Notes under the pieces: model-generated
Told to the model about the DNA's origin: nothing
The model's database searches: none
Seen by the model: the letters and a program-made list of their open reading frames with translations, nothing else
Origin: Lactifluus volemus
Lineage: Eukaryota > Basidiomycota > Agaricomycetes > Russulales > Russulaceae
Direction of reading: 5' to 3'
Length of the DNA: 64,000 nt
NCBI GenBank assembly: GCA_022376515.1
Contig: WTXI01000055.1
Location: forward strand, 62,001 to 126,000
Shown: positions 1-64,000 of the stretch, in pieces
How the letters are laid out: every line of letters begins with the position of its first letter
How positions within the stretch are numbered: the stretch's first letter is position 1
Position numbers and translations under genes: made by a program

Positions 1-1035
1 GTCAGAGACATCGAACAGCCGAGATCACACGAATCTAAAGATCATTGCAAAAAGAGGAGATTTTGTCGGAATGCGTACCATCATGAATGTGAGGCACTGC
101 CAGATACTAAGTAAAAAAGGTGTCAGTCCGAGAAGCACAGAGTGGAGTTGTATAAGGGGGCGCGCGGTCGTTCCCACACCAATGTGACACAACGTCACCC
201 TCGGCACAGCGACGCCTTCAGTTCGGGCTCCTCTCTGTGAAACTTGCCCGAGTCGAGGAGGAGCCCGAGAGCGTCCTCGCACCGACAGCAATCACCGCGG
301 CGACGAGACGAGGATCTGGGCCTGGTTCGGTATGGACCACCGCTGAGATTCGGGAGTGCATACCGGACATGCTGCGCAATAAGAGGTACGTATTTCTGGC
401 ATTTTCACAAAGTGGCACTCACCATCGGGACAATAGGAAACTGAGCGGCGCGGCCTCAAGACTGTGGGATGATGTCATTGGGTGACTAACAAAATCTATT
501 GTGAAAAGTATACAGTAGGGACAACCCGACGCGAGAAGCAACTGAAAATTCTATAGTCAAGGGGATAGATGGGATATGGAAATAGGCACTCAAGAGATGG
601 GAGGGGAGGGATTTCGCGTGAAGCTATTGTGAGTTTTGGCGATCTACTTGAAAGTCAGAAGCAAGCTTAAAGTTCCTTGTGTGCTTTCTTGGCGGGTATG
701 TGACGTTCGGATTAAATCATGTCGGTGAACGGCCTTGGCGGCATCAATCAAACGCATGTAATTAAGATGGGAAGACGCGGAGCACCCCTCAAATTTAAGA
801 GCGATAGAATACGAGACGTGAATATACAAGCCAAAGCGCAAGCGCTACCAGTAAGGTCCACGCGAGCGAGGCACGCACCATAACTCCATCGCGGAGCACC
901 TTGAACGGGAAGCCCTCAGCTCGATGACGAAGGTCTGGCCGAGACGACGAGCGTGGGAACGAGTGGGGAGGAAGAACCCCCCGGGCCGGAAGATAACTGG
1001 GGTATACCACGTGTCCGTTTTGAGAGCGAGCTGTG
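1..1035 (-). pseudogene. Decayed copy 1 of the OPI3/PEMT locus
   Basis: On the minus strand this stretch is collinear with the intact phospholipid methyltransferase gene and its 3' flank at about 8725-9700. The shared flank (about 85-600) carries no recognisable gene. The coding remnant lies at about 644-985. It keeps the segment equivalent to 'EGFPFNVLRD' and the later 'ALKFEG', but the middle of that exon (PMYVGST.. segment) is missing, joining RD almost directly to the next donor site. No N-terminal exons are seen. Homology fades around 985, and a LINE is inserted just beyond, at 1048. The deletion rules out a working enzyme. Confidence 0.8.
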
Positions 1036-3804
1036 AAGCACATATCGACGCGCCAACGCCTCATCCCAGCTTTGATGACGGCGGCCGGCTTGTCAGACCA
1101 ACCAGACCACATGGCCACTGCCCTAAGCCAACGCTTCTTCAACCCGCTACCCTCAATTGTCCCAGAGATCTTCCCGGACGACCCACCCCATGCAGAGCCC
1201 CGCCCACATGCTCCCGTTACCATTACGGAGATCGCAGACGCGCTGGGCCCCACAAGCAACAAGTCAGCCCCAGGCCCGTCAGGGCACAACTACAAACTTG
1301 TTAAGTGGGCTTTCGCTGCATCCCCAGAGCGTTTTCAAGCTCTGTTTGAAGCATGCCTACAGGTTGGACACCACCCGCTACATTGGAAATCAGCCACAAT
1401 TGCCGTCGTTCCCAAACCGGGCAAGGAGAACTACAGTCTCCCGAAATGCTACCGCCCAGTGGCCCTCCTTGAGTGTTTAGGGAAGCTCTTGGAGAAGGTA
1501 GTCGCGAAACGACTCACCCACGATATCACCGCCTTAGGCCTCATTCCCACCACCCAATTTGGGGCACGTCCGTTCTCCTCCACGATCGACGCGGGCCTCT
1601 GCCTCACCCACGACGTAGAGATGGCACACGCTCTGGGAGGGGTGTGCGGCACTCTGTTATTTGACATCCAGGGATTCTTCGACAATGTCAACCATGCAAG
1701 ACTCTCAGCCCTAGTCCGCTCACTCGGCTTCTCCCCGCAAATCTGCAAATGGACGTCGTCCTTTCTCCGGGACAGGACTGTTCGTTTACGGTTTAACAAT
1801 TACTCCTCGGAGGACATCGAGCTGGAGATGGGCACGCCGCAAGGCTCCCCCATCTCCCCTATCTTGGCTATTATCTATGCCTCCCCGCTACTTCACCTGG
1901 CTAGATCTTGGGCTAATGCTACCTTCCTCATGTACATTGACGATGGCAACATCTTCGCCAGAGCACCCACATACCACATCCTGGCTCAGAGACTCAAAGA
2001 CTGCTACACGGCTTGTCACACCTGGTGCCAGATGGCAGGGCTGACCATTGAACCAGAGAAAACGGAGGTTCTCTTTTTCTCCCGCCGCCGCGCCAACCCA
2101 ATCACCCACGGGGATCGCCCCGTCTCAGTGCTACTCCCAGATCGGGCGCCCAACACTTCGTACTCGGTCGCGGCTTCGGATCATGTTCGCTACCTAGGGC
2201 TACACTTCGACCACAAGCTCTCTTGGGACAAACACATCTCTGTAGTTGCTTCTAGGACAAAAAGCTCGCTTAAGGCGCTCCAGCTTCTAGGCAACTCCGT
2301 GAGAGGACTCAACCATGGCAGCTGGCGTCTCGCCTTCAATGCGATTTGCATTCCAGCGCTAACTTACGGTGCCCCCATTTGGTTCAGGGGTCAACAGAAA
2401 CACATCAAGACGCTCCAAACAGTACAAAACGCAGCTGTTGGGATCATCACAGGCGCTTTCAGAAGCACACCCCGAGAACCACTACACCAACTGATAGTCA
2501 TCCCGCCAATCCATATCCGGTTACAGAGACTAGCTACCCAAGCCGCGATACGTTTACTCACCCTTCCAAAGAGCTCCCCAGTCCTCCAAAGACTAGGCCC
2601 ACCTTGGTGCTCGGTGGAGGGCAGCGGCGTCCCGCTTCCTTACCCGATGCCGGCACGATTACCCGACACTTGCATCCGCAGGCTCAGCTCCCACGTCCCA
2701 ACAGAGAGCCGGCTACCACCTTGCCTTGATCACCCCCCCTGGAAAAGGTGTACACCCCCAGCAGACCGTTTTACGATCACTCACAACCCGTGCAAGGGCG
2801 AGGACCGTAAACGCTTGACCAACATGATCTCCAGGGCCCACTACGGCCGGAAGGACCAGATCCTGGTCTACTGCCGTGGCTTAGGGCCCAACCCAGCACA
2901 AACATCCCCTTTGTGGATGGGCACAGCGATCGGTTACAGGAATGGGAGGGAAACAACTTCCCACAACCCCATCCTCGGCCAGAACGCCTCACACAGGGAC
3001 GCAGCGTTCGCGGCACTCGCAGCTGCGGCGGAGCTGGCTAGAGATATGCTTGCCGTCTCCCACTCCCCGTCAGTCATCTTATACACAGCTGACCAACATA
3101 TTATTCCATGGTGCCAGGCCACCATTAGGCACGACAACGCTGCGGCATGCAAAGTGGTGTGTGACACCATTGCCGACATCCTCGACACGTACCCCACAAC
3201 CTCGATAGCTATCCGCTGGGTCCCGGGCACGGCTAGCTTCGCCCCTTTACAGCGCCTCCAGCAAACAGCGATGGAGACCGCAACCAACGCCCAGCCCCCA
3301 GCCCACAACGCCCCTCTCACGATCGCAGCCCTCCGCACCAAGACCAAGCACGACGCCCTCGCGAAATGGGAACAAGTCTGGCTCAGAGACCCCCGCCGCA
3401 ACCCCGCGTACCGGGCCCTACACCACCCACCATCGGGCGATCCCCCAGAGTTCATGACAGGGATTGCCGGTTTTGCTCGACCGGTATTTTGTACTGCTAT
3501 TAGACTCCTTACTGAGCACGCTTTCACAGGGGAATACAACGCCAGACATCGGCCAAGGGCCCCTGACCCTCACGACTGTCTTTGTGGACAGGCGGCCCTT
3601 CAGACCCCGCTCCACGTTATCTGCAACTGCCCCCTCTTCACAGGGGCGCGTGAACGATTCCTCAGACCAGTAGCCCCTAACCTTTCACCCAACATCATAT
3701 TCGGGACCGAAGCGGGCGGCGCAGCCCTCGCGAAATTCATCGAAGAGACACAAGCGTGTGTCCGACCCCGGAGACATGCCGCCTTACCAGAAGACTTTGG
3801 CTGA
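1033..3804 (+). CDS. LINE ORF2 remnant: reverse transcriptase, RNase H-like, zinc knuckle
   Basis: The frame stays open for about 920 codons. Its first codons (to about 1048) come from flanking DNA, and there is no true start codon for the element. The fingers/palm region has the motif 'CYRPVALLECLGKLLEK' (about residues 145-162), an LLFDIQGFFDNVNH block, 'GTPQGSPISP' and the catalytic 'YIDD' near residue 300 in place of the commoner FADD. Residues about 615-760 resemble a LINE RNase H domain, but the usual acidic residues are changed: VYC instead of YTD, DAAFAAL instead of DAE.., and no GNExAD. A CxC..H..C knuckle lies near residue 865 ('CLCGQAALQTPLHVICNC'). The apurinic endonuclease domain is missing by truncation. 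Reverse transcription activity is possible in principle, autonomous movement is not. Confidence 0.9.
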   Translation: MKHISTRQRLIPALMTAAGLSDQPDHMATALSQRFFNPLPSIVPEIFPDDPPHAEPRPHAPVTITEIADALGPTSNKSAPGPSGHNYKLVKWAFAASPERFQALFEACLQVGHHPLHWKSATIAVVPKPGKENYSLPKCYRPVALLECLGKLLEKVVAKRLTHDITALGLIPTTQFGARPFSSTIDAGLCLTHDVEMAHALGGVCGTLLFDIQGFFDNVNHARLSALVRSLGFSPQICKWTSSFLRDRTVRLRFNNYSSEDIELEMGTPQGSPISPILAIIYASPLLHLARSWANATFLMYIDDGNIFARAPTYHILAQRLKDCYTACHTWCQMAGLTIEPEKTEVLFFSRRRANPITHGDRPVSVLLPDRAPNTSYSVAASDHVRYLGLHFDHKLSWDKHISVVASRTKSSLKALQLLGNSVRGLNHGSWRLAFNAICIPALTYGAPIWFRGQQKHIKTLQTVQNAAVGIITGAFRSTPREPLHQLIVIPPIHIRLQRLATQAAIRLLTLPKSSPVLQRLGPPWCSVEGSGVPLPYPMPARLPDTCIRRLSSHVPTESRLPPCLDHPPWKRCTPPADRFTITHNPCKGEDRKRLTNMISRAHYGRKDQILVYCRGLGPNPAQTSPLWMGTAIGYRNGRETTSHNPILGQNASHRDAAFAALAAAAELARDMLAVSHSPSVILYTADQHIIPWCQATIRHDNAAACKVVCDTIADILDTYPTTSIAIRWVPGTASFAPLQRLQQTAMETATNAQPPAHNAPLTIAALRTKTKHDALAKWEQVWLRDPRRNPAYRALHHPPSGDPPEFMTGIAGFARPVFCTAIRLLTEHAFTGEYNARHRPRAPDPHDCLCGQAALQTPLHVICNCPLFTGARERFLRPVAPNLSPNIIFGTEAGGAALAKFIEETQACVRPRRHAALPEDFG
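1036..1048. repeat. LINE target-site duplication, left copy
   Basis: The 13-bp word aagcacatatcga is repeated exactly at 3995-4007, immediately after the poly-A tract. Its first two A residues on the right overlap the poly-A, so the unambiguous length is 11-13 bp. Confidence 0.9.
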
Positions 3805-3996
3805 GCGCCGTGGGCGATCGCCGGCCCAGATACTCTTCCTTCCACCCCCCACACACATCCACCCTTTACATACATTGTACCCCCCCCGACACCAGGTCGC
3901 TTAGTTAGGTAGATAGCATACGCGGCCAAGCGCGTCTTTGTTCCATGTAAACATGCAGCGCTATATAAATGCTGATTCAAAAAAAAAAAAAAAAAA
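1049..3996 (+). mobile_element. 5'-truncated non-LTR retrotransposon (LINE)
   Basis: The element has an ORF with reverse transcriptase, RNase H-like and CCHC zinc-knuckle regions. A short 3' UTR and an 18-nt poly-A tract (3979-3996) follow. It is flanked by a perfect 13-bp direct repeat (1036-1048 and 3995-4007), the expected signature of target-primed reverse transcription. The 5' end starts inside the coding sequence, so ORF1 and the endonuclease domain are absent. It sits in a decayed copy of the methyltransferase locus. The long open frame and exact target duplication suggest a fairly recent insertion that was dead on arrival. Confidence 0.92.
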
Positions 3997-4007
3997 GCAC
4001 ATATCGA
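3995..4007. repeat. LINE target-site duplication, right copy
   Basis: Exact repeat of 1036-1048 at the 3' end of the element. Removing 1049-4007 restores a plausible uninterrupted pre-insertion sequence. Confidence 0.9.
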
Positions 4008-6229
4008 GCTCGTGCTCAAGCTTATTCCCACAAGAAATATCAATTTAAGAAACTCCCAGCTATGTAATAATATCAAAATATAAATAATTCCCTAAGAACT
4101 CCGCAGAAAGCACATGCCAGGATTCCCATTTCCCAACATGTCATATATATCCCGTGAAGCCTGAGATTCCGACAGACACCCCAATATACGTGACGAAGCA
4201 CGCCATCGTCAATCGTGTTCGTTGGGAAGGGATATGGTCGTGCATAAATAGGGCCATTGAAAACGTAGTTAATACATAGAAACAATAACATCTTCCCTCA
4301 GCACCGTCGAAATATGTAACACAATCCGCGTAGAAAGGACACTGTGTAACACCGCCTGCAACCTAATACAAAGAATTCCTGAGTACAGTTACGTGGGGCT
4401 CTCATCACTGATCAACTCACTCACTGCCCCCTGACCGTATTTGTGGATCCTTCGAACACACGTCCATCAGTAACGCTGTTCTGTGATGGCCAAGGCTAGA
4501 CTTACAGAGGTTTGCAGCACTAGTCCGATATTGAGAAACCCAATAACTACATGTAATATGTTGCTATAAGGCCATGAGAACCTGGATAGGCAGTTAAACT
4601 CACGGATAATGAACACAAAGTATATGGCCCCTAGCCAAGACCGTCAGCCGACTAATCAGAATTTAAAACCGAACAGCCAAAACATGATACCATCGATCCA
4701 AAGTACGTCCAGCAACTTTGATCTCAGGTGTCTCGATGTCGAATTACGGAAAGGTACTGCTTTGTACACTGTCAAGACCAACATACCTGTTGTGTGTCAG
4801 GAGGCACAATAGGGACACCAGGGGATCAGACGAACCAGCTTCGAATAGCATTATGAAAAGATATTCTACAACCCATATACGCCCGACGGCACCTATGAAA
4901 ATTTCACATGGCTTCATGCCCTCGATCGGAATACCAGATGGAAACTCTGTCAGAATGTGCCAATAAGCGGGCCGATTCGAATCGTCAAGTTGCTGGAAGA
5001 GTGAAACCGGACGACTTACGGGCAGACGTGGTAGAAAGATCGACTACTTCTAGCACAACTCCTGGGATTGTGCAGACCTCAGACCATCTAAGTGAGTTGA
5101 GAAATAAGAGGTGTTAAGGACTGCCACCGTACCAACAAGAAAACAATTAGGGATATTAGCATCCGCCTGCTCCTTCCCCACATAGCCCAGGTCCTCATCA
5201 TGATAACGACTAGTTGGTTAAGCGGTCGAGTATCAGCAGCATCGTGTGAGATGTACTCACGCTCTGCAGCTAGCATAGTGACGCCTCGTAGAAATTCCTT
5301 AGTCTTGTCCTTCATGACCCCGGGCTAGCCCCGATTATCATCAGTGGATTGGGGTGCCTGCGAGTCAACTTAGACAGCCGCACCGGAAGGAAACTTAAAA
5401 TGGCATTTGCAAGCGCTGCGTATCGCGCAAATACGAATAGGATGTGGATACAGGTGATTCTGCCTCGGCGCCAGAGGAAATTCAACTGCCTCAGAGGTGA
5501 GTCGTGGAATGTTCCGTTGGTGAGCAGAGATGCGCACTTCATCATCGATGGTCAACAGCCAGTCAAAAAACTACCAACAGAGGGCTGGCTTAGCTCCCCT
5601 CGGAAATCTCTCAAAACGTGCGACTTACGATGAGCGCCCCGCTTGCGTCTGATCATCACAGATTTTGTTGAAGCGCGCAGGCGGCGCGCACATACGTAGT
5701 CAGCATCGTATATCCGACAAGAGCACAGGGGATTTGTACCTGCAAGATCCTAAAAACCATCAAAAGATGGGTGGAAATGAATGGTGTCAGCACTCTATTT
5801 TCGCACAATTGCGATCCATGGTTCACAGTACGCACCGAAGAAAGCCGCCAATTTGAAAGGCATAGAGCCACGCGGTCTACCGTGACGACAGCTGCGAGGT
5901 CACTGTCACTCCAGCTGGACATCGGGACAGTGCACCACGCCAAAATGCACCACGCGGCGTGGGTGTTTGTAGAGGGAAGGTTCCAGTACAGAAGTAGCTT
6001 TAATAGCAAGAGCGTAACACCAAAACAGGATAGGGGTTGTCGTGGTATATATAGATGGCGGCCGGGACAATGATGATGGGTGCGCGGCGGTGAGAGGTCG
6101 TAACAATGATGGTAGTGCGGCGGTGAAAGGTCGTAACAATGATGCCATACAATGAGAGCGGATGAACCATTGCTGGACATATCGCCACTATACAGAAACT
6201 GGATGTTCCGAGCATCAATCCGTGGGACT
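4008..6229. other. No gene recognised
   Basis: About 2.2 kb with only short, compositionally unremarkable open frames and no recognisable protein motif, RNA or repeat, apart from the small duplication at 6080-6144. It may be decayed sequence. Confidence 0.5.
6080..6144. repeat. Two-unit tandem repeat, about 32 bp
   Basis: Two adjacent units share the core gcggcggtga-a-aggtcgtaacaatgatg, with a few differences. No coding context is evident. Confidence 0.7.
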
Positions 6230-6870
6230 CGGACTCTGGCAAGCACGCCCGATCTGTGACCAGGCGCGCGATCGTTACCCACACCAATTGCCCTCTGCAC
6301 AGCGACACCTTCAGCTCGGGCTCACCGCTGAGATTTGGGAGTGCGTACCGGTCATGCTGCGCAACAAGGGAAACGTACCCCCTAAAGAGGTACGTATTCT
6401 GGCGTTTTCACAAAGCGGTACCAATCATCCGGACAATAGGAAGCTGAGCGGCGCTGCGTCAAGATTGTGGGATGACGTTATTGGGTAACTACGAAAAGTC
6501 TACAGTAGGGACAACCCGATGCGAGAAGCAACTGCAAATTCTATAGTCAAGGATAGATGGGATATGGCGATGCTCAAGAGATGGGAGGGGAAGCATTTTT
6601 TTTTGGCGTGAAGCTATTGCAAGTTTTGGCGATTTACTTGAAAGTCCAGAGCAAGCTCAAAGCTCCTTGTATGCTTTCTTGGCGGGTGTTTGACGTTTGG
6701 AGTAGATAAGACCGTGCCCGTGATGCCAAGCGCCCAGGTGGAGGTCATGACGAAGGTGTGGCCGAGGATGAAGAGCACCGTAGGAACGACCTCATCGAGC
6801 GGGGAGAGGAGAATCATGATATCGGGGTGCAGCACAGATCCACTCGTCACGTGCACATACAAACAAGTGC
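6230..6870 (-). pseudogene. Decayed copy 2 of the OPI3/PEMT locus
   Basis: Collinear with the intact methyltransferase locus at 9233-10069 and with its 3' flank. On the minus strand it retains 'VLFILGHTFVMTSTWALGITGT' (about 6690-6780), corresponding to the second transmembrane region, and the C-terminal SKRQ-type exon near 6665-6700. The central AdoMet-binding and catalytic segments are absent. The shared flank (tctacagtagggacaaccc.., about 6500) is the same one found at about 510 and 9080. A partial duplicate with no coding capacity. Confidence 0.75.
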
Positions 6871-8724
6871 AAGCAAGGTGGCCGAGAAGGCCGGCATTCT
6901 ATCAGGCTACCTAGGAAAGTACAGAACGAATCCCGACGTTTGCAGTGTCACGGTCGCGCCCCGTCGGTTTTGTGCCCGGCTTGTTGGCTCCGGCTTGTCT
7001 CTGGGAACAGGGGCAGGGTACTAGCCACTGCAGGCTGGGCCAACTTGAATTGAAAGCCACTGGCATGGTGGAGCTCGTCTGCCACCTCAAGCCTCTGGCA
7101 TAGGTTGGAACGATGATCTCTTGGTCTTTGAATATAGGCAATGCCAACTGTTTCAGTGAGCGCAGTGGCGGTGCCAGTGGCAGTAATCCAGAAGAACTTA
7201 GAACTAACACGACCCCATGCCAGTGCCAACTCGCTTGCAGCCGAACATCCCACAGAAGCTCACCTCCCTGCAGCAGCTGGTATCTATTTCCATGTATCAG
7301 GTGCCCCAGATACCTCATAGATGGTGCAGAGAAATGCGGTGGGCATCTTGTATGCCTCTTTCTGCAGTTGTTACTGCTAAAGCTGTAGGCACGCCCGGCC
7401 TTTGACGCCCGCCTCGCTCTACTTTCGCGTCCCACTGATGGACCGACTCGCATTCAACTTCGAAGCGGACTGGTACATATTGTCTCTGTGACGACGGCAG
7501 CCTGAGGGCAGCTGCAGTTAGTCGTAATCAGGGTCAACAGACGGACAGAAACGTCGCGATCACGCTGCGCTGGTAGTTTGAATGCGGACTCGGGGATGTT
7601 GAGAGGCCCAGGGTGGTGAAATTGGAGGCGCTGCTGCTGACTCTGGGTGGATGTAGATACAGAACCGACGGGAACGATGATGGTGATGATGGGCTGTTCC
7701 AGGTCGACGCACGACCCAATTGGATTGAGTCGCTTGCACATCCGAGGTTACTTCTCACTCACTCACCTCTCCGGCAGCTTCTTAAGCACATCTTCTCTAC
7801 TCCCCATCCCCACACGGGGAAATCTTGGGTTCACCGATTGCAATTTTTTTTGTCCTTCTGGCCTCGAGATACGGTTGTTTGTAGCAAACTTTTTTTTAAT
7901 TTTTCAATGTTAGGTAATACAATTTCGTTTGCAGTATGTTCACCTTTTGAGAGTTTACTAATATCACCGAAAGTTAATCAGAAGTTGATCTAAATCGCGG
8001 CATTGTTGTGATGACGCATCGCCAGTGATAAGATATCGATGATATATATGATAGAATCAAGCTGCGGTCCTCTTCCGCCGAGCCGAGGACACACTGGTAT
8101 CACTCTCCGAGTCACAAACCTGTGTTGTGATCCACTGCGCCCAGTGTGTGCACCCCCTCTAAGAATAAGCGCTCAGACATCCATAACTTCGTCAGTCTAA
8201 CCAATGTCTTCCACAACCGTGACATCACAATGCAAACAGAGATAGCAGAGTCTGGAACACCGTAACACAGACTCAGGCTACTAGTAAGTCCTAGAAGCCG
8301 AGTGCATCTAAACACGCAGAAAAAAGGGCTGCCAGTGCTTGAGACCTGCTTGTTGTTTCATTGGCCACGGCATTCTTCATACACCTCGACCGAAAGAAGT
8401 TGATTGCGGCGTGTCCCTAGCACTAGTACTATTTCAGGCTTTGCATAACAAGGCCTGAAAAGGGAACATGACCCTTATCACTCCACGAATTGGCGTTAGT
8501 TGCGACGAGACGGCATTGTCAAACCAAGCCTGTTCAAGCGGTTTCGAACTGGTCCGTGCTGTATGTCAGCCCTTTTCAACACACGTACGAGGCCCGCGCG
8601 GGGGAGCCATGTTCAACCATCCACATGTACAGGTTATCGGCCCAGCGACTCACTTGGGGTGGCATCTCCGCCACCACAGCTGCTGCCCAGCATGGGCCCG
8701 CTTAGCCGATAACTGAGGTGACAC
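6871..8724. other. No gene recognised
   Basis: Open frames exist on both strands at 6911-7453 and 7613-7993. None shows a conserved motif, and the codon composition does not favour one strand. No RNA gene or repeat was seen. Confidence 0.45.
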
Positions 8725-9232
8725 CATCATGAATGTGAGGCACTGCCAGATTCTAAGTAAAAAAGGAAGCGTCAGTCCGAGAGGCACAAAGTAGTGTTGT
8801 GAAAGTGGCCAGGGGCAAGCACGCCCAACTGTGACGGGGCGCGCGATCGTTACCCACAACAATGTGACACCATGTTACTCTACGCCTTCAGTTCGGGTTC
8901 CTCTCTGGTGAAACTTGGCTGACCCAAGGAGTAGCCCGGGAGTGTCCTCGCACGAACGTAGTCCCTAAACAGGTTCACAAAGTGGCCCCCATCGTCCGGA
9001 CAATAGGAAACTGAGTGGCGCGGCGTCAAGATTGTGGGATGATGTCATTGAGTGACTACAAAATCTATGTTGAAAAGTCTACAGTAGGGACAACCCGACG
9101 CGAGAAGCAACTGCAAATTCTATAGTCAAGGATAGATGGGATATGGCAATAGGCACTCAAGAGATGGAAGGGAGGGATTTTGCGTGAAGCTGTTGCGATT
9201 TTTGGTGATTTACTTGAAAGCCAGAAGCAAGT
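8725..9232. repeat. Duplicated 3' flank of the methyltransferase gene
   Basis: This sequence recurs at about 85-660 and in part at 6230-6660, with about one difference per 10-15 bases by eye. It lies downstream of the intact methyltransferase, so the unit that was copied included gene plus flank. Confidence 0.8.
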
Positions 9233-10069
9233 TCAAAGTTCCTTGTGTGCTTTCTTGGCGGGTATTTGACGTTTGGAGTAAATCATGTCGGTGAACGGCC
9301 TTGGCGACATCAGTTAAACGCATGCAATTAAGATAGGAAGACGGGGCCCACCCCTCAAACTTAAGAGCTATAGTATACGCTACGTGCACGTACAGGGTGA
9401 TGAGCAAGCCCACGGGGCGCTCATACCTGTCGAAGTGTCAGCGCCTACCCAGTAAAATCCACGCGAGCGAGGCACGCACCATAACGCCGTCGCGGCAAAG
9501 CACATCGTGCTGCCGACGTACATGGGGTCACGGAGCACGTTGAACGGGAAGCCCTCGACTCGATGATCCATGAGGATACCGAAATAGTCACCGAGGAACG
9601 TGCCGGTGATGCCAAGCGCCCAGGTGGAGGTCACGACGAAGGTTTGGCCGAGGATGAAGAGCACCGCGGGTACGAGCGTATCGAGCGGGGAGGGGAGAAT
9701 TCGCGCAGACGGTTGTTCTAGGAGGGCGCTCAGGTAGCTGTGGACGTATCGGTTGAGTCGGCCGATTGAGTATAGAAAAACAGAGAAGGGGGTAGGTAAC
9801 GCACAGGTGGTCGCGCAGTATCCCCGCGCTGAAAATGCATAGGGCGAGGAAGTAACAGCCTAGATACGCGTTTCCGCCGAAAAGACGAGTGATGGTTTTG
9901 TTGTGGTATTCTGGCACATCATCCGTTCAGGTCAGGCAAGACGGAGGGTGAGGTCGCTTTGCTCACCATGTCTCGCTACGATGTTCCACGCCGTAGGGTT
10001 GAACGTTATGGATACTAGAGAAAGGTATAGGGACGTCTTGGACACGTCAAGAAGAGCACTCAGAGACAT
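9233..10069 (-). CDS. OPI3: Phosphatidyl-N-methylethanolamine N-methyltransferase (OPI3/PEMT-like)
   Basis: This small ER-membrane enzyme carries out the last AdoMet-dependent methylations of phosphatidylethanolamine to phosphatidylcholine. Exon 1 starts at 10069 (MSLSALLDVSKTS..) and reaches 'FNPTAWNIVAR'. Exon 2 gives EYHNKTITRLFGGNAYLGCY and ends in 'GILRDHL'. Exon 3 carries the membrane segments and the family signature 'FPFNVLRDPMYVGST'. Exon 4 has 'YVHVAYTIALKFEG', and the last exon gives PFTDMIYSKRQIP and a basic tail ending at 9233. Four GT..AG introns rejoin in frame to about 210 residues, the length of yeast Opi3. Two broken copies lie to its left. I see no break in this one, so I call it the functional parent. 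Confidence 0.88.
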
Positions 10070-10484
10070 GGTCAGTGGAAAGACAGTGACGGGTGGTGGG
10101 ACAGAGCCACGACTCGGAGACGTGGCTCGCTCGTATGAAAATTTACGTACTATTCAGCCACATTAACACGCAGTGCCATTCCACTCGGCACTGCAATGTG
10201 TTCTACAGTTGCATCTGAGCGAGTACGTCGTAACCCGGCGATCATAAACTTATTCAGGACACAGAGCCCGAACCTCAGGCTTGTCCTGGTCCCCGTGGTA
10301 TACAGTAGCATACATACCCCGACAGTTACTAACAGACCATCTACTGAACTTATCGATTTCCAACACCGGTGCGACACTATGACTCTACGTCCTCCGCGTC
10401 CAATTGAATGTAGTCTACGTATCCGACTGGACTAGAAGTACGCCATCAACTGATCAATACATTGGTTGAAGCAAGCAACGGGAC
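10070..10484. other. Intergenic, no gene recognised
   Basis: About 415 bp between the 5' end of the methyltransferase gene and the 3' end of the next minus-strand gene. It should hold the methyltransferase promoter. No clear motif was identified. Confidence 0.5.
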
Positions 10485-13400
10485 TCACTGTCCGGAGCGG
10501 CAGCTGAAGCACCACGATGTGGAACTCGTAGGGCGTGGGCGCGGGCGGCCCATATGATCGTCCGTGATATAGGCCGTGAAATCCGGCTGAGAAGACGTGA
10601 TAAGGTATACCATAGACGGCAGCGCAGGCACCTGGGCACCGAACCCTTGCTGCGGAAAGGCGGTCACACCCCCAAACCCGCCGCGCTGCGGGAACGAGGG
10701 AACACCGACCGCAAGGGGACCGAACCCAGGCACCGGCGGGCGGCCTTGACCGAGCATCGATAGTGGGGATGGGGGGTGCCAATCCTCGATTTGGTGGTCG
10801 TCGATACGTAGGGACCGAGTCACTGTTTCAGATGCGTTGGAAAGTTAGGATTACGGTTTGGGGCGCGTGTTGAAGGTACCTGGATACCTAGGATGAGGTC
10901 CTGTGGCTTGACGCCGTGGGTGGAGACAAGCGACGCGCCATGAGCTATGAGGAGCCGCCACGCGTCGTTGACCGAACTCAGTTTTGTCTCGTGATGTACG
11001 AACAACGTCGCGTTTCCCCGAGGTGGCAGCGCGACGGGCCAGCACTCCAACCCACCGGGGATGAGGAACGGGCTGGCGGGCTGGCGCTGCGGGAGGCCAT
11101 GCGAACCACCGGACCGCACAAGCATCGTGCCATATGTCTCGCCAACGACTTCTATTCCATGGCCATCCACTCCCTCCAGAAAGTTACCAAGGCGTACGAA
11201 ATCTGTGAAATCCGTCGAACCTCCGGGGATGTATCCGTAATCGCCTGTCGCAAGGGTCCCGACGGGAGCTCGAGAATGCCACGTTTGGTCATGCCGAGAC
11301 TGTTGTATGCTGAGAGCCCGTAGAGCACGGAGTGTGAGCGGGTTATCTTCATCCGCATCGTCAAGCAGATCTTCAAGTTCAGATGAAAGCGCTGGGCCTT
11401 CTTGCCTGCGCGGAAGCAGGGAATGCAAGAGACCCTGGAGTTGCTTGTATTTCTAAGGAGGAAACATGAGATCGTCCGATTCGGACTCCACGCGACATCA
11501 TACGGACATTGAGAGAAGCCGACGTCTTGGATGACCCAGCATGTAGAGAGGCTTCTTCCTTACTCATAAGCTCTTTCAAGTACTGCAAAACGGTCGGCAA
11601 GCTTGGCATAGCCAAACAACGTAGGTCTCACCTGGAGCGCACGCTCCGCAAGGGATTCTTCGAGACCGTAACTACGCGCTGTGACCCATCCCTCCCGTGG
11701 GGGTGGCAAACCGACGATGACGTTGTTGTCGTTATCGATGCTGTAAGTCGCGTGCTGACAGAGAGTTAGCAACTACTTTCGAGAAGCATGGGAAGCCGTT
11801 ACTTCGATGAAGTCCTGGGCCTCGCTGTCGGACAATGACAATTGCTGTTGGGCGTGCACTGTCGCTGACTGATGGTATGTCAGGGGGTGCTTAGGCTAAA
11901 GTCAATAGTGGGTGGACTGACAGCAATGTCCCTGTACTGAAGGCAGGTATCAACTCTTCAGGCAGCATACAGACCCATAGTCAGGCTCACCGTCTTTAAC
12001 ATAAGGCCAGTGCAATCGGCAAGACCACGTGTCGTCAGACACTGCATGGCTGAGGCAAGATCACGACATTGCACTAAACCAGATTCGATGAAGTGCCCAC
12101 ACCTGAAAAACCCAAGTATATCACGTACCACTTGCCAACAAAATGAAGGGTGTAGATGTCTTGCCATCAGAATAACCAAGGATTTGAGGCAGGTTCTCGT
12201 GGCTGCCATGTCGCGTGTCAGCAACTGACAGAATACGACAAAAGTACCTAAAGACTGACTGAAGTTGTCTCAAGGTCTTGATATCTCTCACCCATTGCTG
12301 GTCCATAAAGTCGACAAATTATACACCAAAAGCAGACCCATGAAGACCCGGTCTCGTACCTTCATAGCAAGATCTTTCTGCCCGTCGTATCTTTTAATGG
12401 TCATCTTCTGACTGCTTGCTTGTGCTTCCGACGTCCCGGAAAACCAGCCGACGGCTTTACGATTCGCTTTGCGGATGAGGACATCGGATTGATGATATCT
12501 GCGGAACTACGCTCGCTTGAACGGGAGGGTATCGAAAGACATAGTGCAGCAATGCCATACCCCGAACTCATCCATCTCTCCGTCGATGTTGGCAAGAAAT
12601 TCCTCTTCTTCCGTGAACTGGAGAACCTCAGGTGGCTGCGACTCATCCAGGCCATCTTGATCAACATCAATGATGGAAAAAGAGGAAACAGAGGATTCGA
12701 AAGAATCGCCAGATCGCTTTAGGTGCTCGAAACTTGACAGGGAGCAGTCTAACGTGGATCCGCTCAGAGAAGAAGATAGCTCTTCCAAAGACTCCATCGG
12801 GCTTGTGACGATTTCTCTCTCGGTAATTCTTGGTAGGGTTTTCGAGTTTACTCCTCTCATGGCATAATGTATTTCTATCAATGACGAAACCTGATCTTGC
12901 ATACGCTCAGATTCATCCCTACTGTCCATGAAATGGGGTAAGCAAGCTGACAACGCACCTGAAAGGACATGGCCGCATCCCTGAGCTGTTGGTCGTACTC
13001 CAAAACTGCGCTTTGTATGCTCGTCTTTGCCATGAATCTGTTAATCCATTTCGTCTGCGTGGCCGTGATCATAAAGTCACGAATGGACACCAGCGTGCTA
13101 GACAACAATGACATGGTAGGTGAGCTCCAGTCACGGCTCAGCACGCGCATCTACTCACATCTCGAACTCACGGATATTATCCAGCAGAGATTGGGGGGCG
13201 TCGTCCCACTTTCCCTCCATGCGCCGCCCAAGCGCCATGAGCAGGCGTGAGGCGCGCTGCGCGAGGCGAAAGCATTCCTGCTGATTCGTCTTGATATCCT
13301 AAGTTGTTGTGTGAGCGCGTGTAGGAGGAAGGCTCCGGAGAACCTGAGAGAGGATGGTTGCTCACAGCGACGATTTGGAGGATGGCGAGAAGGACAGTCG

Positions 13401-13521
13401 CTGCGGCCATCGTAGGTGGGAACTGCATCATGCATGCGACGTCGGAGGCTATTTGAGCGGAGGCGACCATCCAGTCAACCGCATTGCTACCCGTACTCCG
13501 TCTAATGGCTCTGAGAGACAT
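10485..13521 (-). CDS. MLKL-like N-terminal helical domain fused to a degenerate kinase-like domain
   Basis: Multi-exon gene read from 13521 (MSLRAIRRSTGSNAVDWMVA..). Exons 1-4 encode a four-helix-type domain: 'MAAATVLLAILQIV', then DIKTNQQECFRLAQRASRLL, then 'EGKWDDAPQSLLDNI', then 'TLVSIRDFMITATQTKWINRF' and QQLRDAAMSFQVSSLIEI. This order and spacing match the fungal/plant MLKL_NTD-like (HeLo-related) family. After a serine-rich acidic linker the protein has 'TIKRYDGQKDLAMK', WVRDIKTLRQL and 'NLPQILGYSDGKTSTPFILL', which look like the beta3-alphaC-beta4/5 part of a kinase N-lobe. No HRD or DFG follows; 'SIDNDNNVIVGLPPP' occupies that place. The C-terminal third is conserved-looking but unrecognised and ends in a Pro/Gly-rich tail at 10485. 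Most exons splice cleanly, but near 12425 one base appears to be missing. Function is inferred only: signalling or regulated cell death. Confidence 0.72.
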
Positions 13522-14172
13522 GGAAGCGAAGATATGGACCGAAAAAATGTTCTGGGGGGGCCCCTGTCCTGGGAATGCCCCAAAGTATTACTGAAGACCA
13601 AGTCGTCGAAAAGGAAACGTTTTTTTTTAATGTCATAATGCCCGTCCCTGAACGCGGTAGGAACAAGCTAACCTGAAGCCGCCTGTATTACTAATACGTC
13701 GCCCTAGCGATGCGGGAGTTAGCCATAACTTGAACTTGAAGTTACAGTAACTCACTGTAAGTCCAAGACTGGCACAGGTCGGACATAATGTAACAGCTCC
13801 TGGACCTAGCTGCGTGGTGTGCCCACTGATCACCTATAGCGGAATCTAATACTCGGATCTAAGCGCTAAGCATCCGTTGGTTGCCGCCGATACACTAGTA
13901 CTGCAGTAGACTCAGAGTTGGGCACCTCCGCCGGCTTCTTCAGCTCAACGGTCTTCGAGCACCGCAGTAAGGGGGATCGACAGGTACGAGTACAGAGATA
14001 TGTGGGTGTTGGCACTGGACCTTGGCACCTACACAGCCAATTACCGGTCACTGTTCATTGCTTCAAGTGCCGAGTCGGAGCTTTTTATAAATTTTGGCAG
14101 ATCTGACTCCTCCGTTTCTAGAACACCCCCCCCCCCCCCCCATCGCCTCAACGGGCTACTAGTAATCCGACA
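13522..14172. other. Divergent intergenic region
   Basis: Lies between two divergently transcribed genes (minus to the left, plus to the right), so it should contain both promoters. A poly-C run (about 14127-14140) sits just upstream of the F-box gene start. No gene was seen. Confidence 0.5.
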
Positions 14173-15919
14173 ATGGCAACCACTATCGTGCCGCACCCTA
14201 TGTTGGAAGATGCAGTTCTAGGACGAGATGCCTCTCATATCAATCATCCTGTCCTTACGGCACCGTCTATTGAAGAGCGTGCGTCCAAGCGAGCCAGGGC
14301 AAATGAGGCCAAGAGCGAAGGTAGGACAACGAACGTCCCGTTCAAGAAGCGTCTCGGATGCTTGAGTGAGCTTCCAACCATGCCTTTGGATATTTTGTAC
14401 GAGGTAGGTGGTATACTTGTGAGCCGTTGCGATATCTTACGGTTGTTGTTGAGATCTTTGGACACCTCTCGCCTGCGGACTTGCTCTCGCTTGGCCGCTT
14501 GAACAAGGACTTTCGTCGCGTTCTCGTGACCCGCAAGCCTTGGTTTCTTTGGAAGACGGCCCTTGGCAGCTGCGATGCGCCACCTTGCCCGGAAGATATG
14601 TCCCCCCCAGCATGGTCTCATTTGCTTTTTGGTGGTACTTATTGCTACGTGAGTAACTCATCGTCTCTAAAATAGCTCAGTGTCATATCCATACTTCCTG
14701 GTCCAGAGTTGCGGCGCACCGCGAGTAACGAAGATTTTGTTTTCTCTGCGTCGTCGTGCATGCAAATCCTGCTTGAGATTTCAGTAAACAGTACAACCTC
14801 TCTACCACACACGATCAGCATTCTGACCGACCCTTCCAGTCTGTACTGTTCATCGAAGGTGCCAAAGGAGTACAGAGACATGATCCGTTTCTATGCTGGT
14901 TAGTTCAACTGCGATTGCCTGCATGAATCGACACGGATCCCTTACAGGGTACACCGAATGTGCTGCTCACCCATCAATGTCCTCATGCGGTAAACACTGG
15001 TGGGACGAAGATGTCGAGGCGTTCCGTTCTAAATTAACCACATTCAAACCCAAATCCTGTGGTCCAGATGGTGTTCTCGATGATACAAGGGTGACTGTCT
15101 CTGAATTCCTGGCCAGAGAGAGAAAGATGGTGGCAGGCATCCAGGAGGTAATCGTCTCACAAACTTGATGTACCGATCTCTGAATTGTCCACCATATTTA
15201 GCATGCCCCCATATGTTTAAAATGGGAAGCGGCACGCGAGATGAAGCGCAGCGCTAAGTCAACTGACATCAAGAACAAACGCTTTGAATAGTGGGTGATG
15301 TCACGGTACCCCTTTAGCTGAAGTGGTGGCTCATGCAATCTCTTGAAAGTATCAGGGCACAGTTCCCCAGTCCTCACTATCGAGAGGAAGATGTGAGAGG
15401 CCTTCGCGACGTGAGCATCGGCAAGCCTATGTCTGACCAAGGTAGGTCTGGTTGGCCGGGTAACGTTATCTCCCCTGATCCGCAATGGGTTTAGCTTGGA
15501 AAGTTCTTGAACCACGTCTCCGTCCTCTAGTCAACAATTCCAGACACCAGCGCCTGAAGCGTGAAGGAGGAAAAGGTTACCTTCAACGTTGGGAGGTCGT
15601 GACCACGCAATACTCGAACTTTTTGAAGACACTCCCACCGCTCTCTGGGCTCCACCAACTAGTTCGTGCGCCGCCAGCACTCACCGAGTTCTTGTGTGAG
15701 AACCAGGCTCTGGCGGATGCAGTCGCATTTGGTGGTGATCATGACAGCCCAGAATTCAGAGCTCAGGTCTCCGAAGCGATCAGCAGACTCGCACCAGACG
15801 TGAAGTCGCGCGACTGTGCCGGTGACTCTCTTACTGTCTCCCTTCCAAACGCTGGTGGTGCCTCTAGGCATGCCAGTGCGACGGACGAGGAAGTCCTCAA
15901 TTGCGAGACTCCACAGTAG
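14173..15919 (+). CDS. F-box protein
   Basis: The start at 14173 (MATTIVPHPMLEDAVLG..) is followed by a basic stretch and the F-box 'LSELPTMPLDILYEIFGHLSP', split by an intron, then ADLLSLGRLNKDFRRVL. This motif normally binds Skp1 in SCF ubiquitin ligases. Further exons give 'RRRACKSCL' (one half of a cysteine pair), GYTECAAHPSM and 'WDEDVEAFRSKL'. After a less certain stretch come 'HYREEDVRGLRDVSIGKPMSD' and WKVLEPRLRPLV, typical of a large basidiomycete F-box family. The last exon ends at 15919. The join around 15285-15330 does not read cleanly (gaa tag), either because the intron is unusual or because there is an indel. The substrate is unknown. Confidence 0.72.
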
Positions 15920-16679
15920 CTAAGGAAGGCTAGCGTCGTCTAACGACCTTAGCGCAAACCCCGCGTACAACCGCACGTCCCACGCTTTCGCTTTTTTCTT
16001 TTCCTTTACTCCTACTCACCTCCCCCGATACTCGCTTTTCTATTATAATATTGTGTGTCCTGGATACCAAAGTATTTTATCTCTGTGGTTCTCTACTATC
16101 GCTATTATTTCTCTACGGTCTTGATCATCTATTACTTACCTGGAGTATTGACATTTAAGTTTCTAAGCCTTGGGCTTTGCGGCCCTAGTCCCTTCGCCCC
16201 TCATAACCGTGACTGTCCCTTGTCCGGTCTACACATTCACAGAGGACACCTGCCGGGGAACCCTCGCAGACGGCGGCCGACTCGGAATTCTCCACGGGAG
16301 CCAACCCGACGAAAACGGATTAAATTTTAACATTAGTAGGTGCCGGTGCCAGTTTTCAGTGCCAGATCCTATCTCGTTTCCTTATGGACTTAGTCGTATA
16401 TCCTCCCTTCCCCTGTGGGCCGAAGGGGGGGACGCGCGTCCCTCCAGAAGATGGCACCCCATGCGTGGGTCAGTTTTTATTTCGCATTGACATTATGTGG
16501 CTCGTGTAGCGCCACAGAATGAAGCGCTGGGAGAAAAGTAGTTCTGATATGGCTGTTGCTCGGGAATAACGGAAACGTTAGGAATAAGCGGCGATAACCA
16601 TCTTGGTGACCAGGCATGTAGATTTTTTTACTCTGCACGCGAAGCCGTAATCAACCACGAACGCGTTTGGTGGCTGCTA
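15920..16679. other. Convergent intergenic region
   Basis: About 760 bp between the 3' ends of the F-box and diflavin reductase genes. Pyrimidine-rich tracts after 15960 fit a 3' UTR. No gene was seen. Confidence 0.5.
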
Positions 16680-18861
16680 TTAGCTCCAGCACTCCTCATA
16701 AAGCCTCTCCTCCTTCTCCATAAGTGCAACATAATCCCGCGCATCTTTCTCCCCCATCCCACCCTCTTCCTGTGCGATGTGAACCAACGCAGCCCGCACG
16801 CCCGCGGGCATTTTATTTGATGACCTATCGACCGTCAATGCATCTAAAGCATCCGGACCCGAGAACTGAGGCGCACCCAGAGATGTACACCCATGCGCCC
16901 TTGCCGTGGACGAGCTCCCAAACGGGCTTCGCATCTATTCTTATCAGATCTTGCACGTAAACGCGCGCCGTGCCCTCCGGCCCATCTCGCGAGGCCATGA
17001 CACGATATGTGAGCTTCCCGGATTCCGCAAGCGTAGTCCATTCATGAGAGTAATGCGCGTCCTTACCCGAGGCGCGATGCCCGAAATACAGCGTATTATC
17101 CCTCGCACCCGCATGCATGCGAGCTTGTAGCACAGCCCGGGCAGGTGCCACGCCCGTTCCTGGTCCGACACAAATAACTGGTGTGTTCGGATCAGGTGGA
17201 AAGGCGAGTAAACCCTTCGCGATGCCGATCCTAAGCTCTGCACCTAGATACAACACAGCCAGGCCATTGAGCATCGCTTATGCAAGGAAACGAAGGGAAA
17301 AAAAAAAGTCGACGTGCCAATGGGAAGCGATGCGAGGAATGACGTGCAAACGCCACGCCGTCGGGCCTTTAGTTGGGTCTTGTAATCGACAATTGCAACG
17401 CACAGGTGCACTTCGCGTGGATGCATCAGCGCTGCGCTCGCAATCGAGAACTCGCGTGGGCGTAGAGGGGGAAAGAGGTCAAAGATATAATCGCGCGGGA
17501 TGCACACCGAGCGAAACTCGGACAAGACTTCGCTGATCGTGCGGCGCACCCGGGTCGTGTAGTCGTACAAGTCTTCCTGATGTGCACGTCAGCAAATGAC
17601 CGTCTACAAAAGACGGGGCTTTTTGATTTACTGCGCCCTCGGGTGATGAAAACTCCTCGAGTTTCTCGCGCTCCCGCTCATCTGTCGCAAAGTGTTTAAG
17701 AAGTTGGAAGAAAGACCGCTTTGGAACAGCGTTGATGTCTAGGTGACGGGAAAAGAGGACTCGGAGGGTAGACACTTGGGGAAGATGGTCGGGAAGGCTT
17801 TGGTCTAGGTGGTCGATAAGTAGAGTTCACGCACGTAGAGGGGTAAGCAAACCGTCAAAGACATGTTTCATTCGTATGGGGTCGTCAGCGGAGTTAGACC
17901 AACCCAGTGTTGTAAGGAAAAAATCGACGTCTATGGGAGACGCCTCGGGATGGATGACGGCAACATCTCCTGGGTCGTAGCTATACCAGTTTGATCATCC
18001 CGATCGAAAAGCACAACATAGGGCGTACGCAATATCATCCTGACATCGAAATTGGAAATGCCGAACATCCTGGTACCAGTCGCTTGCACTGATACGATTA
18101 TTTCCAATGAGTTTGAATGTGTGGTATCTATCATCGCAAAGCAGTGGATCAGATGCATCCTGAAGTTCTTCTGATGTAGCCTCGAGGAAAACTACGCGAG
18201 GCGTCGGTAGCTCCTCGGCTGGCAAAAGTGAAAGATGCAGGGGCAGTGGAAGCAGTCTCAGCAGGGCATGCGTTAGGCTAGATACCCAAGGTTCGAATGC
18301 ACCATCGGTTCTGAACGGTATTTAGAAGGCAAAATTTGGGTTTTGACAGAGAACGTACCCAAGCGTGTGTTGTGTATCGCCTTCGGCCGATGGGCAAATG
18401 GCCTTTGCGCCAAGACTTTGGAGCCGTCTGCTTAGTTTCTTTGCTGGCCAGCAGAACTTTTCATAGGAAGAGTCCCCAAGGCCAAAGACCGCATAATGAA
18501 GATCTTGAAAGAAGTCGGAGGGTAGGTCGGAGCGCAAGAGGCTCTTCCACAACGGCGTCATCGTTCGTGGCTCTTTCCCAGTACCGGAGGTAGACACGAC
18601 ATATATTAAAATACGTTCCGAGACAATTTCGGACTGGAAAAAAAATCAACGATGTTACAATGAAGCGTCAAAGTGGATTCATACAAGAGGATATTTATCG
18701 ACATCGAAGACATGACAGTTGAAATGTGCCCTCCGACAATGATGAGCGATTCTTCCCGCGTAGTCTTGTGCGTTGCCCGTCTCCGTAGCATATATGATAG
18801 TGAGCGTGCGTGACAAGTCGTCTGTGGCATATAGAGGGGTTTTGGGGGAGCCTGAAGCCAT
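16680..18861 (-). CDS. TAH18: NADPH-dependent diflavin oxidoreductase (TAH18/NDOR1-like)
   Basis: This cytosolic flavoprotein passes electrons from NADPH through FAD and FMN to Dre2 in cytosolic iron-sulfur assembly. The start is at 18861. Residues about 18-40 are the flavodoxin phosphate loop 'TLTIIYATETGNAQDYA', followed by VVSTSGTGKEP and 'YAVFGLGDSSYEKFCW'. The FAD-binding region includes SFFQLLKHFATD and the RxxS motif 'RPREFSIAS'. The NADP site follows with 'PVICVGPGTGVAPARAVLQ' and YFGHRASGKDAHY, then SSNKMPAGVRAAL and a C-terminal 'RLYEECWS'. This order is diagnostic. At least seven introns are needed, including a small one at 16820-16873. The gene converges on the F-box gene. Lack of an N-terminal anchor argues against cytochrome P450 reductase. 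Confidence 0.9.
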
Positions 18862-19656
18862 GAACTAATAATCTTCGAGTTTATCAGATAACACGTTGAT
18901 CAGCAAAAACTTTTTTCTTTCCCATGCCTGCTTGCGACGACCCGGGATACCAAACCTCCTGCACAACGATCCTCCTTTACCTTTCCGTCCTTACACGTAC
19001 CTGGCCCCTGCCAGCTGGGCACCCGTGCCTCTTCCATCAATCCGAACCCGCGCTGCTTGATCCAGCAGGCTCCTACCCGCCGCATTGTACGTTGTGCAGA
19101 AAATCGCTCTTTAGATAGAGAACTTGCACTCAGGCTCCTCCACACTCGAGACGGATACGTCATATCTTCTGTCGTTTTAGAGCGAGTTTGGGTTCTTGAA
19201 GAGATATGCACATGCGGATCTGAAGCGTGAGACGTCGATGCGAGATTCTGGAAATGGATGACTCGCTGGCATGTGCGTGATGGCGGCGGGATCGAGTCGT
19301 ATCAACTACTAATATAGTGCGTGACTCAGGCCTGGACAGAGTCGTGCAGATATAGTGCTGGCGCTGAGCAGTCAGATTCCGGGTCAAGAATCAGACTAAT
19401 AGCAATCGTGTTTGATTAGACGAAGCCTCGGTCGCTTATGCCCTGAATATCCATCCCCCTGAATCACTGGGGGCATCGATCATATTAGGCGATCATAAGC
19501 CTTAATTTACATTATGCACAGTTAGATCGCACAGTCCATGGCGTTCAGAATACCCCGCACAAATCCATTTGGTTTTACGAACAATTGATAGTACACCCAA
19601 GGGAATATTTTGGACGCCACAGCCAGAACCAATATCTGAGCACAATTTTCATCGGC
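18862..19656. other. Intergenic, no gene recognised
   Basis: About 800 bp upstream of the diflavin reductase and downstream of the 7TM gene. It probably contains the reductase promoter. No motif was identified with confidence. Confidence 0.5.
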
Positions 19657-21367
19657 TCAACAACCCGATTCCTCCCCCGGCTTACATGGGATCTCATCCA
19701 CAGCCTGAGCAACAAGTTCACGTTCAAAGATGTCATCCCTGCCCGTGTTCATGACAGTTCGTTTTGACACATCTTGGGTACGAGTATTCGAGTCAGCCAG
19801 ATTCACGGAAGGAATAACATCTTGCTCTTGAGGTGCCCCCAACGTTCCCTTTCCTCTACTGGTTTGCGAAAGTGACTGTAGATACATGCCCTGGTTAGCA
19901 TGACATGCAGTTTCAGGCAAGTAAAACGCTGCACCTCCAAAGGTATTTCTATTTCAACCCCGTTTTCCGTTCTTCCGGCAATTCTCCGCAGTCGACGGCG
20001 TGCTAAGAGGCCATCAAAAATCATCTAACGATGAAAGCCGTTCCAGTGGCACTCTTTCGGGGAGATAACTTCCACGCACATGAGTATATATCAACCCTGA
20101 CGTCATGTCAATGAAGGCATAGACCGTGATATTTGGCAGCAAAAAGTATGTCGACAATCCTGCGACGGACCAGATCACTGCAAAGAGTCCAATCTGAATG
20201 ACGCTGCGAACGAGATGGCGCACAACCCGGTCTGATCCATGGATACCACTACGGGAAGACAGGAGCACTCGTGAAAGGAAGTCTATGGGGTAGAGTGATC
20301 AGTCTCATTGTGAACAGACAGTAGAATGACGTACACATGATGAGGAACTCGGCAATGGCCTGTAACCCGTGCCATGAGACAGCCGCAACACGCTGCAAAG
20401 TTTTTAGGGCTTGATCACTTAAAACATGTATTAGTAAGTGTTCAAGTGTTCGGTATAATAGCACCCTTACGGCCCCAAAGCCCAACCTATTGTGCTGGCT
20501 GGAACGCCAACGAGAAAGGCCGTGATGGAGAATCCAAGGACCAGACGAGCCTTTAAGCGGCTGCCTGTTAGATTGTAGATCCTAAAATTTTGAATGTCAG
20601 TCAAATAGGAATGCACCCGCGATCAGAGGAGAGTTGACCGGAAGGCTACGAATGTATTAGCCATTACGATGAGGAGACATTGACACGCAGAGTTAACTAC
20701 TGATCCCCATGTCGACCCTTTAAACAATATCAGAAGTAAATTATATAGGAATTTGACGTGGAACAGACCCAGGGTGACATAACCTTTAGCATAGAGGCCA
20801 ATACTACAGACAGCATTGATGGGTATAATTTTAGCAACCAACTGGGAACATACAAGATGTTCCAAGTCGCAAACCAAAGTCTGGTTTCCGCATGGATCAA
20901 TCTAATCAGTTCAATCCGTGGGAATGGGGATGAAAGCATACATGGGGATTTGGAAGAGAACGATGAAACACTGTGCCACAACCAAAGCTCTATGAAAATG
21001 AACTTTTGGTAGAATGTACGGTATCATTGGCGCCCACCTTACATATATCGGGTCTTTATAACCTGAAAACAATTTCACATTGACGATATCTAGGACCGAT
21101 AATGGGACCCACCACCAGTCCAATACAAGTATTGTTGTTTGGTGACAATCCCGGTGAAAAACGCATTCACTGCGTGATATGATTCAAGAATGGTTCATCC
21201 GGGTTCATTTCACAGTATTCTAAACACGTACCAATGACTCCGAATAAAAACACGCCTGCACAATAGCTGGGTGTTATCGAAGTGCGGTTAAGGAAAGCCT
21301 GACGCGAAGATAACTTGCCTTGGTTTTCTGCAACAGACTCAGTGCGGATAGACATTCCATGTGCCAT
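19657..21367 (-). CDS. DUF6534-type seven-transmembrane protein
   Basis: Multi-exon hydrophobic protein starting at about 21367 (MSIRTESVAENQGK..). Recognisable segments in order: 'YCAGVFLFGVIG', GIVTKQQYLYW, DIVNVKLF, 'RALVVAQCFIVLFQIP', an 'SRLKARLVLGFSITAFLVGVP' helix and an 'AEFLIMCTSFYCLF' helix. The family's conserved block then follows: 'VRHLVRSVIQIGLFAVIWS', LSTYFLLPNITVYAFIDMT and SGLIYTH, with LLARRRLRRI after it. These match basidiomycete DUF6534 membrane proteins, which look receptor-like; no ligand is known. The cytosolic tail (ETACHANQG..) ends at 19657, but reaching it seems to need a one-base shift near 19930. Start and first intron are less certain than the core. Confidence 0.7.
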
Positions 21368-23271
21368 GGAAGGGAAAAAGTGGCCTATAAAATTGAAGGG
21401 GTTTTACGAGACTATTGTATCCATGTATCGGACAGACCAACCATATCGAGCGCAAAATGCTAAGAGACGCTGGGGCGGAGCGACTACAAAGCTGGACTAG
21501 TTACTCGAGATTGATTTACGAGATTTAGAAAATTGTGCAAAAGCTGGACCTGATCTCCGCCCCTATCCAGCTGTCTCTCTCCAACTTGAAGGTGGATGCG
21601 CACGTGTGAGTTTCGTAAACGGTGATTCAAGCTTAGACTTTGTCGAAGGTTGAGCCTGCTATACCTGTCAGTGAGTCCACAAAACCACTGGCATCTCTTG
21701 CCTCGTGGACGTTCTCTCGTTTGTTCTGTACGCGTTCCTGATTATCTGAGGTTCGCTAGGATCGGGATGATGAACCGCGTTCGGATCGTAGCCTTTCAGA
21801 TGATCATTGACCTAATACGGTAACAGTAATTAATTATTTACCTTGCAATGGTGTCGGAATTCGAGCAGCACCGTGATGGGGGCGTTAATTTCGACCGCCC
21901 GTTTTTTCCCGATAGTACAGTACTGTAATTAAGGTATTTCAATTGTGGCTGTTGTGGAAAATGGATTTTGCCGATCACTGTCGCGACCGTGAATCGGATG
22001 TTTTGACTATACCCTTTCCTTTTCAAGTTGCTGTCACACAACACTAGGTGGCCATTGTCTGTGAAGGCAGGTGAAGTATGTCATCATCCGTGTGGTGCTG
22101 TCCCCTGCAGTGCGACCGACAGCCACATCGAAGCATTCAGACTGCTGCAGTAGTTGTATAGTGGGGAGGGGTATCAGCAAATGCCAAGGCAGACGCCCTC
22201 GGAGACGCAGGCCGGGCCGGGTGAGGGCTAGGAGTTAGGACACGTGATCGCGAGCTGGGCCAAGGCGTCCCGGACCGGCCCAGTGAGATGGCCTCCTCGT
22301 ACTTAGCTTACATTTAAATATTGTCTCACTTGTATAACATGGTGCTTGCCCTATGACCGTCTCTTCCGCAAGAAAGGTTCTGGCGACAGCGTCGCCGTTT
22401 CTTGTGATCCAATGTCACCCAAGATGCGACCATCCGAGATAAGCCTACTCTCTACGAGTGCATATGCGCCTACCCACCAACTCCCATCCGATGCCAAAAT
22501 TTTAAACACATCACTCTGCCAACTTGACGCCATGGTCGAGAATATCGAACGTCCTACACGACGACCCTCTTCTCCGCGCTTACATCTGCCGGACTCGTGC
22601 CAACACAGGCTTCTCTTGACGTGACGGACATTTCGTATTTTCTGTCACTTTGATGCCCCAACCCATGCTCAGAGTTTTTAATTGGGAGCTTATAGGGATA
22701 CACACGTTCAATACACTCCGAGTTCATTTTCTAGTATGAGTGTTGCATGTCCACGTCTCATGATTTGGCGAAGATGAGGTGCGAGAACTCGATGCGAAAC
22801 GGGAGATGACGTTGGAATTTAAAAATGTAAAGGCATCTGATGTCTGCTAGTGTATTTTGAATCGCATTCAGGGAAAAAGTGTCGGGAATGAAGTGAATAA
22901 AGAATGAAATAGAGAGTAAGTTAGCCAAACTCACGCCACACTGGCACTTGCACTCAACGGATCGGTGCGTCTTATGGTTCGAACTTGTTGACATTCCACT
23001 AAACCCCTGCCTTGCACTCCTTTACTGTACAGACCATAGCAAGTCCGGATCTCATTCAAGTCGAAAAGGTGGTTAGTAATTAATAAACTTGTATCATCCA
23101 TTCAGAAGCTGCTCCCTGCCAAGAGCATGCCCCAAAGTCCTTTCATCTGCGCTTTTGTCTTGCAACAGACTCCGAGCCAGTCGCGCATTTTATAATTGCT
23201 CGTCGCAAGCTAACATTGTCGTCCCGACATAGACGTACGAGAAACCATATCTCCGTTTGGCTGGCACTGGC
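21368..23271. other. Intergenic, no gene recognised
   Basis: About 1.9 kb between divergent genes. Short open frames at 22346-22624 (+) and 22758-22994 (-) show no motif. It may hold two promoters. No repeat or RNA gene was recognised. Confidence 0.45.
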
Positions 23272-24498
23272 ATGCGTGATCTTACCAATGACGCCCAAGA
23301 AGATCAACCACCCCTGCAACTGGACTCCAAAACCCTCGTCACCCTCGCGTTTCTTCTCGGTTCTGCGACCACGCTCGGCGCATCCTCGATCTATCGCCGC
23401 TTCTTTAAACGCATCAAAAATGCAGAATGGGTCACTCCAACCATGCTAAAGCGCAAACGTTGGATCACGGGCGTCGTAACCAAGTGCGTGCTGGCGCGAT
23501 TGTCCTTCCCCCTGGTGTGAACGAGTAACTGATCCGTTGCCTGCGTGTTTTGTCGTGTATTATTAGCGTTGGAGATGCGGATAATTTCCGCCTTTATCAC
23601 ACGCCAGGTTTTGGTTGGCGCGGGCCCCTCAAGTTCAGGCACATACCTACCCATTTTCGAGGTACGCGTCGACTAGTACGCGACTGCCCTTGCCTGCCCT
23701 CTGAACAAATATTCTAACCCATTCTCCAAAAAAAAAAAAAAACGCTGGCTCCGCCACCGCCACTCTCATTCAACAACAAAAAAAAATATGCAGAGCTAAA
23801 AGGAAAGACGATTCACATTCGCGTGGCGGGTATGGACGCTCCTGAGGTGAGTTTTGGAGCTCCGGTTTCGTATCGCGCGCCCCAATCATAGTACTTTGTT
23901 GATTCATTGGCCCACACACGTTTACTATTGAGCACAGTTATCGCATTTCGGTCGTCCAGCGCAGCCCTACTCTGCCCAAGCGCTCGAGTGGCTCAAAGAG
24001 AACGTCGAAGGCCGCTCCATCAAGTGCCAACTCCTCCGACGTGATCAGTACCAGCGCATCGTCGCACTGCCTCTCATCCCTCGTCGCCACTGGCGATGGT
24101 GGTGGTGGTGGTTAGCGCGGGTACATACCACGCGAAATCTTTCGCTCGAGATGGTCCGTGCCGGGTGGGGTGCCGTCTATGAGAAGACGGGGGCCGAGTA
24201 CGGCCAGTGGAACAAGGAAGCATACGTGGCTGCACAGTCCGAGGCACAGTGCGTTTTTTTTTTCTTTTTTTGCTCTTGAATCATCGATTGGCCTCGGAGC
24301 AGGGCTGCGCGGAGAGGCATTTGGCAAGGTGGCATGAATATCGAGTTGCCTGCGGAGTACAAGAAACGACATCGCACTACCGAGCAGGCGAGAATTGGAG
24401 AAGAGGAGCTGGTGGGGGTTCCTGAATCCAAGCCAAGAGGGTTTCTCAGCAGATTATTCGGCCAAATCAAGAGGGGTGGTAGGGGCAACACCTCATAA
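23272..24498 (+). CDS. LCL3: LCL3-like staphylococcal-nuclease-domain protein
   Basis: Membrane-anchored SNase-type nuclease, mitochondrial in yeast. The ATG at 23272 gives [12 protein letters not shown], followed by a transmembrane helix '[15 protein letters not shown]' and an RRFFKRIKN basic stretch. The nuclease domain runs '[18 protein letters not shown]', [14 protein letters not shown], '[18 protein letters not shown]', a [16 protein letters not shown] strand and '[19 protein letters not shown]', [11 protein letters not shown], then a helical tail [19 protein letters not shown]. The calcium-binding Asp and catalytic Arg/Glu positions are all represented. At least five short introns are needed. 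The C-terminus (..GRGNTS) stops at 24498. The gene converges on the SNF2 gene, leaving only about 140 bp between them. Confidence 0.88.
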
Positions 24499-24641
24499 TC
24501 TACGCTCCTAGCACGTAACGCTCAGAATAGTATTTGATTTATGGTAGCAAAGTAGCAAAACAAGACATCCAATACGTAGCGTAGAGTTAACAAAATGTAC
24601 AGATAATCTAAGATTATAAGCCAAGTACTTGGCTGGTACCA

Positions 24642-27600
24642 TTAGACCTCCACGGCATTCTGTTCGAGTGCCGTGACTCGCTGTTGCGAAGGCAACATGC
24701 CGAAGAGCTAAAGCGGCACGTAATGAGCGAGTGGAATATGCGATAGAACGAAAGAGGAACCCACAGCTTTGATCTCCCTGACACTGAGTTTGTGTAGCTT
24801 GACTCCTGTACCTTCGCCGAGCGCCGCATCGGCCAAGCCTGAAGGACGCGGCACAGATACAAAAAAGGTCCATGGGCCAACCAACCAAAAACAAATAAGG
24901 AAATATAGAACGTACCCATTTTGACATCCTGCAACCGCAGCAATCGCTCCTCGATCGTATTCTCAACAACTAGGCGCTTCACGAATACGTCCTTTTCCTG
25001 CCCAAGACGATGAACGCGATCATACGCCTGCGACTCCGCAGCGTAGTTCCACGAAAGGTCCATACTATAAAGTTTTTTGAAACATGTTAGAAAAAATACC
25101 CTTCTCGCGCGCAGGCCTAAACGGCCAACGGAGGGTGGCAACTTACTTGACGACACGATTCGCGGTGGTCAGGTTCAGCCCGACGCCACCGCACCTGGTA
25201 CTGATGAGGATCACTTTGGGACTACCCGCCTTGCGGAACGCGATGAGTGTCGCGTCGCGCATCTCGCTCCTCATCTTCCCATCATACCGCAAGTTCTGGA
25301 TCCCGTACCTCGCCAACAGCGTCTCCAACAAGTCCAGCATCGACGTCCCTGTCCAGTGCATTATGAGAAACACCATCGCTGAAAGAAAAAAAGTGGCGGA
25401 TAAACATTGAGAGTATACGATTGTCTTGTCACCAGCGCCCTCGGCGATGTGGAGCTGCTCGACCAATGCGAGCATCTTTGCGCTCGGCTCCATGTCGTCG
25501 TCGTCCCGGCGCCAGTTGGCGACCGTGCGTTGACTAGGCCTCTTAATCGCGCTGAAAGTAGCAGGTTGCTTGCCCTTCTGACGTGACGGATGCTCAGGCT
25601 CTTTGCGCTTTTCAAGCTTCACTTCATCATCAGAGATATCAGAGGCGCTTGGTGACAGAGAAAGTTTTTCCTGCAATGGGAACAGTTAGCATTGATATAT
25701 ATGCTTACTCCGCGTAGCTCACATCTTCGGAAAATTTAGGTTTTACTATACGAGCTCATTTAGATTTTTACATTACAGTATGCGTCGGCGCACCTTCTTT
25801 CTTTGACCCGGCTAGGATTTCCGAAAAGTCCGGCAGCTCTTCGTCCGAACTCAATTCGGTTAGTTCTAACCGCGAGGCTGGCTGCGGCGGCGGAGATTTG
25901 GACTTTGATGGAAGCAAGGGCTTCTTTTCCTGTGCAGGACGGGAGCGCTGCTTCTCAGAGCGAGCAAAGACGCGAAGCTCATCGGGTGAAGGCTCAAAGG
26001 CGCTAGAGAGAAAGACGGCATTTGGACTGATGTCATTCATCTTCTTACATACCGGACCTGTGTTCGATGTTAGCTGCACCGTCGCACTTGGAGTTCGTAG
26101 GAAGGAAACGGTATACAGGGGCGGAAGCCTTTGGCAGCTGCGTCCTCGAACGCTTGCTCTGCTTGAATATTCTGCCGTTCATCGCCATATCCGAAGATTC
26201 CATCATGAACAATAGCTGATTGACTCATATCTTCCAAGCAGTCTGTCGCATGCTCGATGAGGAAAGTAGATCTCACATGAGTCGAGCGTCCACGCTCACC
26301 TGCACAGACTTCGTGTCCACATTTAAGAATTCGGCCATTGTTTTCGTACACTGTCCGAAATGAGCATGAGAAGGGCAAACGAGAAACTTGCGCACTCTCG
26401 CGGCATACAGGACACATGGTGTCCTCTTCGTCTCCACCACTTGTGAAATCAAGTTCGACTGCTCGCGCGCGAACTAATGCCCTATCACGCGCGTGGTCAT
26501 TACATTGACGGGTTCATAAGCGTTGAGATGCCTACTTCTTCTTTAATCGGACGACCCACTCTGAACCCATTATTCTCCTCGCACGTGCAAGATCCTTGTC
26601 TGCCTCGCCTCTTACGAGCAATGTTGGGTCGTCATACTCGTCTGCTTGACACTTCCGACGAGAGAATAGATGAATCCCCGCGAACGGATTCGAGTATAAC
26701 AGCACACTTACAAGAATGAGATTGGGGTGACAGCACAGCTGGCGCAGACGCAAAATCATCACCAGGACGGCAGAATGACTATACCCTTGGTAAATTGATG
26801 AGACTAGGGAGAAAGTAATTAATATACGCACTTTTGAACAATCGTTCCGTCGCGGATGAACTTGTTAACACGAATTTTTGCTTGCTTCTCAAAGTCATCA
26901 TATATCTATCCGAGCAGATCAGCTTACAATTTTGTACTCCCATGATAGCAGGTGCACCTCGCGTTCCTCAGGAGAGAATTGCAACATCTCCAGCTCGACA
27001 GTTTTTGGTGGAAGTGTAAGCAGTGGCTTGCCATCAAGCTTTGAATCCTTAGTCCGTCGCAGCAAAATGGGTTTCAGGATACTCTGAGCACGTGTACCAG
27101 CCAGTGGCGGGTCGTGAACCTGCACCTTGGTCTGTACACATTCATACAGATTATTAGCTTCACTCAAGGCTATACGTTGAAGGAGCAACGTACGATGTAT
27201 TCATGGAACGACTCCCAATCGTTCCACGGACGAAAGCGTCCGAAACGAATCAGTCCGTAGAGATCGGCTCTATCATCGGTTACTTGATCAGCCTTTCAGA
27301 CACAGGGGGAGAAATATCCTTTACAAGGTGTTTGTGACAGGTGTGCCGGTCAACATCCAGCGGTACTTGGAACGGACTTGAGCAACGACTTTGCTGGCCC
27401 GAGTGGCTCTACCGCACGAAATTAAGCTCAGTCGTACGAAACGAAGATAAACGAAACTAGACGGACCGATTCCGGATGAATTGTGCCTCATCAAGCACAA
27501 CGCGATACCATTTCATACGCGCCAACAGGCCGCTACGGGACCATGATTTAATCGAGCTCCAAACGTATGAATAAATGATTAGATCTACCCGTGCTCTGCC

Positions 27601-28976
27601 AGCCATTCTGCTTCTTGGTCGGGATCAACATTAGGATCCTTGATAGTGAAGTCAAGAGCAAGGGTTTGATACGTTGTGATGATGATCTGCCCATTCATTG
27701 GGTTAATGTTAGTGATAAAGAGCGACAGGGGAAGGCCCTTACATCGTGTTCTCGCATTGCAGACAAGTTCTTCAGCTTCGTCTTACCGTGATGAATCCGC
27801 ACAGTGAAGATGCTATTTGTTTTTGATTCCAATTCCTCTTTCCACTACAAAGCCACGCAAGTAAGCAAGTGCTGTCGTCATATATTATGAACATACCTGA
27901 TACAACAGCGCAGCTGGGACAACAACGAGAGTCGTCCGGTAAGCTTCATCTAGCCCAGGCATATTCATAGCCATGGTGGCCATCATCTGCACTGTTTTAC
28001 CTAGACGGTACCGTCAGGAGATGAGCGTGTCCCGCGCACGGTGCAGAAACAGACCGAGACCCATTTCATCGCTTCGGATAAAGATTAGGGGGCTAGCTGG
28101 ACACAAAGCGGGAAGGTACGAACGCCATAATCCCGCCTTTGTACTTGGTATCTTTCTCTTGCGACAACATCCTGGAACAGTGGTCTAGCTCTCTCCCTCA
28201 TTGTGCAACATGAATCTTACCAGCTGACGCCAATAATCTGATGTGGGATGAGGCGAACCTCCATACCCGGAAGAATATCCTTCGCGCTGATGGAGGGCGT
28301 GGCGTCAAAAAGAATAAAATATCGAGCAGAGTTGGACGGACTCCTTTAGACCCAGATACTTCATCCCGTCCTTGACTAGCATGTCCTGACCGACATTATC
28401 AATAGACTTGGAGACAAACTCGGCCAACCTGGAAACGACATGAGTAGGGATAGACGGTCAATTGACATGGCGCACGTGCCGTTTCTCTTGGTCATCCCCA
28501 CCAAAATCCAGCCTGGTTAGGGGTGCTTCGATATCAAAGCTGCTGATATGAAACTCGGCCTCCAATGGATGGTCCGAGGAAGTGGACCTGAACGCGGAGG
28601 TGATGATAGATTGTGTTTCGCGAGCAGACCGTTCCTTGGCTGTGAGCATTGGTACCGTGACGGCGGCATCTAGCAATACCGTTGAGTCGATTAGGTATTC
28701 CAATGTAACACTGAGATGCTCACCCGGAGACGGGGTGTTTGCCAGGAGGCCCGTCGGCAACCTATTGAGCTCGGTGCGGGGTAACCGGGATGGCAGGCGC
28801 TTGTTCACCGGACCAGCGACTGCGGCGGAGTAATCCGCGGCTCGCTTGCGCTTCTGACCCACATGCTGGGAGAAGATGTGCGTGGGGAGAGGTAGTCCTG
28901 TTGAAGGAGAAGGGTCATCCTCCGTGAGATCAAGAGCGGCAAGGATGCGAGACTTTGAAGAACTCGGGTCGGCCAT
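24642..28976 (-). CDS. SNF2-family ATPase with RING finger (RAD5/RAD16/ULS1-type)
   Basis: Nuclear ATP-dependent translocase, probably also a ubiquitin or SUMO-targeted ligase. Start at 28976 (MADPSSSKSRILAALDL..). After a disordered N-terminus the ATPase has Walker A 'DEMGLGKTVQMMATMAM' split by an intron at 27970-28070, motif II 'VVLDEAQFIRN', MLTGTPVTNTL, DLYGLIRF and 'KPILLRRTKDSKLDGKP'. A RING-type cluster 'MCPVCRESA..CGHEVC' (about 26330-26420) lies between the two helicase lobes, as in RAD5/16 proteins. Lobe two has 'DKTIVYSQ', LRYDGKM, 'LISTRCGGVGLNLT' and YDRVHRLGQEKDVFVKRL. Ends at 24642. It has fifteen or so short introns. The absence of a HIRAN motif favours ULS1 or RAD16 over RAD5, but paralogue assignment is uncertain. 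Confidence 0.9.
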
Positions 28977-29282
28977 TAACGGTGAAAGCGTTGTGGAGGG
29001 AAGGGTTTATGAGTCCTTTCCATCCCAGACGCGGCGCCAAGTCGCGGTACACAACGTCACATTACCGCGCGTCTGTGGCATGACATTCCCACGCCACTCG
29101 GATCATACCTAAGTCTTCTCTTTCATCACAACTTTTACATGATATTTGTACAGTACAGTACTTGTTTAGTTGCAAAGCTTTCAATTGAACGATCCAGGCA
29201 CATCAAGCTAACAACGCCGAACATCACAACATCTCAAGGGTATTAATCGGCAGCCGCTGCCAAGTATCCCTGGGATAATATT
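28977..29282. other. Intergenic, no gene recognised
   Basis: About 305 bp upstream of the SNF2 gene, likely its promoter and the 3' UTR of the next minus-strand gene. Confidence 0.5.
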
Positions 29283-30525
29283 TTAGCATACTGTACAGCG
29301 CTTACGACCGTCAAAACCCACCTCTCTGTCTCCTAGGAATTCACCAAAAGCCAGTGCGATGGCTATCCAAAACCCAAGATCGACTCCTAGTTTACTAACT
29401 TCATCGAGATATATCTCGAAGACGCCCGTCGATGAACTAACCGAAAACACGGGCGTGGTATCGTGGAAGATGAGCAAAGGAACCTGTCCAGGAACCACCT
29501 GCGAAATGTGCGAAAAACTCATAGGGTGATGGTGACCCGGGTTCTCAGGTACAGGCGGTGGAGGCTCCTTCGGGACTGGACTCAGTGTAAACGAGTTCGT
29601 ATGCGTGGGTCCATTGTTCCTCAGGACACGAAGCGCTCGCGAAAATAGTCCCTCAGAGACAGGAGTCGCATGACAGTGTGGTGACAGTATGAACTGGGTG
29701 AGCACAGATTGGGTCTGTCGCAGACGCGGTTGAGTCAGCTGGTTGAGCTTCGCATGCACAACACTCGGGGACGGCGGTGATACAGCTACACTTGGTGGTG
29801 TAGGAGCCGGGGGGTATGTATGTGTAGGCGAAAACTGGCCCATTGACACTTCCGTGAGTGTCGCATCCGAGTCCGTAGATGAGTGGGTTGTCCCTGGTAC
29901 GCGAGGCGATGAAGATGACTGACTTGCAGACGCTGGATGGGTTGACGAAGCTACGACGTTAGTGCGGCAGGAAAACTTCAACGAAGCAGGAGAATGGTAT
30001 GGAGAGCTGGGAGATACAGGAGTGAGGGGTACGAAGACATTCCGTGGAAAACTAGGTGCTCGCAGGCGGATATACCAGCCGCGCAAAGGCCGGTGTATCT
30101 CCCACAACACTGCCGACGTTGCGTTATCCTACGAGTTGGCGATCGTTAATGACAGCGTTGGGACTAGACCGCCAGGACGTACGACTATATGCTCTACGAC
30201 CTCATCCTCTGTCAGAAATCTTTCCTGTCATATCCAAGTCCGCATGTAGTACATGGACTTGAATTCCGAGTCACCCACGCACCTTGTACCATATGACACG
30301 CTCACTTTTCTCTTCAGTGACATTCACCCTATTCTCGGACAGGACGTCCGAGCTAGCAATGTTTTGATACGTTCGATATGGCTGCTGACTCTCGAACTTA
30401 CCTCCGTACGATATATCGGGCCATACTAGGGGTGGGTAATGGTGGTTGCATGTCAACGTAAATCCCGTTTCCGTTGCGATGAGCAGAGTTTCTCAGAGTG
30501 ATGTGCCAACAATAGGTCGCACCAT
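29283..30525 (-). CDS. Conserved-looking protein of unknown function
   Basis: I do not recognise a named domain. The N-terminal exon (ATG at 30525, MVRPIVG..) contains 'LIATETGFTLTCNHHYPPLVW' with Y/P-rich sequence and 'SENRVNVTEEKSERVIWYK'. The long last exon has 'WEIHRPLRGWYIRLRAPSFP', a 150-residue Ser/Pro/Thr-rich low-complexity part and a hydrophobic C-terminal segment 'GVDLGFWIAIALAFGEFLGD'. The aromatic-rich blocks look constrained and the middle looks disordered. Two small frame problems near 30490-30505 make the first exon uncertain. It lies head to head with MCD4, about 100 bp apart, so the two probably share a promoter region. Confidence 0.55.
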
Positions 30526-30627
30526 CGTTGATTGATGAGTCCGGCCCGTTTGATGGTGTACCTCAACTTTTCAAGCTTTGGTCGTTATGTGATGGTCCTA
30601 ACTCTAAGCTCATTCACAACTTGACTC
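30526..30627. promoter_or_regulatory. Short shared upstream region between divergent genes
   Basis: Only about 100 bp separate the putative start of the unknown minus-strand gene and the MCD4 start. Any core promoters must lie here or overlap 5' coding sequence. No TATA box was seen. Confidence 0.35.
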
Positions 30628-33600
30628 ATGAAAACAAGTCCGGGCTCTGTAGCCCGTCTTCTTACCCTCGGCATCGTCTTTCACTTCGTTTACATCGGGA
30701 CAATTTTCGACTGTTACTTTACAAGCCCTGTAGTACATGGCATGCGCCAGTATAAATTGTCACAAGCACAGGCTAAGCGTCTCGTGCTCATAATTGGTGC
30801 AAGCTCAACTATTGTCTTTCCTTGAAGGAAACTAACATCACGCCGCGCTAATACCAGGTGATGGTCTACGCGCAGACTTTACCTTCACCTCGAATGCTTC
30901 TCAAATCGTGCCGGGCACCCCGGAGCGCATCGCACCGTATTTAAGAGATATTATAGAAAATAGAGGCGCATACGGTGTCTCGCATACCCATGTACCAACG
31001 GAAACCAGGCCTGGGCACGTCGCTATTATCGGTATGTCACCTTTGACTCGACCTCAGCCGGTATACTAACCAGTCTGCGCCAGGTGGGATGTACGAGGAC
31101 GTGTCCGCTGTAACGAAGGTGCGCTTCAGCCTCGAAAGTGCGTGAAAATACTCATTCTTCACGAAATCAGGGATGGAAGACAAATCCTGTATGTTATTGT
31201 TCCATCTCACCGAGAGAAGACTTAAGAGAACCCTCAGGTCGACTTTGATTCCATCTTCAACCAGTCCAGTCACACCTTCTCGTTTGGGTCGCCTGATGTA
31301 CTTCCGATGTTTGTTCAGGGCGCCACGCCTGGGAGAGTTGATGGGTGGTCGTATCATGAAGATGACGAAGACTTTACAAAAGGTGCGTCCATCTTATGGC
31401 TCGTATATCGACGGGCTACATCGTATTCCTAGATGCTACGGCACTCGACATCTGGGTTCTCGACCAGCTCAAGTCACTGTTTCACAATGCTACAACGAAC
31501 AAAGCATTGGATGCTCAGCTTCGCGCGCCTCAAGTTGTCTTCTTCCTCCACCTTCTTGGCTTGGATACAACTGGACATTCCTACAGACCTCACTCAAAGG
31601 TATTGCATGCTTCTACTGTCTCTGCGGAATCCTCATGCGCCAAAATAGGAATACATGAACAACATTCGTGTTGTGGATGATATCGTTCGTGAAACGGAAC
31701 AGCTCTTCTCTGAATTCTACGGCGATCAGGAGACGAGCTATATCTTCACGGCCGATCATGGCATGTCGAAGATTGGGAATCACGGTGACGGTGGTAATTG
31801 CGTTCCCTTTGCCATAACATTTCACGCTCACCTCTGGCTCCTCAGATCCCGACAGCACTCGCACCCCCCTTATTGCGTGGGGCGCCGGTATTCGTGGCCC
31901 AATTCGCAACCCTACGTTCTCTCAATCACTGGACGACTATTCGGCGCCATGGGAGCTCTCGCACATTGTTCGACGTGATGTTGAACAAGCGGATGTGACT
32001 GCGCTCATGTCAGCCTTGATAGGCACCCATTGGCCGGTCAACGCTGTAGGAGTTCTCCCTGATGTGGACCCAAGTAAGGAAGGGTACCTCAGTATGAGGA
32101 ATGGGGAGACGGAGATCGCGGAGGCTGGTCTCGTGAATGCCAAGGTGAGCGTCTGAATATCAGTTATTCGTTGCCTGACACAACACCAGGTTTTGTTGGA
32201 CCATTATCGTGTGAAACATGGTAAATGCTACCCATCATGTAACTCTCTGCTCCATTACTCACAGATTCATAGAGCGAAAGAGGGCCCATGCCATCCTGTA
32301 CAGGCCATACGAGTTCCTCGACCATCCGTCATCGATCTCAGAATATCCGGGGTCCCAACGTGTATCTCTTATAGAGGGCCTCATCCGATCCGGAAACTTT
32401 CGGGAGGCTCGACACCAATCGCATGAACTTATCAAAGCGACACTCAGCGGAATCCGCTACCTCGAGACGTACGATCGCACACTCATCCGCACTATCGTTC
32501 CCTTCGCCTACATTGGTTGGATCGCATATATTGCGGCATTTATCCTCATGCCTTCTCAATCATCTGTTTCCCGCTCTACTCCACTATGGATACCGTTGAG
32601 TTTCATTCTGACAGCAGTAGGATTTTGTGGGCTATTCGCGATTCAACGGCTGCCGTGGACGCTTCACATATATATTCTTTTCCCGATGTTTTTCTGGCAG
32701 GACGTAATCAGAAGAGTCTATTTGCACTCGTCGGTTTTCCGTGGCCGCAAGCTAGACGCAAAGTGGATCGCGGGTACCCTATTGGGGCTGGTTTTGACCG
32801 TGGTTGTGCTGCAGAATATGGTTGTACGTCATTCCGTTTATCTGCTCCTGATTGGATTTTCAACTGAGAGCCAAGGTCGGTTACACCAATCGTGTGGTCT
32901 GGAGCATTGGCTTCGTTGCCATCGGACTTTTCTGGCCCTTGATATCTTGGCATTCAGGTAGAGGGAAGCTGTTCTTGCCCTGGGTAACCTCGTGCCTTCT
33001 CACAGCAGTGTTTCCGCTGCTCCGCGTGGATCCTACCGAAAGCTGGGGTACCATGTAAAACATTCATGTTACGCTGTCATTCGCTTTGCTAATGTCACAC
33101 TGTAGAATCGCAGGAGGCGTGTGTATGCTGTTCGCTGGCGAAGTAGCTACACGCAAGGTCATACGGATGGAAGCCATAGCTTCTCCTCAGGCCTCGAATT
33201 TGAAGTTCAAGCTGACCTTTCGGATACAGGTAAGCTAGAGTCGTGGCTTGATATGTTCCTGCATATAGACTCTCAGTCATGTTTCAGTCGCTGCTCACCG
33301 CCCTTACTATCCTAATCATCGAATCTTCTGTGCGAAGCCTCCAAGCCAGGCTTGGTCTCCCACTTCTAAACCAGGTAGCGGGTTGGATTATTTTTGGTGC
33401 GTTGAAGTCCCATCTACTGGCGCGTTTCCGGAATGTGACGTTTGTGTAGCATTCGCCCCGCTTCTCCCATTCATCTTCACGATTCCTAAGACAGCAGAGG
33501 GGCGGCTCCTGACGTATTTCCTCTCATTCTGTCCGTGTTTTGTCATTCTCTCTATCCGCGCCGAGGGCTTTTTCTATCTGTTGTACTGCACGACTTTGTA

Positions 33601-34553
33601 TCTTTGGACCCGAGTCGAAAAAGCCGTACGCGCAGACAAGGCGAAACGCGGAGCACTAGCGAAGGATGGGCATACGTCAACGTGGAACCCCATGAACCTG
33701 AACCGCGACGATGTTAGGATTGCGCTGTTCTTCTTGTTTTTCGTCCAGGTGGGATTCTTCGGTACTGGAAAGTGAGTGGAATCTGTTGGTGACCTGTGTT
33801 TTATGGCGCTAATTAGAGCGCAGCGTTGCCTCCATGTCGTACGCCCGAATCTTTCTCCCTTCTTCAGGCGTGATGACTTATGCTCTCAGGTCGTTCTACG
33901 CTGAGCCCGTGTATCGGCTGATCCCAATATTTAGCCCGTTCGCGATGGGAGCTCTCCTCGTGCGTTTAAGGTTTCTCAAATGAACAACCTTGAGCTGAAT
34001 ATATCTCCCAGATTTTCAAAATTCTCGCTCCTTTCGTGTTCCTCTCGGCCGCCTTCGCTACTCTGAACGCACATTTAGGGATGCCACCATTCGCCCTCTT
34101 CTTGGTCTCACTCGGCCTCACTGATGGTAGGGCCACTACTTTCTCGCAATGTGCCAATTGTATACGCTGACTCGTTTGCTTTTAAGTGATGACGATCACA
34201 TTCTTTTTCAACGTAACAGATACAGGTGAGGGAAAGGATTATGAGACTTCGCAGCGTGGTCTGACTCTCCCCATACTACAGGTTCATGGTTGGAGATCGG
34301 ACAGTCGATATCGCATTTTTGCATCACTTCCCTGCTCCTCGTGTTTTCCGTGAGCATAGCGTCCATCGGGGAAGCTTTGATGCGAGGCGCGGTTCTGAGA
34401 CACACAGATGGGAAATCGAAGGAACACGCGCAGACGGATGACGTCGCGCCTCCGCGTCACGATAGTAGGCATTCTTTTTTATCACATACAACTAGAGACG
34501 GGTTCATTACAGAGCGTCATACTAATATACGAGGCACCCCGAGTGCCGACTAG
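30628..34553 (+). CDS. MCD4: GPI ethanolamine-phosphate transferase 1 (MCD4/PIG-N)
   Basis: ER multi-pass enzyme that adds ethanolamine phosphate to the first mannose of GPI anchors. Start at 30628: an N-terminal membrane anchor ([17 protein letters not shown]) and the hallmark '[10 protein letters not shown]'. The lumenal alkaline-phosphatase-like domain has '[10 protein letters not shown]', [17 protein letters not shown], '[18 protein letters not shown]', '[19 protein letters not shown]' and the metal-binding '[14 protein letters not shown]'. After [12 protein letters not shown] come at least ten hydrophobic helices, ending with '[20 protein letters not shown]' and a charged tail. Stop at 34553. 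About a dozen short introns. All catalytic motifs are present and the exons join in frame. A shortened dead copy lies at 50838-52077. Confidence 0.93.
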
Positions 34554-35791
34554 AGTCAGCCACACAAGCGTCCGCAAGGCGATGTGCTTCGCTGCATGGT
34601 TTTCTATCGGATTCTGTATAGAATAAAATACTCACAAGAACGCTCTCACGATATCCTCGTCCGGCGCCTTTTCCTTACCGCATTCGTACTATCTCGGTCT
34701 TTCAGCCCCCTGCCCTGGGGCTGGCTTCTATCCGTGGCGGGAGGGAAACATGTATGTGAAATCTACGAAGTTCCCTTATGGTAAGCAATGGAAAGGTAAC
34801 CGCAAAGTTTGTGGAGATCCTTCCTTCCGTCCCATTTCGCAACACTCGCTTTCCACAAGTACTGAAATGTGCCATTTCTCCCTCAACCTATCCGGGAAAT
34901 ACGCAACGAAGTTGCTAAAGGGAGCTGAAATTATAAAACGTTGGAATCGTTTTCTGATTTCAGGAGTTGATTCCCGTCGAGAGTATCACAGTTACTCCAG
35001 TATGTGAGGCACTGAGGCCCACATGAGGCCTACACGAGGAAGGGTGGAGGGTGATGGTCACAGCTTCTTTCAAAAGCTCGTACGCTATCGATCTCTTGGA
35101 GGTCCAAGGCAGGAAGATGAGCGCTGAGCGATTGGAAACATCAGACCGGAAGGGGGAATTGCAAAAGATCGATCGATTATGTAGCGCTACACTGTTGCAC
35201 GTGGAAAAAGACTGTATCGTGACTCTCATGAGAGGAAGATATCGCGAAGTAGGGACATAGCCAGTCCTGTCGACTAGGCAGTCATCCACTGCTGTCTCCA
35301 CTCCACGGTACTGTATGGGAGAGGCAAGCCGACGGCCGAGCCATATTCGGTAATTGAGGAAATAATTTCGTTATGATAAGTCTGGATAACGGGGTTTTGT
35401 GCCTCACCTTTAACCGTCACTGGCACTCGCGCGTATTTCCGAGTCAATAGATCATCCCCCCCCTCTTTCTCAAGGTGAAAGCACCGTTTCTACTACCGAA
35501 GCTTTGCTGCTGTAATTGTATTAAACACCGCTCACCGATGAGTTGGCTGAGTCTTGTGATCCGGTCCAAACAAGAGAGGACGTCCCAAGATGAACGATAA
35601 TTCTAGATCTGGGCAGCCAGCTTTCCGTTGCGGCCAAAGCAGGAATGTTCTTTATCCAACCCACCCTATTATAACTTCTATCGGTCACGCCCTCATTTTG
35701 CGTCAATGGTTCCGGCGCCTCTTGTGGCGAGATAAAAAGTATTAAAGCCTCGCTGCTGGTGCCACATCCACATACCCCTTTCCCAAACGTC
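34554..35791. other. Intergenic; MCD4 3' flank that is also present in the dead copy
   Basis: The first about 400 bp (to about 34970) is repeated at 51780-52077 downstream of the MCD4 pseudogene, showing that the duplication extended past the 3' end of the gene. The rest shows no gene and should include the promoter of the giant gene. Confidence 0.6.
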
Positions 35792-38700
35792 ATGTCGTCA
35801 CCGATATCTAGCATCGATTCCAATATCCTAAGCTCAGTTGTTGAACATGTATTCATGCCCCCAAAGCTTCCTCAAGAGGCTCCCGATGAGGAAGTTGAAC
35901 AAGAGACAAACGCTGCTTTGTCTCTCCTTCTCCTAGAAGCTGCCCACGCTTTCCATCAGTGCCTCCCTGATTCCAAGAAATCCACATGGGATCATATGGT
36001 CAAGATGATCAAGTTGGTTGAGCGGGATGTGCAGGCACTGTCGGATAAAACAGATCTCCAGAGTGCCTTGTCAGATCTGTCTGTCGGAGGTAAGTCCTAT
36101 CATTTCCACGTTATACCTGCTTTTCAATAACTGGTGTTCCAGATGTGTTTGTTAAGCATATCCGGGCACAGAATGCTGCTGTCGTTGTACGCAAGCTTCT
36201 CAATGGTGTTCAATTCGAAATGTTTGAGGTCTTGCCACTCGCAAGTAATGTAATGTCCACAAACGGAAAGCTCCTTTGCTCTTTTCCGGGGCCAGTGGTC
36301 GAAGTATCCACGGAATTTTTCGCGAACGAATGGTTTCTCCAAGAGCTATCCTCCTTTCTCACCCAAATGGATGTCGACGTCTTGGATTCCGCTGCAACCA
36401 CTATCAAGGCAGGGTCCGAAGTCCGCGAAGTCCGCGAAAGTGCCGATCCAAAATATATCTCCGAGTTATTAGTCGGAATCCTCAGGGGCTTCGGCCAGCC
36501 CGTTGATGTAGATCGCATCACGAAACGGATAGGAGACGAGGTGTTGTGGAAGAATGCGTTGAAGCCTTGGCGCAGGTCTGGGCTATGGCTCGTCATCAGG
36601 GTGGCCCTACAGACCTCTGACAATCACGACAACCTATACAAACCATTCATTCTATTTTTTCACGCCTATCTACTCCGCTTCTGCGTACAAAGAGCGTTCC
36701 CGAGCGAATTACTCTTCGAGATGAGGGTCAAGATGGCTCGCCGTCTAGCAAAGCTGGGCTCTGCTGATACCGGCGACGTCTATCAAGCTGTATACGATGC
36801 CGCGACGGAAACGCAGAACCTTCTACAAGATCGGTGGTCAACGTTTCAGAGAAGCAGGTCGATTTCTCCACCATGGCTCCCAGAACAGCTCGATTTCAAC
36901 TCCGATACGGCGATTAGTCTTGATAATTCACGGACATACCTCACGAAGGCGCTTCGTTCGACGTCGGAAAGCTACTCGCGGCCGAAATTTACTCCATCCC
37001 ATCGACCACGTCTCCACAGTATAGTCGACTTCAGCCAATTTGCTGAGGGGAAACTCATAGAGGCCGTTTCGGAAGATCGCCGCACCGCCCTCGCCGATTT
37101 TGAATTGTCTGTTGAGAGACACCTTGATTCTTGGGTTGACGAATCTCGAGTCAACGATGGCGCTCCGGAAGTAATTGCGTCTTGCATCGAACAGTACTTC
37201 ACCTTGGCGCGAGATATATACAATTCCAATCCTGAAGATTATTCAGTCATGATCTTGACTATCATGGATCTTTGGAAGGCATTGGATACATTGATTGTTC
37301 AACGGTGCCCATTATTAGGCTCTTATTCTCCAGAGATTCCCGAAGACTTTCTTCATCCATTACTCCTTCACCGCGCCGGCTCGCTACGACGTGCATCGCT
37401 TGTCGAAGAGTACCTGCGCCGACGGCATAACGAGGCGTCTTGCACGACGTCCATATTCTCAGACAATGCTGTCCAATCGTCATTCGCAGTGCGGTTCTTC
37501 CACCAATCTGAAGAACTACGACGACTCTATTCTGACATCGATCAACACGCTCGGCAAGAGCGGGAGAAAAAGCGTGCTGAACTTCGCGCCCTGAACCAAG
37601 ATCGGCAATCGCTGATGGACGCAGCCTCGCCGATGACTCATTCTTTCTATGTAGACAAGTATGGATATCGAAGCCACCACTATTGGTGTGAAAAATGTCG
37701 CAAAGAGGAACAGGCTAGGAACTTGAGGATCGATGTCCACGAATGGCCCCTGCCCGAGGAAACGATAAAGGCACAGTTAGTGGTGTTCGAGCTTTCTCCG
37801 CCACGTGTGTTTTCTACTTGGCGCGAGATAACTTACAAGATCCTCCGGGATATTGGAATGCCTAATGCGTCCGACAGTACCGTCTATCCCGAGAAAATCT
37901 TAGACGCTTTCTCTGGCTTGAGGTCTTGGGCAAGACGTCACAAATACCACCGCATTACTCTTGGGTCAACTACAAAGTCATTTAAAGACCAATCACACTA
38001 CAGAGCCGTTCAAATTCCTGCAGATGAATCTTCGGTCTTGGTCAATCATGGGCTATCCTTCAAGTTATTCGATCGTACTAACAATGACTGGGCGGCGGGG
38101 CCTTTTCTTGAGTCTAGTGTTGCACCAAACTGTCAGCCTCCTGTCCCCCCATCAGGTCCATACACCGACTTTCATTCCACCGCGTCTGGCACTCACCATA
38201 CGTCGAATGAGGTGATTGCCTCTCAGGCTGACTGTCCAAAGGAGCTCAGTCTTCACGAATATATCGCATTTTCCACCTTGCGTAGTGGCCCACGCTTGCA
38301 ATGGCTCAACATATTGAGGGAGCTAGCCTCGCCCTCACTATCGTTTCGTCGAGAGGAGGTACACTCATTGATTACTCAAGCAGCCTGGCAACTTGGACCA
38401 TTGACGGATGGTGTCCGGGAGTGGCACACTGACCTCGGCATTCTCGAATTTGGGCGGGTTCTCCTACATGAACTGGAAGCCCTCCTCGAGAGAGTACGAG
38501 CTAATTGGCTCGAGGAGGTTACCGTCAGGACCATTGGTATGTTATAGACCACTCTTTATCGTCACTAGCTCAACTATCTTCAGCTCTAGTGACTAGTCGT
38601 CTTCTCTCTTCCGCAGAAGATCCAGATATTTGCGCAAGAGCATGTTCATTGCTGCGGAACGTTCGGACGGTAACACATGATTGGGTTGGCCAGCTGTGCT

Positions 38701-41700
38701 CCAAGCTAGACTCGACACAAGACGAAACATCACGTGACAACTTGCGTCACCGATTGTGTTCACTGGCGGCGACATGTGTTTCCACTTTTGATGTTCGCCT
38801 CGAGCATATCCCAAATGTCCTTTCTACTGACGAAGATTTCGCTATTGCTGTGCGGTGCGCGGTGATTGTCCATGACAATACTCCGTCTATTCTTCCAGAT
38901 AGCGTCTCTCTCTATCTCTCCCGGCTCCTCAATAGACATCACCGACTACTTCACTTTCTTGAACGTTTTTTCCTAGATGAAATGCGTTCATATCCATCAG
39001 GGGTTAATGACGCACTCGCGCGCTTGTGGTCAGGTTATCGTCGGCAACGCTCCTCGCCTTGGCATGTGCTCCCTGCACCCAATTCCCGGTGGATCTTCTG
39101 CACTACGGAAGGAGGACAGGAAGTCCACTATAACGTACTAACTGGCCAACTTCTGGTCGGCGGACAACCGTTAGGAATCCTTCCTAAAGAGATAACAGAA
39201 CATTCCACGTACGCAGGCATTCTTGGAACGGTGGGTGTTACGTTCGTCTCAACTTGCGTCTACATACCCGTTTTCATACTTCCGTTGCAGAGAATTCTTG
39301 ATGTAGTTCCAGCTGACATCCCTGGGATGGACTTCATGACCAGGTCTACCGTCTTCGGATATCAGGTAAAGACCCTATTTTTACCATTGGACGACGCTAA
39401 GAGGAACACCGAAGATCTTTTTCTCAGGGCGCGACGGTGATGTCACCATACAAGCACGACAACCGGGGGACTCCGAGCCCCTGCAGTTTGTTCCCCAGAA
39501 AGTACTCAACGGTGACTTCCCGAGGCCATTTGTCGGCGATCGTGTCCACTGGCTCAACCTATGCACAAGAGAGCTCGAGTTCCGTCCAGCTGAATCTCCA
39601 TGGACGCCTGAACCTTCCAATTGGCGGCTCCACGTTCCTTTGGATCCTAGCCAGTCCCAGGCCGTACTTCGCCAAATCTCCGGAGATAACAGCGGGCCCA
39701 AATTCCTCATCGATATTCGTTCAGCTACTTTTCTCATGATATCTGGCCTACTTTCTGCGTTGGAAATCCCGGAACAGGTTATCATCGTGCGCACTCCCCA
39801 GACAGTGGAGGCTTCTCTGCCGAGATTACGTCTCTCATTTTTCGTCAATGACAAGTCAGAGATAGAGTGCCGAAGCATACCTGGCTATGTTATCGACAAA
39901 GTCCAGTCGTCCGGCACTATGTTTGGTCTCATAAACCAACTCGTCTTGTGCACTAGCAGTGGCCCTTCCGAGCTACCACGACGAGTCATCATCCCACAAG
40001 GAGAAGTGTCATTCACGGTGAATGGAGGCTTTTCAGAAGTTTCCATACGGACGGGGACCAATCACCTTGTCCACTGGCACGAATATACGATCGATACCGA
40101 TTTGGGACGGCTGTCGGGGAATGTAAGCCTGCGAAGCAAGCTATACCAATGCTATTTACATGCCGTGACGAGTCACTGCCTACCCGACCCCTTGCTTGGT
40201 CAGACTGGGACAGAGGAATCGATTTCTATGTTGCGAAGCGCAGCTTTCAGGTCATTTCAAAGACTCGACAACTACGAGGCAAAGGTTTTGAATTCGATTA
40301 GCGGATTGACTCCACGCAGAGAATACTATCCACCACACTTGACATCAATGGCAACGGTGGAATGGAACGACCTTCCCATTCTCTCGCAACACCATGACTT
40401 TCACCCGGCTGTATGCTCCATTGTTGCCCACGCGCGTGCACTGGAAACTCTCTACGATCGCCCGGTCACCTTTGGCATTTCGGAACGGGACCAGCAATTA
40501 CTGAACCGCGCAGCCACTCGCAACTGGATCTACTATCCATCCGATTTGCAAAGCTCAGGGAAGCCGCTTCCATCAGGTCCAGGCGATGTTATCTACGAGT
40601 CGAGGGACGTCGGCAATGGGAGAACCGAAGGTTATGCCGCCTATCAGATTTCTTGGGCTGTATGGCATGAAAAACCTTCTCTTTCTCGTAAATGGCTTCG
40701 ACTATGGGACGCAATACAGCCATGGGACACATTAGGCCCCGCTCGTGAGGGCATTTCCCTGCGGTATAGCCGATACTGGCTCGAGTTCAATGTCGCTCAA
40801 GACTGGGTAGAGATATACAATCTCTGTCGGAAGAAATGTCACAGCGTTCAGAACGTGAAAATTACTTTGGCCTTCAGTCTCGCCGCGGCTAGTTTCAGCC
40901 GGCCTGAATATAGGGATATCCTTCCTCTTTTCTTGATCTTTGCAACGGATGCCCGTTTCCAAGGTCTAAGACTCCCAGACGAGCCTCGGTACACGCTTTC
41001 AATTGGCACTTCTCCAAAATACGGACACTTGATAACATTAATATCCGGATCTGCCCATCCCATTAAAGAGACCCCTGCGTACACAACGGACGTGGAGGCT
41101 GACTATTTCTTATGGAAGCGGCGAGAACAAGAATATAGGAGGGTTGTTGACGAAAAGGCATCAGCGGCTGCTCGTACGATAGAGGGACAGTGGCCAAATA
41201 AACGGATTCCTTATCTTCCTGAAGAGTGGTTCGACGCATCAAGTTGCAAAGAATGCGTCGGGGAATACCTCCAATCGGTTTCCAGGAATTCGGAATTGAA
41301 GGTCCACATCGAAGGTCTACAGAGCATCCTGGACCACTACAGAGCTGGTGTTACTGGTGTCACTGAGCCACCTCATGTCTTTTCCCCCAGTTCAACGCCA
41401 ATCCTTCTGAAGCCGTTTTTCGCCTACTTCGAGGCTTGATGATATCCCACTCTCCCATCACAACGCAGCCCCCTTACAACCCCGATCGTGCCATATCTTC
41501 CACCATGACGATAGTGGCTAGAAGCGTTCCGCCCTCCACTAGAGAAGATGGCCTCCAGAGCCTGATTCAAGAGTTTCAAAGTTCTCAGCAATCATTACTG
41601 CGGCTCTATGGAGATGACTTGACCAAGAGTTACAGCGAGCTTCTGCAGAAAGAGGTCTTTTCGACAGAACGTGCCATCCCTTCCTACGGGATTCTGTGTA

Positions 41701-44700
41701 ACCACCGCGATGTGTGTCGCGAAAGGAAAGACGCAATATTTTCGAATCTCTTAACGGCTCTCAAACCGGACCAAAAGGTGGACAAGATTTTTGGTATTGC
41801 GGGTCTCTGGCCTCGAATAACACCGCGAACGATTCTGCGCCAATTGTCGTGGGATCATGCTCACACACTGCCCGAGTCATGGAAGGACATCATCGTTGGC
41901 TATGCAGTAGCTTTCCTCAAATACCAGCAATCCCAGCGTCTGCTTGAGCTTGCGTCAAGACGCCAGGATGATGCGTTTTTCCGGGACGCTGAAACCATTT
42001 GCGAGGATGTCGCAGCGGCATGTTCCCATGACTGGTTGTTGATACAGGTCGGTGTGCCGTTCTGCTTAACATGCCGGAGCTAACAGGTACTGTAAGTAGA
42101 TCGACGCGAACTTTTTGGCTCGCCCACTACAATTGGCCGTCGCGCGTGAAATGATCTCCCCTACCTCCGGTCGCAGCACGGCACTTCAGCTCAACATGGG
42201 AGAAGGAAAATCTTCAGTAATTGTACCTCTGGTCTTAGCAACGCTGGCCAACGGGTCTTTCCTAGCCAGAGTCGTGACTCTGAAGCCGTTGTCAAATCAA
42301 ATGTTCGAGCTGCTTATCAGCCGGCTTTCTGATCTCGCTGGGAGACCGATTTTTTACGTCCCTTTCTCCCGCAATTTGAAAATGGACGCTTCCACTGTTC
42401 AAAGGATCAGCGCTCTTTATGAGCGGTGTGTCGCCGATCGCGGTGCTCTCGTGATCCAGCCGGAACATATCCTTTCACAGAACTCATGTCCATCGACACT
42501 CTCCTGGAATCGCATTCCATTTCACGGGAGATCAAGAGCCTGCAGGATTGGCTTGCCAAAGTATCACGTGACGTACTGGATGAGAGCGATGAGATACTTC
42601 ATGTGCGATATCAGTTGGTCTATACCGCAGGAGAGCAAATGCCGGTTGAAGATCACCCAACCGTTGGTCCACCACTCAGCAGGTATTCAGCCGGTTACAA
42701 GCTCATGCAAGACAGTTACATACTCATTTCCCCCGGATGTTCGAATTCGATGAGTCCCAGGGAGGTTTCCCTACGATGCGAGTCCTGGATCACATGGTCT
42801 CTCTCGTGATATCTTCGCTCATCGTCGACGACGCGCTGAGGGCGAATTGTCTTCTCTTCGGCTGGCCACTCTCTCACCGCAAGTCCGAGAGGCAACCCGC
42901 TTGTTCATAGTCCAGAGGGATGTACCGAGAGGAATTCAAGAAACCATTCGGGAGTACTGTGCTGAACGGCCTTGTGGAACGGAATTCTCTTACTCCGTGG
43001 GCTCCTTGTCGATGGGGAGGGAATTCTTGGTTACGTCCTGAAGGAACGCCGTTGGAGAGTGGACTATGGTCTCGATCCGAGTAGAACATTGTTGGCTGTT
43101 CCGTACCGCGCAAAGGTATGACCAGTCTATATTCCGGGCCGTGTTCATTTACTGAGGGTAAATGTAGGACGTACCGAGCTTGAGAGCGGAGTTTGGTCAC
43201 CCAGATGTCGCCATCGCGCTAACCTGTCTCAGTCATTATTACGGCGGCTTGAAAAAGGAACAAGTATTGGTGTGCTTTGAGCTTCTGGCCAAGCTCGATA
43301 ATCCCGAGATGGAATACGAGCACTGGGTGGGGGATGGAACAGATATCCCTAAAGCGCTACGCCAGCTCAATGGCGTGAACATGACGGACGACACTCAAGT
43401 CAAGGACTATCTCGTTCCATTGTTCTCGCGGAATAAAAGAGTGATAGATTTCTATTTATCTCAAGTCGTCTTCCCGCGAGCAGCCAAAGAATTTCAATTC
43501 AAGCTTTCCTCGTCGGCCTGGGATCTCGTTGAGGACAAGAAGAATATCACGACTGGATTCAGTGGCACCAATGACAATCGTTTCCTCTTACCGACGTCAA
43601 TAACTCAAGAAGATCCCGTCTCCCAACTGAGCACGAATGCGCTGGTTTTGCAGTATCTCCTTCAGCCGGAAAATGGCCACTACGAGTGTACGGAAGGTCA
43701 AAATGGCGAACGCGAGTCCGCAGAGGCATTCTTGAAACGTCTCATCAGGCAATCTCCTGAAATACGAGTTCTGCTAGACGTGGAGCACAGATGCTGGAGC
43801 TACAGAACGAGGACTTGGTGCGACGTTGGCTATCTCTTCGACCTGACGTTTCAGCGGCTGTCTTTTTCGACGACTCGGATCACCTCACAGTTCTCACTCA
43901 AGATGGGTCCATTGAACCATTCAATTCGTCTCCTTTCAATCGCCAGCTAGAGAGATGTATAGTTTACCTCGATGATGCGCATACTCGGGGGACCGATTTG
44001 AAGCTCCCTCGAGAAACCCGGGCCGCGGTCACTCTTGGGCCAAAGGTCACCAAGGACCGGCTTCTACAAGGCGAGTGTATATGACTTTATGTACAGGCCT
44101 GAGACTGACAAAACTTCAGGATGTATGCGGATGCGGCAACTAGGGAAGGGACAATCGGTGATGTTCTTTGCGCCTGGGGAGGTCGACCGTCGCATCCGCA
44201 GTCTTATTCCAAGCGACCGAGAGAATGGACTTCCCACCCAAGTCTTAGACATCCTTCGCTGGGCCATGCACGAGACTTGTGACGACATCCGTCACCACCT
44301 TCCCCACTGGGCTCAGCAAGGCTTGGACCACCACCATCGCTTTTCTGCATACGAACAGTATGGGTCGAATGGTGACTTGAACGTCTTGAAGGATGCTTGG
44401 TTACAGCCCGAGTCGAGGACCCTGGAACAAATGTACGACCCTATTTCGACTCACAAGGCACCGGTGCCGTTTGGAAATAACGCGGATCCCTGCCATCAGG
44501 GAGCGGATGAAACTTCTTGGAGTAACGAGTTTGGTCGATGTTAGAATGGCAGAGGAGCAAGAACGGGAGGTGAACCATGAGGTCGAGAGGGAGCGTCAAG
44601 TGGAGCGCCCTCCGAAGGTTATACCAGCAAAGCACATCATCCGTGACGATATCCGCAACTTCGTGAACACCGGAAAACTTCCTAGCGTCCGGACGTACAT

Positions 44701-45378
44701 ACTCCCACTCTTTTCCGCTATTGGGATCGACGAGGCTCTAGATTCGATGAAGGAGTGGTCCCCATCTCCACTCGCGAGCCTGGATTTCATGGTCACCATT
44801 GCGAAATCAAGCACTCAGCGCTTGAACTCGGAGAATATATGCGTCCTGTCAATTGGATTTTATCAAGCGGATCGGGAAGAGACAGCGTCTTCGTCGTGAT
44901 TAGCCCTTACGAAGCGAACGGACTTTTGCCCATCATTCGCGAGAGAAACAAAGTTCGGCTGCACGTATATGCGCCCAGAGTCAGCGCTTCTATGCGCTCC
45001 TTCTCCGACCTAACGTTCTATCTCATCCCGAGGTCTCCCGAGCAAGAATGGACAGTCCCTGCGCACATTCGAACGGAATTGAATCTATTTTCAGGGCAGC
45101 TATTCTTCGATAACAGAGAAGAATACGAGAAGGTATGCGTGCTGCTTGCGCTACACATGGCACATCCGGGCGCAGTGAAGATAGAAGTGGATGGGTTTGT
45201 ACCCCCAAGGTACCGGACTGGAGAGAGCTCGCCGTTCGACACAAGCAAGATTGAGTTATTCAGGAGGTTGATTGGGCTGCGAAGGAAAGGGATGGGGTAT
45301 AGTGGGACGCACCTTGGGCGTGTTCTTGACGCTCGTCCTTTGAGTAGCGAGTTCGGTACCGGACAGAGTAGTATGTAA
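35792..45378 (+). CDS. Giant DUF6606-DUF3638-DUF3645 protein
   Basis: A protein of about 3,000 residues, starting at 35792 (MSSPISSIDSNILSSVVEHVFMPP). The N-terminal part (to about residue 250) matches DUF6606: 'VVEHVFMPPKLPQEAP', FVKHIRAQNAAVVVR. A long helical centre follows, open from 36143 to about 42050 across four introns. The DUF3638 core begins with 'ALQLNMGEGKSSVIVPLVLA', a P-loop-like motif, then 'ALVIQPEHILS' and DVLDESDEILHVRYQ, resembling a DExD Walker B. DUF3645 and the end contain 'DDAHTRGTDLKLP' and CMRMRQLGKGQSVMFF. Families of this kind are often annotated as ubiquitin hydrolases, but I see no thiol-protease motif. At about 42479, 42659, 42840, 42925, 42974, 43782, 44490 and 44815 the frame changes by one base. 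These are sequencing errors or decay; if real, the C-terminal third is lost. Confidence 0.85.
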
Positions 45379-45457
45379 TGTAGGGGAAGACTTTCCCAGG
45401 CTATCACTTGAATATTAGCCGCGCTCAGCACACACCCCTCATCTCATAATACCAGCG

Positions 45458-47157
45458 ATGGCAGTGTCGGATGCGCATCCTCGCGCGGTGTCCAAGGATG
45501 CTAGTCGAAGTACAGTATCTGCCCAAGGCTCACCTACCGCCCTCCGTGATGTCTCGCTTCCAGCAGCGGGTGACGATCGATCTCTCACTCCCCCCGTCTC
45601 TACCAATACCATGGGTCAAGAAAGTCGCTCTCTGTCTATACCACCCTCTCCATACCCCAGCGGGTCTAACAGCTCTCTCTCCGGGTCCACCACCACCTTA
45701 CGTCAGTCAAGCTCATCCCGTCCCCCACGCACGCAGTCCACTCCTCGCCGCTCTACTTCGGGTGATTCGCCGACCGCTGGCCCTGCGCGCCGTCTCCCAA
45801 CTGCCAACCCTAACGCGAGCTCGACCTCACTTGCCGTCACGACCCGCGATGTTACCTCCACAAAGTCACCGCGCACCCCAGGACCGGACCCGATACCCCG
45901 TTTCCGCACGATCCCTCATCTGCCGAATGCGCAAAACGTCGAGTTGGCGCCTCCGCCAGTGATGTATTGGAGTAAGGCCCCCGTCTGGGGGACGCTCCCC
46001 ACCCACGGCTTCCGCGCGCACACGGTCACCCTCGCCGACAACGTGGCGTGGATTTTTGGCGGCTGCGATGATAGAGGGTGTTTCAAGGACATGTGGTGTT
46101 TCAACATTGGTGCGTGCGTAGGCATACATGGGTTGATGACCACCAACCATGGCTGATCATGATGGCGCTTTGTGTTCCTCGCGCAGAGACGATGCAGTGG
46201 TCGCATCCCGAGATGCAGGGCGACTTGCCACCGCCTTGTCGCGCTCACTCCGCCACCCTCGTCGGTCGCAAGATCGTGATAATCGGCGGAGGTGAGGGCG
46301 CCTCGTACTACAATAGCGTGCATGTCTTTGACATACCCACACGGCGATGGTCCCGCCCGACGTTCACGACTTCGGATATCCCCCCGCCACGGCGCGCCCA
46401 CACGACGGTGCTCTATCATAGCAAGATTTGGGTGTTTGGTGGCGGAAACGGCTTGCAGGCTCTAAACGATGTTTGGACGCTCGATGTCAGCGGCTCACTC
46501 GACAGGACAAGGTGGGAACAGGTGACGATCTCGGGTCGCAAACGTCCTTCGCCGCGTGGCTATCACACCGCCAATCTCGTGCAGAACGTGATGATCGTCG
46601 TTGGAGGTAGCGACGGGCGCGAGTGTTTCCAGGACATTTGGTGTCTCAATCTCGGTGCGTCGTTCTTTTTTTTTTTGTGATTGCCCCTTCCCCTTACCGT
46701 TTTCCTCACCTTTCTCTCCTACCAAAAAACGCATATTCACATCACAGACACGGCAGTCTGGACCCAAGTCAAGCCGGATACCCTGCACCGCCGCTTATCG
46801 CACTCATCCTCGCAAGTCGGTTCCTATCTTTTCATTTCCGGTGGACATGACGGCTCTGAATATACCCCGGAATTGCTCCTCTTTAATCTCGGTGAGTCTA
46901 ATCGCCGTTTTCTTGCCCCCAACTACCTCCGGTTTCGAATCTTGCGATTTCCAGTATCTTTGCAATATGAGCCTCGGCCGACCCTCGGACGCGCTCCTAC
47001 GCAACGTGGATACCATGCCTCTCTCCTCGCAGATTCGCGGCTCTTCATCTTTGGCGGGTTTAACGGACACGACGTTTTTGACGACGTGCACATGCTCGAC
47101 CTCGCCGCGGCAGCATATCTCCCTCAAGTCACCAGCTTCAGCATCGACGCACAATGA
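45458..47157 (+). CDS. Kelch-repeat protein
   Basis: Starts at 45458 (MAVSDAHPRAVSKDASRS). The first about 170 residues are Ser/Pro/Thr-rich and probably disordered. Five or six Kelch blades follow, split by introns. Their double-glycine strands are visible as 'AWIFGGCDDRGCFKDMWCFNI', IVIIGGGEGASYYNSVHVFD, 'IWVFGGGNGLQALNDVWTLD', MIVVGGSDGRECFQDIWCLN, LFISGGHDGSEYTPELLLFN and 'LFIFGGFNGHDVFDDVHMLD'. They should form a beta-propeller for protein binding, as in Tea1/Ral2-like polarity factors or HCF-like adaptors. There is no catalytic domain. The stop at 47157 is followed by CT-rich sequence. The gene begins only 80 bp after the giant gene ends. Confidence 0.88.
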
Positions 47158-47340
47158 TACTACTACTATTACTATTACTACTACCACTACCATCTATCTC
47201 TTCCAATTATCTGCCTACTAAAAAGCGGTCGCTACTCTGTCCCATCTCTATTACACCCTCCACCTTGCCACCCTTCTTTCCACCCTTCTTTTAAAGAATG
47301 ACCCAGGAGTCATTTCATTATTTAACTTTTTTTTTTTTCT

Positions 47341-47376
47341 GTGGCACTTTTTTTGTGCCACAACTCGGGAGTTGTG
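47341..47376. repeat. Two overlapping perfect hairpins
   Basis: gtggcac (47341-47347) pairs with gtgccac (47355-47361) across a seven-T loop. The bases cacaactc (47359-47366) pair with gagttgtg (47369-47376). The two stems share bases 47359-47361, so they are mutually exclusive at their edge. Confidence 0.75.
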
Positions 47377-47450
47377 CTGTTCTTGCTAGTAATGTTCTTG
47401 TGGGATCGAACCATCACCAGAATAATAACTGTACTAGGGTATCTACTATT

Positions 47451-47514
47451 AGCTTTTGAATTGCAACAACTCTAATATACACAGCGTATATTAAAGTTGT
47501 TGCATTTAAAAGCT
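47451..47514. repeat. Long near-perfect inverted repeat
   Basis: The left arm 47451-47480 (agcttttgaattgcaacaac..aatatac) and the right arm 47486-47514 pair over about 29 bp with two mismatches and one bulge, around a five-base loop acagc. It may be a small MITE-like relic or a 3'-end structure between convergent genes. Confidence 0.8.
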
Positions 47515-47632
47515 CGTGCACCATCATGGACAGGGCTACAGCCACACCGAAGCGTTAAGTGATGAAAGACGAAAAAAAAAAGACGAGAAGAGATGACGGG
47601 CAATATAAACCTGTCATGCTTTGGGTAAAACG

Positions 47633-50317
47633 TCAAGCTGGCGTCGTGGAGTCCGCTTTAATAATGTCGGCTGCCTTTTCAGCGACGGCGACGACAGCGG
47701 CAGCGGGGTGCCCGCTGAGCTGGTTCGGGAAAATGGAAGCATCGACGACGCGGAGGTTTTTGACACCAAACACGCGCAGGTGCGGATCGACGACTCCTGT
47801 CTCGGAAGAGGCGCCGATGCGCGCAGTCGACGTCTGCAAAAAAAAAGGGCAGATGTACTGAGAAGGCACGAAGAAGATAGACGATGGGAAGGGGGGAAAC
47901 GTACGGGGTGAAATGCCGCGGCGCAATGGGCAAGAATGAATTGCTTGATTTCCTCATCTGTGATCTGTAACGCCAAAGATGAGAAAAAAAAAGTGGTGGG
48001 AGGTGTGAGGAAAGGATGCAACTCAACTCGATCTGGATCCGCGTCTCCAGCGTAGAAAAGGTCGTTCGTATCGGTCGAGTCTGCCTTGGGCTCGAGGACG
48101 CCTTTGACGCAGTTTGCGCGGCCGATACGCATGGAAAATCGTACGCCACGTATGAGAACGTTCATATCATTCTCCGAGGCGAAGAAGCTGTCAGGGTCAG
48201 GGTCAGGGTCAGGTATCGGCGTAGGGCCAGGCAGGCACGAGGTATACCGTACTTGGGATCGATGAGGGGCTTGTCGTACACGTTAGCCGACTGGATAGTT
48301 ATAGTCCCTGAACTTTGAGGCTTCAATACGACGGGAGCCTGCGTCGTGAACTTGTGAGCTACGAATAGAAGGGATTGTAGATATACAAGTCTTACTACCG
48401 TAGCACCGTAAATGCCAGGCGGTGTCTGGGTGGTAGCGCCGCCACTGACCAATGGAAACCAAATAATCTCAAGGTCCGGAGTGTTAGGCCCAGCATTATT
48501 GGTCTGGACTGGAACGTTGGTCGAAGAGTTTGAGTGGTAGGGGAGTCTACACTCGCAAGCTGCTCAACGCCACATTCACTACCGGGTAGATGTAAACACC
48601 TACTTCTCGTCGTCGACACGAATGAAGGCGGCACCAGGAGAAGCGAGACAGGTCATTGGGGCTTTTTTGAAGAGAAGCCACCGAAGCATCGCCAGGGCCC
48701 CTAGAACAGGCGAGTTGAGGAAGTCAAGCGTGTAGCCAGGCTTGCCTCGCAGGCATATCGGACCAGACGAGATGTGCTATGTAAAGTGGTCAATAATTAT
48801 TTATCTACAAAGGAAACGTCAACTACTCACATCATAGTAATTCTTCCCAACTTGCGACAAGTCTTTCACTATCTTGATGCCAACCTTCGACAATTCTTCT
48901 TGGGGTCCGATGCCAGAGAGAAGCAGAATGTGTGGAGTGGCGACAGTACCACCACAAAGAATGACCTCCCGGTTCGCCTTGACGCGATACTTTGGAGATT
49001 TTGGAGATTTGGAGACTTGAACGCCAATTGCACGGGGCTCCGTCCCCGACTCGTCGAAAATTACCTTCTCAACTACGGTAGTGATGGCAACTGTGAGATT
49101 GCGACGACGAAGAACGCTCGGAGACAAATACGCAACGGCGACAGATTGGCCTGGAATCCCGTCAACAATGTCCGCCGTGAGAGAACCACACCGTGGAACA
49201 CACGTTTCCCCTTGTCAGTCACAGAAAGGAATGTGGACACGCCCATTTGACCCTTAGCCGTGTTGAAGTCCCTAATGTGATGTAAAAACTGTGGCAAATA
49301 TCAAGGTGAAGAATGCTTACTCGATGCGCTGGACACCAAGCTCCTCGCACGCATTAATCAAAGTATCGTGAACTGGCTAAAAAATTCGTTCTTCGTGAAA
49401 TGGTAAGAATAAGAAAGGCACTGATGCATACTGGGACAGGGGCATAACCTGTCTTCCACAGACCATTAGACCCGTGATCTGACAAGTCTACATCACGACG
49501 GCGACGGTGCGGTGTGTACAACTCAGATTTGATGAAGTAACTTGGGTGAGAAAAAGTTAGTTTCCTGATTACGTAACGTTAGAGGACTTCTGACGGATGA
49601 AGATCTTTGTAACTCCATCCAGCAGCTCCCAAGCGTTCCCATTCGTCAAAGTCTGGTGAAGAAAATCAGAAAATTAGATGTGAGCATCATTTGGTAATTA
49701 CCCTCATGAGAGCAATGTTGGTATATCAGGCCATTAATTGAACTGGGTGAATGGGGCGAATGACAACCGCGTTAGCATACACAGTATAACCAACCAAGAA
49801 AAGAAACAAGCCTAACCTACAGCCTCCAAGAACCTTTCCACGTGGAACATCATGCGTGCGATCTCCGGCGCGTGGTTGATTCCTTCGCATTCGCTTAAAA
49901 AATTATTGGTGCAGCTCTCATGAAGACTACGTACACTGTCTGATAGTCCCAATCTATTGATGACTTCAAAAGTTTAGGCCATGCAAGGGGTACTTGTGTC
50001 AGAAACGCCTTTGTGTAACTAATAATGTTTGAGTGTTGGTACAACGATGCCGGATTGATGTGAAGGCTGCATACCTGTCTCCAGCTTCAAGTAATAGGAC
50101 TGTGACGTTTGGATCCTCTGAGAGACGGGACGCAAGCACACTTCCAGCAGTGCCTTACATTGGAGAGAGGTTCATATGAGTTCTTGATCATAATCCCACG
50201 GAACTTACCTCCGCCCACGATCACATAGTCGTATGCTCTCCAATTTTTGTCATCATTTCCCTTGAACTCCGTCGCAAAGATGTTTGGGTCAGACACGTAA
50301 GAATGCGAAGAGCCCAT
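47633..50317 (-). CDS. GMC-family FAD oxidoreductase (aryl-alcohol/choline oxidase-like)
   Basis: Flavoenzyme oxidising an alcohol, possibly supplying H2O2; the substrate cannot be told from sequence. Start at 50317 ([18 protein letters not shown]). The ADP-binding signature begins 'YDYVIVGGG' and is followed by [20 protein letters not shown]. Later blocks are '[17 protein letters not shown]', SAATAYLSPS, '[21 protein letters not shown]' (GMC signature 2), IDPKYG and [10 protein letters not shown]. The C-terminus has 'FHPTSTARIG' and [11 protein letters not shown] with the two expected catalytic histidines, ending at 47633. I see no signal peptide, so it is probably intracellular or uses another route. 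About twelve introns. All core motifs are present. Confidence 0.9.
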
Positions 50318-50837
50318 GGCCTGGGAGGTTGAAGGAACAGTACTTGAAGCGAAGAGTGGTCCAGGGTCCAGTTGCGCCCAAGCGAACCAAATATTGGGGA
50401 CGATACCGGAACCAGGGGAGATGCTGCAAGTGCCCGGGCGCGCTCATTTGCAGCAGCAGAGCGCTTCAGGTTTACCTGATCGCTCCCCTATTGTTGATCA
50501 GAGTGTCACAGCCGCGAGGTTGAGACTTCATCTCGATTACGCTCCCTAAGGCCTGTAGTGTTGCCGTCAGTCCGGTTGTGCTGTACCGTACCAGTGCAAC
50601 TCCGAGTCGGACACAGACCACTTTTGCTGTCAACTCACTGGAAAAACGAGTTTCATAACTCGCGAGTTGATTATAAAGCGTTTCCCATCTCCCACTAATG
50701 CCATATATGGAATTCCCACCAACCGCATCCACCTAGTGCTGTATCGACTTGCATGGATGGCCACATCAAGGGCAAGTTGGGCGGCGAGCCCCGGCTAAGT
50801 AGATGGAGACTCGGAAAGCCTCCCGCGGGTACAGGTG
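50318..50837. other. Intergenic, no gene recognised
   Basis: About 520 bp upstream of the GMC gene and before the MCD4-derived segment. Probable GMC promoter. No clear motif. Confidence 0.5.
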
Positions 50838-52077
50838 CTAAGCTCATTCACAACTTGACTCATGAAAACAAGTCCGGGCTCTGTAGTCTGTCACGGTCTT
50901 CTCGCCCTCGGCATCGTCTTTCACTTCGTTTACGTCGGGACAATCTTCGACTGTCACTTTACAAGCCCTGTAGTACATGGAATGCGCCAGTACAAATTGT
51001 CCCAAGCGCAGGCTAACGCTTCGTCTCATAACTGGTGCAAGTTCAACTTTTACTCAACTATTGTCGTCCCTGAAGTAAACTAAGGTGATGGTCTACGCGC
51101 TTACTTTACCTTCACCTCGAATATTTCTCAAATCGTCCCAGGCACCCCGGAGCGCATCGCACCGTATTTGAGAGATATTATAGAGAATAGAGCGCATACG
51201 GTGTCTCGCATACCCGGGCACGTCCCTATCATCGGTGTGTCACCTTTGACTCGAGCTCAGCCGGTGTACTGACCAATCTGCGGCAGGTGGGATGTACGAG
51301 GACGTGTCCTCTGTGACAAAGGTGCGCTTCAGCCTCAAAAGTGCGTGCATATGCTTACTCTTCACGAAGTCAGGGATGGAAAACAAATCCTTACGTTATT
51401 ATTCCATCTCACCGAGAGGAGACTTAAGAGAACTCTTCAACCAGTCCAGTCACACCTTCTGTTTGGGTCGCCTGATGTACTTCCGATGTTTGTTCAGGCG
51501 CCACGCCCGGGAGAGGTCGTATCATGAAGATGACGAAGACTTTACAAAAGGTGCGTCCATCTTATGGCTCTATATCGACGGGTGACATCATGTTCACGAC
51601 ACTCGACATCTGGGTTCTTGACCAACTCAAGTCACTGTTTCACAATGCTCAACGAACAAGGCATTGGATGCTCAGCTTCGCGCGCCTCAAGTTGTCTTTT
51701 TCCTCCACCTTCTTGGCTTGGATACATCTGGACATTCCTACAGACCCCACTCAAAGGTATTGTATGTCTCTGTCCACGGTTTTGTTTCAGATTCTGTATA
51801 AAATATAGTATCAAGCTAACTTATGCAAGGATGATCTCATCATATCCTCCTCCGGCGCCTTTTCCTTGCGTCGTGTTATCTCGGTCTTATGATAGGCAAT
51901 GGAAAGCTAACAGCAAAATTAGTGGAGATCCTTCCTTCCGTCCCATTTCGCAACAGGGAATCGCCTTTCACAAGTACTCAATTGCCAACCTATCCAGGCT
52001 TATCCAGGCAATAAGCAACAAAGTTAATAAACGGAATTGAAATCACAGAACATTGGAAATCGGTTTTGGATTTCAAG
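50838..52077 (+). pseudogene. Internally deleted copy of MCD4 with its 3' flank
   Basis: Very similar to 30607-31615, the start and first third of MCD4, including the start codon context and several introns. The copy then jumps at about 51775-51795 to sequence matching about 34605-34970, the 3' flank of MCD4, so about 3 kb of the parent is missing. The first exon already carries a small insertion (SVV.CHGLLALG instead of SVARLLTLG) that shifts the frame. The metal-site block reads GDGLRAYF instead of GDGLRADF, and several short deletions follow. Not functional. Confidence 0.9.
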
Positions 52078-52764
52078 GCGCATCAGACTCATGGGCTCTG
52101 GCTCTGACAAAGTTGCTTGTTCACTTTTGAGGGTATCTTTGGGCTTTTGTATGAACTGTGCCATTCTGAGTAGCCTTGTGTGCATATCATTTTTGCCTTC
52201 CAGTGTCCTAAGCCATGAGGTTTATGGCAGAACATCAGGTTCTCACTGACAGACCTAGTATATATACAACCATGAGTCTGGCTAGACATTTGAGCTAGTT
52301 AAGTTCTGTGATGTCTCGCGCTGGGTCAAACTCGAGCAGCAACACTACGTGGGCTGATAAATCGAATTTTACGATCATTGGAACTTCCCATAATAAGTCT
52401 TCCTTTCGGAAACTCCGGAAAACTCCGAACTGGCCAGAACGGAAATGACGTGAAGACAACCCCGCAAAAAGATGAAGAAAGCCAGGAGGGACCTGGGACA
52501 CAAAGCGAACGATACCATGACCTCGGGGTTGTACTTTGCCACGTTTGTGAACCTGGCTATGGTTCTGGTTCCGATGCATGTGCAAGCGAGGTACTGTATT
52601 AGTCGGCATTTCTAGTATAGCCTGACAGCGGCAACAACGGCTGCAATCGGGAGCCAAAGCGCAAGCGGTTTCGCGAGTACATTGCAGTGGCTAACCGAGC
52701 GGAACATCGGTTGGTGTTACCAAGGGTAAGCAGTTTGCAGGAACCATCAAAAGTGTACAGCAGC
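52078..52764. other. No gene recognised
   Basis: About 690 bp between two pseudogene fragments. Short frames only, no motif. Confidence 0.5.
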
Positions 52765-53290
<526 letters not shown>

Positions 53291-53614
53291 ATTTGCCACG
53301 TGAGTACTCCGATAGCTCGTCTCGAGACAGGTCCGTAAGAAGTTAGTCCGTTGGGAGGCGATCTGAGGACATGTTGATTTAAGGTCTTTTTCCTGGACAG
53401 ATACTTGATCACAACACGTGCCGCTTCTCAATGGATAAATCACATACTTAAAAGCTGTTTTTCTGCGCAGCCAATTGTATAGTTCTTGTGCAGAAGTCGA
53501 AATTGATAAAGATTAGGGGAAAAGAGAAAAGTCTTTGACACGGTAGACAAGATAGCCTCCGGGCCGGATTGCCAGTGGCAGCCTTGCCTAGCCGAGAGAT
53601 CTGAACGCCTCTAA
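53291..53614. other. Intergenic, no gene recognised
   Basis: About 325 bp between the EF-G fragment and the RPA49 start. Likely the RPA49 promoter. Confidence 0.5.
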
Positions 53615-55298
53615 ATGCCGACCACACCTTCCGTCAGAAAGCGAAAACGTGGCTTCTCAGACGCAAGCGAGTCTGATTCAATTTCTATCGAGCTCTCAAG
53701 TTTGTCTGACGCTCAGATAGGCCCGGTGCTTGGTGTGTATGATTAGTACTAGTAAACCTGACTTGATGCTCTAACTTGTGCTTGCCACACAGCAAGCTTC
53801 CCTTCTCTTACACCCCCCAAAAATATCGCGTATAACGTCTTTTTGAGGGAAGAGGATGAGGGGAAGGAGTTTGTAAAGCGTCCAAGCACTCTTGCCGGAG
53901 AAACGGAAACCATCGAGTTCTCTGGCTCAGTCAATGAAGGGAGTGACGGATTAGGGAGCAGGTTCGGCTCTCTATTGGCTTCTTCAGAGTGACCACGCCA
54001 ACTCGTTCGGAGTGCAGATACTTCCTCGCCCTACATCAACCGGGGTCATCGAAGCTGATCGTGCAGCCGACTCCGGTGTATCTGGTCTCTCGTGAGGTCA
54101 AGGCTCTCAAGAACTTCAAGCCTATCGAGTCAGTCATTTCTGAGGGTTTTCATGCCCGCAACGTGCTAGGCGAGGCGTTTGGGACGAAGAAGGCCAAGGC
54201 GGCCATACGCGCGCACGAACGCAACAAGGTGGATGTGAGCGCGATGGAATCTGTTGCGAGCGTGTTGCAGGACCGAATAGATGAAGGAACGGAAAATCTC
54301 CCAACACAAGGTGTGTCTCGACTTTTTTCTTTTTGCCAAAGGAAAATAGCTCACTCTCAACGTGGCCAGAGAAAATGGAGGAATCTGCAAACGCTGCACG
54401 GCTCATCCCAGCATATAACGCCGATGCTGAGAGACCAGAAGACATTTATCCCTTGCATCACATCATTCCGGAACCTGAATGGGCTACCCTAGATGGCCTG
54501 CTTCACAAGCTCAAAAATGCGACGGATGACTACTCAAGGGCACGCCTTTTGCCCAACGCACGCAGCGATTGGTTGCGACAGAATTTAATGCTCGCGTATT
54601 CCGTACCAAAACCCAAATCCAAAGTCGCGTTCGTCTCTTTTGACCCCCAATTATCCTTTCCTTACTCACGGGCTGAGATAGCAAGATGTGATTTATGCCT
54701 CGGTAATGTTCACATTTCGCGGTATTGCAGGGAGAAACGTTCCGGACAGGACCGTGCTGCTGGAGCGTCTGGCGCCTGCCCCGGAGATTGTCGTTGATGG
54801 ACTTCTTTCACGATTTACCGAGACACCTCGAGGATCCGCAAAGTATGTCTGGTGTCAATCTCCGTTCTACTGTAGCCCATGTGAGCTGTCAGGCCGCAGA
54901 TGACGAGCGAGAATGAAACCAGCCTTCTTACGCATTTATTGGCCCTGTGCTTGAAGGTCGATGATTATGCGACAGATACGTCACTGATCGCGACGGATCT
55001 CAAAATGTCACCCCCAAGGTACGTCCTTCCTCAAATGATTCAGAGTCGTTGACTGAAGTTTGTTCCCGAAAGGGTGAATACCCTGTTCAAATCGCTCGGT
55101 ATGACGAAGTTCCACGTAGCATTTCCATGACAGAGTCACTGATCTTTTATTACAACTTCCTTAGGATGCACTATTGGCAAACTCACTCCTCAAGAACTAA
55201 AGCGCCTTGGTCTCCCAGATAGCGTGGGCCAGGAGAAGCGCGCGATCCTGAGAGTACCACTTACTTTCCCAAAACCCAAGCAGAAAAAACGGACATGA
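53615..55298 (+). CDS. RPA49: RNA polymerase I subunit RPA49
   Basis: Nucleolar subunit that, with RPA34.5, forms the TFIIF-like part of Pol I and helps initiation and elongation of rRNA. Start at 53615 (MPTTPSVRKRKRGFSDAS). The N-terminal dimerisation part has 'SFPSLTPPKNIAYNVFLRE', YFLALHQPGSSKLIVQPTPVY and 'VLGEAFGTKKAKAAIRAHER'. The middle has PTQ..ARLIPAYN and 'YPLHHIIPEPEWATLDGLL'. The tandem winged-helix C-terminus shows DWLRQNLMLAYS, 'APEIVVDGLLSRFTE', KVDDYATDTSLIATDL, and ends 'TPQELKRLGLPDS..FPKPKQKKRT' with a basic tail at 55298. Several introns are needed. The segment around 54300-54430 is ambiguous. Confidence 0.87.
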
Positions 55299-55939
55299 TC
55301 CACCAGTTTTAGGGTAGTTAAGCCCAGTAGCTTCTGTCTTACCCTATGATGGAAATGCTTGTATTTGATATCGTCTTTGATAGCACCACATTGGACAACG
55401 ATCCAGAGATGCACGAGGGCGGCCTTATAGTGTAGAGTGAGGAAAGGCTCTTATTTGTTGCACCCTCACACTCGCGGGCCCATTGAGTTGGGGCCGAACT
55501 TGAAACCCCTCATGTGGCACTTCCGCCTATTTCCCTAGTACGCCGTGCACAACAACTTGAAGCTGGGGCGTTCCGTGAGGCACATTCGCGGCCAAACCCC
55601 GCCAGTTCGCTCAGCCTCAGGTTTGCTGGAAAATCCGCCCGACGCCCCTTCCACCTGGTGATGACCTTCGACTTGACCGTTCGCCAGCCACTGATTCGAA
55701 TGACAGCCGGAGAGTTGGTCTCGGATCAATCAATGGCTTGGTCTTCGTCCGAGCTCCAACATCTGGAGTTGATACAGCCAGTCCAGTCATCCTCAAGGCG
55801 CCCTAAATTAAGTTGCTGGGCGCTGCTACGACAAGCTCGTGCCCCAGAACTCCACACCCTGGGCTGACAGTGAGCGTGCCCCACACTTCCTACTTACATA
55901 CTTGCAACACACCGGGTTTTAAGAAACAGAGCTTTCTGG
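55299..55939. other. Intergenic; right end belongs to the G-alpha repeat unit
   Basis: The last about 120 bp (from about 55820, ctcgtgccccagaactccac..) recur upstream of the other two G-alpha-like genes, at about 58330 and 60825. The rest shows no gene. Confidence 0.55.
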
Positions 55940-57503
55940 ATGGCCTCAAAAACTTTGGCTTCCTGGATACGACCTTCAAGTTGGGCCGAAAGACGTGAGA
56001 AAAAGCGTGCAGAAAAACGTGCAAAAGCCCGATCAGACATGATTGACCTTATGATCGAAGACGAAGCGAGGATTTTCAAGCGACAGGTAAAGCTTCTGTT
56101 GTTAGGTTCGTCTTAGTCACCGTCTAGTGCAATCTATGGCATCGTACAGGCGCAGCTTGGACAAAACATGCTAACTACCAAACTATCAGGTAACAATGCC
56201 TCCGAAGGATTCGCTCTAGTCAAGCACATGAAATTCATCCATGGTGACAATGGCTCCGAAGAGCTGGCAGAATTTCGGCGAATTATTTGGAAGAACCTCC
56301 TCGAGAAATCGCGCAAAATCGTCCAAGCTCTACGAGACTTAGGTCTGGAACCGGTGAACCATGCAAATAAGGTGCGTTACTGTTTTGATACTCGCCATGG
56401 ACGGCTATTAAATTAATAGGCGAACTGCGAGCACATTATGAACCACCGAACGGATGTCAATAATCCCGAGTTCTTGTTCCTTCCGGAGTTTGTACAAGCT
56501 GTCCAGGATCTGTGGGCCGACGAGATCATTTCCGTGTTGTTGGAGCGTTCATTCGAACTCTCTCGGGCTTTGGGTGATGATACCTCGTAGTGAGTCCCTT
56601 CATATCTGTTTTCCACAGTCGTGATCTTGGTTCAGCTCTAGCGGAGTGACACTCAGCTGGTTTATTTATGCGTCACCTCGATATAGGCTGATCGCTCGCT
56701 CTTTTGCAGCCTCTTCGACCGGGCGCTGTGGATCACTATGAGAGGATATATCCCATCGAGTGAGGATATTCTCCGTGCAGCTGAAGAGCCTGTGGTGGGC
56801 ATCAGGGAGACAAGCTTCGTCATGGGCGAGCTAACGATTCAATTGTGCGACGCTAGTGGCCAACGGAGTGAGCGGAGAAAATGGATACACCAATTTGAAG
56901 GAATTACAAGCATTATCTTTTATGCCTCTCTCGCAGACTACGATCAGGAGGTATTATGCGTCATCCTTCCCTTTTCCAAAGGCACATGACCCACGGGTTG
57001 TAGGCGCTAGCCCACGCTCTTGTCCTTTTCGAATCGGTGGTCAACTCGCGCTGGTTCTTGCGGACGTCTGTCATACTATTTTTGACAGGGATCGACAAGT
57101 TCAAGGCCAAACTTGCCAAAGTACATCACATGTTCCAGACATCGTCTCGCTTTGGTTAAGATAGGCTTCATTCACAGGTTCCTTTAGATAGATACTTTCC
57201 GGAGTATACGGGCGGTTCGGACGTCAATAAGGGGGCCAAGTATATCCTTTGGCGATTCATGCAAGCCAATAGAGCGCGGCTAAACGTGTATCCCCAGTGA
57301 CTCAGCTTCTCTCATCTGTATCACACATGGCTGACCTTAGTTCATCGCAGTATCACGCAGACCTCCGACTCGGGAATATTAGACTGATGTTTAACACAGT
57401 GAAGGAGACAATACTCCAGAATGCACTCCGAGAGTCTGGTATTTTGCGTAAGCCCAGTTCTCCCTTTTTCTTTGGCAAGATTCGCTGGCTGAAGTTTTAT
57501 TAA
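55940..57503 (+). CDS. G-alpha-like protein A, P-loop substituted
   Basis: Start at 55940 ([22 protein letters not shown]..). No glycine at position 2, so no N-myristoylation site. After 'VKLLLL' the P-loop position reads GNNASEGFA, where canonical G-alpha has GAGESGKST. Then come '[10 protein letters not shown]', '[15 protein letters not shown]' and a helical domain ('[20 protein letters not shown]'). Switch I ('[15 protein letters not shown]') lacks the catalytic Arg and Mg-binding Thr. Switch II is the best kept part: '[18 protein letters not shown]', still with Gln. NKxD is TGID. The tail has '[18 protein letters not shown]' and '[20 protein letters not shown]'. One indel near 57375 disturbs the TCAT-equivalent segment. 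Probably membrane-associated signalling family; nucleotide binding is doubtful. Confidence 0.8.
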
Positions 57504-58429
57504 GGGGACTAGGTGGCTTGACTTGGTTAAGAGATCGGAGCATGGTGGTTTTGAGGACATCCATCTCAGCGGACTCCTGTGTATGCCTCAGGGTGAGATG
57601 CAGGCAACCACTGCGCGGCGGACGTAGTACTACATTTAATGAGCATATTAAGTATGTTCTGGTGCACAGTAGATCATATTTGCGCTCTCGAACACCTTCA
57701 AGGCCATCTACAGGCAGTCTGGGTTGTGATTTTTTGACGCGGGCACAATAGCGATCTGTACGTTCTCGCTCTCACTAGTAAGCGAGAACTTGAATATGAG
57801 ATTTAAGCCGCATATAAGTGGCCTGCAACATACTACCTCAGGCTTGCACTCATGACTCAGAAGACTCAGACATCCGATCACGTAGGCTATGATATTGGGG
57901 AAAGGCTCTTCAAGTTAGGTGTCATCCCCCATGGCGGCACTGTCGTTGAGTCCGCGAACGAACGCCATACACTGGCGCCGAGCTGGTCATGCGGACTTGG
58001 AAAAGCCCTTCAAGGGTCGTGAGGCGCCGCATCGCCCCCGGGCTTTGCCGGTCGCTGCACACCACTGAAGACTTTCGACACTCCAACCACTGACACCCGA
58101 GAATTAGTGTGTTCTTGCATCCATCAACGGGCTATTTCAAGACGTCTAGGAAGATGTGATTTGTCGCGTATTTAGGTTACGTCTAGCATTCAAGTTCGTT
58201 CAGTTCCTCACTTGGCAACAATCACATCCCGATCCCCGAGTTGACATGTTGACATATTCAGTGTGCTAGGCGCCCGTAAATCCCAAAGTGCTCCATATCA
58301 TGATATCCGAGCGCTTCAAGTTGCTATAAGACGCTCATGCCCCGCTGATAATAAGCGTAGCTCGGTCTCCCTTCCAGTGATACTTACAAATTCCCAACAC
58401 ACCGCGTATCAGTCATCAAAGCTCACTGG
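57504..58429. other. Spacer between G-alpha-like units A and B
   Basis: About 925 bp. Its second half resembles 60370-60950. No gene was recognised. Confidence 0.55.
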
Positions 58430-59934
58430 ATGAAGACTTTGGCTTCCTGGATAAGAAGTTGGACCGAAAGACGGGCAAAAAGGCGTGCACAAGCTCGATC
58501 TGACAAGATTGACCGTCGGATCGGAGAAGAACGGATGACTCTGCATTTACAGCCACGGGCGGAAGTCCTGTTCATAGGTTCGTCTCATTCTGCAGCCTAG
58601 GTCATCTCACAGGCGAAACTAGGGCACACCCGCTGACCGTCAATCTATCAGGTACTGATACCTCCGAAGTATCCGCCTTAATCAAGCACATAAAATTTGC
58701 CCATGGGAATGGTTATAGCTCCAAAGAGTTGGCCGACTTTCGGCAGATTATTTGGAAGAACCTCCTTGAGAAATCGCGTGGTGTTGTCCAGGCCCTACGA
58801 ACCTTCGACCTTGAACCCACGAATCATGCAAATAAGGTGCGCCCTCTTTATGTACGTTCTGTTCCTCTGAGTCTGAGTTCTCTTGACAGGTGAATTGCGA
58901 GTACATTATGAGCCATCGAACGGACACCGATGACCTGAATTCTCATTCCTTCCGGAGTTTATACACGCTGTCCAGGAACTGTGGGCCGACGAGATCATTT
59001 CTGTGTTGTTGGAGCATTCATCTGAACTCTCTATGGATAATGATGCTGCATAGTGAGTCATGAGGTTCTGCTCTGCGCGAACAACACTTGTCTCCACTGA
59101 AGTTTATGCGCCGTCTTGATATATGCTGATTGACCACTCGCTTGTAGCTTCTTTGTGCAGGCCCAGCGAATCTCCGCGAGAGAATATGTCCCATCGACGG
59201 AGGATATCTTTCGTATTACTGAGAAGCCCGGGGTGGGCGTGGCCGAGATAGACGACTCGCTATTGCTTCGATTCTTGTGGGTTAACACACGATGGAACAC
59301 CTCAGGCTGGAAGAAGTGGATGCATCATTTTGAGGGCGTTATCACCATCGTGTTCTGCGCCTCTCTCTCAGACTACGATCAGGAAGTCAATGATATTGAC
59401 AACCACGTATGTGTTATCGTTCTCATTTCCAAGAGTACACTGGTATGACCCACGAGTTCCAGACGCTGCTGACCGACTCTCTTCTCCTTTTCGAATCGGT
59501 AGTCAACTCGGGCTGGTTCAAGTACTTGCGGACATCTATCATACTATTCTTGACGGGCTAGACAGTTTCAATGCCAAACTCGACAAAGTATATCACAAGC
59601 TCCAGTAACTCACGTCTAGCTTTTATTTAAGATAATTTCTTTCTCAGGTGCCATTGGATAAATACTTTCCGGATTATACGGGTGGTGCGGACGCCGATAC
59701 CGAGTCCGAGTTTATCCGTTCTCGATTCCTCCAACTCAATCGAGCGCGATTACGGCTGTACTCCTAGTGACCCAGCTTCTCTCATCCTTTATCGCACGTA
59801 ACTGACCCTTACGTGATCACAGCGTTTCACGGGCCTCCGACATGGTGAATGTCGATCAAAGCACCCGAGTCATTATGTCGGTGGTAAACGATTCAATAAT
59901 GGATAATTATATTAGAGAGGCTTGCCTTGTGTAG
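58430..59934 (+). CDS. G-alpha-like protein B, P-loop and switch II lost
   Basis: Start at 58430 ([19 protein letters not shown]..). The P-loop site reads GTDTSEVSA. Then 'IKHIKFAHGNGYSSKELADF', '[19 protein letters not shown]' and the helical domain. Switch I is 'IFRITEKPGVGVAEID'. Switch II has become 'LWVNTRWNTSGWKKWMHHFEG', with no DxxGQ. '[15 protein letters not shown]' and LTGLD (NKxD lost) follow. The C-terminal exon reads SDMVNVDQSTRVIM and ends 'MDNYIREACLV', stop at 59934. Two one-base losses in runs (near 58932 in a C run, near 59558 in a G run) break the frame. If those are sequencing errors the protein is complete at roughly 350 residues; otherwise it is a pseudogene. Confidence 0.75.
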
Positions 59935-60104
59935 AGCCGAAATTGGAGCTCCGAGTTGGGAACGAGGGGACGACGCGACACGCGAGAAAGTATACTGGAT
60001 GCCCTTACTGTACATGGAGTTCATTTGAAGTATTTAACTAGTCTATTCCGTAAATAATGTAGCTCACTACTGTAATTACTTATCCTGTATCACACAGGGA
60101 CCCC

Positions 60105-60235
60105 GGGGAATATTAGACTGGTTTTAACTGGGATAATACTACTCCAGAATGTACTCCGAGAGTCTGGTACTTTGCGTAAGCCCAATTCACCCATTTTCTT
60201 TGGAGAGATTCGCTGGCTGCCAAGGGGGCTACGTA
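60105..60235 (+). pseudogene. Orphan G-alpha C-terminal exon remnant
   Basis: Closely similar to 57375-57490, the last exon of copy A ('QN.LRESGTLRKPN'), but with a deletion in the helix and no gene body in front. It lies behind copy B, which has its own divergent last exon, so it is a leftover from the duplication. Confidence 0.8.
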
Positions 60236-60952
60236 TTTGTTTTTTGAGGACATTTGCACATGAGTCAGGATCTGTATCATATGTTCATATTCAGCTACCT
60301 CTCTCCCCATCCCTCTTCCCCATTAATCAACAAACCTATCTCAGCGGAATCTGTCTATGCCTCAGAGTGTGACTGGACGTAAGTACGGTGATTCGGACAC
60401 CTTCGAGTCCGCGGGCTACCAGGCACCGCCGTTCGCGCATCGCCACTTCCCGACCGAAACCCACCGCTTCCGAGTCGTCTCTGTCTGACATGACATACTG
60501 TACTGTACACTCGCTTGGCCTTCAGGGTGGGTTCGGCTAAGGTTCGCGGGTCGCTGGACAACACGGAGCGGACGCCCATCCCACGGGTCAAGACCGACAG
60601 TACTGACGGCCTGAGAGTTTAGTGTGTTCTTCCATGAACGGACTATTTCAAGTTTACGCACCGTCTCGGAAGATGTGATTTGTCGCGTACTTACTCTAAG
60701 AATCGAGTTCGTTCGGTTCCCCACCTGGTAACATATCGAGTTGACATGTTGACGTCATGATACTGCCAGTGTTCAGCGTGCCAGGCACCCGTAACTCCCA
60801 AGTATCCGAGCGCTTGCTACGATACGCTCATGTCCCAGAACTCTACGCTTGGCCGACAGTGATCGGTATCATGATAAGCGTACCTCGCTCTTCCTTCTAG
60901 TGATACTTACAGACTTGTAACACACCGAGTATCAAACATCAAAGCTCACTGG
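60236..60952. other. Spacer between G-alpha-like units B and C
   Basis: About 715 bp that largely parallels 57760-58429. No gene was recognised. Confidence 0.55.
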
Positions 60953-62560
60953 ATGGAGACTTTGGCTTCCTGGATACGACTCAGATCTTCAAGTTGGTCT
61001 GAAAGACATGCAAAATGGCGTGAAAAAAAACGTGCAAAAGCTCGATCTGACGTGATTGACCTTCAGATAAAAGAAGAACAGAAGACTCAGAAGTTGCAGC
61101 CACGCAAGGCCGAAGTCCTGTTCATAGGTTCGTCTCATTTTGCAGCCTAGGTCATCTTACAGGCGAAACTAGGGCATACCCGCTGACCGTCAATCTATCA
61201 GGTATTAATACCTCCGAAGTATCCGCCTTAGTCAAGCGCATAAAATTTGTCCATGGGAATGGTTATAGCTCCGAAGAGTTGGCCAACTTTCGGCAGATTA
61301 TTTGGAAGAACCTCCTTGAGAAATCGCGTGGTGTTGTCCATGCCCTACGAACCTTCGACCTTGAACCCACGAATCATGCAAACGAAGTGCGCCGTCTTAT
61401 ATGTTCGTTTTGTCCCTCTGAGTCTGGTTCTCTTGACAGGCGAATTGCGAGTACATCATGAACCATCGAACGGATATTGATGATCCTGAGTTCTCATTCC
61501 TCCCGGAGTTCATACACGCTATCCAGGAGCTGTGGGCCGACGAGATCATTTCTGTGTTGTTGGAGCATTCATCTGAACTCTCTATGGACACTGATACCAC
61601 GTAGTGAGTTCTCCTTATTTGTTTGTTTATTCATGAGGTTCTGCTCTACGCGAGTGACACTGGTCTCCACTGAAGTCTATGCGTCCTCTTGATATATGCT
61701 GATTGGCCACTCGCTTGTAGCTTCATTGTGCATGCCCGGCGAATCTCCGCAAGAGAATATGTCCCATCGAGTCAGGATATTCTTCGTATGACTGAGAAGC
61801 CTGGGCTATGCGTGACCGAGATAGACAACCCTATATTGAGTCGATTATTGTGGGTTAATACTCGATGGAACACCTGGAAGAAGTGGATGCATCATTTTGA
61901 GGGCGTTGTCAGCATCGTCTTCTGCGCCTCTCTCTCAGACTACGATCAGGAAGTCGATGACATCGACGACCACGTATGTATTATCATCATCAATCTCTTT
62001 TCCCAAGAGTACACAGGCATGACCCACGAGTTCTAGACGCTGCTGGCCGACTCACTTCTTCTTTTCGAATCGATCGTCAACTCGGGCTGGTTCTTGCAGT
62101 CGTCTATCATACTACTTTTGACAGAGTTGGACACGTTCACGGCCAAACTCGACAATGTATATCGCAAGCTCCAGATAACTCTTGTCTGGCTTTTATTTAA
62201 GTTTCTTTCTCAGGTGCCCTTGGATAATTACTTTCCGGATTATGCGGGTGGGGCGGACGCCATTAATGGGTCCGAGTTCGTCCTTTCTCGATTCTGCCAA
62301 CTCAATCAAGGGCCCATAAAACTGTACCCCTAGTAACCCAGCTTCTCCCATCCTGTATCGTACGCAGCTGACCCCTTCGTGGTCACAACAGCATTTCACA
62401 CGCCTCTGACCTGGTGAATGTCAGTGATGGCACCCGGTTCATTATGTCGGCGCTAAGTGACTCAGTTCTCGATCATCACCTCAGAGAGGCCGGCCTTTTG
62501 GGTAAGCCCAATTCAGCTTTCCTGTACAAGATTCGCTGGCTGAAGTTTTCCCGAGACTGA
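60953..62560 (+). CDS. G-alpha-like protein C, intact frame, P-loop and switch II lost
   Basis: The clearest copy. Start at 60953 (METLASWIRLRSSSW..), with a basic N-terminal helix and no Gly2. The P-loop site reads GINTSEVSA at the same length as GAGESGKST and is split by the intron at the usual place. 'VKRIKFVHGNGYSSEELANF', 'DDPEFSFLPEFIHAIQELWAD' and the helical domain follow. The switch I region is 'ILRMTEKPGLCVTEID'; switch II is 'LWVNTRWNTWKKWMHHFEG', two residues shorter, without the Gln. NKxD is TELD. 'VPLDNYFPDYAGGADAINGS' then 'SDLVNVSDGTRFIMSALSDS' and HHLREAGLL end the G-alpha homology; the frame runs on to a stop at 62560. I found no frame break. A GTP-independent relative is the likeliest reading. 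Confidence 0.82.
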
Positions 62561-63747
62561 GCGTAATGCAAATTTGAGTAGGCGGCTTCAAGTTGACTTG
62601 GTTTGGAGAACAGAGTATCGGTTTTCAAGTTGGGGGACACTGAAACATTCGTTTCACATCAGTCAGGTCTACCTTCTCAGATCTGTGGGTATATTCAGCT
62701 ACCTGTCCCCCATTCCTCCCAATCCTTCGCATCAGCGACCCATCTCGGCAGTGTAAGGATGACCTTCAAGTTATCGGTATCCTTATAACCACGTCACTGT
62801 TTTTCGTCCTCCTTTCCCTCACCTTGTTTCACCCTTGCTCGTCCAATTTCGCCATGGCCCTCGACATTCCGCAAAGGCCCTGGATCGCCGGCCACACCCC
62901 TCGTTCTGTCGCGCGCCAAGATGTTACCTCACCTACGACGCCTTTACGCCTTGGGAATAGTCCCACTCTCCGCGGCCTGTCCCTTTCGTCCGATTTTTGT
63001 CTGCTGGGCCTTTTGGTTTCCATTTTGGTTTCGGATCGTGCTGTAATTTCATTTCATGGTGTCGTCCCAGTCCCGGCTACGTCATGGCGCCCGGGCGCCT
63101 AGTCTTGTAACCTTTCTTTTCTCTCTTTCTCTTGAAGAGAGCGCCAGCATCCCGTGAGATCTTCCGAGGGGTACATGCGTTCCCTAATGTTCTTTGTGCT
63201 ACTCCTTACTTTACGGTTCTACGCTCTGACTTCAGCCTCATTCTCGTATGTTCGTCCTTGCTTTCGCGTTCAGAATGAGATGCAGATAACGACTGTGCGG
63301 CTGTAAGTGTGTATGGATAATAGATCATTTTTGTACCTTAAAAGCCACCTGCTGGCATGTGGACTCATCCGAGGTGCGACACCATGGATCCGACTTGGAG
63401 CACGCAGGGCAATCTATAGCGCAAGCTATAGCGAGAACATGATACCGTACGTAATCAGTCCCCAGTCACCATTCCTGTATTCCCGCATGATTAAATCTAG
63501 TAGGACCAAAAAGATAAACGGGAAAGAAACTGGAGGAAGGCATGCTGGACCTTCAGTTGCCTGGAAGTTCTGAACGTCTACCCATTTCCGTGGTCTGGAG
63601 CGGCAGTTCCATACAGTCACTATGCTCAAATTTTCATATATATATATAACTTACTAGGAAGCGGGCTATGTAGTTAGTGGTTACAGTAAGGGCCAGACGA
63701 TGCGCGCCACTGGCACCTGCCGTTCCGGCCCCTCCCGGGCCAAAGCT
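62561..63747. other. No gene recognised
   Basis: About 1.2 kb. Pyrimidine-rich sequence around 62780-62830 and 63100-63140, and a short AT microsatellite at about 63637-63649. No convincing coding sequence. Confidence 0.5.
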
Positions 63748-64000
63748 ATGAATCCTTCTCTGTTCTCCGATGCCGCGAAGGGGTTGGACAGAACGCTCTT
63801 ACCTGCAGATGAGGCGAAGGAGCTCGACGCAAAGATCGCCGCATTTCTTCCCCTGTTCGGAAAGGATCTGATAGAGTGGTAGAAGGTTGGAGTGGCTTGT
63901 CCGTGTGCGTCTTGTCTCCTGTCCTGTAGATTCCCGGAGAGCTGAAGAGAACGAATTCAACGCCGAGGATGTCTTTTCTCTCTTTCTCCCCTATCATGAC
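63748..64000 (+). pseudogene. UTP10/HEATR1-like N-terminal part, broken or incompletely spliced, cut by the window edge
   Basis: Reads NPSLFSDAAKGLDRTLL, 'ELDAKIAAFLPLFGKDLIEW' and, after a gap or intron, 'NEFNAEDVFSLFLPYHD' at the window end. This matches my memory of the N-terminal region of the U3 snoRNP HEAT-repeat protein UTP10, where 'IEWLVRR.. HEFNVDDVL..FLPYH' is typical. A TAG directly after IEW and the shortened LLKP segment suggest decay or an indel. The expected first about 80 residues are not visible upstream. It may be a fragment, or the true gene may continue to the right. Confidence 0.45.

Follow-up and report, generated by a model that had tools for sequence, protein, structure and literature searches.

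The tandem G-alpha-like genes of Lactifluus volemus (Russulaceae) belong to a family, present in three Russulaceae genera, that has lost the P-loop and further residues of the nucleotide pocket; with a probability of about one half, it encodes nucleotide-free pseudo-G-alpha proteins, analogous to the plant XLGs, which would compete for G-beta-gamma or receptors through binding that we infer. The GTP cycle is the defining trait of heterotrimeric G-alpha subunits, and proteins with a GTPase fold from which the G boxes have been lost are called pseudoGTPases. The family probably works without the usual on/off switch, though some of the copies described here are decaying.

The window, that is the whole stretch of 64,000 nucleotides of L. 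volemus DNA that was analysed, carries three of these genes, A, B and C, whose spliced models fill positions 55940..62560. A previous reading of this DNA, made from the sequence only, had described three tandem genes in this span; all three are there, but the array has a fourth member, D. The features are the following:

53947..54797, plus strand: upstream neighbour, pieces of an RNA polymerase I A49-like gene (PF06870)
55940..57387, plus strand: copy A, G-alpha-like, 7 exons, 346 aa as read
56105..56215, plus strand: loop of A, GNNASEGFA, first codon split by the intron 56106-56189
57370..57371, plus strand: the one frame break of A, near 57370, in the last exon
58430..59934, plus strand: copy B, G-alpha-like, with two one-base frame breaks
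58577..58677, plus strand: loop of B, GTDTSEVSA, first codon split by the intron 58578-58651
58932..58933, plus strand: first frame break of B, exon 3
59559..59560, plus strand: second frame break of B, exon 5
60106..60234, plus strand: second copy of the end of an A-like gene, detached, between B and C
60953..62560, plus strand: copy C, intact, G-alpha-like, 7 exons, 394 aa, GT-AG splice sites
61127..61227, plus strand: loop of C, GINTSEVSA, first codon split by the intron 61128-61201
63740..64000, plus strand: part of a 5' gene fragment, with a second copy downstream of D
C501, about 127.05-128.7 kb (L009), just beyond the window: copy D, fourth tandem copy, loop GINTSKVSA

The intron borders are GT-AG in all four copies, and none of the four models contains a nonsense codon. 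In the spliced models, the six introns of A, B and C lie at the positions found in L012, an intact paralogue from the same genome, including the intron within the loop, which had rightly been described as kept. D is open across six exons, with an altered tail. The ancestral stop was lost in C, producing a C-terminal extension, and likewise in A, whose alpha-5 tail is removed by the break in the last exon; splicing from an alternative donor after 57285 would retain this tail and place the end of A at 57503. As for public models, B has one, P0001 (332 aa, Lactifluus volemus), while none was present for A, C and D among the 13 and 30 proteins found. P0001 jumps over both frame breaks of B, and thus some of the relatives' public models may likewise conceal breaks. 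The 5' fragment at the window's end is presumably UTP10-like, and its second copy beyond D suggests that a duplication took flanking sequence along. Searching the genome with the DNA of C revealed no further allelic or dispersed copies of the array beyond C501, and protein and family searches of the genome yielded, besides the array, no G-alpha genes but L012 and more distant ones.

The replacement of the three P-loops proved to be exactly as claimed from the sequence, and the loops of A, B and C have the length of GSGESGKST in L012; the kept length did not hold throughout, since the Russula loop aligns as two residues longer. A hidden exon restoring the loop was looked for and not found: no contiguous GxxxxGK(S/T) was present in six frames of window positions 55700-62999 and, for D, of L009 1000-2999; the same scan, which an intron-split motif would escape, returned GSGESGKS from the L012 control. 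The sequence-only reading had confined the loss to the P-loop, but the array is also without the switch I Arg (G2), the Asp of DxxG (G3), the Asn-Lys of NKxD (G4) and the N-terminal MG myristoylation site; A still has DASGQ at G3. When the proposed alignment to the G-alpha Pfam family was carried out, the PF00503 profile matched A with 252 bits and C with 224 bits (cut-off 48.8), and their protein identity to L012 was 58% and 44%, respectively. Gene conversion of A by L012 was considered for a stretch of 50 codons with 94% protein identity, and rejected because nucleotide identity there is 77%, so that the synonymous sites have diverged.

As had been anticipated, relatives have homologues in which the loop is lost: the orthologues make up 12 rows, drawn from seven further named species and from one metagenome protein that is counted among the 12. 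One clade (support 100/100) unites the 17 P-loop-less rows, which represent Lactifluus, Russula and Lactarius; it is nested among Russulales G-alpha genes that are intact, L012 being one, in a tree that omits seven of the 30 proteins (P0010-P0013, P0023, P0027 and P0030) and uses 22 of 119 further ones. Long-branch attraction through shared motif loss was rejected as an explanation of the clade, whose support is still 100/99 with motifs and N-terminus masked, the fast rows still being present. A separate origin in Lactarius, a genus in which the public protein search revealed the family in only one species, was also rejected (p-AU 6.6e-7). The simplest reading of the tree is a single loss before the split of Lactarius, Lactifluus and Russula, which supports, and goes further than, the previous suggestion that the loss is older than the tandem duplication. 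Gloeopeniophorella P0062, with the loop GSDESGKST, is placed as sister of the clade with support 83/91 and 87/85, the alternative not being rejected (p-AU 0.106). In all three genera the relatives' models are long and open and share these losses, and PF00503 was matched by 13/13 public clade members scanned.

Across the clade, the Walker Lys and the inner loop Gly are kept in 0/17 rows each and the switch I Arg in 0/15, while the Mg-binding Thr is present in one of the 8 aligned rows. At DxxG the Asp remains in 1/15 rows and the Gln in 12/16; at NKxD, Asn-Lys in 0/13 and the Asp in 8/13. The residues replacing those lost differ by genus, and odd inserts occur at the loop of P0003 and P0029. 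An N-terminal MG is found in one of the 17 clade rows (the partial metagenome protein P0029) versus 29/32 of the other rows, and an S-W motif lies within the first 16 residues in 13/17. Instead, the switch II Lys-Trp patch, a contact with G-beta in known structures, is kept in all 16 of 16 rows. An alpha-5 end similar to NALKESGIL is seen in one row of L. subvellereus and in both of R. ochroleuca, and the tail is changed in several rows of Russula as well as in B, C and D. By a general contact list, nucleotide contacts were kept at 0.29 versus 0.58 for other invariant sites; in this count, 2/14 rows labelled canonical (Gloeopeniophorella and R. earlei) were dropped because their own motifs are changed. 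The helical domain showed the smallest drop in conservation, with a within-clade pairwise identity of 0.55 against 0.65 for canonical rows to L012, two somewhat different measures, and other regions fell more. The proteins have the Ras-like plus helical domain fold that defines G-alpha membership and, as in atypical G-alpha, nucleotide-contact residues are lost and the fold is kept; an AF2 model of P0004 from clade rows alone had a pLDDT of 69 and superposed poorly.

As read from the sequences and the tree, a duplicate of the canonical Russulales G-alpha, of which L012 is the representative, lost the residues holding GTP, Mg and guanine, and a basic stretch, with the S-W motif in most rows, took the place of the MGxC lipidation start at its N-terminus; its descendants occur in all three genera, with tandem multiplication in L. 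volemus. According to the reading that we prefer, the protein would not cycle between GDP and GTP and would act through occupancy: the conserved patch Lys-Trp-x-His-x-Phe-Glu of switch II may hold G-beta-gamma and/or the C-terminal helix, retained in some members, may dock on the receptor, and this occupancy would dampen or redirect canonical G-alpha signalling, much like the nucleotide-independent plant XLGs. The L. volemus array would be in birth-and-death turnover, with C intact, D open over six exons, and A and B failing. The role as sink or decoy fits two observations, the conserved Lys-Trp patch and, in some members, the C-terminal tail. More tentatively, and at somewhat less than even odds, the Russulaceae could possess a nucleotide-independent arm in which a paralogue without G boxes and lipid anchor, re-anchored by its basic S-W helix, is a family-wide competitor titrating G-beta-gamma or receptors, its dose being tuned by lineage-specific tandem amplification; this would be a fungal counterpart of the XLGs that has gone further in losing the pocket.

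To evaluate selection in the array, as had been proposed, codons were analysed in the 373 columns covered by at least three of the five sequences; the two broken codons of B, the part of A beyond its break and the D tail were excluded. The whole-array omega was 0.64, which rejects 1, versus 0.13 on the branch to L012. For B, C and D, omega = 1 was rejected with the inner branches included but not on the tip branches alone, and likewise it was not rejected for A. Identities in exons 1-6 and in introns were, respectively, 92.8 and 92.1% for C-D, 87.5 and 89.6% for B-C, and 86.9 and 90.1% for B-D. A higher conservation of exons than of introns was sought to demonstrate that B, C and D are constrained, but the data pointed the opposite way. 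The L. volemus array is weakly constrained. The claim that the loss was tolerated through copying is not supported in its original form: not every copy is a tolerated, working gene, the frames of A and B being broken, and omega on the recent branches is not distinguishable from 1.

These data bear on an alternative that we consider rather unlikely, though it is a serious one: the array consists of decaying pseudogenes, whose open reading frames persist through recent duplication alone and say nothing on function. The one frame break of A and the two of B, exon divergence close to that of introns in B, C and D, the tip omega, the lost stops of A and C, and the missing public models of A, C and D are as expected from such decay. 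On the other hand, omega rejects 1 over the whole array and for B, C and D once the inner branches are counted in, the four models are free of nonsense codons, C is open across 394 codons with regular splice sites, and three genera hold long open models sharing the losses.

It is unlikely, instead, that the family is coding and useful but outside heterotrimeric signalling, with the fold as a scaffold and the helical domain and basic N-terminus doing other work, for example membrane or nucleic acid binding. The small conservation drop of the helical domain, the early S-W motif and the alpha-5 tails worn in several rows would agree with this, but the switch II Lys-Trp is retained in every row aligned, and the near-canonical alpha-5 ends in L. 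subvellereus and R. ochroleuca also speak against it. That nucleotide is still bound through an altered pocket is very improbable: plant XLGs, also atypical G-alpha, bind GTP very weakly (PMC8584482) and the DxxG Gln and NKxD Asp are often retained, but the Walker Lys, inner loop Gly, switch I Arg and NKxD Asn and Lys are absent from all rows aligned, and their genus-specific replacements are those expected of released sites. An annotation or assembly artefact, with loops derived from mis-splicing or sequencing errors, can practically be dismissed: the public model of B does skip frame breaks and P0003 and P0029 have their inserts, but the loops and introns were read straight off the genomic sequence, where all four copies show GT-AG borders, six frames lack a contiguous Walker motif, and public models of the seven other species are equally without the Lys.

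Returning to nucleotide-free pseudo-G-alpha proteins as the preferred reading, the canonical Russulales G-alpha (L012, and P0031 in L. subvellereus) share the Pfam family with the array, and L012 its intron positions, but both have GSGESGKST, the switch I Arg, DVGGQ, NKID, TQAT and MGNC, of which the array and the clade retain little. Many canonical relatives carry the source label GPA3-like. XLGs are of plant origin and far longer, whereas the genes here are fungal and encode near-complete proteins of about 350-394 aa; both are atypical G-alpha, likened by description, XLG sequences being outside the tree. As described in PMC8584482, the nucleotide dependence of XLGs is weak or absent, some atypical G-alpha subunits are without N-terminal membrane-tethering residues, and those of Dictyostelium and Naegleria have deviating catalytic motifs with suggested reduced or lost nucleotide dependence; the latter belong to other lineages and are also likened to the clade by description. 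The G1 consensus G(A/T/Q/P)G(E/D)SGK(S/T) given there is matched by no clade row at the Walker Lys. Among the matches listed in open-licence PMC text (titles and abstract starts), no paper described a fungal P-loop-less G-alpha clade, and among those listed in the same text none called a heterotrimeric G-alpha clade pseudoGTPase.

If a clade without the pocket has been kept in three genera, this would show that the G-alpha scaffold can serve fungi even without nucleotide, an argument already made for plant XLGs. The family would supply naturally occurring G-alpha proteins, free of nucleotide, with which to probe what maintains the fold and the contact with beta-gamma. It would also provide a candidate dosage regulator of G-protein signalling, in fungi not easily manipulated.

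Partly degenerate G-alpha proteins occur in other Agaricomycetes, namely in Mycena (P0008, P0020 and P0021), Psilocybe (P0025 and P0028), Coprinopsis (P0026) and Tulasnella (P0009). Some of their G boxes are broken, for example GTDRSGMST in Coprinopsis, but the loss is less complete than in the Russulaceae clade; they fall outside it in the tree and apparently represent separate events.

The gene models of the array were built with a custom spliced aligner on the contig C501 (211729 bases, in a genome of 62.4 Mb), whose positions 62001-126000 form the window. The three G-alpha-like genes A, B and C claimed by the sequence-only reading were recovered by spliced alignment at window 55940-62560; the count of three, however, did not stand, since a fourth copy, D, lies directly past the window end.

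L009 (C501:125900-135800), 1152-2771, outside the window: copy D, loop GINTSKVSA

Copy D has six open exons and an altered C-terminal tail, and the six introns common to A-D occupy the positions of those of L012, the intact canonical paralogue on contig C618. Direct reading against L012 (loop GSGESGKST) confirmed that the canonical P-loop is replaced in A, B and C (loops [27 protein letters not shown]). Their loops keep the nine-residue length of that in L012, as had been claimed, but those of the Russula relatives align two residues longer. No contiguous GxxxxGK(S/T) is encoded in any frame across A-D, with L012 as positive control; an alternative exon restoring the loop as an unsplit motif, named beforehand as contrary evidence, was thus not found. 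The public protein P0001 of Lactifluus volemus, a Russulaceae mushroom, corresponds to copy B minus skipped pieces: its model spans both frame breaks of B by odd introns, giving a database protein without pieces of the gene, so annotation is able to skip frame breaks.

By searching with copy C (13 matches) and with a profile (30 matches), homologues lacking the loop, anticipated in relatives, were found in Lactifluus subvellereus, Russula ochroleuca, R. compacta, R. brevipes, R. aff. rugulosa, R. earlei and Lactarius tabidus, and in one metagenome protein. Of the best 120 of 7983 matches to a further search, 119 were new, and 22 of these served as canonical relatives of L012. In the resulting 49-row tree, the 17 P-loop-less rows, among which P0002, P0004, P0005, P0007 and P0014-P0017 are near-complete (n = 8) and P0003, P0018, P0022, P0024 and P0029 partial or oddly annotated, formed a single clade (support 100/100) with each genus grouped, and still did so (100/99) with N-terminus and motifs masked. 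A constrained tree placing the L. tabidus pair with Lactarius canonical genes was rejected (p-AU 6.6e-7). The simplest reading of these sequences is that the P-loop would have been lost once, prior to the split of Lactifluus, Russula and Lactarius. The Walker Lys is replaced by A, V, G or I, varying among clade rows, as expected where sites are released from constraint. Among the 30 profile matches the family was seen in a single Lactarius species, hence it is either patchy or under-sampled by word-based search. A G-alpha of Gloeopeniophorella convolvens (P0062; loop GSDESGKST, switch I changed), placed weakly as sister to the clade, may represent an early step towards the loss.

In a codon model on A-D and L012, omega was 0.64 within the array, versus 0.13 on the branch to L012, of which the array stem is a part. 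A value of omega = 1 was rejected for the array (2 delta lnL 14.3) and for B, C, D with inner branches (6.6), but not for the B, C, D tip branches alone (1.6) nor for A alone (0.5). In-frame nonsense codons, counted excluding the two broken codons of B, A past its break and the tail of D, were 0 in the four models; neutral simulation expects 3.8, 3.0, 1.8 and 1.5. Indels in exons 1-6 were multiples of three in 8/8 cases for A-C, 1/1 for C-D, 5/7 for B-C and 4/6 for B-D. Exons 1-6 were better kept than introns between A and C (74.3 vs 63.8% identity). Those of B, C and D diverged like introns (C-D 92.8/92.1%, B-C 87.5/89.6%, B-D 86.9/90.1%), which counts against constraint. Together with two frame breaks in B and one in A, these results indicate that constraint on the array is weak at best and that copies are being lost, C staying whole.

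The clade is G-alpha by descent, but it does not match the defining motifs G1-G4. In canonical G-alpha, the residues lost here are required to hold GDP/GTP and Mg; without them, the clade protein should be nucleotide-free. The switch II Lys-Trp patch, the surface meeting G-beta in known structures, is kept. One L. subvellereus row and the two R. ochroleuca rows also retain a receptor-facing end near NALKESGIL. In place of the lost MGxC start stands a basic segment, which carries an S-W motif in 13 of the 17 rows and is helical by prediction in P0002. Our best guess is that the protein may act as a switchless standing competitor, which would occupy G-beta-gamma and/or receptors. G-box roles are also treated in PMC8584482, which reports G-beta-gamma binding by plant extra-large G proteins (XLGs) as independent of nucleotide, the behaviour proposed here for the clade. 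Since atypical G-alpha with nucleotide dependence reduced or lost are already known in plants, Dictyostelium and Naegleria (PMC8584482), the Russulaceae clade is a variant within them, not a new kind. In our searches of open-licence PMC papers we found no report of this P-loop-less fungal G-alpha clade; the sequence-only reading knew of none described in basidiomycetes. Partly broken G boxes were seen in Mycena (P0008, P0020, P0021), Psilocybe (P0025, P0028), Coprinopsis (P0026) and Tulasnella (P0009), all outside the clade in the tree, suggesting that partial loss recurs in Agaricomycetes.

Between B and C (window 60106-60234) lies a detached second copy of the end of an A-like gene, perhaps a remnant of an earlier duplication. 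Moreover, a 5' gene fragment, presumably UTP10-like, occurs downstream of both C (window 63740-64000) and D (L009 3334-3753); for three pieces from L009, Pfam had no match. Elsewhere in the genome, L015-L024 make up another, divergent group of G-alpha genes, whose loops include GQSESGKST and GQAESGKST and whose rough models have many introns; in this group, L017/L018 and L020/L021 look like allelic duplicates. Two further features of the window are probably a retroelement and one large intron-containing gene, respectively:

Window 1024-3804, + strand: long reverse transcriptase ORF (PF00078)
Window 36094-42750, + strand: several long ORFs, of which two match DUF6606 and DUF3638
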